NCBI GenBank assembly: GCA_001799615.1
Contig: MGTU01000008.1
Span: 62,001-126,000 of the forward strand
Direction of reading: 5' to 3'
Length of the DNA: 64,000 nucleotides
From: Elusimicrobia bacterium GWA2_61_42
GTDB lineage: Bacteria; Elusimicrobiota; Elusimicrobia; Elusimicrobiales; UBA9959
The notes beneath the pieces are model-generated. The model searched no databases. It was not told the origin of the DNA and saw nothing but the letters and a program-made list of their open reading frames with translations. This document shows positions 1 to 64,000 of this stretch, piece by piece (position 1 is the first letter of the stretch; each line of letters opens with the position of its first letter). The translations under genes were made by a program, and so were the position numbers.

Positions 1-548
1 CCCTGGCCGCCCTGAAAAAAGCGCCCGCGCTGGTGGTCTGCGACTCGCAGGTGGTGGACTTCATGGTCAAGCACACCCCGGCGGGCGTGCCCTGCACCAC
101 CTTCTCCATACTCTTCGCCCGCTTCAAAGGCGACCTGGCCGCCTACGCGCGCGGCGCGGCCGCGATACGGAACCTGCGCCCCGGCGACAGCCTGGCCGTG
201 CTGGAGGCCTGCTCGCACCACGCCATCGAGGACGATATCGGCCGCGTAAAGCTACCCAAATGGCTGAAAGAAACCGCGGGAGGGGAACTGAAGATAGATA
301 CTTTTTCAGGCAGGGACCTGCCGGCTAACATCGCGGACTACAAACTGGTCATCCAGTGCGGCGGCTGCATGCTCACCCGCACCGAGATCCTGGGCCGCAT
401 GGGCAAAGCCGCCGGCGCAGGGGTACCGATAAGCAATTACGGGGTGGCCATCTCGGAGTGCAAAGGCGTATTGGAAAGAGTGCTGTCGCCGTTCCCGGAA
501 GCCCTGGCGGCTTACCGGGAAGGGGCCGGCGCCAAAGCCAGGCAGTAG
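1..548 (+). CDS. hydF: [FeFe]-hydrogenase maturation GTPase HydF, C-terminal part (5' end outside window)
   Basis: The reading frame is open from base 3 to the stop at 546-548, so this is the last about 181 codons of a gene that starts before the window. The two metal-binding elements of the HydF C-terminal domain are visible: EACSHH near base 207 and CGGC near base 358. They are followed by the family-typical segment around GVPISNYGVAI. HydF is the scaffold on which HydE and HydG assemble the 2Fe subcluster of [FeFe]-hydrogenase; the GTPase domain would lie upstream and is not seen. Its presence implies that the organism makes an [FeFe]-hydrogenase. Its 3' end overlaps the convergent gene by 37 bases. 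Confidence 0.9.
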   Translation, partial: LAALKKAPALVVCDSQVVDFMVKHTPAGVPCTTFSILFARFKGDLAAYARGAAAIRNLRPGDSLAVLEACSHHAIEDDIGRVKLPKWLKETAGGELKIDTFSGRDLPANIADYKLVIQCGGCMLTRTEILGRMGKAAGAGVPISNYGVAISECKGVLERVLSPFPEALAAYREGAGAKARQ

Positions 549-1360
549 TTCTCCAGCACCAGCCGCTCCGAGCCCGGCGTGATCTTGCGCAGCTTGCAGA
601 CGTCTGAGTTGGGCGGGCAGAGCCTGGCCAGTTCGTCGCCGGCGGCCACGTGGCCGGCGCAGTTGTCGCAGATAGTGGCCAGCGTTTTCAGGATGTGCTT
701 CTTCTTTTCTTCCTGCAGCAGACCTATAAGCTTCATAACATCGCCCTTCATGCGCCCCGCGAAAGTGCGCGTGGGGTAGACCAGGCCCAGCCGCGGCTTG
801 CAGAATTTTACCCAGGAATCAGGCGCGGCCCCGGCCGCGTCGTACAGCACTTCTGTGCGGCTTAAAACCCGGCCGCGAGCCGTCTTTGGGGCCGGCGAGG
901 CCGGGGAATACTTGCTGTGGGAAGTGAAGCCGCCGAACACGTCGTAGGCGGAGAGGCAGGCGGAGAAATCCGGGTAGACCTTTTCCCGCTCCGGGCCGGT
1001 AATAAAACCGCCTTTGGCGTCGCCCTGCCCTACGAAGAAGAAGCCGAGCACGTTCGGGCGCATCAGGCTTTCCAGCACCTCGTCGGCGGTCAGCCCGGAA
1101 TACGGCTCCACCGTGGCGTTCGGGTAAAGCAGCGGCAGCGCCTCCCCCAGCACCGAGACCACGTCGCCGCAGGCCTTGCGGCTTATGACGTCTTTCTCCT
1201 TCGCGCCCGGGACGCAATCCCCGGCGTAAATAAGGAATTTTCCCTGCGCGCAGAAATTCAGCGGCGGCGCGTCCTCGCGGGCGGCCTGCTGCCCGAACGG
1301 AGCGAACTCCGCGGCGGCCTGGGAAACCAGCAGAAGAAGGACGGGGAAGAGCTTTATCAT
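512..1360 (-). CDS. hypothetical secreted cysteine-rich protein
   Basis: 282 residues with a clear N-terminal signal peptide (MIKLF, a hydrophobic leucine/valine stretch, then AAAEF). The mature part holds ten cysteines, including an ICDNC pair and CPPNSDVC near the C-terminus, which suggests disulfides or a metal site in the periplasm. I do not recognise the family. It begins 4 bases before the mrp stop (overlap 1357-1360), so it is probably translated together with mrp. It converges on hydF and overlaps its 3' end by 37 bases. Reading-frame quality, the signal peptide and operon position support a real gene; function unknown. Confidence 0.7.
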   Translation of the reverse strand: MIKLFPVLLLLVSQAAAEFAPFGQQAAREDAPPLNFCAQGKFLIYAGDCVPGAKEKDVISRKACGDVVSVLGEALPLLYPNATVEPYSGLTADEVLESLMRPNVLGFFFVGQGDAKGGFITGPEREKVYPDFSACLSAYDVFGGFTSHSKYSPASPAPKTARGRVLSRTEVLYDAAGAAPDSWVKFCKPRLGLVYPTRTFAGRMKGDVMKLIGLLQEEKKKHILKTLATICDNCAGHVAAGDELARLCPPNSDVCKLRKITPGSERLVLENYCLALAPAPSR

Positions 1361-2172
1361 TTTTCCGCTCCCGCGATTACGGCTTCCAGCGCCTGTGTCA
1401 GCGCCAGGGCGGGGGGCGAATTATGGCGTTCAAGCACATAGATGCGCCCGGCGTCCCCGGCCGCCACCATGGCGGAATCGAACGGAACGCTGCCCAGGAA
1501 AGGCACGCCGAGGTCCCGCGCGGCTTTTTCGCCGCCGCCCGTTTTAAAAAGGTCTATCTCTTTGGCGCAGTGCGGGCAGCAGAACGAGGTCATGTTCTCC
1601 AGCACGCCCAGCACCGGGATGCCGACCTGTTTAAGGAAATTTACGGCCTTGCGGGAATCGAGCAGGGCCACTTCCTGCCCCGTGGTCACCACTACCGCCC
1701 CGGTCATCTCCGGGATGAGCTGGCAGATGGTGAGCGGTTCGTCGCCGGTGCCGGGGGGGGCGTCTATCACCAGGGCGTCCAGGTCTCCCCAGTTCACGTC
1801 CGACAGGAACTGCTTCAGCACGCCGAGCTTCAGCGGCCCGCGCCAGATCACCGGCGCGTCGCCCTCCTTCATAATGGAGCCCATGGAGATCATCTTTAGG
1901 TTGGGAGCCGCTTCCAAAGGCTCGATGAAATTCCCATCAGAGGCGTGGGGCTTGCCTTCCTGGCCGGTCATGCGCGCCACGGAGGGGCCGTGGATGTCTA
2001 TGTCCAAGAGGCCGGTTTTCCGGCCGCGGGCGGCCAGCAGGGCGGCCAGGTTGACGGCGATGGTGCTTTTGCCCACGCCGCCTTTGTTGCTCATGACCAG
2101 GATCTTGCGCTTTATGCGCGCCATGTTCTCTTTTACCAGGGATTCCCGGTGGTCTATGTGCACTTTATGCAT
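1357..2172 (-). CDS. Mrp/ApbC/NBP35-family P-loop ATPase (iron-sulfur cluster carrier)
   Basis: 271 residues. The deviant Walker A motif KGGVGKST sits at residues 30-37, followed by the SIMIBI-class GLLDIDIHGPS segment and a DAPPGTGDE motif. A CCPHC motif after NMTSF matches the bridging CxxC that binds a [4Fe-4S] cluster at the dimer interface of Mrp/NBP35 proteins. The family delivers Fe-S clusters to apo-proteins in the cytoplasm, which suits a genome rich in radical-SAM, ferredoxin and complex I genes. It lacks the N-terminal DUF59 domain found in many Mrp proteins. It is transcribed divergently from the lysine operon across an AT-rich shared promoter region. Confidence 0.9.
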   Translation of the reverse strand: MHKVHIDHRESLVKENMARIKRKILVMSNKGGVGKSTIAVNLAALLAARGRKTGLLDIDIHGPSVARMTGQEGKPHASDGNFIEPLEAAPNLKMISMGSIMKEGDAPVIWRGPLKLGVLKQFLSDVNWGDLDALVIDAPPGTGDEPLTICQLIPEMTGAVVVTTGQEVALLDSRKAVNFLKQVGIPVLGVLENMTSFCCPHCAKEIDLFKTGGGEKAARDLGVPFLGSVPFDSAMVAAGDAGRIYVLERHNSPPALALTQALEAVIAGAEK

Positions 2173-2225
2173 ATTGTCTCCAAAAATAGCCCGGCGGCGC
2201 TGTAATGCTGAAAGCCCGGCCGCCT

Positions 2226-2254
2226 TTATAATATAATAATTTTGTTATAATATG
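2226..2254. promoter_or_regulatory. AT-rich divergent promoter region between mrp and the lysine operon
   Basis: In otherwise GC-rich DNA, bases 2224-2255 are almost purely A/T and contain two perfect TATAAT boxes on the plus strand (2227-2232 and 2246-2251). No good TTGACA-type -35 element lies 16-18 bases upstream of either. The 2246 box would give a leader of about 40 bases before the ATG at 2298, which has a strong GGAGGAG ribosome site at 2285-2291. The same A/T tract could serve mrp in the other direction. I saw no riboswitch core here. Confidence 0.5.
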
Positions 2255-2297
2255 GAAAATTTGCGGCGGCGTTAATACCGCTACGGAGGAGTAAGGC

Positions 2298-2978
2298 ATG
2301 AAACCAATTCTTACGGCTGAAAAGGCGGTTGAGGACATAAAGGACGGGGCCACGCTGATGGTGGCGGGCTTCATGGGCTGCGGCAACGCTTTCACCCTTA
2401 TCGACGCGCTCATCAACAAAGGCTCCAAGGCCCTCAACCTCATCACCAGCGACACGGCTTACCCGGAGGTGGGCGTGGGCAGGCTTATCTGCCAGAACCG
2501 CGCCGCTACGCTGACGGCCTCGCACATCGGCACCAACCCGGTTTCCGGCCAGAAAATGAACTCGGGCGAGCTCAAGGTGACGCTGGTCCCGCAGGGCACC
2601 TTCGCCGAGCGCATCCGCGCCAAGGGCGCGGGCCTGGGCGGCGTGCTCACCCCCACCGGCATAGGCACCGCCGTGGAGGAGGGCAAACAGAAGCTCAACC
2701 TTAACGGCAAGGATTACCTGCTGGAACTGCCGATGGGCGCGGACTTCGCCTTCATCAAGGCCGAAGTGGCCGACAAGTACGGCAACGCCTTCCTGCCCGG
2801 CGCCACCAAGAATATGGCCGTGGTCATGGCCATGGCCGCCGACCACGTCATCCTGGAAGCCGAGAAGATCGTGGAGCCCGGCGAGCTGGACCCGGAGAAG
2901 GTCACCATCCCCGGCATCTTCGTCTCGGCGATAGTCAAGTCCACCCTGCCGGCCGCCAACCTGCAGCTCAAACCCTGA
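2298..2978 (+). CDS. acetoacetate/butyrate-type CoA-transferase, subunit A
   Basis: 226 residues of the family I CoA-transferase alpha subunit (AtoD/CtfA-like), with the nucleotide-contacting segment VAGFMGCG near residues 22-29 and the family motif GGVLTPTGIGT in the middle. With subunit B it transfers CoA between acyl-CoA and carboxylate. In lysine fermentation the expected job is to activate acetoacetate released by Kce. It is the first gene of the operon, with an excellent ribosome site, and lies 18 bases before subunit B. The exact acyl partner (butyryl-CoA or acetyl-CoA) cannot be read from sequence. Confidence 0.9.
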   Translation: MKPILTAEKAVEDIKDGATLMVAGFMGCGNAFTLIDALINKGSKALNLITSDTAYPEVGVGRLICQNRAATLTASHIGTNPVSGQKMNSGELKVTLVPQGTFAERIRAKGAGLGGVLTPTGIGTAVEEGKQKLNLNGKDYLLELPMGADFAFIKAEVADKYGNAFLPGATKNMAVVMAMAADHVILEAEKIVEPGELDPEKVTIPGIFVSAIVKSTLPAANLQLKP

Positions 2979-2996
2979 ACCCAAAGGAGAATTTAA

Positions 2997-3656
2997 ATGG
3001 ACCCCAAAGAACTTAAAAGAGTCAGGCTGGTTAAGCGCATAGCGCAGGAATTCCCCGACGGCGCCCTGGTGAACCTGGGCATCGGCATGCCCACCATGGT
3101 GGCCAATTACATCCCCGAGGGCCGCACCATCCTGCTGCAGTCCGAGAACGGCTTCACCGGCCTCGGCCAGGCGGCGCAGAAAGGGAAGGAGGACCCGCGC
3201 GTAGTGAACGCCGGGGGCCAGCCGGTGACCATAGTGCCCGGCGGCGCTTTCTTCGACTCGGCCATGTCCTTCGCCATCATCCGCGGCGGGCACGTGGACT
3301 ACACGGTGCTGGGCGGGCTGGAAGTGGACATGGAAGGCAACCTGGCCAACTACATGATCCCCGGCAAGATGGTGCCCGGCATGGGCGGGGCAATGGACCT
3401 GGTAGCCGGGGCGAGGAACGTCATCGTCGCCATGGAGCACACCAGCAAGAACGGCGCCCCCAAGATCCTGAAGAAATGCTCGCTGCCGCTTACCGCCAAG
3501 GGCGAGGTTGACCTGATAGTGACAGACATGGCCTTCATCCGCGTAACCAAGAAAGGCCTGGTGCTGGAAGAGATAGCCGAAGACACCACGGTGGAAGAAG
3601 TCGTGAAAGCCACCGAAGCGCCGCTGCACATAGCGGGCAAACTCGGTAAATTCTAA
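2997..3656 (+). CDS. acetoacetate/butyrate-type CoA-transferase, subunit B
   Basis: 219 residues of the family I CoA-transferase beta subunit (AtoA/CtfB-like). The catalytic glutamate is E50 in the SENG motif, which forms the glutamyl-CoA thioester intermediate. The downstream family signature (EVDMEGNLANYMIPGK, then GMGGAMDLV) is intact and the length is normal. It lies between subunit A and kce in a tight run of genes, supporting a role in converting acetoacetate to acetoacetyl-CoA during lysine degradation. Confidence 0.92.
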   Translation: MDPKELKRVRLVKRIAQEFPDGALVNLGIGMPTMVANYIPEGRTILLQSENGFTGLGQAAQKGKEDPRVVNAGGQPVTIVPGGAFFDSAMSFAIIRGGHVDYTVLGGLEVDMEGNLANYMIPGKMVPGMGGAMDLVAGARNVIVAMEHTSKNGAPKILKKCSLPLTAKGEVDLIVTDMAFIRVTKKGLVLEEIAEDTTVEEVVKATEAPLHIAGKLGKF

Positions 3657-3665
3657 GGAGACCTT

Positions 3666-4481
3666 ATGGCTAATAAAATGGTTATAACCTGCGCCCTTAC
3701 CGGGGCGGAAACGACCAAGGCCCAGGCCCCGGCGCTGCCCGTTACGCCCGAGGAACTCGCCGCCGCCGCCGCCGAAGCCTGCGCGGCCGGCGCGTCCATA
3801 GTGCACCTGCATGCCAGGAACAACGACGGCACGCCCACCGCCGACGTGAAGGTTTTCAAGGCGGCCATCGACCTGATCCGCAAGAAATGCGACGTGGTCA
3901 TAGAGATCACCACCGGCGGCGCGGTAGGCATGACCCCGGAAGAGCGCATCGCCCCGGTCTCGCTGAAGCCCGACATGGCCTCGCTCGACTGCGGCACCGT
4001 GAATTTCGGCAACGACTATATCGTGAACACCCTGCCCATCATGCGGCAGTTCGCCTCGGAGATGAACAAGTACGGCGTGCGCCCCACGCTGGAATGCTTC
4101 GACGTGTCCCACGTGCAGTCCTCCCACATCCTCATCAAAGAAGGCCTGATAAAACCGCCCTACCATTACGGCTTCGTCATGAACGTGCCGGCGGCGCTTT
4201 CGCTCAGCGTTAAGACGCTGTCCTACATGATAGACCAGATGCCCCCGGAGAGCTTCTTCACGGTGATGGGCATCGGCCGCGGCCACCTGCCCGGCATCTG
4301 CGGGGCCATAGCCTCCGGCGGCTTCATCCGCGTGGGCTTCGAAGACAACATTTACTATTCCAAGGGCCGCCTGGCGGCGTCCAACGCCGAGTTCGTGGAA
4401 CGCGCCGTGCGCATCTCGCACGAGGCGGGCCTTGAGATAGCGAAACCTTCCGACGTCAGACAATTATTCAAAATCAAGTAA
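3666..4481 (+). CDS. kce: 3-keto-5-aminohexanoate cleavage enzyme
   Basis: 271 residues of the BKACE (DUF849) family. The zinc-binding VHLHAR motif is present (H47 and H49), as are the TCALTGAE N-terminus and the conserved IEITTGG strand. Kce condenses 3-keto-5-aminohexanoate with acetyl-CoA and cleaves it to 3-aminobutyryl-CoA plus acetoacetate. Other BKACE members act on different beta-keto acids, but the neighbours kdd and kamA to kamE make the lysine role secure. It starts 9 bases after the CoA-transferase B stop and sits 10 bases before the first kdd. Confidence 0.93.
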   Translation: MANKMVITCALTGAETTKAQAPALPVTPEELAAAAAEACAAGASIVHLHARNNDGTPTADVKVFKAAIDLIRKKCDVVIEITTGGAVGMTPEERIAPVSLKPDMASLDCGTVNFGNDYIVNTLPIMRQFASEMNKYGVRPTLECFDVSHVQSSHILIKEGLIKPPYHYGFVMNVPAALSLSVKTLSYMIDQMPPESFFTVMGIGRGHLPGICGAIASGGFIRVGFEDNIYYSKGRLAASNAEFVERAVRISHEAGLEIAKPSDVRQLFKIK

Positions 4482-4491
4482 GGAGACAACC

Positions 4492-5559
4492 ATGCCCACA
4501 AAAACCGAGATAGAAGTGAAGAAGAACGGAAACCCCTTCGGCTCGCACCGCGTCATAGAGCCCAAAGGCGTGCTCACGCAGCCTGCCACCAAAGTAGACA
4601 ACAACATGGACTACATGTGGGACAACGAGATCCTGGTAGAAGTGGAAACCCTCAATATCGACTCCGCCAGCTTTACGCAGCTCAAGAAGGAAGCCAATAA
4701 CGACGAAGAAAAAATAAAGGCCGCCATCGTCAAGATCGTGGGCGAGAAAGGCAAGATGCAGAACCCCGTCACCGGCTCCGGCGGCATGTTCCGCGGCAAG
4801 GTGCTTAAGATCGGCCCGGCCCTGAAAGGCAAGGTCGCCATAAAAGAAGGGGACAAGATCGCCAGCCTGGTCTCCCTTTCCCTGACCCCGCTGAAGATCG
4901 AGAAGGTCCTCGGCATAAAGAAAGGCACCGAGCAGGTGAGCGTGGTGGCCAAAGCCATCCTCTTCGAGAGCGGCATCTACGCCAAGCTGCCCTCCGACAT
5001 GTCCGAGACCCTGGCCCTGGCCGTGCTCGACGTGGCCGGCGCCCCGGCCCAGACCGCGAAGCTCGTGCGGCCCGGCAACACCGTGGTCATCATCGGCGCC
5101 GCCGGCAAATCCGGCGTGCTCTGCGCTTACGAAGCGCGCCGCCGCGCGGGCGTCACCGGCAAGATCATCGGCATCACCAGCTCCGATTCGGGCCTGGAGA
5201 AGATGAAGGAATACGGCTTCTGCCACGAGAACCTCAAGCTCAGCGCCACGGACGCGCTGTCCTGCTACGAGGCCATCAGCAAGCTCACCAACGGCAAGCT
5301 GGCCGACGTCATCATCAACTGCGTCAACATCCCCAACACGGAGATGGCGTCCATCCTGATGTGCCGCGACGGCGGGATCGTCTACTTCTTCACCATGGCC
5401 ACCTCGTTCACCAAGGCCGCGCTCGGCGCCGAAGGCGTGGGCAAGGACGTGGACATGATCATCGGCAACGGCTACGCCAAGGACCACGCCGAGATCACCC
5501 TGAACATCCTGCGCGAGTCCAAGCAGATCCGCGACATCTACACCAAGCTGTACGCGTAA
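4492..5559 (+). CDS. kdd: L-erythro-3,5-diaminohexanoate dehydrogenase, copy 1
   Basis: 355 residues. The NAD-binding loop GAAGKSG is at residues 202-208 in a medium-chain-dehydrogenase-like fold, with the conserved INCVNIPNTEMASIL stretch behind it. Kdd oxidatively deaminates 3,5-diaminohexanoate to 3-keto-5-aminohexanoate, giving NADH and ammonia. A second full-length copy of exactly the same length follows 24 bases downstream. By eye about two-thirds of positions are identical, with no gap needed. Most divergence lies in the N-terminal 30 residues and around residues 220-265. Confidence 0.93.
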   Translation: MPTKTEIEVKKNGNPFGSHRVIEPKGVLTQPATKVDNNMDYMWDNEILVEVETLNIDSASFTQLKKEANNDEEKIKAAIVKIVGEKGKMQNPVTGSGGMFRGKVLKIGPALKGKVAIKEGDKIASLVSLSLTPLKIEKVLGIKKGTEQVSVVAKAILFESGIYAKLPSDMSETLALAVLDVAGAPAQTAKLVRPGNTVVIIGAAGKSGVLCAYEARRRAGVTGKIIGITSSDSGLEKMKEYGFCHENLKLSATDALSCYEAISKLTNGKLADVIINCVNIPNTEMASILMCRDGGIVYFFTMATSFTKAALGAEGVGKDVDMIIGNGYAKDHAEITLNILRESKQIRDIYTKLYA

Positions 5560-5583
5560 GAGAACCTGACCGGAGACCGACTC

Positions 5584-6651
5584 ATGGGAAATAAAACAGC
5601 GCCCACAGTAAAGGCAGGCGGGAACCCGTTCGGAGCGCACCGCGTGCTGCTGCCGAAAGGGGGGCTGCCCCAGCCCGCCGTCAAAGTCGACAACTGCATG
5701 GACTACATCTACGACAACGAGATCCTCGTCGACGTGGACACGCTGAACATAGACTCCGCCAGCTTCACCCAGATCAAGGGTGAAGCCGGCGGGGACCATG
5801 AGAAGATCAAGAATTCGATACTCGCCATCGTGGCCGAGCGGGGGAAGATGCAGAACCCCGTGACCGGCTCTGGCGGCATGTTCATAGGCCGGGTGGCGAA
5901 GGTCGGCCCGGCGCTGGCGGGGAAAACGGACCTGAAGCCCGGCGACAAGATCGCCAGCCTGGTCTCCCTGTCCCTTACGCCGCTCAAGATCGACAGCATC
6001 ATAGGCATAAAGAAGGGCACCGAGCAGGTCAACGTAAAAGCGAAGGCCATCCTTTTCGAAAGCGGCATCTACGCCAGGATCCCGGCGGACATGCCGGAGA
6101 AGCTGGCGCTGGCCATCCTGGACGTGGCGGGCGCGCCGGCGCAGACAGCCAAGCTGGTGCGGCCCAACCAGGTGGTGGTGATAATCGGCGCGGCCGGGAA
6201 ATCCGGCCTGCTGTGCGCCTACGAGGCCCGCAAGATCGCCGGCGTGGCCGGCATCGTGGTCGGGCTGGAATATTCGAAAGAAGCGGTGAAGAAGGTAGAG
6301 GAATTCGGCTTCTGCCACAAGGTCATCCAGGCCAACGCCACCGACGCGCTGGACTGCTACGGCAAACTGATGAAGGCCACCGGCGGCAAGCTCGCCGACG
6401 TGGTCATAAACTGCGTCAACATCCCCAACACGGAGATGGCTTCGATCCTGATGTGCAAACACGAGGGGCTGGTCTACTTCTTCAGCATGGCCACCTCGTT
6501 CACGAAAGCCGCGCTGGGCGCCGAAGGCGCGGGCAAGGACATAACGATGCTGGTGGGCAACGGCTATACCCGGCACCACGCGGACACTACGCTCAACATC
6601 CTCAGGGAATCCCCGGTCATCCGGGCGGCGTACAAGAAGATGTACGCCTAG
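5584..6651 (+). CDS. kdd: L-erythro-3,5-diaminohexanoate dehydrogenase, copy 2
   Basis: 355 residues, the tandem paralogue of the preceding gene, with GAAGKSG also at residues 202-208. Both copies keep the long conserved blocks (GKMQNPVTGSGGMF, GDKIASLVSLSLTPLKI, AILFESGIYA), so neither looks degraded. Whether they form a mixed complex, differ in substrate or cofactor, or simply raise dosage cannot be told. It is followed 17 bases later by kamA, whose ATG has an AAGGAG ribosome site. Confidence 0.92.
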   Translation: MGNKTAPTVKAGGNPFGAHRVLLPKGGLPQPAVKVDNCMDYIYDNEILVDVDTLNIDSASFTQIKGEAGGDHEKIKNSILAIVAERGKMQNPVTGSGGMFIGRVAKVGPALAGKTDLKPGDKIASLVSLSLTPLKIDSIIGIKKGTEQVNVKAKAILFESGIYARIPADMPEKLALAILDVAGAPAQTAKLVRPNQVVVIIGAAGKSGLLCAYEARKIAGVAGIVVGLEYSKEAVKKVEEFGFCHKVIQANATDALDCYGKLMKATGGKLADVVINCVNIPNTEMASILMCKHEGLVYFFSMATSFTKAALGAEGAGKDITMLVGNGYTRHHADTTLNILRESPVIRAAYKKMYA

Positions 6652-6668
6652 ATCAAGGAGCAATCATT

Positions 6669-7937
6669 ATGAGAAAGTACACCAAGGTTGACTACAAGAA
6701 GGTCCCGCTCTGGAAGAACGTTCCGGAAAGCGACTGGTCCGATTACAAGTGGCAGCTGAAGAACGTCATAAAAGATATCCCGACGCTGGAGAAGGTGGCG
6801 GTGCTCAGCGCGCACGAGAAGACCGACCTCAAGGCCTGCCTGAAGAAATTCACCATGGCCATCACCCCCTATTACGCCGCGCTGATGGACAAGAAGGATA
6901 AGACCTGCCCGGTGCGCCTGCAGGCCATCCCCCGGGGCCAGGAGCTGATGAACGACCCCTCCGACCTTTCGGACCCGCTGCACGAGGACGTGGACTCCCC
7001 GGTGCCGGGCCTCACCCACCGCTACCCGGACCGCGTGCTGCTGCTGGTCACCAACATCTGCTCGATGAACTGCCGCCACTGCACCCGCCGCCGCCTGGTG
7101 GGCTTCGAGGACGTACACATGTCCACGGCCAACCTGGACAAGGCCATCGAGTACATCCGCAAGAACCGCGAAGTGCGCGACGTGCTGATCTCAGGCGGCG
7201 ACCCGCTGGTGCTCACCGACGAGATGCTGGAAGGCATTATAAAGAAGATCAGGGCGATCGACCATGTGGAGATCATCCGCCTGGGCACCCGCACGCCGGT
7301 AGTGATGCCGATGCGCATCACGGACAAGCTGGTGGGAATGCTCAAGAAGTACCATCCCATCTACGTCAACACTCATTTCAACCACCCCAAGGAAATGACC
7401 GCCGAAGCCTTCGAGGCCTGCCGCAAGCTGGCGGACGCCGGCATACCCGTGGGCAACCAGAGCGTGCTGCTCAAGGGCGTCAACGACTGCCCCCAGACCA
7501 TGAAGCGCCTGGTGCACGAACTGCTGATGTCGCGCGTGAAGCCGTACTATATCTACCAGTGCGACCTGTCCACCGGCATCAGCCACTTCCGCACCACGGT
7601 CTCCAAAGGCATCGAGATAATAGAGAACCTGCGCGGCCACACCACCGGCATGGCCGTCCCCACCTTCGTGGTGGACGCCCCCGGCGGCGGCGGCAAGACG
7701 CCGGTGATGCCGAACTACCTCATTTCCATGTCCGACAAGCGCGTGGTGCTCAGGAACTACGAAGGCGTGATCACGACGTACACCGAGCCTACCGGCTACG
7801 TGTCCTCCTGCGACCGCTGCGAGTACTGCGCGGACGAGGCCTATAAGCCCATAGACGGCGTGGCCAAGCTCCTCAACGGCGAGAAGCTGACGCTGGAGCC
7901 GGCCAACCTGATGCGGACCCGCCGGCACAGGAAATAG
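6669..7937 (+). CDS. kamA: L-lysine 2,3-aminomutase
   Basis: 422 residues. The radical-SAM motif is CSMNCRHC (C131, C135, C138). The PLP lysine is K343 in the GGGGK motif, and a C-terminal cysteine group (SSCDRCEYC) matches the zinc site of clostridial lysine 2,3-aminomutase. The enzyme moves the alpha amino group of L-lysine to C3 using SAM, PLP and a [4Fe-4S] cluster, the first step of the pathway. The open frame extends upstream through the kdd stop, but the ATG at 6669 has the ribosome site and gives the family N-terminus (YKKVPLWKNV). Confidence 0.95.
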   Translation: MRKYTKVDYKKVPLWKNVPESDWSDYKWQLKNVIKDIPTLEKVAVLSAHEKTDLKACLKKFTMAITPYYAALMDKKDKTCPVRLQAIPRGQELMNDPSDLSDPLHEDVDSPVPGLTHRYPDRVLLLVTNICSMNCRHCTRRRLVGFEDVHMSTANLDKAIEYIRKNREVRDVLISGGDPLVLTDEMLEGIIKKIRAIDHVEIIRLGTRTPVVMPMRITDKLVGMLKKYHPIYVNTHFNHPKEMTAEAFEACRKLADAGIPVGNQSVLLKGVNDCPQTMKRLVHELLMSRVKPYYIYQCDLSTGISHFRTTVSKGIEIIENLRGHTTGMAVPTFVVDAPGGGGKTPVMPNYLISMSDKRVVLRNYEGVITTYTEPTGYVSSCDRCEYCADEAYKPIDGVAKLLNGEKLTLEPANLMRTRRHRK

Positions 7938-7946
7938 CCCGAACCC

Positions 7947-8816
7947 ATGGATTTCATCAAGGGGCTCAAGGACAGGACCGTGTTCATCGTCGGCTCGAAG
8001 AAGAACGCCGGCAAGACCACGTTCATGAACTACGCCCTCAACCGCCTGCGCGGCACCGCCTGCGTCGGGGCGCTCAGCGTCGGGGTCGACGGGGAAGCGC
8101 AGGACCAGGTCTTCGGCAGCCCGAAGCCCCAGGTAAGGGCGGAGAAAGGCGACCTCCTGCTCTGCGCCGAAACCTCCCTGAAACACTCCGACCTGCACTA
8201 CGAGATACTCAACGTCTACCCGTTTTGCACCGCCATCGGGCGCCCGGTGCTGCTGCGGGCCCTGCGCCCGGGACGCGCCGAGATCTCAGGCCCGGAGAAC
8301 AACTCGCAGCTGGGGGAGATACTTGCCGACATGCGCCGCCACGGCGCCGGCACGGTCTTCATCGACGGGGCCGTGGACCGGATAACCCAGGTGGCGGCCG
8401 GGACGAAGGCCGCCTTCGTCTACGTAGCGAAGGTAGAACCGGAGAACCTGGACTCCGCCGCTGCCGCCATAAAGCTGCTGTGGGCCTCCGCGTCGGTCCC
8501 GCTGTGGCGCGAGGGGGAAAAGTGCCCCGCCCCGGTAACGCGGGTGGAAGGCGCGCTGACCCCCGGGAAGGTCCCGGGAAAAGAAGTGAAAGGCGGCACG
8601 CTGGTGATAGAGGACCTCACGAAGGTCTTCCTCTCCTGGGCCCAGTGGCAGGAGCTGAAGGGGCGCTTCGAACTGCGCTTCCGCGCCAAGCCGGACCTGG
8701 CGGCTTTCATAGTGAATCTTTATAACGTAACGCGGGCCGATTTCGAGAAGAAGCTGGGGTCGCCGCAGCTGGCGGACCGGGTGATCTACAACCCGTACGA
8801 GCTGACGCTGAACTAA
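7947..8816 (+). CDS. kamB: lysine 5,6-aminomutase reactivase subunit KamB
   Basis: 289 residues with a P-loop at residues 16-25 (GSKKNAGKTT). In lysine-fermentation clusters the gene between kamA and kamC is KamB, thought to act with the MutS-like KamC to reactivate the B12-dependent 5,6-aminomutase after cofactor damage. Here it has exactly that place, 9 bases after kamA and 1 base before kamC. The identification rests on gene order plus the P-loop; the rest of the sequence shows no motif I can name. Confidence 0.8.
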   Translation: MDFIKGLKDRTVFIVGSKKNAGKTTFMNYALNRLRGTACVGALSVGVDGEAQDQVFGSPKPQVRAEKGDLLLCAETSLKHSDLHYEILNVYPFCTAIGRPVLLRALRPGRAEISGPENNSQLGEILADMRRHGAGTVFIDGAVDRITQVAAGTKAAFVYVAKVEPENLDSAAAAIKLLWASASVPLWREGEKCPAPVTRVEGALTPGKVPGKEVKGGTLVIEDLTKVFLSWAQWQELKGRFELRFRAKPDLAAFIVNLYNVTRADFEKKLGSPQLADRVIYNPYELTLN

Positions 8817-8817
8817 C

Positions 8818-10413
8818 ATGGACAAAACGCGGGCTTTCGCCGAATTCGAAGATTTCTACTCCCTGTTCAGGCCGCTGACGCCTTACGGCCGGGTTTACCG
8901 GGAGGCCCGCCATTTCTTCGCGGACGCCGGGGCGCTCAAAACGGAGTACGACCTGACGGCGGCCATGCAGGCCTACCTTTCCGGGCAGCGCCACAAGGCG
9001 GACAAGCTGCGCTTCCACCTCCGCAACATCCCCGCGGTCGACCTGACGCCCGAGGCGCTCAACGGCGCGGCCGGCCTTTTCCTGGCCCGCAAATTCCTCG
9101 CCAATACCGCCGAGATCTTCAAACTCCTGCCGGCGCCCGTCAGGGCCCGCTTCGGCGCCCGCTGGGCCTCGGCCGAACTGCTGGCCCTCCTGAACAAAGG
9201 CGGCGGCGGCGAGGCCTTCCACATCGCCGACGCCTACTGCCCCGAGCTGGCCGCCGAACGCGCGGCCATAACCGCCTGCGACAAGGCGCTCAAAGCCCTG
9301 CGCGAGAAAAAACTGAAGACCCTGCGCGAGCGCTGGGGCCTGGATTTCACGGACCGGGACTTCCTGGTGATAGCCGAAAGCGCGGCGGCGCGGCTCAGCG
9401 CCGCACCGGAACTTTTCCTGGAGCCTTTCGACGGCTCCCGCGTGACGGTCAAGCCGGTTTACGGCCAGGATTACATGGAAGCCGCGGCCGAACGCGACCG
9501 CCGGCGCGGCCGCGAGCAGGAACTGGAAGCCGCCGTGGTCAAAAAGCTGGCCGCCGCTGCCGCCGCCGAAAAGAAGCCCATCGAAGGCTACGCCGCGGCC
9601 CTGGAGAAGATAGACGTGGCCGCGGAACGCGCGCGCCTGGCCTCGGAGCTGAAGCTCGCGCGGCCGCTGACGCGCAAATATCCTTCGGAGATACGCCTGG
9701 CGAAAGGCCGCTTCCTCCCGCTTGAAACCCGCCTGGCGGCCGCCGGGCTGAAATATACCCCGCTCTCCGCGGTCTTCGCCCGGCGGGTGAACATCCTCTA
9801 CGGGTCCAATATGGGCGGCAAGACCGTGGCGCTCAAGACGCTGGCCTTCCTGCAGCTGGCCGCCCAAAGCGGCTTCTTCGTCCCCGCGGCCTCGTTCGAG
9901 ACCTGCCTTTTCGACGGCCTGGCCTTCATCGGCGGGGCGGAAATGGAAACGGCGGGGGGGCTGAGCAGCTTCGGCCTGGAAATGAACGATTTCGTCGCCG
10001 CCCACGACAAGCTGAAGAGCGGCAGCCTGCTGCTGATGATGGACGAGTTCGCGCGCACTACCAATTCGGAAGAAGCCGCGGCGCTGCTCAGCGCCATCCT
10101 GGAGGACCTGGGGGCCAAGAAGTCCGCTTTCGCCTTCCTGGCCACGCATTTCTCGGGGCTGAAGACGGACAAGGGCGCCGCCAGCTTCAAGATGCGCGGG
10201 TTCGACACGGCGGCCTTCAACGAATACTTCTCGGGCAAGCCCGCCTGCGGCCTGGACGAGAAATTGAAGATGATAAACAAGTTCATGCGCTACGAACTGC
10301 TGGAAGGCGCGCAGGGCGGGGAAGCCAGGGACGCCATCAAGATAGCCGGCATACTCGGCGTGGCCAGGGGTATAATAAAGAAAGCCCAGGAATTTATGGA
10401 GGAGACCAAATGA
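8818..10413 (+). CDS. kamC: lysine 5,6-aminomutase reactivase ATPase KamC (MutS-like)
   Basis: 531 residues. The C-terminal half is a MutS-type ABC ATPase: Walker A GSNMGGKT at 329-336, Walker B ending D409-E410, then the MutS-typical ARTTNSEE segment. There is no mismatch-recognition domain, so this is not a repair MutS. The N-terminal half is alanine- and lysine-rich and probably helical (clamp-like). The kamB-kamC-kamD order identifies it as KamC. Its stop overlaps the kamD start (ATGA at 10410-10413), indicating translational coupling to the enzyme it would serve. Confidence 0.88.
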   Translation: MDKTRAFAEFEDFYSLFRPLTPYGRVYREARHFFADAGALKTEYDLTAAMQAYLSGQRHKADKLRFHLRNIPAVDLTPEALNGAAGLFLARKFLANTAEIFKLLPAPVRARFGARWASAELLALLNKGGGGEAFHIADAYCPELAAERAAITACDKALKALREKKLKTLRERWGLDFTDRDFLVIAESAAARLSAAPELFLEPFDGSRVTVKPVYGQDYMEAAAERDRRRGREQELEAAVVKKLAAAAAAEKKPIEGYAAALEKIDVAAERARLASELKLARPLTRKYPSEIRLAKGRFLPLETRLAAAGLKYTPLSAVFARRVNILYGSNMGGKTVALKTLAFLQLAAQSGFFVPAASFETCLFDGLAFIGGAEMETAGGLSSFGLEMNDFVAAHDKLKSGSLLLMMDEFARTTNSEEAAALLSAILEDLGAKKSAFAFLATHFSGLKTDKGAASFKMRGFDTAAFNEYFSGKPACGLDEKLKMINKFMRYELLEGAQGGEARDAIKIAGILGVARGIIKKAQEFMEETK

Positions 10414-11981
10414 CACCGGTAAAAAGCAAACTAGGACTTTCCCCGACCAAGATAGCCAAAGCCCGCAAGCTGGCCGCCGAAATAACGGCCCCGGTGCAGG
10501 AATTCATCGACACGCACACCACCGTGACCATAGAGCGCGCCACGCTGCGCCTGCTGGGCGCCGACGGCGCGAACGCCGACGGCGTGCCGGTGCCCAACCT
10601 GATAGCCCAGGCCTGCGCCGATAAACTGGCCGGCGGCGCCTCGGTGTTCTACGTCAACGCGCTGGTCAAGCTGGCCAAGACCCCGGCGGAGCTGAACAAA
10701 GAGATAGAGAAAGGCCTGGACATCTCCAAGCTGGAGCTGACCGACAGCCGGCATATCCAGAAAAAAGCCGACGAGCTTATTAAAGGCACGGACGCCCGCA
10801 TAGCCGGCAACGTGGCCCACCGCAACGCCCAGCTCAAGCTCTCCAAGGACAGGATCAAGTCCCCTATGATCTACGTCATAGTGGCCACGGGCAACATTTA
10901 CGAGGACGTGAAGCAGGCGCAGGCGGCCGCCCACCAGGGCGCCGACATCATCGCCGTGATCCGCACCACCGGCCAGAGCCTGCTGGACTACGTACCCTAC
11001 GGCCCCACCACCGAAGGCTTCGGCGGCACCTACGCCACGCAGGAGAACTTCCGCATCATGCGCAAGGCGCTCGACGAGACCGGTGAGAAGGAGGGCCGCT
11101 ACATCCGCCTGGTGAACTACTGCTCCGGCCTCTGCATGCCCGAGATCGCCGCCATGGGCGCGCTGGAGCGCCTGGACATGATGCTCAACGACTCGATGTA
11201 CGGCATCCTGTTCCGCGACATCAACATGTACCGCACCTTCACCGACCAGTTCTTCTCCCGCATGATCAACACCGCGGCCGACATCATCATCAACACCGGC
11301 GAGGACAACTACCTCACCACCTCGGACGCCGTGGAGAAGGCGCATACCGTGCTGGCCAGCCAGTTCCTCAACGAGAAGTTCGCCGCCAACACCGGCATGC
11401 CCAACCGCCTGATGGGCCTGGGGCACGCCTTCGAGATCAACCCCGACGTCAAGAACGGCTTCCTGTACGAATACGCGCAGGCCCTGATGGCCAGGGAGAT
11501 CTTCCCCGAGCACCCGCTCAAATACATGCCCCCGACCAAGTTCATGACCGGCGACATCTTCAAGGGCCTGGCCATGAACACGCTGTTCAACTTCGTCTGC
11601 AAGGCCACCGGCCAGGGCATAGCTTTGCTGGGCATGCTGACCGAGGCCATCCATACGCCCTACCTGCAGGACCGGCACCTCGCCATAGATAACGCCCTGT
11701 ACGTGCACAATACCATGGAAGGCTTCAAGGACGAGATAGAGTTCAAGAAGGACGGCATCATGGCCCGCCGCGCCCGCCAGGTGCTGGACGAGACCACCAG
11801 TTTCCTGTCCGAAGTAAAAGCGCAAGGCCTGTTCAAGGCCATAGAGACCGCCATGTTCGCCGAGATCAAGCGCCCGCGCGACGGCGGCAAAGGCTTCGAC
11901 GGCGTCTACGAGAAGACCGCCGACTACTGGAACCCGGTAGAGACCTACCTTAAAAAGAAACTGAAGATAGCCGGTAAATAG
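10410..11981 (+). CDS. kamD: lysine 5,6-aminomutase, alpha subunit
   Basis: 523 residues, the normal length for the large TIM-barrel subunit of lysine 5,6-aminomutase. It begins with the family N-terminus (LGLSPTKIAKARKLA) and carries the conserved RTTGQSLLDYVPYGPTTEGFGGT block that binds PLP and substrate. With KamE it shifts the epsilon amino group of L-beta-lysine to C5 using adenosylcobalamin and PLP. Leucine codons are mostly CTG (about 33 CTG to 9 CTC by hand count), the opposite of kamE and the following gene. Confidence 0.95.
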   Translation: MTPVKSKLGLSPTKIAKARKLAAEITAPVQEFIDTHTTVTIERATLRLLGADGANADGVPVPNLIAQACADKLAGGASVFYVNALVKLAKTPAELNKEIEKGLDISKLELTDSRHIQKKADELIKGTDARIAGNVAHRNAQLKLSKDRIKSPMIYVIVATGNIYEDVKQAQAAAHQGADIIAVIRTTGQSLLDYVPYGPTTEGFGGTYATQENFRIMRKALDETGEKEGRYIRLVNYCSGLCMPEIAAMGALERLDMMLNDSMYGILFRDINMYRTFTDQFFSRMINTAADIIINTGEDNYLTTSDAVEKAHTVLASQFLNEKFAANTGMPNRLMGLGHAFEINPDVKNGFLYEYAQALMAREIFPEHPLKYMPPTKFMTGDIFKGLAMNTLFNFVCKATGQGIALLGMLTEAIHTPYLQDRHLAIDNALYVHNTMEGFKDEIEFKKDGIMARRARQVLDETTSFLSEVKAQGLFKAIETAMFAEIKRPRDGGKGFDGVYEKTADYWNPVETYLKKKLKIAGK

Positions 11982-11992
11982 CTGGAGACCCT

Positions 11993-12730
11993 ATGTTCAT
12001 AAAACCTTACGGCGACACATCCAACGACGGCGCGGTGCAGCTTTCCTTCACCCTGCCCGTCAAGAACTGCGGCAGGGCCAAAGAGGCCGCCAGGCTCTAC
12101 GTGCAGAAACTCGGCTTCCAGAAAGTCGACGTAGTCCACGCAGCCGCCCTCTCCGAAGAATTCACCTTCTTCGTAGCCTACGGCAAGACCGAAACGGGCA
12201 TAGACTACGACAAAGTGGAATACGCCGAAGCCGTCGACAAATACATGTCCATGGACGAGATCAACGAGTTCATAAAGACCAACTTCAAGCGCAAGCTGGT
12301 CATCATCGGCGCCTGCACCGGCACCGACGCCCACACCGTGGGCATAGACGCCATCATGAACATGAAAGGCTACAACCACCACTTCGGCCTGGAGCGCTAC
12401 CCCATGATAGAAGCCCTCAACATGGGCTCCCAGGTCCCCAACGAGAAGATCCTCGCCAAAGCCAAAGAACTCAAAGCCGACGCCGTCCTCGTCTCCCAGA
12501 TAGTCACCCAGAAAGACGTGCACATCAAGAACCTCACCGAGCTCATAGAGCTCGCCGAGGCCGAGAAAATGCGCGGCAAAACCCTCCTCGTAATGGGCGG
12601 CCCCCGCGTCAACAACAAACTGGCCAAAGAGCTCGGCTACGACGCCGGCTTCGGCACCGGCACCTACGCCGAACACGTAGCCACTTTCGTAGTAAAAAAA
12701 CTCTACGAGCGAATGACGAGTAAGAAGTAG
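11993..12730 (+). CDS. kamE: lysine 5,6-aminomutase, beta (B12-binding) subunit
   Basis: 245 residues. The cobalamin-binding motif DAHTVG places the axial histidine at H114. K125, eleven residues later, matches the spacing of the H133/K144 pair in the Clostridium sticklandii enzyme, so it should carry the PLP. The C-terminal Rossmann-like domain ends with the GGPRVNN segment that cups the corrin. It lies 11 bases after kamD with a GGAGA ribosome site. It uses CTC rather than CTG for leucine (14 to 4 by hand count), unlike kamD beside it. Confidence 0.95.
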   Translation: MFIKPYGDTSNDGAVQLSFTLPVKNCGRAKEAARLYVQKLGFQKVDVVHAAALSEEFTFFVAYGKTETGIDYDKVEYAEAVDKYMSMDEINEFIKTNFKRKLVIIGACTGTDAHTVGIDAIMNMKGYNHHFGLERYPMIEALNMGSQVPNEKILAKAKELKADAVLVSQIVTQKDVHIKNLTELIELAEAEKMRGKTLLVMGGPRVNNKLAKELGYDAGFGTGTYAEHVATFVVKKLYERMTSKK

Positions 12731-12754
12731 CTGTCAGCAGGTAAGCGACCCGGA

Positions 12755-12885
12755 GCCGGACGCAGGGACCGGGTTAGCAAAACCCTGCCGGAAGCCCGAG
12801 CTTGCGTAAGCGCGAGGGCTGAGGCGGGGAAGGGCAAGCACGGTGTGCGCGACCCTGTTTTTGCGTTCCGGTCCCTGTGGCCGGC
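12755..12885. repeat. multi-hairpin element bounded by an 18-bp inverted repeat
   Basis: Bases 12755-12772 pair with 12868-12885 over 18 positions with one mismatch and one G-U. Three smaller hairpins lie inside: 12771-12785 (GGGTT/AACCC), 12793-12820 (AGCCC/GGGCT with an inner GCTT/AAGC) and 12831-12856 (AGGG/CCCT around GCAC/GTGC), then a short T run at 12858-12862. This fills most of the 200-base gap between kamE and the aminotransferase. It could be a MITE-like mobile repeat, an mRNA processing or attenuation structure, or a structured RNA. I found no cobalamin or lysine riboswitch signature in it. Confidence 0.6.
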
Positions 12886-12930
12886 GCAGGCAGACTTATT
12901 TACGAGAAAGCGGACAAAGGAGCTAATATA

Positions 12931-14175
12931 ATGGCTGAACATCTTAAACTCGACAACTCGGAGCGGCTTTATAAGGAAGCCCAGGAACTCATACCCGGCG
13001 GCATGATGGGCATACGCCGCCCGTATAACTTCGTCCCCGGCGAATACCCCATCTTCTTCGACTCCGCCAAAGGCGGCAAAGTCACCGACGCCGACGGCAA
13101 CGAATACCTCGACATGCTCTGCGCCTACGGCCCCATCATCATCGGCCACCGCGAACGCGAGATCGACGCCGCCGTCATCAAACAGATAAAAGAAAAAGGC
13201 TTCTGCATGTCCATCGTGCAGGAAGTCCAGAACACCCTAGCCAAAAAAGTCATCTCCCTCGTGCCCTCCGCCGAGAAAGTCGTCTTCACCAAGACCGGCT
13301 CCGACTCCACCACCCTCGCCACCCGCATAGCCCGCGCCTTCACCAACAAGCCCAAGATCATCCGCTGCGGCTACCACGGCTGGGCCGACTGGTGCGTGGA
13401 AGGTAAAGGCGGCGTGCTGCCCAAGACCTACGAGGACACCCTCGAGTTCGAATACAACGACCTCCAGCAGCTCGAAGACCTCCTCAAGGCCAACCCCGGC
13501 CAGGTCGCCGGCATCATAGTCACCCCCATAGGCCACCCCAACGCCCACGAAGTCCAGATGCCCAAGCCCGGCTTCCTCGAAGGCGCGAAGAAACTGGCCG
13601 AAGCGCACGGCACTGTGCTCATCTTCGACGAGATCCGCACCGGCTTCCGCGTCAGCATGGGCGGCGCGCAGAAACTCTTCGGTGTAACCCCGCACATGTC
13701 CGTGTTCGGCAAAGCCATGGCCAACGGCTACGAAATAAGCATGGTCGCCGGCCGCAAGGACATCATGGACGTCCTGATCAGCAAAGCCTTCGTCAGCTCC
13801 ACCTACTTCAACAACACCCTGCCCATGGTGGCCGCCCTCAAGACCATGGAAATACTCGAGCGCGACAACATGCTGGACGTCATAGCGAAGCGCGGCCACG
13901 CCTTCTGCAAAAAAGTCCGCAAGCACGTTAAAGCCAGCGGCCTGGCCGTGCAGTTCACCGGCGAGCCCTGGATGCCCTACATCACCTTCGACAAGGACGA
14001 GACCGGCGCCTATAAGAAGACCCGCGTGAACTTCTACACCCAGCTCATCCGCCGCAAAGTCTTCCTGCAGCCCTATCACCACGGCTACGTAGCCTACAGG
14101 CATTCCGTAAAGGACCTCAACTACGCCGCCGACATGATAGCCGAGTCGCTGGAAGAGGCCAAGAAAGCGGCCTGA
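12931..14175 (+). CDS. class III (GSA-like) aminotransferase, probable 3-aminobutyryl-CoA transaminase (Kat-type)
   Basis: 414 residues of the fold-type I class III aminotransferase family, closest in appearance to glutamate-1-semialdehyde aminomutases. The PLP lysine is K261 (VFGK) and the ring-binding aspartate is D233 in IFDEIRTGFR. The start has an AAAGGAG ribosome site at 12916-12922. It ends the lysine operon, and no kal deaminase gene is present. In Candidatus Cloacamonas acidaminovorans an aminotransferase in this setting converts 3-aminobutyryl-CoA to acetoacetyl-CoA, so that role is inferred here. A heme-pathway HemL function is less likely because no other hem gene is near. Confidence 0.8.
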   Translation: MAEHLKLDNSERLYKEAQELIPGGMMGIRRPYNFVPGEYPIFFDSAKGGKVTDADGNEYLDMLCAYGPIIIGHREREIDAAVIKQIKEKGFCMSIVQEVQNTLAKKVISLVPSAEKVVFTKTGSDSTTLATRIARAFTNKPKIIRCGYHGWADWCVEGKGGVLPKTYEDTLEFEYNDLQQLEDLLKANPGQVAGIIVTPIGHPNAHEVQMPKPGFLEGAKKLAEAHGTVLIFDEIRTGFRVSMGGAQKLFGVTPHMSVFGKAMANGYEISMVAGRKDIMDVLISKAFVSSTYFNNTLPMVAALKTMEILERDNMLDVIAKRGHAFCKKVRKHVKASGLAVQFTGEPWMPYITFDKDETGAYKKTRVNFYTQLIRRKVFLQPYHHGYVAYRHSVKDLNYAADMIAESLEEAKKAA

Positions 14176-14183
14176 CCCGCCTT

Positions 14184-14218
14184 GAGCCCTGCGGGGGGGC
14201 AAAGACCCCGCAGGGCTC
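14184..14218 (+). terminator. strong hairpin ending the lysine operon
   Basis: A perfect 13-bp stem (14184-14196 with 14206-14218) and a 9-base loop lie 8 bases after the aminotransferase stop. There is no long T run after it, so it may act as a 3' end stabiliser or a weak intrinsic terminator. Confidence 0.6.
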
Positions 14219-14233
14219 TAAAGGCGCCGACAA

Positions 14234-15076
14234 ATGAAAGAACGAACACTAAAGCGAGTACACGGAACCTGGGCCGTACTGCGCCTGGCCGTCCAGAAAT
14301 TCATGCACATAGACGGCGGCCAAAGGTCCGCCGCCTTCGCCTACAGCGCCTTCTTCGCCCTTTTCCCGCTCATAGTGCTCTTCGTCACGGTCGCCTCCAT
14401 GTTCATGGACAGGAGCACCGCGGCGGGAGTAGTGATCTCCTACGTAGAGAAGTTCGTCCCCATAAGCGGGGAAATGCAGCGGTACGTGTTCGACACCGTC
14501 TCGCGCGTTATCCGCTCCCGCGGCCAGGCCGGCACCGTGGCCCTTATAATGCTGGTCTGGGTATCCGCACAGTTCTTCACCACCCTGATACAGGCGGCGA
14601 ACCGCGCGTGGGGCACCTCGGGCGCCGACTGGTGGAAACTCCCGCTCAAAAGCCTGGCGCTGCTCCTCATAACCAGCGCCGCCGTGCTGGCGGGCATCGG
14701 CGTGCCCGTAGTCGGGAAGATGGCCGCCGGCCTTTTCAAGACCGGCTTCTTCCTGCCTCTGGCGTACAAGATCTGGCTGTTCTTCGTCCCCTGGCTGGTG
14801 GTTTTCTTCAGCCTGACTTTTTTTTACAAACTGGCCCCGCACCGCCGCACACGGTATTCCGAAGTCTGGCTGTCCGCGCTGTGCGCCGCGCTGCTGCTGC
14901 ACGGGGCGCAGACCCTGTTCGTCCTGTACCTGAAGCATATCGCCGCGCTCAGCGCGCTGTACGGCGCCTTCGGCGGCATCATGGCCCTGCTGCTGTGGAT
15001 CTACCTCTCCGGCGTGATCTTCATTTTCTGCGCCTGCCTCAGCGCAGCCCAGGCCGCCACCCGCACCCATACCTGA
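14234..15076 (+). CDS. YihY/UPF0761-family inner membrane protein
   Basis: 280 residues. The family opening GGQRSAAFAYSAFFALFPLIVL is recognisable, and about six hydrophobic segments follow (near residues 45-65, 105-125, 135-160, 180-200, 220-240 and 250-270). Members were once annotated as ribonuclease BN but are polytopic membrane proteins of unsettled function. It has a modest AAAGG ribosome site and is followed 2 bases later by a glycosyltransferase, suggesting cotranscription. Confidence 0.85.
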   Translation: MKERTLKRVHGTWAVLRLAVQKFMHIDGGQRSAAFAYSAFFALFPLIVLFVTVASMFMDRSTAAGVVISYVEKFVPISGEMQRYVFDTVSRVIRSRGQAGTVALIMLVWVSAQFFTTLIQAANRAWGTSGADWWKLPLKSLALLLITSAAVLAGIGVPVVGKMAAGLFKTGFFLPLAYKIWLFFVPWLVVFFSLTFFYKLAPHRRTRYSEVWLSALCAALLLHGAQTLFVLYLKHIAALSALYGAFGGIMALLLWIYLSGVIFIFCACLSAAQAATRTHT

Positions 15077-15078
15077 CC

Positions 15079-16284
15079 ATGCCCGACAGACCCCTCATCA
15101 TACACATCATAACCAGGCTGGAACCGGGCGGCTCCAGCCGCAATACTATCGATTCGTGCGCGGCGCAGGCAGCGGATTACGACGTGGCGCTGCTGGCGGG
15201 GCCCCACCCGGATTCGGCGCAGCTGCTGAAACTGCTGCCGCCGACGGTAAACTACATAGAGATCAAGGATCTCCGGCGCGAGATCTCCTCGGCGCACGAC
15301 TTCAAGGCGCTGCGCGAAATACGGGCGGTCATAAAACGCCTTAACCCGGCCATAGTCCACACGCACACCTCCAAAGCCGGGGCCCTGGGTCGCCTGGCCG
15401 CCTCAATGGCCAACCTGGGCGCAAGCAGACCCGCGGTGATAATCCATACCCCGCACGGGCACCTGCTCTACGGCTATTACGGGCCCTTTAAAACTTTTAC
15501 CTTCCGGCTGGCCGAGAGATTCCTGGCCAAGTTCACCGACCGCTTAATAGCCCTGACCAAGGGCGAACTGCAAGAATCCTGCGCGGCCGGCATAGGCCGC
15601 CCAAAACAATGGACAGTCATACACAGCGGCGTAGACTTCAAGCCGCCGGCCGTGCCCGCCCATAAACGGGACCTGGACATACCCGCCGACGCGCTGGCCG
15701 TGGGCACCGTGGCCAGGCTGGAAACCGTCAAAGGCGTGGAATATCTGGTCCGCGCGGCGGCGCTGCTCGCCAAAAGCGTACCAGCGATAAAACTTAAGTT
15801 CGTGATCATAGGCGGGGGGGAGCTGGAAGGGCCGCTGCGCGCGCTGGCCGCCGAACTGGGCGTGGCCGACCGCGTCATCTTCACCGGCTTCCGCAGGGAC
15901 GCCACCGCGCTGGCGGCGGCGCTGGACATTTACGCCCAGCCCTCGCTCAACGAGGCCATGGGCCGGGCCCCCCTGGAGGCCCAGGCGCTGGGCCTGCCTG
16001 TAGTGGTAAGCCGCGTTTGCGGCCTGCCGGATATAATAAAGGAAGGCAGCACCGGCTTCTCCGTGAAACCCGCCGATGCGCAAGCCCTGGCCGCCGGCCT
16101 GGAGAAACTGATACTTTCTCCGGACCTGCGGGCGCGCATGGGAGCCGCCGCAAAGGTCTGGGCCCTGGAAAAAGACGCAACCGGCTTCCCGCGGTTCGGC
16201 CCGGAAAGCATGAATATCCAACTTAAAAAGTTCTATAATGAACTTATACGGGGTCAGGCAGAGGGGACTACATTTCATGGCTAA
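15079..16284 (+). CDS. glycosyltransferase family 4-like protein
   Basis: 401 residues with GT-B architecture. The N-terminal half starts HIITRLEPGGS and contains the THTSKAGALGR segment. The C-terminal half has the GT4 sugar-nucleotide region (TVARLETVKG, later the PSLNEAMGRAPLEAQALG block holding the EX7E-type glutamates). It resembles capsule or lipopolysaccharide glycosyltransferases and looks paralogous to the gene at 47341, which shares HIITRL..GG and the THSSKAGILGR-like segment. The ATG at 15079 follows the YihY-like stop by 2 bases; its end overlaps the receiver gene by 8 bases. Confidence 0.85.
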   Translation: MPDRPLIIHIITRLEPGGSSRNTIDSCAAQAADYDVALLAGPHPDSAQLLKLLPPTVNYIEIKDLRREISSAHDFKALREIRAVIKRLNPAIVHTHTSKAGALGRLAASMANLGASRPAVIIHTPHGHLLYGYYGPFKTFTFRLAERFLAKFTDRLIALTKGELQESCAAGIGRPKQWTVIHSGVDFKPPAVPAHKRDLDIPADALAVGTVARLETVKGVEYLVRAAALLAKSVPAIKLKFVIIGGGELEGPLRALAAELGVADRVIFTGFRRDATALAAALDIYAQPSLNEAMGRAPLEAQALGLPVVVSRVCGLPDIIKEGSTGFSVKPADAQALAAGLEKLILSPDLRARMGAAAKVWALEKDATGFPRFGPESMNIQLKKFYNELIRGQAEGTTFHG

Positions 16285-16636
16285 AATACTCGCGGTGGAC
16301 GACGACCTGAGCATACTGGAACTCTACAAAGAGATCTTCATAAAGGCCGGCTTCGAGATACAGACGGCCGAGGACGCCGTCTCGGCCGTGATGCGCTATC
16401 AGGAATTCAAGCCCGACCTGCTGGTGCTGGACGTGGACATGCCGGCCGGCGGGGGGCAGAAGGTCTTCGACCGCCTGCGCAACCTGTTCCAGACCGCCAC
16501 GCCCATCATCTTCTCCACCGGCATGCCGGAAAGCGTGCAGAACCTCGCCCGGAACCTGAACGTGGTAGTCCTGAAAAAGCCCGTCAGCCCGGAGCTGCTG
16601 ATAGCGGAAACCAAAAAATTACTGAAAATGCCTTAA
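16277..16636 (+). CDS. stand-alone response-regulator receiver protein
   Basis: 119 residues, a single CheY-like receiver domain and nothing else. The acidic pocket is D8-D9-D10, the phosphorylated aspartate is D52 (LDVDMPAGGG), the switch residue is S80 or T81, and the conserved lysine is K100 (LKKP). No output domain and no kinase gene lies nearby, so it must signal by protein contact. It starts inside the glycosyltransferase stop region, with an AGAGGGGA ribosome site upstream, and is followed by a clear terminator. Confidence 0.9.
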   Translation: MAKILAVDDDLSILELYKEIFIKAGFEIQTAEDAVSAVMRYQEFKPDLLVLDVDMPAGGGQKVFDRLRNLFQTATPIIFSTGMPESVQNLARNLNVVVLKKPVSPELLIAETKKLLKMP

Positions 16637-16656
16637 GCCGCGTTAACAAGTAACGG

Positions 16657-16688
16657 AAAAACCGGGTATAAAAGCCCGGTTTTTTTTG
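16657..16688 (+). terminator. intrinsic terminator after the receiver gene
   Basis: Seven-bp stem (AACCGGG at 16660-16666 with CCCGGTT at 16675-16681) continuing into a run of T to 16687. The remaining bases to the ferredoxin start at 16828 hold only a short GCACCC/GGGTGC hairpin (16757-16771) and no gene that I can see. Confidence 0.85.
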
Positions 16689-16827
16689 ATATACTTTTTA
16701 AAGCACCAAGCGCGACTTCCGGCAGCCAGAACAGACCCTTAGCGCTGAACCATGCGGCACCCGACGGGTGCGCAGCACGATTCGGAAACCAGGCCAGCCC
16801 GCCGCGCACAATCACCCCGGAGGTTCT

Positions 16828-17031
16828 ATGCCGAAGATGGAAGTTGACGTGGATAAGTGCAAGGGCTGCTACCTGTGCATACAGGTCTGCCCCAAGAAGT
16901 GCATCGAAAAATCCGATAAATTCTCCAAGACCGGCTATTACCCGGCCAGGGACTCCAAGGAAGGCTGCTGCATAGCGTGTCTGGCTTGCGCGCGCATCTG
17001 CCCCGACCTTGCAATTAAGGTCTATAAATAA
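16828..17031 (+). CDS. 2-oxoacid:ferredoxin oxidoreductase, delta (4Fe-4S ferredoxin) subunit
   Basis: 67 residues with two complete [4Fe-4S] motifs of the CxxCxxCxxxC type (CKGCYLCIQVC and CIACLACARIC). Located immediately before the alpha subunit gene with a GGAGG ribosome site, it matches the small ferredoxin-like delta subunit of four-subunit KOR/VOR enzymes. It should pass electrons from the beta subunit cluster to free ferredoxin. Confidence 0.88.
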   Translation: MPKMEVDVDKCKGCYLCIQVCPKKCIEKSDKFSKTGYYPARDSKEGCCIACLACARICPDLAIKVYK

Positions 17032-17043
17032 GGAGGCATGATC

Positions 17044-18132
17044 ATGGCTGAAAAAAAATTAATGAAAGGCAACGAAGCCCTGGCCGAAGGCGCCATCCGC
17101 GCCGGCTGCAGGTTCTTCGCCGGTTACCCCATAACCCCCCAGAACGAGATCCCGGAATACATGTCCTGGCGCCTGCCGCAGGTAGGCGGGGCTTTCGTGC
17201 AGTCCGAGAGCGAAGTCTCGGCGATAAACATGGTTTACGGCGCGGCCGCCACCGGCGTGCGCAGCATGACCTCTTCTTCCAGCCCCGGCATGAGCCTCAA
17301 GCAGGAAGGCATGTCCTACTGCGCCGGCGCCGACCTCCCCGTTTTCATCGGCAACGTGATGCGCGGCGGGCCCGGCCTCGGCAACATAGCCGGCGCCCAG
17401 GGCGACTACTGGCAGGCCACCCGCGGCGGCGGCCACGGCGACTACCGCACCTTCGTGATGGCGCCCAACTCCGTCAGCGAAATGGCCAACTTCCCGCACA
17501 AGTGCTACGAAGTGGCCTTTAAATACCGCATCCCCTCCATGGTGCTGGCCGACGGCATCATAGGCCAGATGATGGAGCCCGTAGAATTCAAGAACCCCGA
17601 AGTCGACGTCAAGAAGCTTGTGGAGCCCGACTGGGCTCTGGGCGTTAACCACGGCCGCGCCAAGCGCATCGTCAAATCCTACGACCTGCGCGAAGGCTAC
17701 CTGGAAGTGATGGTCAACGAGCGCGTGAAGCGCTACAAGCAGATAGAGGCCAACGAGACCATGTACGAGGAAAAGATGATGGACGACGCCGAGATCGCCA
17801 TAGTGGCTTACGGCACCTCGGCCCGCGTCTCCGTGGCGGCCATGAAGCTGGCCCGCGAAAAGGGCCTGAAGGTCGGGCTGTTCCGCCCGATAACCCTGTG
17901 GCCTTTCCCGAAGGCCCGCCTGGTGGAGCTGTCCAAGCGCATAAAGAAATTCCTGGTGGTGGAGATGAGCCTGGGCCAGATGGTCGAGGACGTACAGCTG
18001 GCCATGAACGGCCGCGCGGAAGTCCACCTGCACGCCAAGCCCGGCGCCTCGGTGATGACCGCCGAAGAAGTGTACAAGACGATGGACGCCATCGTGAAAA
18101 AGGGGGCCAAAGAATATGCAGCTGCTAAATAA
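17044..18132 (+). CDS. 2-oxoacid:ferredoxin oxidoreductase, alpha subunit (KorA/VorB-like)
   Basis: 362 residues. The N-terminal pyrimidine-binding half contains the AGYPITPQNEIPEYM and ESEVSAINMVYGAAATG signatures of this superfamily. The C-terminal half starts near the EIAIVAYGTSAR segment. Two in-frame ATGs exist; the one at 17044 is chosen because it lies 7 bases after AGGAGG, while 17038 is only 1 base away. The complex oxidatively decarboxylates a branched-chain 2-oxoacid or 2-oxoglutarate to acyl-CoA with reduction of ferredoxin. Sequence alone does not let me choose the substrate. Confidence 0.9.
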   Translation: MAEKKLMKGNEALAEGAIRAGCRFFAGYPITPQNEIPEYMSWRLPQVGGAFVQSESEVSAINMVYGAAATGVRSMTSSSSPGMSLKQEGMSYCAGADLPVFIGNVMRGGPGLGNIAGAQGDYWQATRGGGHGDYRTFVMAPNSVSEMANFPHKCYEVAFKYRIPSMVLADGIIGQMMEPVEFKNPEVDVKKLVEPDWALGVNHGRAKRIVKSYDLREGYLEVMVNERVKRYKQIEANETMYEEKMMDDAEIAIVAYGTSARVSVAAMKLAREKGLKVGLFRPITLWPFPKARLVELSKRIKKFLVVEMSLGQMVEDVQLAMNGRAEVHLHAKPGASVMTAEEVYKTMDAIVKKGAKEYAAAK

Positions 18133-18877
18133 ACATCCCGAATCCCTGCTGGACGTGAAGATGCATTACTGCCCCGGCTGCGGGCACGGCATCATCCACC
18201 GCCTGGTCGCCGAAGTGATGGACGAACTGGGCATACGCAGCCGCACCATAGGCGTGGCGCCCGTGGGCTGCGCCGTGTTCGCCGACACCTACTTCAACTG
18301 CGACATGATCCAGGGCCCGCACGGGCGCGGCCCCGCCGAAGCCACCGGCATCAAGCGCTCCAAGCCCGACTCCATAGTGTTCTCCTACCAGGGCGACGGC
18401 GACCTGGCGAGCATCGGCATGGCCGAGATCGTCCACGCGGCCATCCGCTCCGAGAATATCACGGTGATCTTCGTCAACAACGCCATCTACGGCATGACCG
18501 GCGGCCAGATGGCCCCGACCACGCTGATAGGCCAGAAGGCCACCACCTGCGTGGAAGGGCGCACCGCCAAGCAGGCCGGCTACCCCATAAAGATGAGCGA
18601 GATGCTGGCCACCATCGACGGCGCGACCTACCTGGAGCGCACCACCGTGCACACCAACCCTGGCGTGATAAAGACCAAGGCGGCCATAAAGAAGGCCTTC
18701 CAGAACCAGATAGACGGCAAGGGGTTCTCCCTGGTGGAGATCCTTTCCATGTGCCCGACCAACTGGGGCACCCGCCTGGACAACCCGTCCGAAGCCACCA
18801 AGTTCGTGGCGGAAGGGATGCTGCCGGTGTTCCCGCTGGGCGTTTACAAGGACGCCTGCGCGGCCGACAAGAAATAA
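18116..18877 (+). CDS. 2-oxoacid:ferredoxin oxidoreductase, beta (thiamine diphosphate) subunit
   Basis: 253 residues. The thiamine diphosphate/magnesium motif reads GDGDLASIG and continues to NNAIYGMTGGQ; an HYCPGCGHG motif near the N-terminus supplies cluster cysteines. It overlaps the alpha gene by 17 bases in another frame, implying coupled translation and equimolar subunits. It is the catalytic subunit that binds the 2-oxoacid. Confidence 0.92.
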   Translation: MQLLNKHPESLLDVKMHYCPGCGHGIIHRLVAEVMDELGIRSRTIGVAPVGCAVFADTYFNCDMIQGPHGRGPAEATGIKRSKPDSIVFSYQGDGDLASIGMAEIVHAAIRSENITVIFVNNAIYGMTGGQMAPTTLIGQKATTCVEGRTAKQAGYPIKMSEMLATIDGATYLERTTVHTNPGVIKTKAAIKKAFQNQIDGKGFSLVEILSMCPTNWGTRLDNPSEATKFVAEGMLPVFPLGVYKDACAADKK

Positions 18878-18891
18878 CGGAGGACTTTAAA

Positions 18892-19431
18892 ATGTACCAA
18901 GGCATAAAGATATCCGGTTTCGGCGGGCAGGGAGTGATCTCCGCCGGCTACCTGCTGGCCCAGGCCGGCATGATGGAAGGCAAGGAAGTCAGCTTTTTCC
19001 CGGCGTACGGCGCCGAGATGCGCGGCGGCACGGCCAACTGCTCGGTGGTAGTGGCTTCCGAGGAAGTCTCCACCCCGATAGTGTCCGCGCCGGACACGGC
19101 CATAGTGCTCAACGAGCCGTCACTGGCCAAGTTCGAGCCCGCGGTGAAGCCCGGCGGCCTGCTGATCATCAACAGCTCGCTTATCAACTCCAAGGCCACG
19201 CGCAAGGACATAAAGGTGCTTTACGTGCCCTGCAACGAAATCGCCAACGAGCTGGGCAACACCAAGGTGATGAACATGGTGGCCCTCGGGGCTTTCGCGG
19301 CCGCCACCGGCGCCATCTCCATTGACGCCATAGCCAGGGCGCTGCCCAAGGTGTACAAGAAGCTCAAGCCCGAAGTTATCGAGCTGAACATAAAGGCCCT
19401 CAAGCGGGGCGCCGAGAGCAAGCTGAATTAA
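18892..19431 (+). CDS. 2-oxoacid:ferredoxin oxidoreductase, gamma subunit
   Basis: 179 residues of the gamma domain that binds the CoA side of the reaction, with the hallmark GFGGQGVISAGYLLAQAG start and the EMRGGTANCSVVV segment. It completes a delta-alpha-beta-gamma operon and lies 14 bases after beta with a GGAGGA ribosome site. Separate subunits of this kind are typical of anaerobes that ferment amino acids. Confidence 0.92.
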   Translation: MYQGIKISGFGGQGVISAGYLLAQAGMMEGKEVSFFPAYGAEMRGGTANCSVVVASEEVSTPIVSAPDTAIVLNEPSLAKFEPAVKPGGLLIINSSLINSKATRKDIKVLYVPCNEIANELGNTKVMNMVALGAFAAATGAISIDAIARALPKVYKKLKPEVIELNIKALKRGAESKLN

Positions 19432-19450
19432 ACGGGACAGCGGCCGCTAG

Positions 19451-19480
19451 AAAGGGCCCGGCAGAACGCCGGGCCCTTTT
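19451..19480 (+). terminator. intrinsic terminator of the oxidoreductase operon
   Basis: Twelve-bp perfect stem (19451-19462 with 19468-19479), 5-base loop and a short T tail, 20 bases after the gamma-subunit stop. Confidence 0.9.
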
Positions 19481-19494
19481 ATATTTACAGATTT

Positions 19495-19500
19495 TATAGA
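19495..19500 (+). promoter_or_regulatory. possible -10 box of a leaderless transcript for the ABC exporter
   Basis: TATAGA lies 8 bases before the ATG at 19509, and no Shine-Dalgarno sequence is present between them. The expected transcription start would fall at or beside the start codon. No convincing -35 element is visible in the terminator just upstream. Confidence 0.35.
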
Positions 19501-19508
19501 ATAGTATT

Positions 19509-21290
19509 ATGCACTTCGAGCACGGCGACGACGGGCAGGACCCGAAAGAGAAAATAAACTACAAGGACACCTTCCGCCTTATCTCCGGGCTGCTGCTGAC
19601 GGAGAAGCGGGGATTCTCCGTCGCCACAGCGTGGCTGCTGCTGTCCACGGCGTTCAACCTGCTTACCCCGATAATCGTCAAATACATCATCGACAAGGCC
19701 ATCCCGGCCGCCGACAAGCGCCTGCTGGCCGTCTCCGCCGCCGCGCTGTTCCTGAACTCCGTCCTTTTCCTGGCCACCAACTACATGCTGCGCATGCGGC
19801 TGATAAAGACCGGGCAGCAGATCATGACCGACCTGAAAAAGCGCATGCTGGCGCACATGCTGGCGCTGGACCTGCCCTTCTACGCCGAATTCCCAGTCGG
19901 CAGGCTGAACGCGCGCGTGCAGGCGGATACCAGCACGCTCTACGAGCTTTTCACCGAGACCACCGTCAATATCCTGCGCGACGTCCTCATGTTCGTAGTG
20001 ACCTTCGGGGTGATGTTCTACTACAGCCCCAAGCTGACGCTGCTGCTCTGCTCGGCGCTGCCTTTCGTGGTGGTGATCAGCTCCGTCTTCCTGCGCAAAA
20101 GCTCCACCTTGTTCATTACCGTGCGCAAGCTGGCCAGCGAGATCTCGGGCTTTTTGACCGAGCACCTGAACGCCGCCGGGCTGCTGCAGGCCTTCAACCG
20201 CGAGGCGATGACCGCCGGCCGCCTGGAAGACGTCAACAAGCGCAAGTTCGACGCGGAACTGAAAGCCGAGATGATGATGATCATCTTCTTCATGAGCATC
20301 ATCATGATCAGCCCGGTCTCCATCGCCGTGATCCTGGGCGTGGGCGGGGGCTGGGTGATCGGCGGGACCATGACCATCGGCACGCTGGTGATGTTCATCC
20401 TGTACATCGACAAACTTTTCGAACCGATCTTCAGCGTCTCGGAGCACGTCAGCATCATCCAGCGCTCCTTTTCGGCCGGCCACCGCATACAGAAGATCCT
20501 CGACCGCCGCCCGGGCATCACCGACCCGGAAAAGCCGCACTATCTCCGCTCGATCCAGCACGGCATAGAGTTCCGCAACGTCTGGATGCGCTACGCCGAC
20601 GACGCCCCGTGGGTGCTGAAAGACGTCTCTTTCACCCTGCCGAAGGGAAAAAGCCTGGCCATCGTGGGCGAGACCGGCGGCGGCAAGACCACCGTCACGA
20701 ACCTGCTGTTCAAGTTCTATACCCCGCAGAAGGGCAAGATCCTGATAGACGGCACCGACCTGGGCCGCATAAGCCTGAATTCCCTGCGCACTTCCATCGG
20801 GCTGGTGCAGCAGGATATCTACCTTTTCCCGGGCACCATCATGCAGAACCTCAAGCTGATGGACGAGGCCATCCCGGACGCGATGGTGCATGACGCCATC
20901 AAGACCGTGGGGCTGGAAGCCTTCTTCAAGCGCCACGGCCTCAACAAGCACATCACGGAGAAGGGCGCGAACCTGTCCGGGGGGGAGAAACAGGTGATAG
21001 CGCTGGCCCGCGCGATGGTGCTCAACCAGGAAGCGCTGGTCTTCGACGAGGCCACCTCCCATATCGATCCCTACACGGAGCGGCTGATCAATACCGCCAT
21101 GCAGCGCCTGCTCAGCCGCAAGACGATGATCATCATCGCGCACCGCCTGTCCACCATCCGCCACGCCGACCACATCCTGCTGGTTTCCGAAGGGGAAGTA
21201 AAGGAAAGCGGCACCCACGACGAACTCCTCGCGAAGGGCGGCACCTACGCCAGGTACTACAAGCTGCAGTTCGGGGAGGAGGCCACGTGA
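19509..21290 (+). CDS. ABC exporter half-transporter, canonical ATPase site
   Basis: 593 residues: a six-helix exporter membrane domain to about residue 330, then an ATPase domain. Walker A is GETGGGKTT, the signature LSGGEKQ, Walker B VFDEATSHID with the catalytic glutamate present, and an H-loop IIAHRLST. The next gene encodes a partner of the same type, so together they form a heterodimeric exporter (MdlAB or LmrCD-like). Substrate (lipid, peptide or drug) is unknown. The ATG has no ribosome site; see the -10-like box. Confidence 0.9.
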   Translation: MHFEHGDDGQDPKEKINYKDTFRLISGLLLTEKRGFSVATAWLLLSTAFNLLTPIIVKYIIDKAIPAADKRLLAVSAAALFLNSVLFLATNYMLRMRLIKTGQQIMTDLKKRMLAHMLALDLPFYAEFPVGRLNARVQADTSTLYELFTETTVNILRDVLMFVVTFGVMFYYSPKLTLLLCSALPFVVVISSVFLRKSSTLFITVRKLASEISGFLTEHLNAAGLLQAFNREAMTAGRLEDVNKRKFDAELKAEMMMIIFFMSIIMISPVSIAVILGVGGGWVIGGTMTIGTLVMFILYIDKLFEPIFSVSEHVSIIQRSFSAGHRIQKILDRRPGITDPEKPHYLRSIQHGIEFRNVWMRYADDAPWVLKDVSFTLPKGKSLAIVGETGGGKTTVTNLLFKFYTPQKGKILIDGTDLGRISLNSLRTSIGLVQQDIYLFPGTIMQNLKLMDEAIPDAMVHDAIKTVGLEAFFKRHGLNKHITEKGANLSGGEKQVIALARAMVLNQEALVFDEATSHIDPYTERLINTAMQRLLSRKTMIIIAHRLSTIRHADHILLVSEGEVKESGTHDELLAKGGTYARYYKLQFGEEAT

Positions 21291-23044
21291 TCTTCACGCT
21301 TAAATGGCTCCTGCCGCACTGGCGCCGGTACAAGTGGCGCATGCTGGCCATCGTCCTGATGGGCATGGCCAGCGCCGCCCTGAGCGCGGTCTACCCCTAC
21401 CTGATAAAAGAGATCATCAACGGGCTGGGCACGCAGATCTCCCCGGCCTACCTGCGGCGCAGCATCTGGCTGATCCTGGGCGTGGGCGTGGCCACCAACG
21501 TGGTCAGCCTGGTGGCGCAGCGCAACCGCGCCTACATGAACATGAAGCTGGAATGGGACTTCCGCAAGGAGACTTTCTGGCACGTGCTGGGGATGGACCA
21601 GCATTTCTATCACAAGTTCACCACGGGCGACCTGGTGACGCGGCTGATGGACGACATCTCGAAGAAGATCTCCTGGTTCGCCTGTTCGGGCGTGTTCCGC
21701 TTCATCCAGGCCTTCTTCACGCTGGCCGGGGCCGTCACGATGATGCTGCTGCTCAACCCCGCGCTGGCCTTCTGGGTGCTGCTGCCGACGCCTTTCATGC
21801 TGGCCCTCTCGCTGATAGCGGGCCGCAAGATGCACGAGCGCTACGACGCCCTGCAGAAGAGCATCACGCTCATCTACGATTTCCTGGAGACCTGCTTCAC
21901 CGCCATCAAGCTCATCAAGGCGAACGCCAAGGAGGAAGCGCAGTGCGCCTTCTTCACGGCCAAGGCCGACGGGCAGCGGGAAGCGGAGATCTCGTCGGAG
22001 CGGCTGCACATAGTCTTCTCCTACTTCTACCATTCGGCCAACTTCCTCTCGGTCTCCATCCTCTACCTGGCGGGCGGCCTGATGGTGATAGCGGGCAAGG
22101 CCACCGTCGGCGACCTGATGGCTTTCTACTTCTACTCCGGCATGATCATGGGCCCGCTGCGCGACATCAGCGAATTCTTCGTGGCCGGCACCCGCGCCGG
22201 CGCCTCCATCAAGCGGGTGGACGAGCTGCTGCAGGCTAAAAGCGCGGTAAAGACGCCCAGGGCCCCGGCGCCCGTACCGGCCCGCATAGAGAGCGTGGAG
22301 GCGTGCGACGTCTGCGTGCTGACGGATAAAGGGGAACCTCTGCTCCGCAAGATCACCTTCAAGGCCAGGCGGGGGCAGCTGGTGGCGGTGGTGGGCAAGA
22401 TAGGCTCGGGCAAGACCAGCCTGATCTCGCTGCTGACCCGGCTGTCGGAATTCTCTTCCGGAGCGCTGACGGTGAACGGCCTGGACATAAGGACGTTCTC
22501 CCCGCAGGAGCTGCGCTCCCGGATAGGCCTGGTCACGCAGGAACCCTTTATAATGACCGACACGGTCCGCAATAATATCACGCTGGGCCGCGAGGGCCTT
22601 GGCGACGAGGCGCTGCAGATGGCGCTGCGCGTCGCCCAGCTCAAGCACGAAGTAGCCAGGCTGCCCAAGGGCCTGGACACGCAGGTGGGCACGCGGGGCG
22701 TCTCCATCTCCGGCGGGCAGAAGCAGCGCGTCTCCATCGCCCGGGCCATCCTGGCCAGGCCGGACCTGCTGCTGTTCGACGACGCCACCAGCGCGATGGA
22801 CGCCCAGACCGAGGAGGATTTCTGGCGGGACTTCCGGAAGGAACTGCCGGACGCCATCTGCCTGATAGTGACGCACCGGGTAAAGACCATCGCGCACGCG
22901 GATTTCATCCTTACGCTCGACGAGGGCCGCCTGGCCGAAAAAGGCACCCACGCAGAACTTATAGCGCTGGGCGGGATCTATAAACAGATCTACGAGCGCC
23001 GCAAGCTGGAAGAGGAGCTGGGGGGCAAGGCCCCGGCCGCTTAG
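21287..23044 (+). CDS. ABC exporter half-transporter, partner with degenerate Walker B
   Basis: 585 residues: membrane domain to about residue 320, then an ATPase domain with Walker A GKIGSGKTS and signature SISGGQKQ. Walker B reads LLLFDDATSAMD, with aspartate where the catalytic glutamate normally sits. This asymmetry is known in heterodimeric exporters, where one of two ATP sites is non-hydrolysing. It overlaps the upstream gene by 4 bases (GTGA), using a GTG start, and is followed by a terminator. Confidence 0.9.
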   Translation: MIFTLKWLLPHWRRYKWRMLAIVLMGMASAALSAVYPYLIKEIINGLGTQISPAYLRRSIWLILGVGVATNVVSLVAQRNRAYMNMKLEWDFRKETFWHVLGMDQHFYHKFTTGDLVTRLMDDISKKISWFACSGVFRFIQAFFTLAGAVTMMLLLNPALAFWVLLPTPFMLALSLIAGRKMHERYDALQKSITLIYDFLETCFTAIKLIKANAKEEAQCAFFTAKADGQREAEISSERLHIVFSYFYHSANFLSVSILYLAGGLMVIAGKATVGDLMAFYFYSGMIMGPLRDISEFFVAGTRAGASIKRVDELLQAKSAVKTPRAPAPVPARIESVEACDVCVLTDKGEPLLRKITFKARRGQLVAVVGKIGSGKTSLISLLTRLSEFSSGALTVNGLDIRTFSPQELRSRIGLVTQEPFIMTDTVRNNITLGREGLGDEALQMALRVAQLKHEVARLPKGLDTQVGTRGVSISGGQKQRVSIARAILARPDLLLFDDATSAMDAQTEEDFWRDFRKELPDAICLIVTHRVKTIAHADFILTLDEGRLAEKGTHAELIALGGIYKQIYERRKLEEELGGKAPAA

Positions 23045-23063
23045 GCCGCCGGGCCCCGGAAGG

Positions 23064-23091
23064 AAAACCGCGCTCCCGAGCGCGGTTTTTT
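23064..23091. terminator. bidirectional terminator between exporter and AEC transporter
   Basis: Palindrome AACCGCGCTC / GAGCGCGGTT (23066-23075 with 23078-23087) flanked by A on the left and a six-T run on the right (23086-23091), between two convergent genes. Confidence 0.85.
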
Positions 23092-23093
23092 AT

Positions 23094-24005
23094 TTACAGG
23101 AAGACTTTGAGCGCCCAGTCGTAAAGGTACAGGAGTGGAAAGAACACCAGCGTCGAGAACAGTATGCTCTGGCTGACCAGGTCAGGGTCGAAATCGAATT
23201 CCAGGGCGATGATATAGTTAAGCACCGCCACGGGCATCACAACCTCTATAAAGGTCACCCTGGAGACAAAACCCGTAAACCCCGTAAGCCGGGCCGTAAC
23301 GAGATAGAAAAAAGGCATCAGCAGCAGCTTAAACCCGCTTACCAGCGCTATACGCGGAAGGTTATGCGCCAGCTTCTTGCCGTACAGGCCGACGCCGATG
23401 GTGAACAGGGCGAGGGGCAGCGTGGTTTTCCCGATGTCGGAGAGCACCTGGCGCAAAAGCTCCGGCAGGCGCAGGCCCGAAGCGGACAGGAGCAGCCCCG
23501 CGACGGAGGACCAGAGCACGACGTTGCGCCCGATAAGCCTCAGGAAACGGGAAGGAGGGCAGGGCACGTCGCAGATAAGGGTCATCAGCGCGAAACCGAA
23601 AGTGAAGATGAAGATATTCTGGATGGAGGTGGCGATGGCCGCGTAACCTATGGCCTCCTCGCCGAACCGCAGCACGGCCACGGGAAAGCCCATATAGACG
23701 GTGTTGCCCAGCACGGAAACTATCAGCAGCAGGCGCGCGAACCGCCAATCCAGGACGCCGGCCTTCCAAAGGCCCCAGACCACGCCCATCACGGCGGCCA
23801 GCGGCAGGGTGTTGGCCGCCAGGAACCGCCACCCGAGGCCTGAGAGGGGCGTATCCGCTATCTTGAGGATGATAAGGGCCGGCAAGGCCAGGTAGTAGAG
23901 GTACTGGTTAAACGCCTTCTCGGCGCCCTCGGCGACGATGCCGTATTTCCTGAACAGCCAGCCGGCCGCCAGTACCAGTACGAGATTAGCGATTATTATC
24001 GTCAT
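23094..24005 (-). CDS. AEC-family (auxin efflux carrier-like) transporter
   Basis: 303 residues with about ten hydrophobic segments in two groups. N-terminal start MTIIIANLVLVLAAGWLFRK, conserved NTVYMGFP segment after the third helix and a C-terminal FPLLYLYDW end. The family exports organic acids or amino acid derivatives and malonate. The frame is open further upstream, but that part lies inside the preceding gene and is not hydrophobic, so the ATG at 24005 is used. It lies 14 bases after the AspT-like gene and is likely cotranscribed with it. Confidence 0.8.
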   Translation of the reverse strand: MTIIIANLVLVLAAGWLFRKYGIVAEGAEKAFNQYLYYLALPALIILKIADTPLSGLGWRFLAANTLPLAAVMGVVWGLWKAGVLDWRFARLLLIVSVLGNTVYMGFPVAVLRFGEEAIGYAAIATSIQNIFIFTFGFALMTLICDVPCPPSRFLRLIGRNVVLWSSVAGLLLSASGLRLPELLRQVLSDIGKTTLPLALFTIGVGLYGKKLAHNLPRIALVSGFKLLLMPFFYLVTARLTGFTGFVSRVTFIEVVMPVAVLNYIIALEFDFDPDLVSQSILFSTLVFFPLLYLYDWALKVFL

Positions 24006-24019
24006 CAGGGGCGCCGGGG

Positions 24020-25675
24020 CTACCTCATAAAGAACAGCACCATCACCTGCGCCGAGATCACGCGCAGGATCATTACCAGCGGGTAAACCGTGGCGTAGGA
24101 CATCGCCGACTGGTTCGACGGGCTCATGGCGTTGGCGAAGGCCAGCGCGGGGGGGTCCGTCATGGAGCCGGCCAGGGCCCCGCAAAGGGACAGATAATTA
24201 AGCTTCAGCCTGGCTTTGGCGAAGATGCCGACGACGATGATGGGCAGCACCGTGATCAGGAAAGAGAACAACACGATATACAGGCCGTTGCCGTTCACGA
24301 GCGTTTCAAAGAACCTGCCGCCCGCCTTCAGGCCCACGCAGGCGAGGAACAGCACTATGCCAAGTTCGCGCAGCATCAAATTTCCCGCCGGCGGCAGGTA
24401 CCAGTTGAGGGGGCCGATGTGCTGCACGTAACTGAGCACTATGGCCATTATCAGCGGGCCGCCGGCCAGGCCCAGCTTTATGGGCGCGGAAAGGCCCGGG
24501 ACTGAGATCGGGATGGAACCCAGGAAAACCCCGGCCGCTATGCCGATGAAAGCGGGAATAAGCTGGGGGTGGTTGAGGTCTTTGGGGGAATTGCCCAGCA
24601 GGGCGGCGGCCTTGGCCACCGCGGCTTCCGAGCCGACTATCACCAGGTTGTCGGCGAACTGCAGCACGTAGGAGTCGGAGACCAGGAATTCCACGTCGGC
24701 GCGGGCCACGCGCGTCACCACCACGTCGTACCGGCATTCCAGGTCGAGCTCCTCGAGTGTCTTGCCGATGACTTCCTTATGCGTAACGATTACGCGCGAA
24801 TGGATGATCTGGCTGGGCAGCTTCTTCAGGTCCATGGCGCTCTTCGAGCCCACCACCAGCGTGAATTTCCGCACGTTCTCGCCGAGGCCGACGGCCAGCA
24901 GGACGTCGCCCGCGTGGATGACGGTGTCGTCGTGGGCCACGTCCAGCTGCCCGGCGTGGTAAGTCCGGGAGACCACCACGCCCAGCTCTTTTATGGCCGG
25001 GATGTCCTGTATCCGCAGCCCCTCGAGGTTCTTGTTCTCTACCGTTATGCTGGCGCTGATCAGGGCCGAAGCGGCCTTGTCGGCGTGCACGGCCAGCAGG
25101 TCCTGGGCCGCCTGCGCCTTGAAGATGCGCTTTATCAGTATCATGGTAAGGATCACGCCCAGGATGGCGCCGGGGTAGGCCAGCGCGTAGCCAACGGAGG
25201 CGCTGTCGGCGGCTTCGGGGCTTACCGCGCCCAGGGTCTGCTGCGCGGCGGCCAGGGAAGGGGTATTGGTAACGGCGCCCGAGTACATGCCCACTGCGGT
25301 GGCGATGTCCAGGCCGGCCAGCCTGGCCGCGGCCAGGGTAGCGGCCACGCCGCCCAGCACCACGGCGGCGGCCAGCAGGTTGAGCTGGATGCCCTGTTTG
25401 CGGAAGGAAGAGAAAAAGCCGGGCCCCACCTGCGTGCCGATGGAGTAGACGAAGAGGATCAGGCCGAAATCGCGCAGGAATTCCAGCGTTTCATGGTTGA
25501 TGTCGAGGCCGAAATGGCCGGACAGGATGCCGGAGAAGAGCACGCCGGCTATGCCCAGGTTTATGCCGAAAACGCTGAGGTTGCCGATAGCCAGGCCGCC
25601 GGCCGCCACCAGCATGATGACGAACACCGACCAGGCAACGGACTGGGGGGAGAAAAGAAAGGAAAGTAGATCCAT
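24020..25675 (-). CDS. AspT/YidE-family putative antiporter with two TrkA-C domains
   Basis: 551 residues: about five membrane segments, a central soluble region of roughly residues 200-370 with two TrkA-C (RCK_C)-like repeats, and about five more membrane segments. This is the architecture of the aspartate:alanine exchanger family. The sequence GMYSGAVTNTPSLAAAQQ in the first half and GSMTDPPALAFAN in the second are the paired pore motifs of the family. Substrate is not predictable; an amino acid exchange would suit a lysine-fermenting cell. Confidence 0.85.
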   Translation of the reverse strand: MDLLSFLFSPQSVAWSVFVIMLVAAGGLAIGNLSVFGINLGIAGVLFSGILSGHFGLDINHETLEFLRDFGLILFVYSIGTQVGPGFFSSFRKQGIQLNLLAAAVVLGGVAATLAAARLAGLDIATAVGMYSGAVTNTPSLAAAQQTLGAVSPEAADSASVGYALAYPGAILGVILTMILIKRIFKAQAAQDLLAVHADKAASALISASITVENKNLEGLRIQDIPAIKELGVVVSRTYHAGQLDVAHDDTVIHAGDVLLAVGLGENVRKFTLVVGSKSAMDLKKLPSQIIHSRVIVTHKEVIGKTLEELDLECRYDVVVTRVARADVEFLVSDSYVLQFADNLVIVGSEAAVAKAAALLGNSPKDLNHPQLIPAFIGIAAGVFLGSIPISVPGLSAPIKLGLAGGPLIMAIVLSYVQHIGPLNWYLPPAGNLMLRELGIVLFLACVGLKAGGRFFETLVNGNGLYIVLFSFLITVLPIIVVGIFAKARLKLNYLSLCGALAGSMTDPPALAFANAMSPSNQSAMSYATVYPLVMILRVISAQVMVLFFMR

Positions 25676-25704
25676 AGGTTTTCCGCGGCGCCGGGTTCCT
25701 CCGG

Positions 25705-25710
25705 TATAAT
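25705..25710 (+). promoter_or_regulatory. possible -10 box upstream of the AmpG-like gene
   Basis: A TATAAT hexamer in the 137-base divergent region between the AspT-like gene and the MFS gene. No clear -35 lies upstream, and a second A/T patch at 25763-25780 is an alternative. Tentative. Confidence 0.25.
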
Positions 25711-25812
25711 TTTAGCAAAATGCGGCCCGCGCGCGTTCCGCGGGGAATTTCTCTCGGGCGCCTTAATTTAATACTATTGTAGAGAAGCGGTCAGAACAGC
25801 AACGGAGACAAC

Positions 25813-27291
25813 ATGATAGCTAAAGCGGAAAAACGCAATGCCTGGCTTTTCGTCCCTACCACCTACTTCGCGGAGGGTCTGCCGTACATCCTTATTAATT
25901 CGGTCTCCGTCATCCTCTACAAGAACATGGGCGTTTCCAACGCCGAGATGGCCTTCTGGACCAGCTGGCTGTACCTGCCCTGGGTGATAAAAATGCTCTG
26001 GGGCCCGATGGTGGACATGTACGGCACCCGGCGCAAGTGGGTGATCTCCACCCAGCTGATCCTGGCCGGCTGCCTCGGGGCGTCCGCCCTTTCCCTGGCC
26101 GGGCAGCACTTCTTCGCCATTTCGCTGCTGTCGTTCGCGGTCGGCGCCTTCGTTTCCGCCACGCACGATATCGCCACCGACGGCTTCTACATGCTGGCGC
26201 TGACCAAGGAGGACCAGTCCCTGTTCGTCGGCATCCGCTCGATGTTCTACCGCTTCGCCATGATCTTCGGCACCGGCTTCCTCGTCTTCAGGGCCGGCAA
26301 GCTGCAGGAAGCCGGCGTTACCCCGGCGGCCAGCTGGGCGGCGATGCTCGGCATCTCGGCGGGGCTGTTCCTGGTCCTGTTCATTTATCATAAATTCGTC
26401 CTGCCTTACCCTGAGGAGGACCAGCCCAAGGCGAAGTTCAGGTTCGCGGGCATACTGCCGCTGGCCGGGTACCTGGCCGCCGCGGTGGCCGTCATCTGGC
26501 TTTTCACCAACCTGCACGGGGTCTGGACAAAACTCGCCGCCGCCGCCGCGCTTATCACGGCGCTGTTCTACGCCTGCCGGGTCTATATTTTCCCGCGCCT
26601 GAAGGCTAAAATGGCGGAGGAAGGAAATTCCTTCAATGAGGCCTTCATCTCCTACTTCACGATGGACGGCATCGGTTACATAGTGGCCTTCATCCTCTTC
26701 TACCGGCTGGCCGAGGCCATGCTGCTGAAGATGACGCAGCCCTTCCTGCTGGACGCCGTCAACAAGGGCGGCCTGGGCATCCCCACCTCCGACGTGGGCA
26801 TCATCTACGGCACCATCGGCATGGTCGCCCTGATCGTCGGCGGGCTGCTGGGCGGCTGGCTGCTCTCCAAATACGGCTTCCGGCGCTGCCTGTGGCCCAT
26901 GGTCTTCGCGCTGCACGTGCCGGACGTGTTCTACCTTTACATGGCCTACGCCATGCCGGCTTTGGAGCAGATAACCGTGCTGGGCCGCCAGATCCCCTTC
27001 GGCACCGTGCCGCTGCTGGTGGCGGCGGAACAGTTCGGCTACGGCGTAGGGCTGACGGCCTTCACCGTGTACCTGATGATGATCTGCAAGGGAAAATACA
27101 AGACCGCGCACTTCGCCATTTCCACCGGCATAATGGCGCTGGGCATGATGCTGCCCGGCATGATCAGCGGCCTGCTGCAGCAGGCCGTCGGCTACCGCCA
27201 CTTCTTCCTGGCGGTGTGCGTACTGACGATACCGGGCATACTGGTGATCTTCAAACTGCCGATAAAGGACCAGGAAGCAAAGACTTCCTGA
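25813..27291 (+). CDS. AmpG-like MFS transporter
   Basis: 492 residues with about 12 membrane segments. The N-terminal motif FAEGLPYILINSVSV..YKNMGVSNAEMAF and the following GPMVDMYGTRRKW loop are typical of the PAT/AmpG branch, which includes importers of muropeptides (AmpG) and acetyl-CoA transporters. A conserved ATHDIATDGFYM stretch in helix 4 supports the family. The start has a GGAG ribosome site. Substrate unproven; recycling of cell-wall fragments is one reading. Confidence 0.8.
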   Translation: MIAKAEKRNAWLFVPTTYFAEGLPYILINSVSVILYKNMGVSNAEMAFWTSWLYLPWVIKMLWGPMVDMYGTRRKWVISTQLILAGCLGASALSLAGQHFFAISLLSFAVGAFVSATHDIATDGFYMLALTKEDQSLFVGIRSMFYRFAMIFGTGFLVFRAGKLQEAGVTPAASWAAMLGISAGLFLVLFIYHKFVLPYPEEDQPKAKFRFAGILPLAGYLAAAVAVIWLFTNLHGVWTKLAAAAALITALFYACRVYIFPRLKAKMAEEGNSFNEAFISYFTMDGIGYIVAFILFYRLAEAMLLKMTQPFLLDAVNKGGLGIPTSDVGIIYGTIGMVALIVGGLLGGWLLSKYGFRRCLWPMVFALHVPDVFYLYMAYAMPALEQITVLGRQIPFGTVPLLVAAEQFGYGVGLTAFTVYLMMICKGKYKTAHFAISTGIMALGMMLPGMISGLLQQAVGYRHFFLAVCVLTIPGILVIFKLPIKDQEAKTS

Positions 27292-27310
27292 CAAAACGCG
27301 CCCCCTGAAT

Positions 27311-27337
27311 AAAAAAGCCCGCTAAGCGGGCTTTTTT
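27311..27337. terminator. bidirectional terminator between MFS and CDF genes
   Basis: A6-GCCCGC-TAA-GCGGGC-T6: a six-bp GC stem extended by six A-T pairs, with T runs usable on both strands between convergent genes. Confidence 0.92.
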
Positions 27338-27372
27338 ATTGCGCGGACGGGCCGGGCCGTCGGCAGGCGTCT

Positions 27373-28284
27373 TTACCGTTCCTGAGGGTGAAAGTGGGTA
27401 TAGACCTTGCGGATATGGTGGAACTTCTCGTAGATCGTCTTCTCCGCGAGCGTGGCGATCTGGTCGCCGCGCTTTACCGGCAGGCTGCCGTCCACGCAGA
27501 ATTTCAGATTGACGGTGTAATGCGGGCCGAAACGATGCGCGCGCACTTCCTCCACCGCCATTATTCCTTCCACGCCGGCCAAAGCCCCGCGGATCTGGGC
27601 GTCCAGTTCCTGGCCGGGAACGGTGTCCATCAGTTCCATGGCCGATTCCTTCAGTATCCCCACGCCCGTTTTAAGGATGAACAGCGCCACTACCGCGCCG
27701 GCGAGCGGGTCTACCCAGGCATACCCGGCCAGGGCCAGGGCTATGCCCGCGGCGGCCGAGGCGGAGGCCATAATATCGTTAATATGGTCCTTGGCCAGCG
27801 CCGACACCACCGGATTGCCGGTCAAGGCGCCGATACCGCGCGTCTTTACCGCCAGGCCGAACTTGAGCGCGATGGTAAAAAGAGCCGTCCACAGGGCATA
27901 GATGGAAACTTTGGAAGCCTCCGCGGACCCCGCGTAGATATGCCAGCCCCGGTCGGCGGACTCCCAGAAAATGGCCACCCCGGTAGTGATGATAAAGGCG
28001 CCCACGACCAGCGCCGCGATGGTCTCGAACTGCGCGTGCCCGTAGGGATGCTCGTCGTCGGCGGGCTGGCGCGAGAGCCGGATGAAGATCTTCACGGCCA
28101 CGTAATAGATGAAATCGGAGGTGGAATTTATGCCGTCGGCGAGCAGCGCGGCGCTGTGCCCCGCTATGCCGACTATCGTCTTGAGCAGGGCCAGGAAGAT
28201 ATTAGAGTAAAGACCTATATCGACCGCGAAATCGCAGGCGTCGTTGCGCGCTTCGGGGCTTTCGAGTTTAATGGGTTCTTTCAT
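27373..28284 (-). CDS. cation diffusion facilitator (CDF) transporter
   Basis: 303 residues. Six membrane segments with the zinc-site pattern SALLADGINSTSDFIYY in helix 2 and KDHINDIMAS in helix 5, preceded by the HPYGHAQFET loop. A C-terminal cytoplasmic domain of about 85 residues follows. The family exports divalent metals (Zn, Fe, Mn, Co or Ni) in exchange for protons. The helix 2 site reads as N and D rather than the HxxxD of strict zinc exporters, so iron or manganese is possible. Confidence 0.88.
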   Translation of the reverse strand: MKEPIKLESPEARNDACDFAVDIGLYSNIFLALLKTIVGIAGHSAALLADGINSTSDFIYYVAVKIFIRLSRQPADDEHPYGHAQFETIAALVVGAFIITTGVAIFWESADRGWHIYAGSAEASKVSIYALWTALFTIALKFGLAVKTRGIGALTGNPVVSALAKDHINDIMASASAAAGIALALAGYAWVDPLAGAVVALFILKTGVGILKESAMELMDTVPGQELDAQIRGALAGVEGIMAVEEVRAHRFGPHYTVNLKFCVDGSLPVKRGDQIATLAEKTIYEKFHHIRKVYTHFHPQER

Positions 28285-28300
28285 CAGCTTTCCCGCTATA

Positions 28301-28342
28301 AAAAAAGCCCGCCTGTCTTCCTTTTGAGAAACCCAGGCGGGC
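28301..28342 (-). terminator. terminator of the small ferredoxin gene
   Basis: Nine-bp stem (28307-28315 with 28334-28342). Read on the minus strand it is followed by six T (28306-28301), 34 bases after the ferredoxin stop. Confidence 0.85.
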
Positions 28343-28376
28343 CTGTGCGTCCACGAGGGACGGCTTGCAAACTAAT

Positions 28377-28559
28377 TTATTCGCACTTAATGCACTGCAC
28401 GGGGCAGTTGGCGGCGGCGGCTTTGCAGGAATCTTCCTTGCCGGCCGGCACGGGGCCCTTCACTATGGCCTTGTCGGCGTTCATCTCGAAGACTTCGGGA
28501 CAATCGTTGGCGCAGAGACCGCAGCCGATGCAGGAGTTGACGTCTACTATAGCTTTCAT
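28377..28559 (-). CDS. single-cluster [4Fe-4S] ferredoxin
   Basis: 60 residues. CIGCGLCANDCP supplies three cluster ligands (C10, C13, C16) plus the nearby C20, with a distal cysteine in NCPVQC completing the monocluster ferredoxin pattern known from Thermotoga and Desulfovibrio. It is monocistronic, with its own promoter, a GGAGGT ribosome site 5 bases from the ATG, and a terminator. It is a plausible soluble electron carrier for the 2-oxoacid oxidoreductase and hydrogenase. Confidence 0.92.
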   Translation of the reverse strand: MKAIVDVNSCIGCGLCANDCPEVFEMNADKAIVKGPVPAGKEDSCKAAAANCPVQCIKCE

Positions 28560-28598
28560 GTTTACCTCCGTATATTTACCGCTAAATCTTACCTGTCT

Positions 28599-28627
28599 AT
28601 TATACTTAAAGTTTTCACGGCGCTCAA
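28599..28627 (-). promoter_or_regulatory. sigma70-type promoter of the ferredoxin gene
   Basis: On the minus strand, TTGAGC (28627-28622), a 17-base spacer, then a perfect TATAAT (28604-28599). It sits about 40 bases upstream of the ferredoxin ATG and is the best-formed promoter in the window. Confidence 0.75.
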
Positions 28628-28639
28628 CAATGCCGCCCG

Positions 28640-29737
<1,098 letters not shown>

Positions 29738-29740
29738 AAG

Positions 29741-30595
29741 TTATCCTTTCACGCTGCCGAGGGTAAGGCCGGAAATAAGCCATTTGGAAGAATACAGGAA
29801 CACGCACAGGACGGGGATGGTGACCAGCATGGAGCCGGCGGCGAACATGCCCCACTGGGTTATATACTGGCCCTGCAGTTCGAACAGCCCCAGCGTCCAG
29901 GTATACTGCTGGGAGCTGAACAGCACTACCCGGGCCACCAGGTATTCGTTCCAGGCGGTGGTGAAATTGAAAAGGAAGGCTATGCTGAGCGCCGGGGTGG
30001 ACAGCGGCAGGATGATGCGCCAGAAGGCGCCCACCTGGCTGGTGCCGTCCACCAGGGCGGCCTCTTCGAGGGAGCGCGGGATGGTGTCGTAATAACCCTT
30101 GAGGATCCAGATGCTGAAGGGCAGGGAGGATACCGAGTAGGCTATGATCATTCCCAGGTAGGTGTTCATCAGCTTCAGCTTCATGATCATCAGGAACAGC
30201 GGCAGGATCAGCATGCCCGCCGGGATCATCTGGCTCGACAGCAGCAGGATCATCCCGACCTTCTTGCCGGGAAAGCGGAAGCGGGAAAAAGCGTAGGCCG
30301 CGGTGGAAGCCAGCGAGACGCCGATAAAAGAAGTGGCCAGCGTGATGAGCAGGGAGTTCCACAGCCAGCGCAGGAACATGGTATCGCCCAGCAGCTTGGC
30401 GTAGGAGACGAAGGTGGCGCCCGCGGGGATGAGGGAAAGGTCCATGGAGACCAGCTTGTCGCCGGGGCGCAGCGAGACGGAGAAGATCCTGAGCAGGGGG
30501 TAAACGCAGGCGGCCGCGAAAAGGAACAGCCCGGCGTGCAGGAGCAGGTGGTTAAGGCGCCGTCTCTTGGCGGCCGCGGACATTTCTTTCTTCAT
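29741..30595 (-). CDS. sugar ABC transporter permease (MalG type)
   Basis: 284 residues with six membrane segments and the EAA loop near EEAALVDGTSQVGAFWRIILP, which docks on the ATPase. The ATG at 30595 is preferred: it follows the upstream permease stop directly and has AAGGA about 11 bases away. An alternative ATG four codons earlier (30607) overlaps that stop and has its ribosome site too close. Confidence 0.9.
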   Translation of the reverse strand: MKKEMSAAAKRRRLNHLLLHAGLFLFAAACVYPLLRIFSVSLRPGDKLVSMDLSLIPAGATFVSYAKLLGDTMFLRWLWNSLLITLATSFIGVSLASTAAYAFSRFRFPGKKVGMILLLSSQMIPAGMLILPLFLMIMKLKLMNTYLGMIIAYSVSSLPFSIWILKGYYDTIPRSLEEAALVDGTSQVGAFWRIILPLSTPALSIAFLFNFTTAWNEYLVARVVLFSSQQYTWTLGLFELQGQYITQWGMFAAGSMLVTIPVLCVFLYSSKWLISGLTLGSVKG

Positions 30596-30596
30596 A

Positions 30597-31784
30597 TCAG
30601 CGCTCATCCTTGGCCGCGTCGAAACTCTTGAGGTAAAAGACGGAGAAGAAGAACAACATGGCGAAGACGACTATGGCGAAGGCCGCTGAATAACTGTAGC
30701 GGTTGTAGGTAAAGGCCGCCTTATAGAGCGCCGACACCAGGATGTCCGCCTGCTCGGTGCCGCCCGCCTGGCCGGTAACCAGGTAGATGACGTTGATATT
30801 GTTGAAAGTCCACACCGTGCCCAGGGTGACGGCGGGCATCATCACCGGGCGCACCAGCGGCATGGTTATAAAGCGCAGCTTCTGGAAATACGAGGCGCCG
30901 TCGATATCCGCCGCGTCGTAATAAGAGCTGGAAATGGACTGGAGCCCGCCGAGGATCACCACCATCATGAAGGGGATGCCCAGCCAGATATTTATCAGCG
31001 TGCAGGTCAGCAGCGGGTAATCCGTCAGCCACTGCACCGGGGCCACGCCCAGGGCGGCCAGGAAAGGGAAGACCGCCAGCAGCTTGCCGATGAGGATGTT
31101 GACGAAGCCGTTGGTGGAATGGAACTCGCCGCGCATGGCCAGCACGGCCACCACCTGGGGCATGGCCCAGGGGATGACCAGGAGGGTGCGGTAGAAGCCC
31201 TTGAAGCGGATCTGGTTATTCAGCATCAGGGCCAGGATGAAGCCGCCGGCGACATGGAAGAAAACGTTGGAGAAGGTCCACAGCAGCGTCCGGCCCAGCA
31301 GCGCCCAGAAGGTAACTTCCGAAAGCGGCGAGGTGGTAAAGACCTTGACGTACTGGTCGATGCCCACGAAGGGCAGCGTGCCGGTGTTCTTCCACATCAT
31401 GATGGTGGTAAGCTTCAGGTCGTGGAAGGAAAGGTAGACCTCGAACACGAAGGGATAGACCAGCAGCAGCGCCAGGCCCACGAAAGCGGGGGCCAGCAGG
31501 AGGTAGGGGACGGTATGGCGGCCCTTGACCGCGTAACGGAAGAACGCGGCTATCGCGGCCTCGGCCAGCAGGAAATACAGCCACAGCTTGAAAGTATAGC
31601 CGCCCAGGAGCCCGCCGAAAACCGCCAGCGCCAGGGCGGGGAAAACACCGAGGACGGCCGGGAAGAACCAGGCGCGCGCGTAAAACTTGAAATGGGTGTA
31701 GAAGTACCCTTCCAGCGCGGCCACGCCGGCCGCCACCAGCAGGATGAACCAGACCACCTCGTAGATCGACTTAAGAATATCCAT
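30597..31784 (-). CDS. sugar ABC transporter permease (MalF type) with extra N-terminal helices
   Basis: 395 residues. The canonical CUT1 permease begins near residue 95 (PYLLLAPAFVGLALLLVYPF), and the EAA loop reads YDAADIDGASYFQKLRFITMP. Ahead of it are about 90 residues with three further hydrophobic segments, longer than the usual N-terminus of about 300-residue permeases. MalF of enteric bacteria also has an N-terminal extension, so this is a known kind of variation. It pairs with the MalG-type subunit. Confidence 0.9.
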   Translation of the reverse strand: MDILKSIYEVVWFILLVAAGVAALEGYFYTHFKFYARAWFFPAVLGVFPALALAVFGGLLGGYTFKLWLYFLLAEAAIAAFFRYAVKGRHTVPYLLLAPAFVGLALLLVYPFVFEVYLSFHDLKLTTIMMWKNTGTLPFVGIDQYVKVFTTSPLSEVTFWALLGRTLLWTFSNVFFHVAGGFILALMLNNQIRFKGFYRTLLVIPWAMPQVVAVLAMRGEFHSTNGFVNILIGKLLAVFPFLAALGVAPVQWLTDYPLLTCTLINIWLGIPFMMVVILGGLQSISSSYYDAADIDGASYFQKLRFITMPLVRPVMMPAVTLGTVWTFNNINVIYLVTGQAGGTEQADILVSALYKAAFTYNRYSYSAAFAIVVFAMLFFFSVFYLKSFDAAKDER

Positions 31785-31814
31785 CTTTATTTCTCTGCAG
31801 CCCCGGCTTTCCCG

Positions 31815-33032
31815 CTACTGGTTCATTTCCTTGATTTTCCTGTCCGTGTTCTCCTGCATCTTGCGCACGGCGGTGTCCACTTCGAGCTTGCGCGTGGCGG
31901 CCATGCCCAGGTAATTTCTCGCGGAATCCCAGACCGCCCGCATTTCCGTGGCCATGGGCATGGGCCGGCCTTTCAGGATCTGGTCCAGGGAGATGCGGGA
32001 AACCTCGTCGGAAGTAATTTCGGGGGCGAGGCCGGCCGCCTTCAGGGCGGGCAGGCGGGTAAGGGCCTGGTATTGTTTTATTTGGTTCCCTTTGGAGGTA
32101 TAGAATTCCAGCAGGCGCTTGAGCAGTGCCAGTTTATCGGGCTTGGCTCCGGCGCTGACCATGAAATACTTGCCGCTTACCATGGGGGAGGGGTAAAGGC
32201 CGGTCTTTGAAAGCCTGGGGATAACGCAGAGACCGAAATCCTGCTTGAAATGCTTCTGGTACATGGAGATCGCCCAGTCGCCGTTAATGATGAAAGCCGT
32301 CCGTCCCTCTTTGAACATGGAGTCCATGCAGTTATAGTCGCACTCCATCGGCACGTACTTCTTCTCGTACTTCAGGTCCAGGTAGAAATTTACGGTATCG
32401 CGCATGGCCTGCGTGTCGAGGGTAGGCGTCTTGCCGTCCATGGGCCAGCCGCCGAAGGCGCCCAGCCAGGGCATCATCCAGAACGGCTCGCCCATGTCGA
32501 AGGCCATGCAGCGTTCCAGCTTAAGCTGCCTGGCGGGGCCGGCGCAGTACGCAAAAAGCTCGTCGGTGGTCTTCGGGGGGGCTTTGACCAGTTTTTTATT
32601 ATAGAACATCATCAGGTGGTTGCCGTTGGAGACCGGCACACCCCAGGCATGCCCGTCCAGCGTTATAGCTTCCACCACGGGTTTGTTATAGCGGGAAAAA
32701 TCGAAGTGGCCGTCCAGCGGCATGATGAAGCCCGAAACGGCATAGAGCCCGGCGGTATCCGAGGGCCCGAGCAGGAGGTCGGGGGGCACGCCGGCCAGCG
32801 AAGCGGCCTGGAACTGGGAGCGCAGGTCTTCCGTCTGGTAATGCGTGCGGACTATCTCTACGCCGGCGTTCTCCGGCAGCTTCCGGAAAGCCTCGAAAAC
32901 GGAATCTATATAGGGGGCGACCTGGGCGTCTTCCTGTTCCCAGACCACGATGGTCCTGGAAGTGTCGGCGGCGGGGCGCGAGCAGGCGCAGAGCGCCGAG
33001 ACCGCCGCTAAAATCAGAAGTTTGTTCTTCAC
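31815..33032 (-). CDS. sugar ABC transporter substrate-binding lipoprotein (MalE type)
   Basis: 405 residues. A lipoprotein signal peptide ends at the LCAC lipobox with the lipidated cysteine at about residue 18. The mature part is a family 1 extracellular solute-binding protein, with DGHAWGVPVSNGNHLMMFYNK in the first lobe and the YPSPMVSGKYFMVSAGAK region in the second. Its ligand is probably an oligosaccharide or other polyol, not predictable further. It lies upstream of the two permeases in the same operon. Confidence 0.92.
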   Translation of the reverse strand: MKNKLLILAAVSALCACSRPAADTSRTIVVWEQEDAQVAPYIDSVFEAFRKLPENAGVEIVRTHYQTEDLRSQFQAASLAGVPPDLLLGPSDTAGLYAVSGFIMPLDGHFDFSRYNKPVVEAITLDGHAWGVPVSNGNHLMMFYNKKLVKAPPKTTDELFAYCAGPARQLKLERCMAFDMGEPFWMMPWLGAFGGWPMDGKTPTLDTQAMRDTVNFYLDLKYEKKYVPMECDYNCMDSMFKEGRTAFIINGDWAISMYQKHFKQDFGLCVIPRLSKTGLYPSPMVSGKYFMVSAGAKPDKLALLKRLLEFYTSKGNQIKQYQALTRLPALKAAGLAPEITSDEVSRISLDQILKGRPMPMATEMRAVWDSARNYLGMAATRKLEVDTAVRKMQENTDRKIKEMNQ

Positions 33033-33047
33033 CCCGCCCTTTTTAGC

Positions 33048-33284
33048 CTAACGCTTGGAGATATTGGTTATGGCGGCGAGCAGCGCCACCAGCACCGAAA
33101 GCTTGAGCGCGGTCCACCAGGAGATCTTGGCCGCCACCGCGCCGGACGCCACCGCGCCCGGGAAAAGCCCCGGGATGGTCCACATCCAAAACCACTTTAT
33201 AAGGAAAATACCCAGCACGAAAATCACGCCCAGCCACAGCACTATGGCCGGAAAACCGAGAAGGAGTATGTTGCGGAGTTTCAT
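33048..33284 (-). CDS. small two-helix membrane protein heading the sugar operon
   Basis: 78 residues with two hydrophobic segments, about residues 5-30 and 58-74. I do not recognise a family. It begins a minus-strand run that continues 15 bases later with the substrate-binding lipoprotein, so it may be a small accessory of the importer or an unrelated passenger. The start has no Shine-Dalgarno sequence; a TAAAAT box ends 7 bases before the ATG. Confidence 0.6.
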   Translation of the reverse strand: MKLRNILLLGFPAIVLWLGVIFVLGIFLIKWFWMWTIPGLFPGAVASGAVAAKISWWTALKLSVLVALLAAITNISKR

Positions 33285-33291
33285 TTAATAA

Positions 33292-33297
33292 ATTTTA
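33292..33297 (-). promoter_or_regulatory. possible -10 box of a leaderless transcript for the sugar operon
   Basis: TAAAAT on the minus strand with 7 bases to the start codon at 33284 and no ribosome site between. The -35 is not clear. Confidence 0.35.
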
Positions 33298-33369
33298 ACA
33301 AATTAATACCGCTAAAAAACCCTTAATTTAATTAGAATATAACTAGGGGCAAAGCGGGGGTTTTAAGCT

Positions 33370-33462
33370 ATGAAAGGCACAAAAAATAACGAAAAAACTT
33401 TCTGGGACAACAGGGCCCGCAGCTACCCGCTGCCCTTCGACCCGAAGACGGCCGCGATATGA
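33370..33462 (+). pseudogene. truncated start of a class I methyltransferase gene
   Basis: A 30-codon frame starts at ATG 33370 and stops at 33460-33462. Its residues 11-25 (FWDNRARSYPLPFDP) look like the opening of SAM-dependent class I methyltransferases, which usually begin with a WD.RA..Y motif 30-40 residues before the SAM-binding glycine loop. Nothing of the SAM-binding domain follows in any frame; the shared terminator comes within 15 bases. An A/T-rich stretch with TAGAAT/TATAAC boxes lies 27-37 bases upstream. I read it as a deletion remnant, though a genuine small peptide cannot be excluded. Confidence 0.5.
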
Positions 33463-33475
33463 TGATTTGCCCCTT

Positions 33476-33518
33476 AAACAAGACCGGCCGCGCTTTTAAA
33501 GCGCGGCCGGTCTTGTTT
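33476..33518. terminator. long perfect palindrome, bidirectional terminator next to ackA
   Basis: Bases 33476-33493 pair perfectly with 33501-33518 (18 bp), and the 7-base centre is itself A/T palindromic. It sits 14 bases beyond the ackA stop and just after the truncated methyltransferase frame. Confidence 0.8.
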
Positions 33519-33531
33519 ACGGCTATCGGGC

Positions 33532-34884
33532 TCAGTGCTTGGCCGCGTGCTGCGCGTCGACGGCCACCTTCGCCAGCGCCGGCTTCTTGACGCACTGCTT
33601 GGCGAAAGCGTCGTCCCGCAGCTTGTTGCGGTAGTCCGGGTGCTGGAAGGTGTAGTCGAAGCGGGTGTGGATGTCGTAGGAGCCGTTCATCAGGCCCACC
33701 ACGTCCTCCACGAACACCCTCTCCTCGTCGGTGGGGATCACGAACACCTTCACCTTGGAGGTTTTGCACGAGATCTCGGTCTCGGAGTTGCGGGTCTTGG
33801 AGATGTCGTTCTTCTCCGGGTCCAGTTTGATGCCCATGAACTCCAGGCCGGTAAGGGCCCCGGCGCGGGTAAGCGGGCCCATCTCGCCGACGCCGGCGGT
33901 GAACACCACCGCGTCGATGCCGCCCACTTCGGCCGCGTAGGCGCCGATGTATTTCTTTATGCGGTTGGCTTCCATGTCCAGCGCCAGCTGCGAGCGGGCG
34001 TCGCCCTGCTCGGCGGCCAGCTCCACGTCGCGGGCGTCGCTGTACTTGCCGGTGATGGCCAGTTTGCCGGACTTCTTATTGAGGATGCCGTCCATCTCGC
34101 CGGGGTTCAGGCTCTCGCGGGCCATTACGTAGAGCGGGATGGCCGGGTCGTGGTCGCCGGCGCGGGTGCCCATCACCAGGCCTTCGAGGGGGGTGAAACC
34201 CATGCTGGTGTCGTAGGAGAGGCCGTTCTTGACCGCGTTGACCGAGGCGCCGTTGCCGATGTGGCAGATGACGAGGTTGGTCTGGAAGGGGTCCTTGCCC
34301 AGCAGCACGGCGGCGCGCTTGGCGGTATAGAGGAACGAGGTGCCGTGGAAGCCGTAGCGGCGGATAGCGTACTTCTCGTACCACGCGCGGGGCAGCGCGT
34401 ACATGTAGGAGGACTCCGGCATGGTCTGGTGCCAGGCGGTGTCCATGATGGCCATGTGGGGGATCTTGGGCATCAGCGCGCGGGCGGCCTCTATGCCCTG
34501 GATATTGGGCGGGTTGTGCAGCGGGGCCAGGGAGGACAGTTCGCGGAAAGTCTCTACGATCTTATCGTCGATGATGGCGGATTTTACGAATTTTTCGCCG
34601 CCGTGCACCACGCGGTGGCCTACGGCGGCGATGCCGTCGAGGCTGTCTATGACGCCGTGCTCCTTGTGCGTCAGGGTGTTGATGACCAGCTGGATGGCGT
34701 CCTTATGGGTGGGGCAGTCCTGGTTGACGGTGACCTTCTCGCGGCCGGGGGCCTCGATGTTGATGAACGAGGCGCCGATACCTACACGCTCGACCAGGCC
34801 GGAAGCCACGGTCATCTTGGCCTGCCAGTCGAAAAGCAGGTACTTCACGGAAGAGCTGCCGCAGTTAAGGCACAGTATTTTCAT
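33532..34884 (-). CDS. ackA: acetate kinase
   Basis: 450 residues. The start at 34884 (MKILCLNCGSSSVKY) is the family N-terminus with the phosphate-binding NxGSSS element; the 24 codons ahead of it in frame have no homology and the real ATG has a GGGGA ribosome site. FHGTSFLY, HIGNGASVNAV and the VVFTAGVGE adenosine-binding motif are present. It makes ATP from acetyl phosphate. After the usual C-terminal VFVIPTDEER segment there are about 55 extra residues, so the protein is longer than the roughly 400 typical of the family. Confidence 0.93.
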   Translation of the reverse strand: MKILCLNCGSSSVKYLLFDWQAKMTVASGLVERVGIGASFINIEAPGREKVTVNQDCPTHKDAIQLVINTLTHKEHGVIDSLDGIAAVGHRVVHGGEKFVKSAIIDDKIVETFRELSSLAPLHNPPNIQGIEAARALMPKIPHMAIMDTAWHQTMPESSYMYALPRAWYEKYAIRRYGFHGTSFLYTAKRAAVLLGKDPFQTNLVICHIGNGASVNAVKNGLSYDTSMGFTPLEGLVMGTRAGDHDPAIPLYVMARESLNPGEMDGILNKKSGKLAITGKYSDARDVELAAEQGDARSQLALDMEANRIKKYIGAYAAEVGGIDAVVFTAGVGEMGPLTRAGALTGLEFMGIKLDPEKNDISKTRNSETEISCKTSKVKVFVIPTDEERVFVEDVVGLMNGSYDIHTRFDYTFQHPDYRNKLRDDAFAKQCVKKPALAKVAVDAQHAAKH

Positions 34885-34970
34885 GTTGGTCCCCTTTGTG
34901 TAGTCGGTCAAAACTTTATAGTATTCTACAAAATTACTGAACGCCCGTTTTTTCAAGGATTCACTTTTTT

Positions 34971-35360
34971 ATGAAGAAGAAAACCCTGCTCGCCCTGGCC
35001 GCCGCCGCCGCCCTCTGCGCCGCCTGGGGGGGGTATTATTACAGGTTCGGGATGGAAGCTCCGGAGGTGATACGCAAGCTCTCCGGGCTGCGCATGGCGG
35101 TGGCGCTTTACAAGCTGGAACACAAAGGGCTCCCCGGCGCCTTCGAGGATACCGTGAAGGAGGGAGCGCTGGAAGCCGCCCCCGCGCTTAAGCTCCCGCG
35201 CCACGCAGGGTCCTCCGGGGTAAGGGGGGCGTCCTCCTTCGAAATAAAAGATACGGGCGCCTGGGCCTACGTCAACAACCGGCAAGACCCCGATTTCGGG
35301 CTCGTTTTCATAGACTGTTCGCACAAAGATGAAAAGGGCAGGTACTGGAGCGAATTCTAG
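34971..35360 (+). CDS. secreted pilin-like protein (type IV pilin/pseudopilin C-terminal pattern)
   Basis: 129 residues. It opens with a lysine-rich start and hydrophobic stretch (residues 1-20). A helix-like region (PEVIRKLSGLRMAVALYKLEHKGLPG) follows, like the spine of pilins after the signal. The end pattern is DTGAWAYVNN, a strand, then FIDCSHKDEKGRYW, as in many pseudopilins. The prepilin peptidase motif G-F-xxx-E is missing, so it may be anchored or secreted by the ordinary signal route rather than assembled. It lies between divergent ackA and a convergent glycosyltransferase. Confidence 0.55.
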   Translation: MKKKTLLALAAAAALCAAWGGYYYRFGMEAPEVIRKLSGLRMAVALYKLEHKGLPGAFEDTVKEGALEAAPALKLPRHAGSSGVRGASSFEIKDTGAWAYVNNRQDPDFGLVFIDCSHKDEKGRYWSEF

Positions 35361-35367
35361 GCGGCCG

Positions 35368-36408
35368 CTACCGCTGCAAAGAATCTTCGTAGAGCCGCAG
35401 CAGGATGTTGACCACCACGGGCAGCGACATATTGTTGTTCATGTAGTTGAAAGCCATCTTGGCGATGCTGTGGCACATCTCCGGGTTTTCTATCAGGCGG
35501 ATCACCGCCGCGGCGCAGGAGGCCGCGTCGTCGGGTTCCACGATAAGTCCGTTGCGGTCATGCACGGTAAAATCGCTCAGTCCCTTCAGCCTGGGGATCA
35601 CGCAGGCGACGCCCGAGGCCTGCGCCTCCATCAGAGACATCGACATCCCTTCCCTGCGCGCGGTCTTGGCGTAGATGTGCATCATCGCCATGATCTCGGG
35701 AACGTCGTTGCGGTCCCACAATACGTCCACCTTGTGGCTTATCCCCAGCCCGCGGGCGAAGGCGCGGATCCGTTCGTCCTTCAGTCCTACCACCATGAAA
35801 TTAGTGTCCGGCAGCGCTTCCAGCACCGCCTTGGCCATCGTCAGGAAAAGTTCCTGCTCCTTCAAGGTCTTGTCCATGCTGATGGTTCCCACCTTGTAGG
35901 GCCTCTTCTGGAACATCGCCGGCTTTATGAGCATCGCGCTTTCCCAGCGCCCTATGTTGATGGCGGGGGGAACCAGGAAAGTCTTGCGCTGGTCTATGCC
36001 GGCGCGCAAAAACTCCTCCTGCACCGAGTTGCAGGCCCCGACGAAGATGTCGACGTACGGGTCCAGCGCCGCCAGTTTCTCGAAACCTTTGGGATTGCCC
36101 AGTTTTACCTGCGTGATAAAAATGCGCGAGGAGGCCCGCGCTTTCTTCATGAACAGCGGGTTAAGCCCCGACTGGTTGTAAAAGTGCACGATGTCCCAGC
36201 CGCCGGGCTCGAAGAAACCGAATTTGGCGCCCAGCGTGAGGGGCAGCACTTCCACCTTCAATTTCTGGCATTCCTGGTAAAGGCGGGACCCTTTGGGACA
36301 GAGCACGGCGGCGTTATGCTTCATCCGCGAGAACTGCAGGGCGGTGTGCAGGGCCTGGTAAGCCACCATGTCCCAGGCGGCGCCGTCGCAGACGTTGAGA
36401 ATATTCAT
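35368..36408 (-). CDS. glycosyltransferase family 4-like protein
   Basis: 346 residues with the GT-B C-terminal half clear: KVGTISMDKTLKEQELFL, then the SMSLMEAQASGVACVIPR block with the donor-binding glutamate, and LIVEPDDAASCAAA. The N-terminal acceptor half is short. It is the last gene of a long minus-strand run and overlaps the TPR gene by 4 bases (ATGA). Acceptor and sugar are unknown. Confidence 0.75.
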   Translation of the reverse strand: MNILNVCDGAAWDMVAYQALHTALQFSRMKHNAAVLCPKGSRLYQECQKLKVEVLPLTLGAKFGFFEPGGWDIVHFYNQSGLNPLFMKKARASSRIFITQVKLGNPKGFEKLAALDPYVDIFVGACNSVQEEFLRAGIDQRKTFLVPPAINIGRWESAMLIKPAMFQKRPYKVGTISMDKTLKEQELFLTMAKAVLEALPDTNFMVVGLKDERIRAFARGLGISHKVDVLWDRNDVPEIMAMMHIYAKTARREGMSMSLMEAQASGVACVIPRLKGLSDFTVHDRNGLIVEPDDAASCAAAVIRLIENPEMCHSIAKMAFNYMNNNMSLPVVVNILLRLYEDSLQR

Positions 36409-37145
36409 GGCCGGCGCGCCTTTTTAGAAAGTTTTTCCAGCTCCCGCCGGGCGTTATCCACGTAGGCGGCGTCCCTGGAAGTGGCGGCGATGTCGGCGTA
36501 GATAACGGCGGCGGCGGCGAGATCGCCGGCTTTCTTGTTAAGGAAGGCCGCCAGCTGCTTGAGCATCACCGGGCAGTCCTTGTCCGTGATCAGCGGGGTG
36601 ATCGTGCGGGCCACCGCGGCCGGGTCCTGCGCTTTGCTGTAGCCGACGGCCGCCAGCAGGGTGGCGTATTTCCATTCGCGCGGGGCGTATTTTATCCCGA
36701 AATTCAGCAGCGCCTCGGCTTCGGCGGGACGGTCCATGTTGAAAGCCAGCGAACCGGCCGCGTACAGCCCCGCCGAGGCGAAATGCGGGTCCAGTTCAAG
36801 GATATGTCTCGCGCGGGAAAAAAACTCCGGGTACAGGCCTTCGCCGTTGAGGCCATGGTGGTCGTGATGGCGTTCTCCGGGGTGCTCCGCGCATTCCCGC
36901 TCCTCACCGGCCAGAGGTTTCTCCCTGGTGCCGTAATACTGCATGAGCCTTATGAACCACAGGTCGGCGAAAAGCCGGCGCGTCCCCAGCGCCAGGGAGA
37001 ACATGTCGCCGGCGGCGCCTTTGACGGGCACCTGTATTTCAGAGGGGGGAGGAAAATGGGGACGGTAGGCCCTGGAAGCGGCAAAGCCGCCCGCGCCCCA
37101 GGCCAGCAGCGCGGCCGCCGGCAGAAAGAAGCGCGCGCGCGTCAT
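36405..37145 (-). CDS. membrane-anchored TPR-like protein
   Basis: 246 residues. A signal or anchor segment (residues 4-24) is followed by helical repeat-like sequence. RHILELDPHFASAGLYAAGSLAFNMDRPAEAEALLNFGIKYAPREW is the recognisable TPR-type part, near residues 111-156. A histidine-rich patch (ERHHDHHG) lies just before it and may bind metal. It sits 2 bases after the ABC permease gene and 4 bases into the glycosyltransferase, so it may assist either. No enzymatic motif is seen. Confidence 0.65.
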   Translation of the reverse strand: MTRARFFLPAAALLAWGAGGFAASRAYRPHFPPPSEIQVPVKGAAGDMFSLALGTRRLFADLWFIRLMQYYGTREKPLAGEERECAEHPGERHHDHHGLNGEGLYPEFFSRARHILELDPHFASAGLYAAGSLAFNMDRPAEAEALLNFGIKYAPREWKYATLLAAVGYSKAQDPAAVARTITPLITDKDCPVMLKQLAAFLNKKAGDLAAAAVIYADIAATSRDAAYVDNARRELEKLSKKARRP

Positions 37146-37147
37146 TT

Positions 37148-37909
37148 TCAGAATTCCTTCCTGGAGAGGAGCCAGAGGGAACCGAGGCAGGCCGCCAGCA
37201 TCCAGGCGCCGGCCGCGGCGAAAGCCGCCGGGGGCAGGGCGCTGGCCGCGCCCGCGGCGTCCCTGGCGTTAAAGATCTGCAAGTTGGGGATCAGCCAGAG
37301 CAGCCCTTTCAGCGCGGGGGCGGCTACCCCGGGAACGCGCTCGGCCATGAAGCGCGCTTCCGAGGCGAAATGCCCGGCGGTCCACAGGATCCCGGAGATC
37401 ACGATGGTGGAGACCGGCGAGGTGGAGAAGAGCGAGACAAAAAAAGCTATGGCCGTTATTACCGCCAGCTTGAGGAAAGCGCCCGCCAGCGCCCAGCCGT
37501 AGAAGGCCGGGACCCCGAAGCCGCGCAGCGCCAGCAGCGCGAGGTGCATCGCGGCCATCACGGCCAGCATCAGGCCGGCGGTAAGCAGCGCGCCCCAGAG
37601 TTTGCCGGCCAGGTAGGCCCAGCGCGGCACCGGCCGCGAGAAAACTAGGTAAATGGTCTTGGTCTCGGCCTCTTTAAGCAGCACGGACGCGGCGTTGAAA
37701 AGAGCGTAGGCGAGCGCCGTCAGTTCTATAAGCGCCAGGCCGAAGTCGGCCAGCACCCTGGCCTCCTGGTCCACCGCCATAACACCCGCCAGCACGGAGG
37801 CGTAGACGGAGGCAAAGGCGAACACGAAGAAAAGCGTGAAAAACCGGTGGCGCACGCTCTCCGAGAAAGCGTTGGCCGCCACCGCCCAGGTCAGGCGCAG
37901 CAGCCTCAT
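37148..37909 (-). CDS. ABC-2 type transporter permease
   Basis: 253 residues with six hydrophobic segments. The layout resembles the NosY/ABC-2 permeases: a first helix at residues 20-45, then VLLKEAETKTIYLVFSRPVPRWAYLAGKLWGA, a cytoplasmic loop conserved in this family, then four more helices. The start at 37909 overlaps the ATPase stop by 4 bases; an upstream in-frame extension lies within the ATPase gene. It forms an efflux or membrane-assembly transporter with the ATPase. Confidence 0.85.
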   Translation of the reverse strand: MRLLRLTWAVAANAFSESVRHRFFTLFFVFAFASVYASVLAGVMAVDQEARVLADFGLALIELTALAYALFNAASVLLKEAETKTIYLVFSRPVPRWAYLAGKLWGALLTAGLMLAVMAAMHLALLALRGFGVPAFYGWALAGAFLKLAVITAIAFFVSLFSTSPVSTIVISGILWTAGHFASEARFMAERVPGVAAPALKGLLWLIPNLQIFNARDAAGAASALPPAAFAAAGAWMLAACLGSLWLLSRKEF

Positions 37910-38643
37910 TTCACGGCCTCCACGAAGATGGCTTCCAGCCCGCCGGGGGCGGCTTCCCACTGCGCGCGCTTCACGGTCAGGGCGAGGCTGCCCTTCACCA
38001 GGATGAGGACCCTGGCGGCCAGCTTTTCCACTTCCGAAATGCTGTGGGAGGAAAGGAAGATCGTGCGGCCTTCGGCGTTAAGGCCGGCCAGCAGGCCCCG
38101 GATGTCGTGGATCGCCAGCGGGTCGAGGCCGCTTACAGGCTCGTCGAGCACCAGCAGTTCCGGCTTATGCAGGATGGCCTGCGCCAGCCCCAGGCGCTGC
38201 AGCATGCCCTTGGAGAACTCCGAAACGCGCTTGCCGGCGTGGGGCTCAAGGCCGGTCCGTTCTATGGCCGTGCGCACCGCCAGCGCCAGGTCGGCGCCCG
38301 AAAGCCCCGAAAGCCTGCCGAAATAAGCCAGGGCTTCCCCGGGCTTTACCTGGGGCGGGAAATACGGCAGCTCCGGCAGGAAACCGACCTTGCTCTTGGC
38401 CGCCGCGTCGGAAGGGGAATGGCCGAAAACCCTGACGCTGCCGGCGGTGGGAAAAAGCAGGCCGGTCAGCAGTTTCATTATGGTGGTCTTGCCGGCCCCG
38501 TTCAGGCCCAGCAGGCCGGTAACTTCCCCGGCCGGGATCTCGAAGGAAAGGTCCTTAACGGCGGTATTGTAGCTGGCGCCCAGCAGGCCGGGACGCCTGT
38601 AGGTCTTTTCCACACCGGAGAAAGATACGGCGCGCGCGCTCAT
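37906..38643 (-). CDS. ABC transporter ATP-binding protein
   Basis: 245 residues. Walker A GLNGAGKTT, signature EFSKGMLQRLGLAQA, Walker B LLVLDEPVSGLDP and H-loop LSSHS are all present. The FSKGM signature places it with the NatA/NosF-like drug and sodium efflux ATPases rather than importers. It is encoded between the DUF885 gene (4-base overlap) and its permease (4-base overlap). Confidence 0.92.
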   Translation of the reverse strand: MSARAVSFSGVEKTYRRPGLLGASYNTAVKDLSFEIPAGEVTGLLGLNGAGKTTIMKLLTGLLFPTAGSVRVFGHSPSDAAAKSKVGFLPELPYFPPQVKPGEALAYFGRLSGLSGADLALAVRTAIERTGLEPHAGKRVSEFSKGMLQRLGLAQAILHKPELLVLDEPVSGLDPLAIHDIRGLLAGLNAEGRTIFLSSHSISEVEKLAARVLILVKGSLALTVKRAQWEAAPGGLEAIFVEAVK

Positions 38644-40415
38644 CGTATTATTTTCTTCTCCTCGCGCTTCTGGCGGCGCATTTCATCCGCGATGCGCTCG
38701 ATGGGGATCTCGCCCATCCGCAAAAAAAGCGTGTGGAACTTGCGCAGGTCGAAATACTTGGCCTCGGTGCGCTCGTAATAGCCGCGCATCTCGAGTATGC
38801 GGTCCATGCCGACGATATAGCTCAGCCCGTCGGTGGGAGAGAGGGAGAGCCGCACCACTTCCGCGTCGGCCTGCCCCTTCGTAAGGTGGAGATTTTTCTG
38901 GAAGAAAAGCGAAGCCTCTACGGGCGTCCATTTTTTTGTATGCAGGGCCGCGTCCGCGTAGGCGCGGGCGGCGCGCAGCGCCCGCACGTAGCAGCGCAGG
39001 AACCGCGACCAGTAGGAGGAGTAATAGCCCATCTCCTCGGCCAGCAACTCGGAATAACAGGCCCAGCCGTTGGACACCACGGGCTGGCGGGAAATGCGGC
39101 GGATGCGCGAACGGTTAGACGAGGCCTCGAAGCCCCGCAGGTGCATGCCCGGCATGATGGCATAGGAGGTCAGCAGTTCGACCTGGGCGTAATTAAAGCC
39201 GGCAGCCAGCGTCTTCTCCCTGGCGGCCTCCGGGGCTTTGTCCGGGGGCAGCAGCACGAAAAGCTCGGAGATCCGGTTGTCGTCGAGCGAAAAAGAGGGG
39301 GCGTAGTAGACGTAAGGCAGGACGGAAGCCATGAAGCCCGGCATGCGCTTTATCAGCAGGCGCTGGCGGGGGAACTCCACCACTTTATGCTCGTCGAAGT
39401 GCTGGTAGGCGCGGTCCATCTCGTCCTGAAAAACCTTCAGGACTTCGGCCGCCGGCGGGTGCTCTTTGGGCAGCTTGTCCAGCACGCCCTTCCAGCCCTT
39501 CTCGCCCGCCAGGACGCTGTCGATGTTGCGGGCTTCCTTGTCCAGGTCCTTCATGGACTGCTTAAAGGCCTTCTTCGAATAGCGCAAAGCGGAGCCGGGG
39601 GTCATATCCAGCGCGTGCAGGCGTTCCAGGTAAAAACCGTAGGTGTAGTCTCCCGCCCGCATTTCCCCGTCGGAAACGGGCAGGATATCCTTCTCGAGGA
39701 AGGCCGCGTAACGCGCGAGGGCTATCTTCACCTTTCCCATGGTTTCGTCAACCTGGGCCTTCAGCGCGGTATCGGCGCGGGTGTAGCCGCGGAACACCGG
39801 CACGAAATCGGAGACGTAGTTGAGGGCGTCGCTGGCCTGTTTTATCGCCTGGCGCGTCCAGAGTTCGGGGGGGTGGGAAAGGTTGCGCTCGGCCTGTTCG
39901 AGCAGCCCGGGGAACTGCTTAAGCCGGGAAAGGGCGTTGGCGGAGCGGGTATTATAATCCTCATAATCCCGGCTCATCATCTGGTAAACGAGGAAGAACG
40001 GTTCCAGGTAGTACTGGGGCTTCCTGGCCAGCACGCCGGATTTTTCCATCTCGTAGATATCCACCTCGAGCATGTGATCCAGGGTCTCGTAGTCCACCTT
40101 AAGGTCGGGGGCCATGGAGTCTTTGCGGATCTCGCCGAGCTTGACGCGGAGGCGCTTGACGACTTCCAGCTGTTTCGCCAGGCGCTCGGGGGTGCGGGGG
40201 GTCAGGGAGTGGTCGGAGCCGTGGAGCCCGAGGCGCGTGGCGCGCTCCGGATCGTACATCTGCAGGGTGGCCAGGTACTGGGAAAAGACCTCGCTGAGCT
40301 TGGTGTTCTCAAGCGCGCCCTCTATCTCGGCGGTGGTAAGGGTGTCTTCGTAGGCGAAAGCCGGAGACGCTGCGAACAGGCAGACCAGCGCCAGGCGCGG
40401 TAACAAGAGGGACAT
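38640..40415 (-). CDS. DUF885-family secreted protein (putative metallopeptidase-like)
   Basis: 591 residues with a signal peptide (LLLPRLALVCLFAASPAFA). The family features include the helical N-terminal half and a C-terminal EEMGYY segment (LLAEEMGYYSSYWSR), matching the HExxH-like region of DUF885 only loosely, since no HExxH is visible. Family members are often annotated as lipoproteins or peptidases without biochemical proof. The ATG at 40415 has a GTGAGG ribosome site formed over the lon stop; a GTG four codons earlier is less likely. Confidence 0.8.
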   Translation of the reverse strand: MSLLLPRLALVCLFAASPAFAYEDTLTTAEIEGALENTKLSEVFSQYLATLQMYDPERATRLGLHGSDHSLTPRTPERLAKQLEVVKRLRVKLGEIRKDSMAPDLKVDYETLDHMLEVDIYEMEKSGVLARKPQYYLEPFFLVYQMMSRDYEDYNTRSANALSRLKQFPGLLEQAERNLSHPPELWTRQAIKQASDALNYVSDFVPVFRGYTRADTALKAQVDETMGKVKIALARYAAFLEKDILPVSDGEMRAGDYTYGFYLERLHALDMTPGSALRYSKKAFKQSMKDLDKEARNIDSVLAGEKGWKGVLDKLPKEHPPAAEVLKVFQDEMDRAYQHFDEHKVVEFPRQRLLIKRMPGFMASVLPYVYYAPSFSLDDNRISELFVLLPPDKAPEAAREKTLAAGFNYAQVELLTSYAIMPGMHLRGFEASSNRSRIRRISRQPVVSNGWACYSELLAEEMGYYSSYWSRFLRCYVRALRAARAYADAALHTKKWTPVEASLFFQKNLHLTKGQADAEVVRLSLSPTDGLSYIVGMDRILEMRGYYERTEAKYFDLRKFHTLFLRMGEIPIERIADEMRRQKREEKKIIR

Positions 40416-40423
40416 TTTATGCC

Positions 40424-42817
<2,394 letters not shown>

Positions 42818-42875
42818 TTGTATAGTTCCTGACGAAGGTAAATTGAACCCGGCCCCCTGGAAACGCCCGGCGCCG

Positions 42876-42897
42876 CCCCGCCCCGGGAAGGGCGGGG
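42876..42897. terminator. GC hairpin between clpP and lon
   Basis: An 8-bp perfect stem (CCCCGCCC at 42876-42883 with GGGCGGGG at 42890-42897) in the 95-base gap. No T run follows on either strand, so it may attenuate or protect the transcript rather than end it. Confidence 0.4.
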
Positions 42898-42912
42898 GCT
42901 GCGCGGCCGGAT

Positions 42913-43518
42913 TTACTTCTTGCGGTGCTCGAGCACGGAGTCGATGATGCCGTAGTCCCGCGCTTCAGCGGCGGAGAGGTAGAAGTTCCTTTCCATGTCG
43001 GCGCGGACCTTTTCCGCTTTCTGGCCGGTATGCTTGGCCATGATGTCGATAAGCCGGGTCTTGTTCTCCTGCATCTCGCGGCTCTCGATCTCTATGTCGG
43101 TAGCCTGCCCGGTGATGCCGCCGCCCCACATCAGGGGCTGGTGGATCATCACGCGGGAGTTAGGCAGGGCGTAGCGCTTGCCCTTGGCGCCGGCGGCCAG
43201 CAGCACGGCGCCGAAGCTCATGGCCATGCCCATGCAGATGGTGGAGATGGGGGCCTTGATGAACTGCATCGTGTCGTAAACGGCCAGGCCCGCGGTGACC
43301 ATGCCGCCGGGGGAGTTGATATAGAGGTTGATCTCTTTTTCGGGGTCCTCGGCGTCGAGGTAAAGCAGCTGGGCTATCACGGTGTTGGCGGAGGCCGTGG
43401 AGACGGCGCCTTCAGGGTCGCCGAAAAAAATGATCCGGTCTTTCAGCAGGCGCGAAAAGATGTCGTAGGACACCATCGAACCCTGGTTCCACTTTTCAAG
43501 AATTGTCGGTATCAGCAT
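42913..43518 (-). CDS. clpP: ATP-dependent Clp protease proteolytic subunit
   Basis: 201 residues. The catalytic serine is S101 in [14 protein letters not shown] and the histidine is H126 in MIHQP; the aspartate follows about 50 residues later. Typical MxxAxxGE processing start is absent, as in many ClpPs. The usual neighbour clpX is missing here: the order is tig-clpP-lon. It starts 37 bases after tig with a GGAGGA ribosome site. Confidence 0.96.
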
Positions 43519-43555
43519 TATTCCTCCTGGGCTGCGGCAAACCTTAAACTGCGCT

Positions 43556-44821
43556 TTACGCCTGCTCTTCCTTGATCACGGCTTTTTCCTTTACCAGGGT
43601 CATGGTCTTGTTCTCGACCATGGACGCCCGTATGTACTCCTTGCGCTTCTCGAAAAGGTCCCGGCCCTTGGCCTTTTCCTCCTCGGTGTTCAGGCGCGCC
43701 ATCACCTTCTCCAGTTCGGCGTCCAGTTCGGCGTCGGTAGCCTGGATCTTCTCTTTCTTGGCGATGTTATGCAGGATATAGGTAAGGGAAAGGTTGCGCT
43801 CGGCCACGGGCTTGAGGCGCTCCAGCAGGGAATCGTCGGGCATGTGCTGCTCGACCGGGGCGCGCTTCTTGAAAAGCTCGACCAGTTCCTGCGCCTCTTC
43901 CCTCACCAGCGTGGGGGGCAGCGTAAGCGGGTTGTTCTTTATCAGCGTGTCCTCGATCTGGCCGAGCATGTCCTTCTCGGTCTTTTCCGAGGAACCCTGC
44001 TCCAGGAGCTTGCGCACGTTGGCCTTGAGCTCCTCGGCGTTCTTCACGCCGGCTTCCTTGAAGAAGTTCTCGTCGAGTTCCGGCACCACCTTGGCCTTTA
44101 TCTCGGTCACGGTGACCTTGAAATGCATCTTCTTGTCGCCGAACGGGGCGTCGAATTCGCGGGACTCGCCTTTCTTCGCGCCGATGACGGCCTCGGCCAG
44201 GCCCGCGATGGTCTGCGGGCTGGAAAGGTCGACGATCTCGCCCTTTACCGCGCCGTCGGCCACGGGCGCTCCGTTCTCGAAGGTGTCATAGTCCACTATG
44301 ACGAAATGGTTCTTGGCCGCGGCATCGCCCTCGGCGGCGGGTTTGAGGTAGGCGTTATATTCGCGCACCTGGTTTATATATTTCTCCACTTCGGCGTCCG
44401 TGATCTTGTGGACCTTGCGGGTCGCGGCGATCTTCTCGTAGCCTTTGGGGTCCACGGTGGGGGAACACTCGAACTGTATCTCGAAATACAGCGCCTTGTC
44501 CTGCTCGTAATTCACGTTCTTGAGCAGGGGGGCCACCACCGGGTTGAGCTCCGAGCCCTTGATGATCTCCGGCAGGGACGCTTTGGCGGCGAGATCCAGG
44601 ACCTCGTCCTTCACCATCGAGGGGAACTGGGCCTTGATCATCGCCAGGGGCACCTTACCCACGCGGAAGCCGGGCAGGCTGACCACGCTTTGCAGGCGCA
44701 CCAGGGCCTCCTGCGAAGCCCCGGCCAGGGCCTTCGCGTCCACGTTCACCGCGAACACGTGCACGCAGCCTTCCTGCTTTATTTTTTTGATCTTGTCGCC
44801 GAAAGGTAAAGTAATGTTCAT
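43556..44821 (-). CDS. tig: trigger factor (ribosome-associated chaperone)
   Basis: 421 residues. N-terminal ribosome-binding domain ends with the [14 protein letters not shown] motif, close to the consensus G-F-R-x-G-K-x-P used to dock on L23. A PPIase-like domain and a long helical C-terminal chaperone domain follow. The ATG at 44821 has a GGAGGA site; the in-frame extension upstream runs into the tRNA gene and is rejected. It assists nascent protein folding. Confidence 0.95.
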
Positions 44822-44870
44822 GATTCCTCCGCGCTGTTGTTTAAATATTTTTGGAGTACCGGAGCAGTTA

Positions 44871-44954
44871 TGCCGAGACGGGGACTCGAACCCCGATGGG
44901 TGTGACCCCACATGGTCCTAAGCCATGCGCGTCTACCAGTTCCGCCATCTCGGC
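44871..44954 (-). tRNA. tRNA-Leu (anticodon UAG)
   Basis: 84 bases with all arms: acceptor GCCGAGA / TCTCGGC, a long variable arm as expected for leucine, T arm CGGGG-TTCGAGT-CCCCG, and anticodon loop CTTAGGA giving UAG (reads CUN). The 3' CCA is not encoded. Confidence 0.95.
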
Positions 44955-45010
44955 AAAAGCGTCCGCCGCTCCGCCACACTTTCCGAAAGAGCCGTCGCTA
45001 CAAAAAAAAA

Positions 45011-45080
45011 GAGTAATGAGCTTTGAGTATTCCAGGGAGGTTGCGCCTTCGCCCTTTTACTCGCCGATTACTCATTACTC
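45011..45080. repeat. 10-bp inverted repeat between the two tRNA genes
   Basis: GAGTAATGAG at 45011-45020 is the exact reverse complement of CTCATTACTC at 45071-45080, 50 bases apart. The motif is AT-rich in a GC-rich context. It lies between the tRNA-Lys and tRNA-Leu genes and could be part of tRNA processing, a small insertion or chance. Confidence 0.45.
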
Positions 45081-45099
45081 CTGCCGTGCAAAAAAGAAG

Positions 45100-45171
45100 T
45101 GGGCCATACGGGATTCGAACCTGTAACCTTACGCTTAAGAGGCGTCTGCTCTACCGTTGAGCTAATGGCCC
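45100..45171 (-). tRNA. tRNA-Lys (anticodon CUU)
   Basis: 72 bases. Acceptor GGGCCAT / ATGGCCC, D arm GCTC / GAGC, anticodon loop CTCTTAA giving CUU (reads AAG), T loop TTCGAAT. The T stem has an A51-C63 mismatch (ACAGG with CCCGT) and the anticodon stem a G27-A43 mismatch. CCA is not encoded. Confidence 0.92.
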
Positions 45172-45285
45172 GTCGCTTTTAATTATACATAAAGATAAAA
45201 AAAATTCAAAATAATTTTCCTTACTGCCGGGGGAAAAACGCGGGACCCCCCAGCGGCGCTACTTCCTTTTGCAGCGGATAATTGC

Positions 45286-45291
45286 TAAATT
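45286..45291 (+). promoter_or_regulatory. possible -10 box just upstream of the SpoIID-like gene
   Basis: TAAATT with 7 bases to the ATG at 45299 and no Shine-Dalgarno sequence. The flanking -35 is weak. Confidence 0.3.
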
Positions 45292-45298
45292 TGTCTCT

Positions 45299-47338
45299 AT
45301 GATAAAGAGGAAAACCGCGCTGCTTTGCCTGACGCTGCTGGCCGCCCCGGCCCTGCTGCGGGGGGAAGAAGACCTGGCGAAGATCTACGCCGACGCCTCC
45401 GCCCAGTGGCTGGACGGCCGCCCGGAGGACGCCGCGGGCTCGTTCAAATACGTGGTCTACCGTTCTTCCGACCAGGCCCTCAACGCGGCGGCGCTGCGCG
45501 ACCTGGCGGCGCTGTTCTCCGAGTCCGGCAAGAACGCCGAAGCCCTGGCCTACCTGCTGAAGGGCGAGATCCTGAGCCCCGAAGATTTCTATATCCATTT
45601 CGAAAAAGGCTGGAACCTGCTGAGCCTCGAGAAGTTCCAGGACGCGCGGGCGGCTTTTGAAAAGTCCTCCATGCTGACGGCGGACCAGGACCTGGCCAGC
45701 CAGGCCCGGTTCGGCCAGGCCATCGCGGAGGCGGAACTGGCCGGCCCGGCGGCGGCCATAGAAGGCCTGCGCTCGGTTTACTCCCGCTACCCGTACCTGC
45801 TCTCCCCGGCCGCCCAGCTCATCGGCGCCAACCTGGAGCGCCTAAAAAAACGCCCGCACGCCGTCAACTTCATCAAGGAAGCGCTGACCTACGACCCCCG
45901 CAACATACAGGCGGAAATAGAGCTGGCGCGCCTTTACGAGGATTCGGATTTCTACCTCCCGGCCTGGCAGACCTACTACACCCTGAGCGACCTCGACCCG
46001 AAGGAAGTTTTTTTCAGCGACAAGGAAAAGAAGCTGCGCAAATACGTGAAGGGGAAACTCGACAACCTGCTTTACTGGGCCCGCATGGCCTGGCCCTCTC
46101 ACAAAGCCGCGGTCTCCGCCGACAAAGGCGTCAAGACCAAGGTCGGGCTCTACGCGGACAGGGCCGGCGTCCCGTCGCTGGTAAAAAGTTTCAGCTTTAT
46201 CTGCGCCACCGATTTCGAACTGATAGACGGCAGGCTGGGCCGCATTCTTTCCGGGAAGGCCGGCATGCAGTGGTCCGTCGCTTACGACGAGATGAACCGC
46301 GTCTACGAGATCCGCGACAGCATGGGCTCCGCCGCGCATACCACCAACAACAGCGTGCGCATAGCGCCCAAAACCCCCGGCGGGGTGGTGCTGATAAAAA
46401 ACCCCGAACTGCCGGAAGCCCACGGGGTGAACCGCGGGGACAAGGAAGTAGCGGGCGAACTGCTGGCCCTGGTCAAGGATAAAGGTTTCTGGCTGATAAA
46501 CGAGACCACCGTAGAAACGCTGGTCAGCCCGGCGGTGGCCCAGCAGGCCGACGGCTCTAAAATGGCCGAGCAGCTTAAGGCCCTGGCGGTGACCGCGCGC
46601 ACGCGCCTCACGCGGCTGGCCCGCATGCCCTCGCACGAGAGCCGGGAATACCACCTTTGCGACTCTTCCCACTGTCTGCCTTTCGCCGGCCTCCAGGCCG
46701 AAAGTACGGCTTCCGCCGCTGCCGCGCTGGCCACGAAGGGCGAGCTGCTGATGGCCGGGGAAAGCCTGGCCCCGGCCGACTTCCACCGCGCCTGCGGCGG
46801 CTTCACGCAGAGCGGGATCGGGGACGGCGGCAGGCCGCTGCCCCGCCTGTCCCCTTTCAGTTTTTACGCGCATACCCTTAAGGGCCCGCCGGACGGACTG
46901 CTGTGCCTGGCCGACGACAAGACCACCAGCGCCGACGTTTACTGGACGCTGCTGCTGGAGCCGAGGTGGATAGAATCCCGCCTGAACCGCTCCGCCAAAG
47001 TGGGCTACCTGCGCGCCCTGATCCCGCTGGCCCGGGAACCTAACGGCAGGATCAAGGCTTTGCGCGCGGAAGGGACGGCCGGCACCGCGGTGCTGGAGGG
47101 GGCCAAAGCCATAGAGGCGGCGCTGGGCGCCGGCGCGCTGCGCTCCAACCTTTTCAGCATCCGCCCCGTCTACAAGGGCAAATACCCGGCTTATTTTATA
47201 GTACGGGGCATCGGTACCGGGGACGGCGTAGGGCTGTGCGTGCTGGGCGCGCGCGGCCTGGCCGAGGACAAAGCCGCCAATTACCGCGACATCCTCACCC
47301 ATTATTTCCCCTTATATAAGGTAAGGACGGTGCGCTGA
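45299..47338 (+). CDS. secreted TPR protein with C-terminal SpoIID-like (amidase enhancer) domain
   Basis: 679 residues. A signal peptide (to about residue 22) is followed by TPR-like repeats (about 25-280) and then a SpoIID-type domain from about residue 290. Family marks there are QLKALAVTARTRLTRLA, the GES..HRACGG segment and the GIGTGDGVGLCVLGARGLAEDKAANYRDILTHYF end. SpoIID is a lytic transglycosylase that acts on denuded peptidoglycan. A TTG ten codons upstream is a possible alternative start, but the ATG gives the better signal peptide. It is followed 2 bases later by a glycosyltransferase. Confidence 0.85.
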   Translation: MIKRKTALLCLTLLAAPALLRGEEDLAKIYADASAQWLDGRPEDAAGSFKYVVYRSSDQALNAAALRDLAALFSESGKNAEALAYLLKGEILSPEDFYIHFEKGWNLLSLEKFQDARAAFEKSSMLTADQDLASQARFGQAIAEAELAGPAAAIEGLRSVYSRYPYLLSPAAQLIGANLERLKKRPHAVNFIKEALTYDPRNIQAEIELARLYEDSDFYLPAWQTYYTLSDLDPKEVFFSDKEKKLRKYVKGKLDNLLYWARMAWPSHKAAVSADKGVKTKVGLYADRAGVPSLVKSFSFICATDFELIDGRLGRILSGKAGMQWSVAYDEMNRVYEIRDSMGSAAHTTNNSVRIAPKTPGGVVLIKNPELPEAHGVNRGDKEVAGELLALVKDKGFWLINETTVETLVSPAVAQQADGSKMAEQLKALAVTARTRLTRLARMPSHESREYHLCDSSHCLPFAGLQAESTASAAAALATKGELLMAGESLAPADFHRACGGFTQSGIGDGGRPLPRLSPFSFYAHTLKGPPDGLLCLADDKTTSADVYWTLLLEPRWIESRLNRSAKVGYLRALIPLAREPNGRIKALRAEGTAGTAVLEGAKAIEAALGAGALRSNLFSIRPVYKGKYPAYFIVRGIGTGDGVGLCVLGARGLAEDKAANYRDILTHYFPLYKVRTVR

Positions 47339-47340
47339 AG

Positions 47341-48486
47341 GTGGTAAAAGTAGCGCATATCATAACCCGGCTTGATTTCGGCGGGGCGCAGGCGAACACG
47401 CTCTACACCGTCTCGGCGCTGGACAAACAGCGCTTTGACGCCGTGGTAGTGGCCGGCCCCGGCGGCCTCCTGGACGAAAAAGCGGAGCCCGCCAGGCTGG
47501 TGCACGCGGCCAGGCTCGGCAGGGAGATCCTGCCTTTTAAAGACCTGGCCGCCCTCTTCCAGCTGCGCGGCCTCCTGAAAAAGCTCGGCCCCGCAGTGGC
47601 GCACACCCACTCCTCCAAAGCCGGCATACTGGGGCGCCTCGCGGCGGCCTCGGCCGGGGTGCCGGTTATCGTGCACACTTTTCACGGCTTCGGCTTCCAC
47701 CCGCGCCAGAACTTCCTGAAGCGCGGCCTCTTCATCCTGCTCGAAAAATTCTGCGCCCTTTTCAGCGACGCCCTGGTCTTCGTCTCAAAAGCGAACATGG
47801 AAACCGCCCGCGCGGCGGGCATCGGCGACCCGGCCAGATACCGCCTGATACGCAGCGGCGTAAAACTGACCGGCTACCCGGCGCCCGTGGACAGGGCGGC
47901 CAAGCGGGCGGAATTCGGGTTCTCGCCGGAGAACGTCCTGGTGCTGAGCATAGGCAACGCCAAGCCGCAGAAGAATCCGTGGGAGTTCCTGGAAGCCGCG
48001 GGGCGGGTGTCGGCGAAGAACGGGAACGCGCGTTTTATTTTCGCGGGCGGAGGGGAAGAGCTGGACGGCCTGCGCGCCGCCGCCGCGGCCCGGGGCCTGG
48101 CCGGGACCTGCCTGTTCACCGGCTGGCGGGAGGATTCGGCGGAACTCCTGGCCGCCGCGGATATTTTTGCGCTGACCTCCCTGTGGGAAGGACTGCCGCG
48201 CAGCCTGGTGGAAGCCTTTAAGACCGGACTCCCGGCCGTCTGCTACCGCACCGACGGCGTTACGGATATCCTGCACAGCGGCGAGAACGGTTTCTGCGTG
48301 CCCCAGGGAGACCTTGACGCTTTCTGCGGCGCCCTCTCCCGCCTGACGGAGGACCCGGCGCTGCGCGCGCGCCTCGCGGCCGGCGCCGCCGCCACGGACC
48401 TGGCGGAGTTCGACATAGATTTCATGGTCCGGCAGCAGGAAACCCTGTACGCGGAACTCCTCGCCAAAAAAGGATGCGCCCTATGA
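47341..48486 (+). CDS. glycosyltransferase family 4-like protein
   Basis: 381 residues starting at GTG. GT-B fold with N-terminal HIITRLDFGGAQANTLY, THSSKAGILGRLAA, and C-terminal SIGNAKPQKNPWEFLEAAGRV, then SLWEGLPRSLVEAFKTGLP with the donor-binding E residues. Likely involved in cell-surface polysaccharide or lipid sugar. It ends in an ATGA overlap with the next glycosyltransferase and looks like a paralogue of the gene at 15079. Confidence 0.85.
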   Translation: MVKVAHIITRLDFGGAQANTLYTVSALDKQRFDAVVVAGPGGLLDEKAEPARLVHAARLGREILPFKDLAALFQLRGLLKKLGPAVAHTHSSKAGILGRLAAASAGVPVIVHTFHGFGFHPRQNFLKRGLFILLEKFCALFSDALVFVSKANMETARAAGIGDPARYRLIRSGVKLTGYPAPVDRAAKRAEFGFSPENVLVLSIGNAKPQKNPWEFLEAAGRVSAKNGNARFIFAGGGEELDGLRAAAAARGLAGTCLFTGWREDSAELLAAADIFALTSLWEGLPRSLVEAFKTGLPAVCYRTDGVTDILHSGENGFCVPQGDLDAFCGALSRLTEDPALRARLAAGAAATDLAEFDIDFMVRQQETLYAELLAKKGCAL

Positions 48487-49427
48487 CCCCTGTGATCTCC
48501 GTCGTAATACCGGTTTTCAACGAACTTGAGAACCTGGCCCCCTTCCAGGGCGAACTCTCGGCCGCGCTGGCCAGGACAGGCGTGCCGCACGAGATCCTCT
48601 GGGTGGACGACGGCAGCTCCGACGGCTCCTTCAGCGAGCTGAAGAAGTTCGCCGGCCTGTCCGGCCAGCGGGCGCTGCGCCTTTCGAAGAACTACGGCCA
48701 GACCGCGGCGCTGGCCGCCGGCATCGCGGAGGCCCGGGGGGAATGGATCATAACCCTGGACGCGGACGGCCAGAACGACCCGGAGGATATCCCGCGCCTT
48801 TTCGCGGCGGCGGCCGCGGGCGTGGACGTGGTAAGCGGCTGGCGGCGCAACAGGCAGGACGCCTTTTTTTCGCGCATCCTGCCGTCCCGGGCGGCCAACT
48901 TCATCATTTCCGCGGTTACGGGAGTAAAGCTGCACGACTTCGGCTGCACGCTTAAGATCTACAGGGCCGCGCTGCTGAAGTCCGTCGACCTCTACGGGGA
49001 AATGCACCGCTTCCTGCCGGCCATCCTCGGCTACGCCGGCGCCTCCGTGACCGAACTGGAAGTGAACCACCGGCCCCGCACCAGGGGAAAGTCCAAGTAC
49101 GGCCTCGCCCGCACCTTCAAGGTGGTGCTGGACCTGCTCACCGTGAAGTTCATGGGCGACTTCATCACCAAACCCATCTACCTGTTCGGCGGCCTCAGCT
49201 TCGCGCTGCTGGCGGCCTCGTTCGCCATGGCCGGCTACACCCTTTACAACAAGTTCCACAACGCCGTCTTCGTAAAGGACCAGCCGCTTTTCCTCCTGGC
49301 GATCTTCTTCGCGCTCGTAGCCGTGCAGCTCGCGTTCATGGGGCTGATGGCGGAGGTGCTGATCCGGACCTACCACAGCGCCAACCGCCGGCCGCCCTAC
49401 ACGATAGCGGAAAAGGCCGGGGGGTAA
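48483..49427 (+). CDS. glycosyltransferase family 2 (DPM1/GtrB-like), membrane-linked
   Basis: 314 residues. N-terminal GT-A domain with VVIPVFNELENL, WVDDGSSDGS and LDADGQNDPEDIP (the metal-binding DAD) followed by SGWRRNRQD. Two C-terminal membrane helices (about residues 230-255 and 265-295) are typical of GtrB and polyprenyl-phosphate sugar synthases. It probably loads a sugar onto undecaprenyl or dolichyl-type phosphate. The ATG overlaps the preceding TGA; an ATG three codons upstream is also possible. Confidence 0.88.
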   Translation: MTPVISVVIPVFNELENLAPFQGELSAALARTGVPHEILWVDDGSSDGSFSELKKFAGLSGQRALRLSKNYGQTAALAAGIAEARGEWIITLDADGQNDPEDIPRLFAAAAAGVDVVSGWRRNRQDAFFSRILPSRAANFIISAVTGVKLHDFGCTLKIYRAALLKSVDLYGEMHRFLPAILGYAGASVTELEVNHRPRTRGKSKYGLARTFKVVLDLLTVKFMGDFITKPIYLFGGLSFALLAASFAMAGYTLYNKFHNAVFVKDQPLFLLAIFFALVAVQLAFMGLMAEVLIRTYHSANRRPPYTIAEKAGG

Positions 49428-49453
49428 AAGCGCCGGATGCTTCCCGGGCGCCG

Positions 49454-49482
49454 TTGACTAAACACGGGATAGTTGATATCTT
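49454..49482 (+). promoter_or_regulatory. sigma70-type promoter with likely leaderless start for yceD
   Basis: TTGACT (49454-49459), a 17-base spacer and TATCTT (49477-49482). The box is followed by only 9 bases before the ATG at 49492, so the transcript should start at or within a few bases of it. No ribosome site is present in between. Confidence 0.55.
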
Positions 49483-49491
49483 ATTACTCTT

Positions 49492-49992
49492 ATGCAGGAA
49501 AACAACGAATTCGTTTTCAAATACGCGGATATCCTGGAGGAAGGCGGGCTTGAGGTAAAACTCTCCCCGCCGCCGGCCCTGTACGCCGACGTCTTCGACC
49601 GCCCCGACATCCTTAAAAAGATCCGCCTCGAACTGAATTTCTCCGTCGGGGGGGACTCGATACTCCTGGAGGGCAGGGTCTACGCGGAAATGGAGCTGGA
49701 ATGCTCGCGCTGCGCCGACCCGATAGCCCGCGCCTTCGAGGACTCTTTTGACGAGGTATACCCGGATACGCTAGAATATATAGATACGCGCGAAGTAATA
49801 AGGGAAACGGTCGGCCTGCTCGCGCCTATAAAAGTTTTGTGTGCCGACGCCTGCAAGGGCCGCTGCCTGGTCTGCGGGATAAACCGCAACCGCAAGACTT
49901 GCGGCTGCAGTACCGGCAAGATGAGCGCGTTCGAAGCGCTGAAAGGCCTGAAGATCCCGGACGACAACAAGAACGAGAAGAAGAAGCTTTAA
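49492..49992 (+). CDS. DUF177/YceD-family protein
   Basis: 166 residues. Conserved cysteine pairs ECSRC and a C-terminal CKGRCLVCG are as in the YceD family, linked to 23S rRNA and ribosome levels. Located just ahead of rpmF, the order known from many genomes. The start lacks a Shine-Dalgarno sequence. Confidence 0.88.
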   Translation: MQENNEFVFKYADILEEGGLEVKLSPPPALYADVFDRPDILKKIRLELNFSVGGDSILLEGRVYAEMELECSRCADPIARAFEDSFDEVYPDTLEYIDTREVIRETVGLLAPIKVLCADACKGRCLVCGINRNRKTCGCSTGKMSAFEALKGLKIPDDNKNEKKKL

Positions 49993-50015
49993 GATAATAA
50001 AAGAGGTGCTACAAC

Positions 50016-50228
50016 ATGCCGAATCCCAAACGTAAACATACCCCGTCGCGCAGAGACTCCCGCCGGTCCCAGAACTGGAAACTGGAAGTGAAGTCCCTTT
50101 CGCCCTGCGGCCAGTGCGGCGCGCTGCGCCTGCCCCACCGCGTGTGCCCCGCCTGCGGTTTCTACAACGGCAAACTCGAAGTCGCCCAGAAGGTCGCCAA
50201 AGGCGAAGAGGGCAAGGAACAGAAATAA
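50016..50228 (+). CDS. rpmF: 50S ribosomal protein L32
   Basis: 70 residues. Family start MPNPKRKHTPSRRDSRRS and the zinc-ribbon CGQCG ... CPACG are present. It is followed 15 bases later by plsX, as in most bacteria. Confidence 0.95.
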   Translation: MPNPKRKHTPSRRDSRRSQNWKLEVKSLSPCGQCGALRLPHRVCPACGFYNGKLEVAQKVAKGEEGKEQK

Positions 50229-50243
50229 CCGCCAGGAGCAACA

Positions 50244-51272
50244 ATGCGAATAGCGCTTGACGCTCACGGCGGCGATTTCGGGCTGAAACCCAACATCGAG
50301 GGGGCCCTGCTTGCCGCCAAAAAGCTGCCCCACGAGATAATACTCGTGGGCCGCGACCCCGAGATCCGGGAGGAACTCCGCCGCCTCGGCGCGGAGGCCC
50401 CGGAGCGGATAACCATCGTCCACGCCCAGCAGATCATCGAGATGGCCGCCGAGCCGGTGGCGGAATGCCGCGCCAAGCCGGAGTCCTCGCTGATGGTCGG
50501 CGCGGGCCTGGTGCACGACGGCAAGGCCGACGCTTTCATCTCCGCCGGAAGCTCGGGCGCGATCATGGTGGCGGCGCTGCTGAAGATAAAGCGCATCCCG
50601 GGCGTCATACGCCCGGCCATAGCGGCCCCGCTGCCCACGCTTAAAGGCACCACCCTGCTGCTCGACGCGGGCGCCAACATGGACTGCAAGCCCTGGCACC
50701 TGGCGCAGTTCGCCGTGATGGGCTCCGTATACATGAGATCGCTTTTCAAGATCGAGAATCCCTCCGTCGGTCTGCTTTCGATAGGCGAGGAGGAGACCAA
50801 GGGGAACGCCCTGGTCCAGGAATCCCTGCCCCTGATAAAGAACATGGGCGTTAACCTGCACGGGCCGGTGGAGGGCCGGGACATCCCCGAAGGCCTTACA
50901 GACGTGGTCGTGGCCGACGGCTTTACCGGCAACGTCGCCCTGAAACTTTACGAAGGCTCAGCTAAAGTGGTCTTCAAGATGCTCAAAGAGCAGATCATGC
51001 GCAAGTTCACGTACAAGATCGGCGCCATGCTGATGCGCAAGGTTTTCACCGAGATGAAGATCAAGATGAGCGTGGATATCTACGGCGGGGCCCCGCTGCT
51101 GGGCGTGAACGGCGTGGTCCTGGTCTGCCACGGCAAGGTCACCCCGAACGCCGTTTTCAACGCGGTACGCGTCAGCGGCGAGCTGGCGGCCTCGGGTATG
51201 GTAACGCATATCAGGCAGCAGATGGAGCAGGTAAAAGACAAGATCTCCGCGGCCAAGGAGCAGGCCGAATGA
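50244..51272 (+). CDS. plsX: phosphate acyltransferase PlsX
   Basis: 342 residues. MRIALDAHGGDFG start (classical MGGD region), GADAFISAGSSGAIMVAA block (ISAGSSGA) and a C-terminal APLLGVNGVVLVCHG segment are all present. It makes acyl-phosphate from acyl-ACP to feed PlsY in phospholipid synthesis. The next gene, fabG, overlaps it by 4 bases (ATGA at 51269-51272). Confidence 0.95.
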   Translation: MRIALDAHGGDFGLKPNIEGALLAAKKLPHEIILVGRDPEIREELRRLGAEAPERITIVHAQQIIEMAAEPVAECRAKPESSLMVGAGLVHDGKADAFISAGSSGAIMVAALLKIKRIPGVIRPAIAAPLPTLKGTTLLLDAGANMDCKPWHLAQFAVMGSVYMRSLFKIENPSVGLLSIGEEETKGNALVQESLPLIKNMGVNLHGPVEGRDIPEGLTDVVVADGFTGNVALKLYEGSAKVVFKMLKEQIMRKFTYKIGAMLMRKVFTEMKIKMSVDIYGGAPLLGVNGVVLVCHGKVTPNAVFNAVRVSGELAASGMVTHIRQQMEQVKDKISAAKEQAE

Positions 51273-52015
51273 AGCGCCTCGAGGGGAAAACCGCCCTTGT
51301 GACCGGCGCCGCGCGCGGCATCGGCCTCGAGATAGCGGCGGCCTTCGCGGCCGAAGGCGCCTCGGTGGCGATAGCCGACCTCTCGCCGGAGGAAGCGGCC
51401 GCGGCGGCGAAAGACATAACCGCGAAAACCGGTTCAAAGGCCATAGGCCTGGGCCTGGACGTTTCGAAAGAAGCCGACTGCGAGCGGGCCGTGCAGGAAA
51501 CCGCGGCGGCTTTCGGCAAAGTGGACATCCTGGTGAACAACGCCGGCGTAACGAAAGACAATTTAGTGCTGCGAATGAAGGAAGCGGATTTCGACCTGGT
51601 GATGGACGTCAACCTGAAAGGCGCGTTCCTGATGGCCAAGGCGGCGGCCAAGCTGATGCTGAAGGCGCGTACCGGCCGCATCATAAACATTTCCTCCGTG
51701 GTCGGACAGACCGGGCAGGCCGGGCAGGCCAACTACTCCGCCTCCAAGGCCGGGCTCATAGGCCTGACCAAGTCCCTGGCCCGGGAATTCGCGCCGCGGC
51801 AGGTACTGGTGAACGCGGTCGCCCCCGGCTTCATCCGCACCCGCATGACCGAAGGCCTCAAGGATGAGGCAAGGGCGAAGATCTCGGAGATGATCCCGCT
51901 GGGCCGCATGGGCGAGCCCGGGGAAGTGGCCAAAGCCGCGCTGTTCCTGGCGGGCGAGGAATCGGCCTACATCACGGGACAAGTGCTCGCCGTAAACGGC
52001 GGGCTCTACATGTAG
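51269..52015 (+). CDS. fabG: 3-oxoacyl-ACP reductase FabG
   Basis: 248 residues of the short-chain dehydrogenase family. TGAARGIG cofactor loop, NNAGV, and catalytic S..Y..K (serines in INISSVVG, then YSASK). Located between plsX and acpP, so a fatty acid synthesis role is secure. The fabH and fabD genes often found between plsX and fabG are absent here. Confidence 0.94.
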   Translation: MKRLEGKTALVTGAARGIGLEIAAAFAAEGASVAIADLSPEEAAAAAKDITAKTGSKAIGLGLDVSKEADCERAVQETAAAFGKVDILVNNAGVTKDNLVLRMKEADFDLVMDVNLKGAFLMAKAAAKLMLKARTGRIINISSVVGQTGQAGQANYSASKAGLIGLTKSLAREFAPRQVLVNAVAPGFIRTRMTEGLKDEARAKISEMIPLGRMGEPGEVAKAALFLAGEESAYITGQVLAVNGGLYM

Positions 52016-52053
52016 ATTCAGAGAATTCATACTACTAGCAGGAGGGTAACGCA

Positions 52054-52308
52054 ATGGCAGTCACCGAAAACCTGGAAGAAAGAGTGAAGAAGATCATCAT
52101 CGAGCAGCTGGCCGTCGACTCGGCCGAAGTCGTCCCGCAGGCCCAGTTCGTTCAGGACCTCGGCGCCGACTCGCTCGACACCGTTGAACTTGTGATGGCG
52201 CTCGAAGAGGAATTCGACATCGAGATCCCCGACGAAGACGCCGAAAAGATCAGGACCGTCGGCGAAGCCGTCACCTACATCAAGGACAAATCCGGAAAGA
52301 AAGACTGA
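52054..52308 (+). CDS. acpP: acyl carrier protein
   Basis: 84 residues, acidic. The phosphopantetheine serine is S40 in [12 protein letters not shown]. It lies 38 bases after fabG with a strong GGAGG ribosome site and before rnc; fabF is not present between them. Confidence 0.96.
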
Positions 52309-52328
52309 TCTGATTCACAGGAATTAGA

Positions 52329-53015
52329 ATGTCTTCCCTTGAAGAAGTAATAGGATACAAATTCAGGGACAAGGAACTGCTGGCGGAAGCCCTGACCCAC
52401 AAGTCGCACGCGACCGAGAAGGGCTCCCCGCGGCACAACGAACGCCTGGAATTCCTGGGCGACAGCGTTGTGGGCCTGGTTGTATCCTATTATCTTTTCC
52501 TTAAGAACCCGGCCGAGAACGAGGGCTTCCTGTCAAAGACGAAGTCCGCGATAGTCTCACGGGCCAACCTGGCCCGCTGGGCCGAGGCCATCGGACTGGG
52601 CCATCACCTCAACCTGGGGGCCGGAGAGCACCTGAGCGGCGGCGCGAAGCGCCACAGCATCCTTGCCAACGCCATGGAAGCCCTGTTGGGAGCCGTCTAC
52701 CTGGACGGCGGGCTGCCGCACATTGAAAAGCTCGTCATCCCCTGGCTGGAAGCCCAGGCCCCCGAAGAGCTCGACATCGATTACAAGAGCGCGCTGCAGG
52801 AAGCCATCCAGAAGCGCCACAAGCGCCCGCCCGACTACGAGCTGCTGAGCGAGGCCGGGCCGGAGCACAACAAACTCTTCACGCTCAGGGTCTACCTCGG
52901 AAAGAAGACGCTGGGCCTGGGGTCCGGCAAGAACAAGAAAGAGGCCCAGCAGGCCGCCGCCAGGAACGCCCTGGATTACCTGCGCACCCACGAAGTACGC
53001 CCCGGCGAGCTCTAA
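52329..53015 (+). CDS. rnc: ribonuclease III
   Basis: 228 residues. The catalytic signature NERLEFLGDSVVGL and a second acidic site near EALLGAVYLDGG are present, followed by a C-terminal double-stranded RNA-binding domain (about residues 155-222). It cuts structured rRNA precursors and mRNAs. Its position after acpP is common. Confidence 0.96.
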   Translation: MSSLEEVIGYKFRDKELLAEALTHKSHATEKGSPRHNERLEFLGDSVVGLVVSYYLFLKNPAENEGFLSKTKSAIVSRANLARWAEAIGLGHHLNLGAGEHLSGGAKRHSILANAMEALLGAVYLDGGLPHIEKLVIPWLEAQAPEELDIDYKSALQEAIQKRHKRPPDYELLSEAGPEHNKLFTLRVYLGKKTLGLGSGKNKKEAQQAAARNALDYLRTHEVRPGEL

Positions 53016-53019
53016 CCCC

Positions 53020-53610
53020 ATGAAAAGCGGGAAGCAAGAACACTCCGGCGAAGTTTTCGCCGGGCTCACCCTCAAGAACAAGGCAATAACCTCAAAGCGC
53101 TTCCTGGACTGCGTTTTCAGGAACTGCGACTTTACCGGCGCCACCGTCCGGTTCTGCGAATTCAGGGACTGCAATTTTGAAAGCTGCAACCTCAGCCTGG
53201 TAAAACTTCCCGCCTCCTCCTTCTCCGGCACCGCCTTCAAGGACTCGAAGCTGGTGGGGATCAACTGGACCGAGGCCGCCTGGCCGAAAATAAAACTTTC
53301 CTGCCCCGTACAGTTCCTCAACTGCCTGCTCAACGACTCCGTTTTCCTGGGGCTCCGACTCGACGGCACGCGAATAAGCCGCTGCCTGGCCCGCGGCGCC
53401 GACTTCCGCGACGCCTGCCTGGCCAAGGCGGACCTGACCCACACCGACTTTTCCGGCGCGCTTTTCGGCAATACCGACCTCACGGGCGCCGACCTGGACC
53501 AGGCCCGCAACTACGCCATCCGCGTGGCGGAGAACAAAGTAAAAGGCGCCAGGTTCTCCCTGCCGGAAGCCATGGCGCTGCTCTACTGCCTCGATATCAA
53601 AATAGTCTGA
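53020..53610 (+). CDS. pentapeptide-repeat protein
   Basis: 196 residues built of A(D/N)LxX-type repeats such as CDFTG, CNFES, ADFRD and ADLTH, forming a right-handed beta-helix. The layout resembles the Qnr/McbG family that mimics DNA and protects gyrase, but the ends are not diagnostic, so general pentapeptide protein is the safe call. It starts 4 bases after rnc. Confidence 0.85.
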   Translation: MKSGKQEHSGEVFAGLTLKNKAITSKRFLDCVFRNCDFTGATVRFCEFRDCNFESCNLSLVKLPASSFSGTAFKDSKLVGINWTEAAWPKIKLSCPVQFLNCLLNDSVFLGLRLDGTRISRCLARGADFRDACLAKADLTHTDFSGALFGNTDLTGADLDQARNYAIRVAENKVKGARFSLPEAMALLYCLDIKIV

Positions 53611-53711
53611 GCCGTTTCTCCGGCGGCGCCGGGAGCCTTCCCGCCGGCCCGCGGGCGAAAGAGCGCGTGACCGTATTCTGCCCGGCAAAGTAAGCCCGAA
53701 CCCTGAATTGA

Positions 53712-53741
53712 TATAATTAGGGCGCCGGAGCTTTCCGGCGC
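53712..53741 (+). promoter_or_regulatory. TATAAT box and leader hairpin upstream of thioredoxin gene
   Basis: A perfect TATAAT at 53712-53717 is followed by a 7-bp hairpin (GCGCCGG at 53722-53728 with CCGGCGC at 53735-53741) that would sit at the very 5' end of the mRNA. The next start codon is at 53771 with a GAGGAAG ribosome site. The rest of the 160-base gap (53611-53711) shows no gene. Confidence 0.4.
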
Positions 53742-53770
53742 TTTAAATTTTACACTGAGGAAGGCGGCGC

Positions 53771-54106
53771 ATGAAGACTATAACCACTAAAGACGATTTT
53801 GACCGGGACCTGGGCTCCGGCAGCGAAAGCTTCATGCTTTTCTATTCTGCCTGGTGCCCATTCTGTACGATGTTCCTGCCGGCCTTCGAAAAGGCGGCCG
53901 CCGGAGGCCCGGCGGCTTTCGTGAAGGTCTCCACCGACGACCTGCCGGAACTGGAAGAGGCTTTTGCCGTGGAAGTGGTGCCGACCGTGCTGTTCTTCAA
54001 GGACGGCAAGCTGAAGAAACGCCTCGACGGGGCCCTCGGCAGGGGACTGACGGAAGAGAACCTGAAGGATTTTATAAAGGCCTGCGGCCCGAAGGCAAAA
54101 AAATAG
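53771..54106 (+). CDS. thioredoxin-like protein
   Basis: 111 residues. Active-site C29-P-F-C32 (AWCPFC), a cis-proline in VVPTVLFFK, and normal thioredoxin length. CPFC differs from the common CGPC, suggesting a different redox potential or partner. No signal peptide, so cytoplasmic. Confidence 0.88.
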   Translation: MKTITTKDDFDRDLGSGSESFMLFYSAWCPFCTMFLPAFEKAAAGGPAAFVKVSTDDLPELEEAFAVEVVPTVLFFKDGKLKKRLDGALGRGLTEENLKDFIKACGPKAKK

Positions 54107-54119
54107 GCCCTGCCGACAA

Positions 54120-54851
54120 ATGAATACGCCGCCGGTAAAAATAATCCTGGTAAAGCCCCGTAACCCCGACAATATCGGCGCCGCCGCCCGCGCGCTGGCC
54201 AACTTCGGCTTCTGCGACCTGGCCCTGGTAAGCGCTTTCGAGTCGGACTGGAAGGAAGCCGCGGCCATCTGGCGCAAAGAAGCCTCGGTTTCCGCCATCG
54301 GCTGCATGGAGATCATAGATTCCACCCGCGTCTTCGCCTCCATCCCGGAGGCCGCCGCCGACTGCGCGGTCCTGTTCGGCACCTCCTCGCTGCACCGCAT
54401 GAAGCCGGACCGGGACGTGCTGCCGCTTTCGGAGGCCCCGGAAGTTATTTCGAAGTGCGGGGGCAAAGCCGGCATCCTCTTCGGTTCCGAGAAGACCGGG
54501 CTGACCAAAGAGGACCTTTCTTTCTGCCGCGCCATCATCAATATCCCTACGCGCGAGAAGCAGCCCTCCATGAACCTGGGCCAGGCGGTGGCCATAGTCG
54601 CCTACGAACTGGCCGCGCGGGGGGAGAAAAAACTTCTGGCCGGCAGGGCCGCGGCCCCCGAAGCCTCGCCCGTGGAGATAGCGCGCGTTACGGCTGAGAT
54701 CTGCGCCAGGCTGGAGCGGCAGGCCGGGCCGCACTGGGGCGGCGAAGCCCAGGCCAGGGCCATACGGCGCGGGCTCACGGACGCCCGCCTGACCAAGGAC
54801 GCGATGACCGCTTTAAAACAGCTGCTGAAGACGAAACAACATGAAGACTAA
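54120..54851 (+). CDS. SpoU/TrmJ-family tRNA or rRNA 2'-O-methyltransferase
   Basis: 243 residues of the SPOUT class. The NTPPVKIILVKPRNPDNIGAAARALANFG start is typical of the TrmJ (YfhQ) group, and the knot motif GILFGSEKTGLT and NIPTREKQPSMNLGQAVAIVAYEL are present. It likely methylates position 32 in some tRNAs, but other SpoU rRNA targets cannot be excluded. Confidence 0.9.
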   Translation: MNTPPVKIILVKPRNPDNIGAAARALANFGFCDLALVSAFESDWKEAAAIWRKEASVSAIGCMEIIDSTRVFASIPEAAADCAVLFGTSSLHRMKPDRDVLPLSEAPEVISKCGGKAGILFGSEKTGLTKEDLSFCRAIINIPTREKQPSMNLGQAVAIVAYELAARGEKKLLAGRAAAPEASPVEIARVTAEICARLERQAGPHWGGEAQARAIRRGLTDARLTKDAMTALKQLLKTKQHED

Positions 54852-55425
54852 CACCCGGTGCGGGTGGGCTTACGGCCCCAGTCCTTTCTATATCCCCTAC
54901 CACGACGAAGAATGGGGGGTACCGGTCCACGACGATAAAATACAGTTCGAATTCCTTACGCTGGAGGCCGCGCAGGCCGGCCTGAGCTGGGCCACCATCC
55001 TGAACAAGCGCGAGGGCTACCGCGCGGCCTTCGCCGGCTTCGACCCGGAGAAAGTAGCGAAGTTCGACGCGAAAAAGATAGCGGCGCTTTTAAAGGACCC
55101 GGGGATAGTGCGCAACCGGCTCAAGGTGAACGCGGCCGTCAACAACGCCCGCCGGTTCCTGGAAGTCAGGAAGGAATTCGGGACCTTCTCAAAATATATC
55201 TGGGGTTTCGTCGGGGGGAAGCCCAGGGTGAACCGCTGGACGCGGCTCAGCCAGCTGCCTGCTTTTTCAAAAGAATCGGACGCTCTCAGCGCCGACCTGA
55301 AAAAGCGCGGCTTCAAGTTCGTCGGGACCACTATCGTCTACGCCCACATGCAGGCCACCGGCCTGGTAAACGACCACCTGGTCACCTGCCCGCGCCGCGC
55401 GGCCTGCCGCAAAATTAAAAAATAA
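54841..55425 (+). CDS. tag: DNA-3-methyladenine glycosylase I
   Basis: 194 residues. The family start RCGWAYGPSPFYIPYHDEEWG, FLTLEAAQAGLSWATIL, and C-terminal zinc-binding residues in DHLVTCPRRAAC match E. coli Tag. It removes alkylated adenine in base-excision repair. It overlaps the preceding methyltransferase by 11 bases. Confidence 0.94.
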   Translation: MKTNTRCGWAYGPSPFYIPYHDEEWGVPVHDDKIQFEFLTLEAAQAGLSWATILNKREGYRAAFAGFDPEKVAKFDAKKIAALLKDPGIVRNRLKVNAAVNNARRFLEVRKEFGTFSKYIWGFVGGKPRVNRWTRLSQLPAFSKESDALSADLKKRGFKFVGTTIVYAHMQATGLVNDHLVTCPRRAACRKIKK

Positions 55426-55462
55426 AGGCCGGCGCCTGGCCGGCCATACCCCGGCAGCCCGG

Positions 55463-56302
55463 TCAGAAAGCGGGGCGGACGGAGCCCAGGATCTCCCGCA
55501 CTCCCGGGTAGCGGCCCGTAGGCACGCTGGGCCTGCCCAGCAGGCGGTACTGCTCCAGGGTCATCGGCGGCTCGGGCAGCAGCGAGAAAAACGGAAGCAG
55601 GGGAAAAAAGAGCGCGCGCGGCAGGCCCAGGACGGGGCGCCTGATCCCGCGGGCGGCCAGCCCCCTGCGGAACAAGTCCGCGAAACTCATCCTTTCTTCG
55701 CCGGCCAATTCATAGATACCGGAAGGCAGCCCGTTGAGCGCGGCGCGGGCGAAACAGTCGGCCGCGTCCTCCAGGTTCACCGGCGCGGCCCACGCGTCGC
55801 GCGGGGCGGCGAGAAAGGGGAGGACGGCCGCCAGTTTTACCAGGTCCGAGAACAGTTTCTGGCCCGGGCCGGAGATCAGCGAAGGCCTGAATATCACATA
55901 GTCCAGCCCGGATCCCTTAACGTACTCCTCCGCCCTTCCCTTGCTGGCCTGGTAGGCGGACGGAGAAGCCGGGTCGGCCCCCAGCGCCGACATCTGAATA
56001 AAACGCCTGGCGCCCGCTTTTTTCGCGCCGTCAACCAGCCGCCTGGTATATTCAAAATGCACCTTCTCGAAAGTCTGCGCGCCCTCTTCCTTTATAACGC
56101 CCAGCAGGTTTATCACGACTTCGGGGCGCTGCATCTCCGCCAGCGCGGCCAGGTCCTCGTTAAAAAGGGGGAAAACGCCTTTAACCCCGGCGGCCGCGAA
56201 CTTTGCCGGCGCCCGGGAGGGCAGCACGAGATCATGCGCGGAAAGGCGCCTGAGCAGCGCGCTGCCGACGAAACCTCCGGCCCCGGCGATCAGTATCCTC
56301 AT
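55463..56302 (-). CDS. NAD(P)-binding NDUFA9-like epimerase family protein
   Basis: 279 residues of the atypical extended SDR group. GAGGFVG nucleotide loop near the N-terminus, YQASKGRAEEYVKGSGLDYVIFRPSLISGPG with the family's YxxxK form, and no complete epimerase active site. Related proteins include NDUFA9, a subunit of mitochondrial complex I. It lies head to head with nuoA across a 120-base gap. Confidence 0.8.
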   Translation of the reverse strand: MRILIAGAGGFVGSALLRRLSAHDLVLPSRAPAKFAAAGVKGVFPLFNEDLAALAEMQRPEVVINLLGVIKEEGAQTFEKVHFEYTRRLVDGAKKAGARRFIQMSALGADPASPSAYQASKGRAEEYVKGSGLDYVIFRPSLISGPGQKLFSDLVKLAAVLPFLAAPRDAWAAPVNLEDAADCFARAALNGLPSGIYELAGEERMSFADLFRRGLAARGIRRPVLGLPRALFFPLLPFFSLLPEPPMTLEQYRLLGRPSVPTGRYPGVREILGSVRPAF

Positions 56303-56409
56303 AATTCAGGATTATAACTATTTTGATGAAACTTTTCCCTCTTTCGGGCATCTAAGGCCGGCGGGCAGGGTCCGAACGCCGCAGCACGCACCGGGCTAAA
56401 ATTATTTAG

Positions 56410-56415
56410 TAGAAT
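56410..56415 (+). promoter_or_regulatory. possible -10 box of a leaderless transcript for the nuo operon
   Basis: TAGAAT with 7 bases to the nuoA ATG at 56423. No Shine-Dalgarno sequence is present between. A -35 is not evident. Confidence 0.4.
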
Positions 56416-56422
56416 TCCATTA

Positions 56423-56776
56423 ATGCGCCAATACTTGGCAGTGTTGTTTACAGCGGGGTTCGGGCTGGCCGTGGCGGCCGGCATGCTGCTGCTTTCCGTC
56501 CTGTTCGGCCCCAAAAAGAACACCCCGGTTAAACTCGAACCCTTCGAATGCGGCATGCCCCCCGCCATGGAGCCGCGGGGCATGGCGCGCGTCAATTTCT
56601 ACCTGGTCGCCATACTGTTCGTCATGTTCGACATAGAGATAGTTTTCCTCTACCCCTGGGCCGTGTCCTTCCAGGAGCTCGGCCGCGGCGCCTTCTACGC
56701 CATGTCCGCCTTCCTGACCGTTCTGTTCGCGGGCCTGGTGTACGCCGTAAAAAAAGGAGCCCTGGAATGGGACTAG
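56423..56776 (+). CDS. nuoA: NADH-quinone oxidoreductase subunit A
   Basis: 117 residues with three membrane helices. Family motifs: KLEPFECGMPP with the conserved cysteine, and the acidic residues in FVMFDIEIVFLYPWAV of helix 2. It overlaps nuoB by 10 bases. Confidence 0.95.
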   Translation: MRQYLAVLFTAGFGLAVAAGMLLLSVLFGPKKNTPVKLEPFECGMPPAMEPRGMARVNFYLVAILFVMFDIEIVFLYPWAVSFQELGRGAFYAMSAFLTVLFAGLVYAVKKGALEWD

Positions 56777-57252
56777 AGACCCTTTTCGGTCATTCCTACC
56801 TGACCACGCGCCTGGACGAAGCCGTCAACTGGTCGCGCAAATATTCCTTGTTCAATTACCCGTTCGTCACGGCCTGCTGCGGCATGGAGTTCATGTCCGC
56901 CTTCGCCTCCACCTACGACATCGCCCGCTTCGGCGCGGAATACCCGCGCTTCTCGCCGCGCCAGGCCGACGTGCTGTTCGTGGTGGGGACCGTCAACGAG
57001 AAGCTGGCCCCCGTGCTGAAACGCGTCTACGACCAGATGTGCGAACCCAAATGGGTGGTTTCCTTCGGCGTCTGCGCCACCTCCGGCGGCTTCTACGATA
57101 ATTACGCCACCGTGCAGGGCATAGACAAGATCATCCCGGTGGACATCTACATCCCGGGCTGCCCGCCGCGCCCCGAAGCCGTGCTGGACGCTTTGATAAA
57201 ACTGCAGGAAAAGATCTCCAGGGAATCCGTGCTGGACAGGAAGTACAGATGA
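56767..57252 (+). CDS. nuoB: NADH-quinone oxidoreductase subunit B (N2 cluster)
   Basis: 161 residues. N2 [4Fe-4S] ligands are visible as the CC pair in TACCGMEF, the cysteine in GVCATSGG and the cysteine in PGCPPRPEA. The ATG at 56767 gives the correct short N-terminus; the frame continues upstream but there is no homology there. Confidence 0.96.
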   Translation: MGLETLFGHSYLTTRLDEAVNWSRKYSLFNYPFVTACCGMEFMSAFASTYDIARFGAEYPRFSPRQADVLFVVGTVNEKLAPVLKRVYDQMCEPKWVVSFGVCATSGGFYDNYATVQGIDKIIPVDIYIPGCPPRPEAVLDALIKLQEKISRESVLDRKYR

Positions 57253-57722
57253 CCACCTACCTGCTGGAAGCCCTCAAGTCGAAGTTTCCCGCCGCCGTGC
57301 TGGAAACCAGCGCCTTCCGCGGCGACGAGACCGCCGTGGTAAAAAAGGAAGTCCTGAAGGAAGCGGCGGCCTTCCTTAAAGACGAACTGGGCTTCGACTT
57401 CCTCATGGATCTCACCGCGGCCGACTACCTGCCCCGCGAGCCCCGCTTCGAACTGGTCTGCCATTTTTACTCCACAAAACACAATTACCGCCTGCGCCTT
57501 AAATGCCCCGTAGGCGCGGACGACGCCAGGGTGGACTCGCTCACTCCGCTCTGGGCGGGTGCCAACTGGTTCGAGCGCGAAGTTTACGACATGTTCGGCA
57601 TAAAGTTCGAAGGCCACCCGGACCTGCGCCGCATCCTGATGTACGACGGTTTCGAAGGCCACCCGCTGCGCAAGGACTACCCGCTTAAGAAGCGGCAGCC
57701 GAGGATAACGCACCGGGATTAA
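57249..57722 (+). CDS. nuoC: NADH-quinone oxidoreductase subunit C
   Basis: 157 residues of the 30 kDa peripheral-arm subunit, with WFEREVYDMFGIKFEGHPDLRRILM as the conserved core. It is separate from NuoD, unlike the fused NuoCD of enterics. It overlaps nuoB by 4 bases (ATGA at 57249-57252). Confidence 0.94.
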   Translation: MTTYLLEALKSKFPAAVLETSAFRGDETAVVKKEVLKEAAAFLKDELGFDFLMDLTAADYLPREPRFELVCHFYSTKHNYRLRLKCPVGADDARVDSLTPLWAGANWFEREVYDMFGIKFEGHPDLRRILMYDGFEGHPLRKDYPLKKRQPRITHRD

Positions 57723-57723
57723 G

Positions 57724-58941
57724 ATGGAAAACACGAAAACCGAACTCCCGAAGAACTGGAGCCTCGAGACGCTCGAGGACGGCCGCATGGTGCTCAACAT
57801 GGGCCCCTCGCACCCGGCCATGCACGGGATCGTGCGCGTGCTGCTCACCGTGGATGGCGAGCGGGTGACGGACGCGGACGTGGAGATCGGCTACCTGCAC
57901 CGCGGCTTCGAGAAAACCTGCGAGAACGTCACTTACAACCAGTGCGTGCCCTATACCGACCGCCTGAATTACGTCTCCCCTTTCATAAACAACGTCGGCT
58001 TCGCGCTGGCCGTGGAAAAGCTGATGGGCGTGCAGGCCCCGGCCCGGGCCCAGTACATCCGCGTGATCATGAGCGAGATCTCGCGCATGACCGATCACCT
58101 TACCTGCATCGGCGCCAACGCCATGGAACTCTCCGCCTTTACCGTCTACTTCTACCTGATCAACGCCCGCGAGGCCCTCTACCGGCTGGGCGATTCGGCG
58201 GCCGGCGGCCGCATCACCCCGGCGTACACGCGCGTGGGGGGCCTGACCCGCGACCTGCCGCCGGATTTCAAGAGAGACGCCGCCGAAGCTTTTAAGCTGG
58301 TGCGCAAGAACCTGGCGGACTCCGGCAAACTGCTCACCCGCAACCGCATCTTCTACGACCGCCTGCACAACACCGGCCACATTTCGAAGGAGGACGCCGT
58401 CTCGCTGTCCTTCACCGGCCCGGCGCTGCGCTCCACGGGCGTGCCGTTCGACGTGCGCAAGGCCACGCCTTACCTGGTCTACGACCGCTTCGACTTCGAT
58501 ATCCCGGTAGGCTCCAACGGCGACAACTATGACCGCTACCTGGTGCGCATGGAAGAACTGCTCCAGAGCATGCGCATAGTGGAACAGGCCCTGGCCCAGC
58601 TGCCGGACGGCCCTATCAACCATCCGGATTTCAACGTGATCCTGCCCCCCAAGGAAGAGGTCTACGGGAATATCGAGGCGCTGATGGCCCATTTCAAGCT
58701 GACCTTCGAGGGCGTAAAACCGCCGAAAGGCGAAGTCTACCAGGCGGTGGAGGGCGGCAACGGCGAAGTCGGCTTTTACATCGTCAGCGACGGCACCGGC
58801 AAACCGTGGCGCCTGCGGGTACGCCCGCCCTGCTTCGCCCTGACGGGCGGACTGCCGCGGATGATAAAAGGCGGCTACATAGCGGACATCGTGGCGACCT
58901 TCGGCCAGATAAACATGATAGGCGGGGAGCTGGAACGCTGA
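57724..58941 (+). CDS. nuoD: NADH-quinone oxidoreductase subunit D
   Basis: 405 residues of the 49 kDa subunit. MGPSHPAMHG near the N-terminus is the quinone-pocket signature, with EIGYLHRGFEKTCE following; a C-terminal GELER ends the chain. It pairs with NuoB around cluster N2. Confidence 0.96.
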   Translation: MENTKTELPKNWSLETLEDGRMVLNMGPSHPAMHGIVRVLLTVDGERVTDADVEIGYLHRGFEKTCENVTYNQCVPYTDRLNYVSPFINNVGFALAVEKLMGVQAPARAQYIRVIMSEISRMTDHLTCIGANAMELSAFTVYFYLINAREALYRLGDSAAGGRITPAYTRVGGLTRDLPPDFKRDAAEAFKLVRKNLADSGKLLTRNRIFYDRLHNTGHISKEDAVSLSFTGPALRSTGVPFDVRKATPYLVYDRFDFDIPVGSNGDNYDRYLVRMEELLQSMRIVEQALAQLPDGPINHPDFNVILPPKEEVYGNIEALMAHFKLTFEGVKPPKGEVYQAVEGGNGEVGFYIVSDGTGKPWRLRVRPPCFALTGGLPRMIKGGYIADIVATFGQINMIGGELER

Positions 58942-59438
58942 TGCCTTTTAAACTCACGGAAGAATTTAAAGCGAAGGCCGCGCATATCTGCGCCCGCTAC
59001 CCGCGCAAGGACGCCGCCCTCATACCGCTCCTGCAGGAACTGCAGGGCCAGGCGGGGTTCGTGGCCGAGGAGGCCATGGACGCCCTGGCGCAGTACCTGG
59101 AACTGCCGTACGCGCGCGTGAAGGGCGTGGTCACTTTTTACACGATGTTCAACCGCGCGCCCCTGGGCAAGTACCACCTGCAGGTCTGCCGCAATATTTC
59201 CTGCCACATGGCCGGGGCCCCGGCCCTGCTCGGCCGCCTGAAAGAGAAGCTGGGCATAGCCGAGGGGGAAACCACTAAGGACGGGCTGTTCACCCTTTCC
59301 ACCGTGGAGTGCCTGGGCGCCTGCGGCACGGCCCCCGTCCTGCAGGCCAACGAGGACTATTTCGAAAACCTGACGCCGGAAAAGCTGGACGCGCTGATAG
59401 ATGATCTTAAACATGGAAAGCATCCTCTTAAAAGATAA
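58941..59438 (+). CDS. nuoE: NADH-quinone oxidoreductase subunit E (2Fe-2S)
   Basis: 165 residues. The [2Fe-2S] N1a ligands are seen in QVCRNISC and VECLGACG. Start ATG overlaps the nuoD stop by a base. The 3' end overlaps nuoF by about 26 bases in another frame. Confidence 0.93.
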
Positions 59439-60678
59439 CGTCGAATGCCTCGAGGGCTATTTCGCGGCCGGCGGCTACAAGCCGCTTAAAAAGGCGCTCG
59501 CCCTCAAGCCGTCCGAGGTCACCGACGAGGTGAAGAAGTCCAACCTGCGCGGCCGCGGCGGGGCCGGCTTCCCCACGGGCCTCAAATGGTCGTTCATCCC
59601 CAAGGACGCCCCGGGGCCGCGCTACCTGGTCTGCAACGCCGACGAGGGGGAACCCGGCACCTTCAAGGACCGGGAGCTGCTGCTGAAGAACCCGCACGCC
59701 CTGATAGAAGGCATGGCCATCGCCGGCTATGCCATAGGCGCGGCCCACGGCTATATCTATATACGCGGCGAATTCGCGGCCGAAGCCGCGCTGCTCGAGC
59801 GGGCAGTCGCCGACGCGCGCGCCAAAGGCTTCATAGGCCGCAACATCCTGGGCTCGGGTTTTAATTTCGAGCTGTTCGTGCACCGCGGAGCAGGGGCCTA
59901 TATCTGCGGCGAGGAAACCGCCCTGCTGGAATCGCTCGAAGGCTTCAAGGGCCAACCGCGCCTTAAACCGCCTTTTCCGGCGGTAAAGGGCCTGTTCGGC
60001 AGCCCCACCGTGATCAACAACGTGGAGACCCTGGCCGCCGTGCCCTCCATCATCGAGAAAGGCGGTGACTGGTACGCGGCCATCGGCGCTGGCAAAAGCG
60101 CCGGCACCAAACTTTTCTGCGTCAGCGGGCCGGTGAACAAGCCCGGGGTTTACGAGCTGCCGCTGGGCGTGCCTTTCCGGACCTTCCTCGAGAATAATTG
60201 CGGCGGGCTGAAAGCCGGGAAGAAGCTCAAGGCCGTTATCCCTGGCGGCTCTTCCACCCCGGTGCTCACGGCGGCGGAAGCTTTGGCCGTGAACCTGGAC
60301 TACGAATCCCTCGCGGCCGCAGGCTCCATGCTGGGCTCCGGCGCCGTCATTATCATCGACGAGTCCCAGTGCATGGTGAAACTCCTCCAGGTGCTCGCCC
60401 GCTTCTACCACCACGAGTCCTGCGGCCAGTGCACCCCCTGCCGCGAAGGCTGCGGCTGGATAGAAAAACTGCTGAACCGCCTGGAAGACGGCCGGGGCAC
60501 CGTTAAGGACCTGGACACGCTTTACTCCGTGGCGGAAGCCATGCTGGGCCGCACCATCTGCCCCCTGGCCGACGCCATGGCCATGCCCGTAATGAGCTTC
60601 GTCAAAAAATTCCGTTCCGAATTCGAGGCGCACGCCGCCGGGAAATGCTGTCCTCCCGACGCGGCGGGAGAACACTGA
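59413..60678 (+). CDS. nuoF: NADH-quinone oxidoreductase subunit F (NADH/FMN, 4Fe-4S)
   Basis: 421 residues. [13 protein letters not shown] binds NADH/FMN, followed by [26 protein letters not shown] holds three of the N3 [4Fe-4S] ligands. The ATG at 59413 (MESILLK) is preferred over 59401 because it matches the usual family start; neither has a good ribosome site. Confidence 0.95.
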
Positions 60679-62153
60679 TGCCTAAGCTGACCATCGACGG
60701 GAAAGCCGTAGAAGCGGCCAAAGGCGCGACGCTCCTTGAGGCGGCGCAGCAGCTGGGCGTATATATCCCGCGCTACTGCTATCACCCCAAGCTTTCCGTT
60801 TCGGGCAACTGCCGCATGTGCCTGGTAGAGGTCGAAAAGACTTCCAAACTGGTAACGGCCTGCTCCACCGAAGCCGCGGAAGGCATGTCCGTGCGCACCG
60901 ACAGCGAAAAGGTGAAGGCCGCCCGCAGGGACGTGCTGGAATTCCTTCTGATCAACCACCCGCTGGACTGCCCCATCTGCGACCAGGCGGGGGAATGCGG
61001 CCTGCAGGATTACTACATGGAGTACAGCCTGAAAAAAAGCCGCTTTCCGCAGGGCGACAAGGTGACCCGCCAGAAACGGCGCGCCCTCGGCCCCCACCTG
61101 GTGCTCGACAACGAGCGCTGCGTGCTCTGCACCCGCTGCGTCCGCTTCTGCTCCGAGGTCACGAAGACCTCCGAGCTGGAAGTCATGGAACGCGCCGACC
61201 ATTCTTTCATAGACCTGAAGGAAGGCAAGTCGCTCGACAACGACTATTCCCTCAATATCGCCGACCTCTGCCCCGTCGGCGCCTGGACCTCCAGGGATTT
61301 CCGTTTCAAGTCCCGCGTCTGGTTCCTCAAAAAAACCCCTACCGTCTGCCTCGGCTGCGCCACCGGCTGCCTGATAGAAGCCCACCATAACGAGAACACG
61401 GTTTACCGGTTAGTCCCGCGCCCCAACGCCGAAACGAATACCTGGCTGTGCGACCGCGGCCGCATGACCTATAAGGCCGTGCAGGCCGGGGACCGGCTGG
61501 CCAAGGGCGTTATAAAGAACGGCCTTATAGACCTGGAACCGGCGCTGCGCGAGGCGGCCACCCGCATCGACGAGCAGCACGCGGCGGCGGCGGTCCTGGG
61601 CTCGCCCTGGCTTTCCATAGAGGACAACGCCGCGCTGGCCCGCCTGGCCGCGGAAGCGCTGAAGACCGAGAATTTCTGCTTCGATTTCTCCGCCGAGCAG
61701 GGCATCAAGGACGGCATACTGGTGAACAAGGACCCCGCCCCCAACACGGCCGGGGCCGGGCTGGTAAAAGCCGCCTGCGGCGGTCTTTCGCTGGAGGAAT
61801 TCTCGCGCCGCATCGCCGACAAAAGGATCAAGGTGGTAATCACGGAAGCCAGGGCCGCGGCCTTCATAAAGGACGCGCTTAAGGCCTCCGGCGCGCGCCT
61901 CATAGTTTTCGCCGTCAACAGGGCGGAGATCCCGCCCGAAGCCTACGCCACGCTGCCCTACGCCTCTTATTTCGAGACCCCCGGCACTTTCGTGAACTAC
62001 CAGGGGCTGAAGCGCAGGGCGGAACCGGCCGTCGAGGCTAAGGAGGGCGTAAAACCCCTTTGGGCCGTGGTCAACAAGCTGGCCGTCTACAGCGGCACCT
62101 CCCTGCGGCTGGATTCGGCCGAGGACGCTCTAAAGGGCATTAACTTCCGATGA
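60678..62153 (+). CDS. nuoG: NADH-quinone oxidoreductase subunit G, short form
   Basis: 491 residues. Present are the N-terminal [2Fe-2S] domain, the HPLDCPICDQAGEC segment (N5 site), CVLCTRCVRFC (N4) and a CLGCATGC...WLC group with the spacing of the optional N7 cluster. The molybdopterin-like C-terminal domain is only about 200 residues, well short of the 650 to 900 residues of most NuoG proteins. No frameshift is visible and the next start overlaps the stop, so this is probably a natural short form. Confidence 0.92.
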   Translation: MPKLTIDGKAVEAAKGATLLEAAQQLGVYIPRYCYHPKLSVSGNCRMCLVEVEKTSKLVTACSTEAAEGMSVRTDSEKVKAARRDVLEFLLINHPLDCPICDQAGECGLQDYYMEYSLKKSRFPQGDKVTRQKRRALGPHLVLDNERCVLCTRCVRFCSEVTKTSELEVMERADHSFIDLKEGKSLDNDYSLNIADLCPVGAWTSRDFRFKSRVWFLKKTPTVCLGCATGCLIEAHHNENTVYRLVPRPNAETNTWLCDRGRMTYKAVQAGDRLAKGVIKNGLIDLEPALREAATRIDEQHAAAAVLGSPWLSIEDNAALARLAAEALKTENFCFDFSAEQGIKDGILVNKDPAPNTAGAGLVKAACGGLSLEEFSRRIADKRIKVVITEARAAAFIKDALKASGARLIVFAVNRAEIPPEAYATLPYASYFETPGTFVNYQGLKRRAEPAVEAKEGVKPLWAVVNKLAVYSGTSLRLDSAEDALKGINFR

Positions 62154-63268
62154 TGGAATTCTACGAAGCCAACAAGGACCTGCTCCTGTTCACCGCCGCC
62201 GCCGGGGTGAAGGTGCTGGTATTCCTGGGCGGCGTCATGGGCCTGGCCGGGCTGCTGACGCTGGCCGAACGCAAGGTGAGCGCGCTGATGCAGGACCGCA
62301 TCGGGCCCAACCGCGCCTCCGTGTTAGGCCTGGCTTTCAACGGCCTCTTCCACCCCTTAGCCGACGCCATTAAAATGATCCTGAAGGAAGACTTCGTGCC
62401 CGGGCGGGCCGAGAAACTGCTTTTCACCCTGGCCCCTTTCTTCGCGCTGGTCCCGGTGCTGGCGCTCTTCGCCGTGATCCCTTTCGGCGATTACGTGATG
62501 GTGTTCGGCTACCAGCTGGACCTGCTGATCGCCGACCTGCCGCTCGGCCTGTTCTTCGTGCTGGCGCTGTCGGGCCTGGCCATCTACGGCGTGTTCCTGG
62601 GCGGCTGGGCCTCCAAGAACAACTTCGCCCTGCTGGGCGCCATGCGCGGCGCGGCGCAGATGATCTCCTACGAAGTGGTGCTGGGCCTGACCCTCGTGGG
62701 CCTGCTGATGATCTACGGCTCGGCCAACCTGCAGGACATGGTGCGCGCGCAGGGCAGGCTGTTGTTCGGCTTTCTCCCGGCCTGGGGCGTGGTGTACCAG
62801 CCTTTCGCCTTCCTCCTCTTCCTGACCGCCGCCATCGCCGAGAACAAGCGCACCCCTTTCGACCTGGTGGAGGGGGAATCCGAGATCATAGGCTACTTCA
62901 TGGAATACAGTTCCATGCGCTTCGCGGCCTTCATGTTCTCCGAATTCGTAGAGATAATCCTGGTCTCCATGCTGGCCGCCACGCTCTTCTTCGGCGGCTG
63001 GCAGGTCCCGTATCTCTATGAAACCGGCTTCATCCTGCCCGGCGGCGCCGCGCTGCCGCTAAACCATTACCTGGTGGCGGCCCTGCAGGTAGGCGCTTTC
63101 TCCGTCAAAACCGTTTTCTTCTGCTGGCTGATGCTGGTCATACGCTGGACCTTGCCGCGCTTCCGCTTCGACCAGCTGATGGGCCTGTGCTGGAAAACTT
63201 TGCTGCCGCTGGCTTTGCTCAATATCCTGATAACCGGCGCCGTCCTGCTGGCCCTGGGGAAAATATGA
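62150..63268 (+). CDS. nuoH: NADH-quinone oxidoreductase subunit H
   Basis: 372 residues with about eight membrane helices. Signature loops ERKVSALMQDRIGPNRAS and FDLVEGESEIIGYFMEYSSMRFA (quinone channel) are intact. It overlaps nuoG by 4 bases and is overlapped by the next gene's ATGA. Confidence 0.96.
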   Translation: MMEFYEANKDLLLFTAAAGVKVLVFLGGVMGLAGLLTLAERKVSALMQDRIGPNRASVLGLAFNGLFHPLADAIKMILKEDFVPGRAEKLLFTLAPFFALVPVLALFAVIPFGDYVMVFGYQLDLLIADLPLGLFFVLALSGLAIYGVFLGGWASKNNFALLGAMRGAAQMISYEVVLGLTLVGLLMIYGSANLQDMVRAQGRLLFGFLPAWGVVYQPFAFLLFLTAAIAENKRTPFDLVEGESEIIGYFMEYSSMRFAAFMFSEFVEIILVSMLAATLFFGGWQVPYLYETGFILPGGAALPLNHYLVAALQVGAFSVKTVFFCWLMLVIRWTLPRFRFDQLMGLCWKTLLPLALLNILITGAVLLALGKI

Positions 63269-64000
63269 CCAAGAAGATAGCGAAAGAAATACCCCTGGGA
63301 CTTTTCAACGCTGAATTCCAAAAACTGGCCAAGCTCCGGCACGTCCGGACGGAAGCGGATTATAAGGACGGCATTTCCGATTTTTACGACGCCCTGCAGG
63401 ACGGCTACCAGCAGGACGTGGTTTTCTTCCTGAAGAAACTGGGGAAGAAACCTTTAACGGTACTGGAACTCGGCGGCGGGACCGGCAGGATAACGATACC
63501 CCTCGCCAAGGCCGGGCATACCGTTTATACCCTGGATAATTCTCAAAGCATGCAGCGCGTGCTCATGTCGAAACTGGACGGCAAACTGAAGAAGCGCGTC
63601 GTACCGGTAAACGCGCCGATGACGGACTTCAGCCTGGACGCCAGGTTCGACCTCGTGATCCTGGGTTTAAACACGGTCTTCTACCTCTTAAAAGCGGAAG
63701 ACAGGCTGGCCTGCTTTAATCGCGTAAAGGCGCATCTCAAGAAGAACGGGCGCTTCATTATCGACCTGATGCTGCCCCGGGTCTCCGACCTGCAGAATAC
63801 CCGCGGGAAATACGATTTCTCGGTGCTGGACGGCCCCGGGAACACCAAGCGCCTTTCCCTGACTTTCACCAAATATGACAGGAAACGGCAGCTGCAGGCG
63901 CTTAACTTCCTGTCCATCGACATAAAACCCGACGGGAAAGCCGAGTTTTTCATCACGCCTTCCGCCGAGTATTACCCTTCGCCGGGAGAAATGAAGCTTT
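63265..64000 (+). CDS. class I SAM-dependent methyltransferase (3' end outside window)
   Basis: The frame is open from ATG 63265 to the window edge (245 codons). The SAM-binding motif VLELGGGTGRITIPLA sits near residue 71, followed by TLDNSQSM (acidic end of strand 2) and a FDLVILGLNTVFYLL segment. It begins within the nuoH stop (ATGA), so it is part of the nuo transcript, and it sits where nuoI would be expected. The substrate is unknown; nuo genes beyond it cannot be seen. Confidence 0.88.
   Translation, partial: MTKKIAKEIPLGLFNAEFQKLAKLRHVRTEADYKDGISDFYDALQDGYQQDVVFFLKKLGKKPLTVLELGGGTGRITIPLAKAGHTVYTLDNSQSMQRVLMSKLDGKLKKRVVPVNAPMTDFSLDARFDLVILGLNTVFYLLKAEDRLACFNRVKAHLKKNGRFIIDLMLPRVSDLQNTRGKYDFSVLDGPGNTKRLSLTFTKYDRKRQLQALNFLSIDIKPDGKAEFFITPSAEYYPSPGEMKL

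What the first reader, a model, noticed from the sequence alone, without database searches (positions are those of the whole stretch)
2298..14175. Lysine fermentation operon ends with an aminotransferase instead of kal
All genes for lysine to 3-aminobutyryl-CoA are here (kamA, kamD, kamE, kdd, kce) plus kamB and kamC, but the kal deaminase is missing. A class III aminotransferase takes the last place. An acyl-CoA beta-transaminase (Kat) in a kal-less lysine operon is established for Candidatus Cloacamonas acidaminovorans. Here it would yield acetoacetyl-CoA and glutamate rather than crotonyl-CoA and ammonia, which changes the redox balance. The two acetoacetate-level products could both feed thiolysis to acetyl-CoA, with ATP through acetate kinase, rather than butyrate.
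Basis: partly seen in the sequence, partly recalled or inferred. Interest (0 to 1): 0.7.

Follow-up and report, generated by a model that had tools for sequence, protein, structure and literature searches.

The report
Kat-type lysine fermentation operon
An Elusimicrobiota bacterium carries a gene cluster for fermenting lysine in which the usual ammonia-releasing enzyme appears to be replaced by an aminotransferase, a known but rarely reported variant here extended to another bacterial phylum.

Summary
Window 2298-14175 is a one-direction cluster atoDA-kce-kdd1-kdd2-kamABCDE-kat in an Elusimicrobiota genome. No kal match was found in the 94.8%-complete assembly (no positive control). The 414-residue aminotransferase is not HemL (253 bits, cut-off 527). 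It lies in a separate supported clade with Cloacimonadota proteins 63-65% identical to it and lacks HemL's long loop. In a sample of 294 phylum genomes kamD occurs in 33, Kat in 34, both in 32; none has kal over the cut-off. Clade members also lie in lysine gene clusters of Oligoflexia and Lokiarchaeota. Acetate rather than butyrate is partly supported: thiolase and acetate kinase are present, and the only crotonase-family match is methylmalonyl-CoA decarboxylase. But two acyl-CoA dehydrogenase/Etf clusters exist, phosphotransacetylase was not searched, and glutamate dehydrogenase is seen only as a contig-end fragment. Verdict: new member of a known kind, of moderate interest.

The parts
2298..2978 (+). 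atoD-like 3-oxoacid CoA-transferase subunit A
   Evidence: TIGR02429 204.8 bits, cut-off 128.5
2997..3656 (+). atoA-like 3-oxoacid CoA-transferase subunit B
   Evidence: TIGR02428 307.6 bits, cut-off 243.6
3666..4481 (+). [quoted passage not shown]
   Evidence: NF052387 380.9 bits, just under cut-off 382; Pfam BKACE
4492..5559 (+). kdd1, 3,5-diaminohexanoate dehydrogenase
   Evidence: NF052381 262.5 bits, cut-off 200
5584..6651 (+). kdd2, second 3,5-diaminohexanoate dehydrogenase, 70% identical to kdd1
   Evidence: NF052381 268.2 bits; identity
6669..7937 (+). kamA, lysine 2,3-aminomutase
   Evidence: TIGR03820 606 bits, cut-off 525.4 (scanned from 6663); ATG
7947..8816 (+). kamB, lysine 5,6-aminomutase reactivase subunit (divergent)
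   Evidence: NF052386 157 bits, under cut-off 210; position between kamA and kamC
8818..10413 (+). kamC, MutS-like reactivase ATPase
   Evidence: NF052383 314 bits, cut-off 300
10410..11981 (+). kamD, lysine 5,6-aminomutase alpha
   Evidence: NF052384 808 bits, cut-off 600
11993..12730 (+). kamE, lysine 5,6-aminomutase beta (B12-binding)
   Evidence: NF052385 382 bits, cut-off 280
12931..14175 (+). kat, 3-aminobutyryl-CoA aminotransferase (class III, PLP)
   Evidence: Pfam Aminotran_3; TIGR00713 HemL 253 bits under cut-off 527; clade and signatures
14178..14226 (+). strong hairpin after the kat stop, possible end of the operon
   Evidence: fold of 14173-14230: -40 kcal/mol, z -4.96; no T run, and one search lists no terminator-like site here
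33532..34911 (-). acetate kinase, outside the operon
   Evidence: PF00871 468 bits at C8:95709-96881 = window 33709-34881; ORF

Best explanation
A lysine-fermentation operon of the Kat type. [quoted passage not shown] The last enzyme moves the amino group of 3-aminobutyryl-CoA to 2-oxoglutarate, giving acetoacetyl-CoA and glutamate. AtoDA turns acetoacetate plus acetyl-CoA into a second acetoacetyl-CoA. A thiolase encoded elsewhere splits both to acetyl-CoA, and acetate kinase makes ATP. Glutamate dehydrogenase would regenerate 2-oxoglutarate. My balance (inference): lysine + 4 H2O -> 3 acetate + 2 NH3 + 2 H2 or equivalents, about 2 ATP if phosphotransacetylase is present. Shown: genes, order, no detectable kal, clade, co-occurrence. 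Inferred: substrate, direction, products. The confidence is for Kat acting in lysine fermentation, not for the end products.
For: Operon genes by curated models. Not HemL: 253 bits against 527, while E. coli HemL scores 684 and a same-genus HemL (L149) 605. The tree of 59 of 94 collected sequences puts 25 Kat rows (chosen by identity; among them the window, three Cloacimonadota, six Lokiarchaeota) on one side of a branch with SH-aLRT 98, apart from the clade with E. coli HemL and 2gsa. The stretch between YHG and the following YN/FN is 23-26 residues in the 8 Kat rows measured and 35 in the 8 HemL-clade rows measured. Co-occurrence in a sample of 294 genomes: kamD 33, Kat 34, both 32; Kal over cut-off 0; even weak Kal matches in 0 of the 33. 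Of 34 loci (of 79) with kamE and kat matches on the + strand, kat follows kamE in 31: within 323 bases in 29 and within 30 in 17; of the two wider ones, L058 has only a 43-residue kamE piece. In the other 3 (Lokiarchaeota) kat lies about 10 kb before kamE at the head of the cluster. Cloacamonas and Bacteroidetes Kat were assayed in PMC3149608. Thiolase, acetate kinase, glutamate dehydrogenase fragment.
Against: No activity data. PMC3149608 reports a 60%-identical protein in NaphS2, which lacks the lysine genes, and four loci here (L072, L076, L077, L078; 60-61% identical) show no kam gene in the DNA held, so identity alone does not fix function. The short loop is not unique to Kat: L086, L143 and FumI have it too. 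The kamE-kat gap is 200 bases in this genome. Two Kat genomes (G082; G168 with a partial gene) had no kamD match and one kamD genome (G267, 78% complete) no Kat match. Glutamate dehydrogenase is only an 87-residue end fragment. The Kal and KamD models had no positive control genome.
Confidence: 0.88

Rival explanations
1. The aminotransferase is HemL (glutamate-1-semialdehyde aminomutase) lying by chance after the lysine operon, and 3-aminobutyryl-CoA is deaminated by an unrecognised lyase.
For: Best NCBIfam hits are HemL-type models. The fold search ranks GSAM entries first. The Kat genes of the 2011 work had been annotated as HemL.
Against: Under half the HemL cut-off; outside the HemL clade; 12-residue loop shorter, and against the two HemL rows of A1 (L149, E. 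coli) the positions that I take for GSAM Ser29 and Glu406 (numbers and roles recalled) are Gly27 and His383 in all 22 Kat rows; linked to kam genes in several phyla and to kamD in 32 of 33 sampled Elusimicrobiota genomes. A same-genus genome without kamD (G110) has a separate true HemL (L149).
Confidence: 0.04
2. The enzyme is Kat, but acetoacetyl-CoA is also reduced to butyryl-CoA, so the end products include butyrate as in classical lysine fermentation. (Differs from the best explanation only in the end products.)
For: Two acyl-CoA dehydrogenase genes, each followed by genes that read as EtfB and EtfA (one EtfA scanned, under its cut-offs), and one 3-hydroxyacyl-CoA dehydrogenase homologue. 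AtoDA and a relative of butyryl-CoA:acetate CoA-transferase, below cut-off, could release butyrate. PMC3149608 proposed this end as one option for Cloacamonas, with unidentified steps.
Against: The only crotonase-family match is a methylmalonyl-CoA decarboxylase (381 bits, cut-off 257); the 3-hydroxyacyl-CoA dehydrogenase is under every cut-off listed; one acyl-CoA dehydrogenase lies directly after a gene that reads as glutamate formimidoyltransferase (named from sequence), suggesting another role. MaoC-type hydratases were not searched.
Confidence: 0.3
3. The enzyme acts on another beta-amino acyl-CoA and serves a different pathway as well as, or instead of, lysine.
For: Kat accepted N-acetylcysteamine thioesters of beta-homoleucine and beta-phenylalanine in vitro (PMC3149608); clade members occur without kam genes in the DNA held (L064, L065, L070, L072, L076, L078).
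Against: Several of these sit beside a kce gene (L064, L065), so lysine remains likely; in sampled Elusimicrobiota the link to kamD is nearly complete.
Confidence: 0.06

Closest known systems
Kat of Ca. Cloacamonas acidaminovorans (CLOAM0809) and Bacteroidetes DIG1_60031 (Perret 2011, PMC3149608)
   Same: HemL-like class III aminotransferase where kal is absent; at the kal locus of the lysine cluster in the Bacteroidetes contig; other Cloacimonadota homologues are 63-65% identical to the window protein
   Different: Elusimicrobiota host; kat follows kamE; two kdd genes; assay not done; CLOAM0809 itself not compared
Classical kal lysine fermentation (Fusobacterium nucleatum, Clostridium; as described in PMC3149608)
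   Same: lysine 2,3- and 5,6-aminomutases, Kdd, Kce and an acetoacetate CoA-transferase step
   Different: no kal detected; aminotransferase instead; ammonia from this step ends in glutamate
HemL / GSAM (E. coli HemL, PDB 2gsa)
   Same: class III PLP fold, about 30% identity
   Different: loop 12 residues longer in HemL; separate clade; score under half of the HemL cut-off
FumI aminopentol aminotransferase (PDB 6hbs/6hbv)
   Same: best phmmer hit among solved structures, same short loop
   Different: acts on a fumonisin product, not a CoA ester (recalled); very long branch in the tree, place unsure

Membership tests
Kat (3-aminobutyryl-CoA aminotransferase) | class III PLP aminotransferase with the PLP lysine | tested here: met
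   PF00202; K261, taken as the PLP lysine by alignment with HemL, invariant in 26 rows
Kat (3-aminobutyryl-CoA aminotransferase) | about 60% or more identity to an assayed Kat | tested here: inconclusive
   63-65% to three full-length Cloacimonadota homologues; the assayed sequence was not held
Kat (3-aminobutyryl-CoA aminotransferase) | in a genome with the lysine fermentation genes and no kal | tested here: met
   32 of 33 kamD genomes have Kat
Kat (3-aminobutyryl-CoA aminotransferase) | activity on 3-aminobutyryl-CoA with 2-oxoglutarate | not testable with these tools
   needs enzyme assay
HemL | score over the curated HemL cut-off | tested here: not met
   253.1 bits against 527.3; E. coli HemL 683.9
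HemL | inside the HemL clade | tested here: not met
   tree
Classical lysine fermentation | kal present | tested here: not met
   0 matches in own genome; 0 of 294 over cut-off, 68 weak; no positive control genome in the set
Kat-type pathway to acetate | acetoacetyl-CoA thiolase and acetate kinase | tested here: met
   thiolase C3:54411, 475 bits against TIGR01930 cut-off 240.6; acetate kinase in window
Kat-type pathway to acetate | phosphotransacetylase | not tested
Kat-type pathway to acetate | glutamate dehydrogenase to recycle 2-oxoglutarate | tested here: inconclusive
   C-terminal 87 residues at end of contig C7

The most novel reading that the evidence does not exclude
Kat-type lysine fermentation is the usual form in lysine-fermenting Elusimicrobiota and recurs in Oligoflexia and Lokiarchaeota. 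With no crotonase it runs fully oxidatively to three acetates, ammonia and hydrogen instead of butyrate, so it would depend on hydrogen removal; the [FeFe] hydrogenase genes about 10 kb upstream would be its electron outlet.
Probability: 0.4. Interest if true: 0.5.

Novelty: new member of a known kind. Interest (0 to 1): 0.33.

Why it matters
In 2011 Kat was reported from one digester metagenome, in two phyla, plus one homologue outside. The survey here places Kat-like genes in lysine gene clusters of many Elusimicrobiota, in two Oligoflexia MAGs and in Lokiarchaeota contigs, so annotators should not call them HemL. It also makes a clear product prediction (acetate and H2, not butyrate) that can be tested in enrichments.

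Tried and rejected
Considered and rejected: HemL (score, clade, loop); a hidden kal (models NF052388 and NF052389 on the own genome; NF052388 on a sample of 294 genomes). A crotonase for a butyrate route looked possible from the Pfam hit, but NCBIfam named it methylmalonyl-CoA decarboxylase. The kdd tree contained four wrong-frame rows (L034 second copy, L051, both L053 rows), so only the 70% identity of the window pair is used from it. The predicted monomer model (mean pLDDT 77; under 50 at 25-38, 62-74 and 150-166; Foldseek rmsd 11-16 A) was too weak around the active site to say more than class III fold nearest GSAM, FumI and similar. The plasmid collection gave 1504 records, none at 60% identity or more. 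A promoter-like site lies at 2208-2237 before atoD, but such sites are barely above chance here (6 against 3.4). Paper searches: Elusimicrobia with lysine, fermentation and aminotransferase (7 papers; passages of the one on Endomicrobia genomes, PMC11257099, concern biosynthesis; the other 6 judged by title), Elusimicrobiota with amino acid fermentation (5; one opened for passages) and Elusimicrobia with aminomutase (0). Papers holding Kat terms are not about Elusimicrobia by title and abstract; PMC5227965, PMC9966250 and PMC9403272 were not opened. The library holds open-licence papers only, and the Elusimicrobia genome paper I recalled was not held., meant to find lysine fermentation in Asgard archaea, gave no paper on it among the 10 of 66 and 12 of 20,777 listed.
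Full report
What is there. Window 2298-14175 holds eleven genes in one direction: atoD, atoA, kce, kdd1, kdd2, kamA, kamB, kamC, kamD, kamE and a class III aminotransferase. Gaps are -4 to 24 bases, except 200 bases before the aminotransferase. Its stop is followed by a strong hairpin (-40 kcal/mol, z -4.96) without a T run; the terminator scan lists nothing there. The window is contig C8:62001-126000 of a 2.95 Mb assembly, 94.8% complete and 3.5% contaminated. Named relatives 85-93% identical in the aminotransferase are Elusimicrobia or Elusimicrobiales MAGs or MAGs named only as bacterium.

Kal is not found. The Kal model had no match at E<=0.001 in the genome, and the fused Kal/Kce model matched only through positions 165-437 of 440, mainly its Kce part. 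No control genome scored over the Kal cut-off (5 of 14 matched below it), so this absence has no positive control. The genome has two class III aminotransferases by Pfam: one on C25 and this one.

The aminotransferase is Kat-like, not HemL. HemL scores 253 bits against a cut-off of 527; E. coli HemL scores 684 and the HemL of a same-genus genome (L149) 605. In a quick maximum-likelihood tree of 59 of 94 collected sequences, the 25 rows chosen as Kat by identity (11 Elusimicrobiota or unnamed relatives including the window, three Cloacimonadota, six Lokiarchaeota, two Oligoflexia, two Coprothermobacterota and one deltaproteobacterial protein) form one side of a branch with SH-aLRT 98. E. coli HemL, 2gsa and several Elusimicrobiota rows lie in another clade. 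Among the 22 rows of alignment A2, GIRRPYNFV (27-35) is invariant, and so is FLQPxHHGY (378-386) but for position 382. The stretch between YHG and the next YN/FN is 23-26 residues in the 8 Kat rows measured and 35 in the 8 HemL-clade rows measured; it is also short (23-26) in L086, L143 and FumI, so it separates from HemL but does not define Kat. Positions that I take for GSAM Ser29 and Glu406 (numbers and roles recalled; compared with two HemL rows) are Gly27 and His383 in the Kat rows. The predicted model is too weak at the active site to add detail.

Context across genomes. In a sample of 294 phylum genomes, Kat-clade matches of 63% identity or more occur in 34 (two only as partial genes, two split over contigs) and kamD in 33; 32 have both. 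Kat alone is in G082 and G168, kamD alone in G267 (78% complete). No genome passes the Kal cut-off; weak Kal matches (68 genomes, best 34 bits against 160) occur in none of the 33. These genomes are related, so the counts are not independent. Of the 79 loci (best 80 of 121 stretches), 34 had both kamE and kat matches on the + strand. Kat follows kamE in 31: within 323 bases in 29 and within 30 in 17. The two wider ones are L048 (1,803) and L058 (3,461, where the kamE match is only a 43-residue piece and no other kam gene was matched). In 3 Lokiarchaeota it heads the cluster about 10 kb before kamE. In L061 (Oligoflexia) the + strand order is kdd, a kamB-like gene (named from sequence), kamC-like, kamD, kamE, kat, kce, then after one opposite-strand frame a thiolase; kamA lies on the other strand at 36% identity. 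In L066 (Lokiarchaeota) kat is followed by kce, kdd, kamA, kamB, kamD and kamE, with other frames between and no kamC match; KamA, KamD and Kce pass their cut-offs. Kal was not searched in these other phyla.

Prior knowledge. Perret et al. 2011 (PMC3149608; I read the whole of Results and Discussion) purified Kat from Ca. Cloacamonas acidaminovorans: Km 4.3 uM for 3-aminobutyryl-CoA, 2-oxoglutarate preferred over pyruvate. They showed a second from a Bacteroidetes genome, and proposed a route in which AtoDA makes a second acetoacetyl-CoA. They also noted a 60%-identical protein in NaphS2, which lacks lysine genes, so identity alone does not prove function. They could not find crotonase or 3-hydroxybutyryl-CoA dehydrogenase in C. 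acidaminovorans. Passages of PMC8397731 assign putative Kat and Kal to some Thaumarchaeota without the key pathway enzymes. I saw only a reference-list entry in PMC8542988, and passages of PMC8473912, PMC13200544 and PMC11257099.

What follows for this organism. One thiolase, beside a CoA-transferase-family gene, and acetate kinase at 33532-34911 could take acetoacetyl-CoA to acetate and ATP; phosphotransacetylase was not searched. Glutamate dehydrogenase is seen only as its last 87 residues at the end of contig C7. About 10 kb upstream on the contig are a NuoF-like gene, a gene reading as NuoE (named from sequence), [FeFe]-hydrogenase genes and two radical SAM genes that I take for HydE and HydG. 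The single crotonase-family match is methylmalonyl-CoA decarboxylase; the one clear 3-hydroxyacyl-CoA dehydrogenase homologue is under all listed cut-offs; two acyl-CoA dehydrogenase-Etf clusters exist. So a standard path to crotonyl-CoA is not visible, much the same gap as reported for Cloacamonas, and acetate plus hydrogen is the simpler reading. In a draft genome this is inference.

Verdict. The finding is real and correctly read in its main point. The kind is known; I found no report of it in this phylum in an open-licence library.

Noticed in passing
window 4492-6651: Tandem kdd genes, 70% identical; both copies also matched in 8 of the named loci (L034, L037, L038, L040, L050, L053, L057, L081), while other relatives show one.
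   Followed up: partly
L066, L071, L075, L079, L080, L082, L101: Lokiarchaeota contigs with a Kat-clade gene together with kce, kdd and kamA (kamB, kamD, kamE where the contig reaches), no kamC match: a candidate archaeal Kat-type lysine fermentation.
   Followed up: partly
L064, L065, L068, L070, L073: kat next to kce with no kam gene in the DNA held (at most 10 kb each side) in Cloacimonadota and Lokiarchaeota.
   Followed up: partly
L058:6387-11236: An Elusimicrobia contig (same place as G082) with kat but only a 43-residue kamE match and no other kam gene matched; looks like loss of the pathway with kat kept.
   Followed up: partly
L132:12945-14981 (upstream of the window): [FeFe]-hydrogenase domain fused to a histidine kinase, next to a hydrogenase gene cluster.
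   Followed up: partly
L136:9715-13412: Second acyl-CoA dehydrogenase cluster, followed by genes reading as EtfB and EtfA, directly after a gene that reads as glutamate formimidoyltransferase (named from sequence only).
   Followed up: no
window 16768-19431: A 2-oxoacid:ferredoxin oxidoreductase (vor-type) cluster lies after the operon; matched in 27 of 33 Elusimicrobiota-like loci; 4 of the 6 misses end within 5 kb of kat. Its alpha subunit passes the VorB subfamily cut-off.
   Followed up: partly
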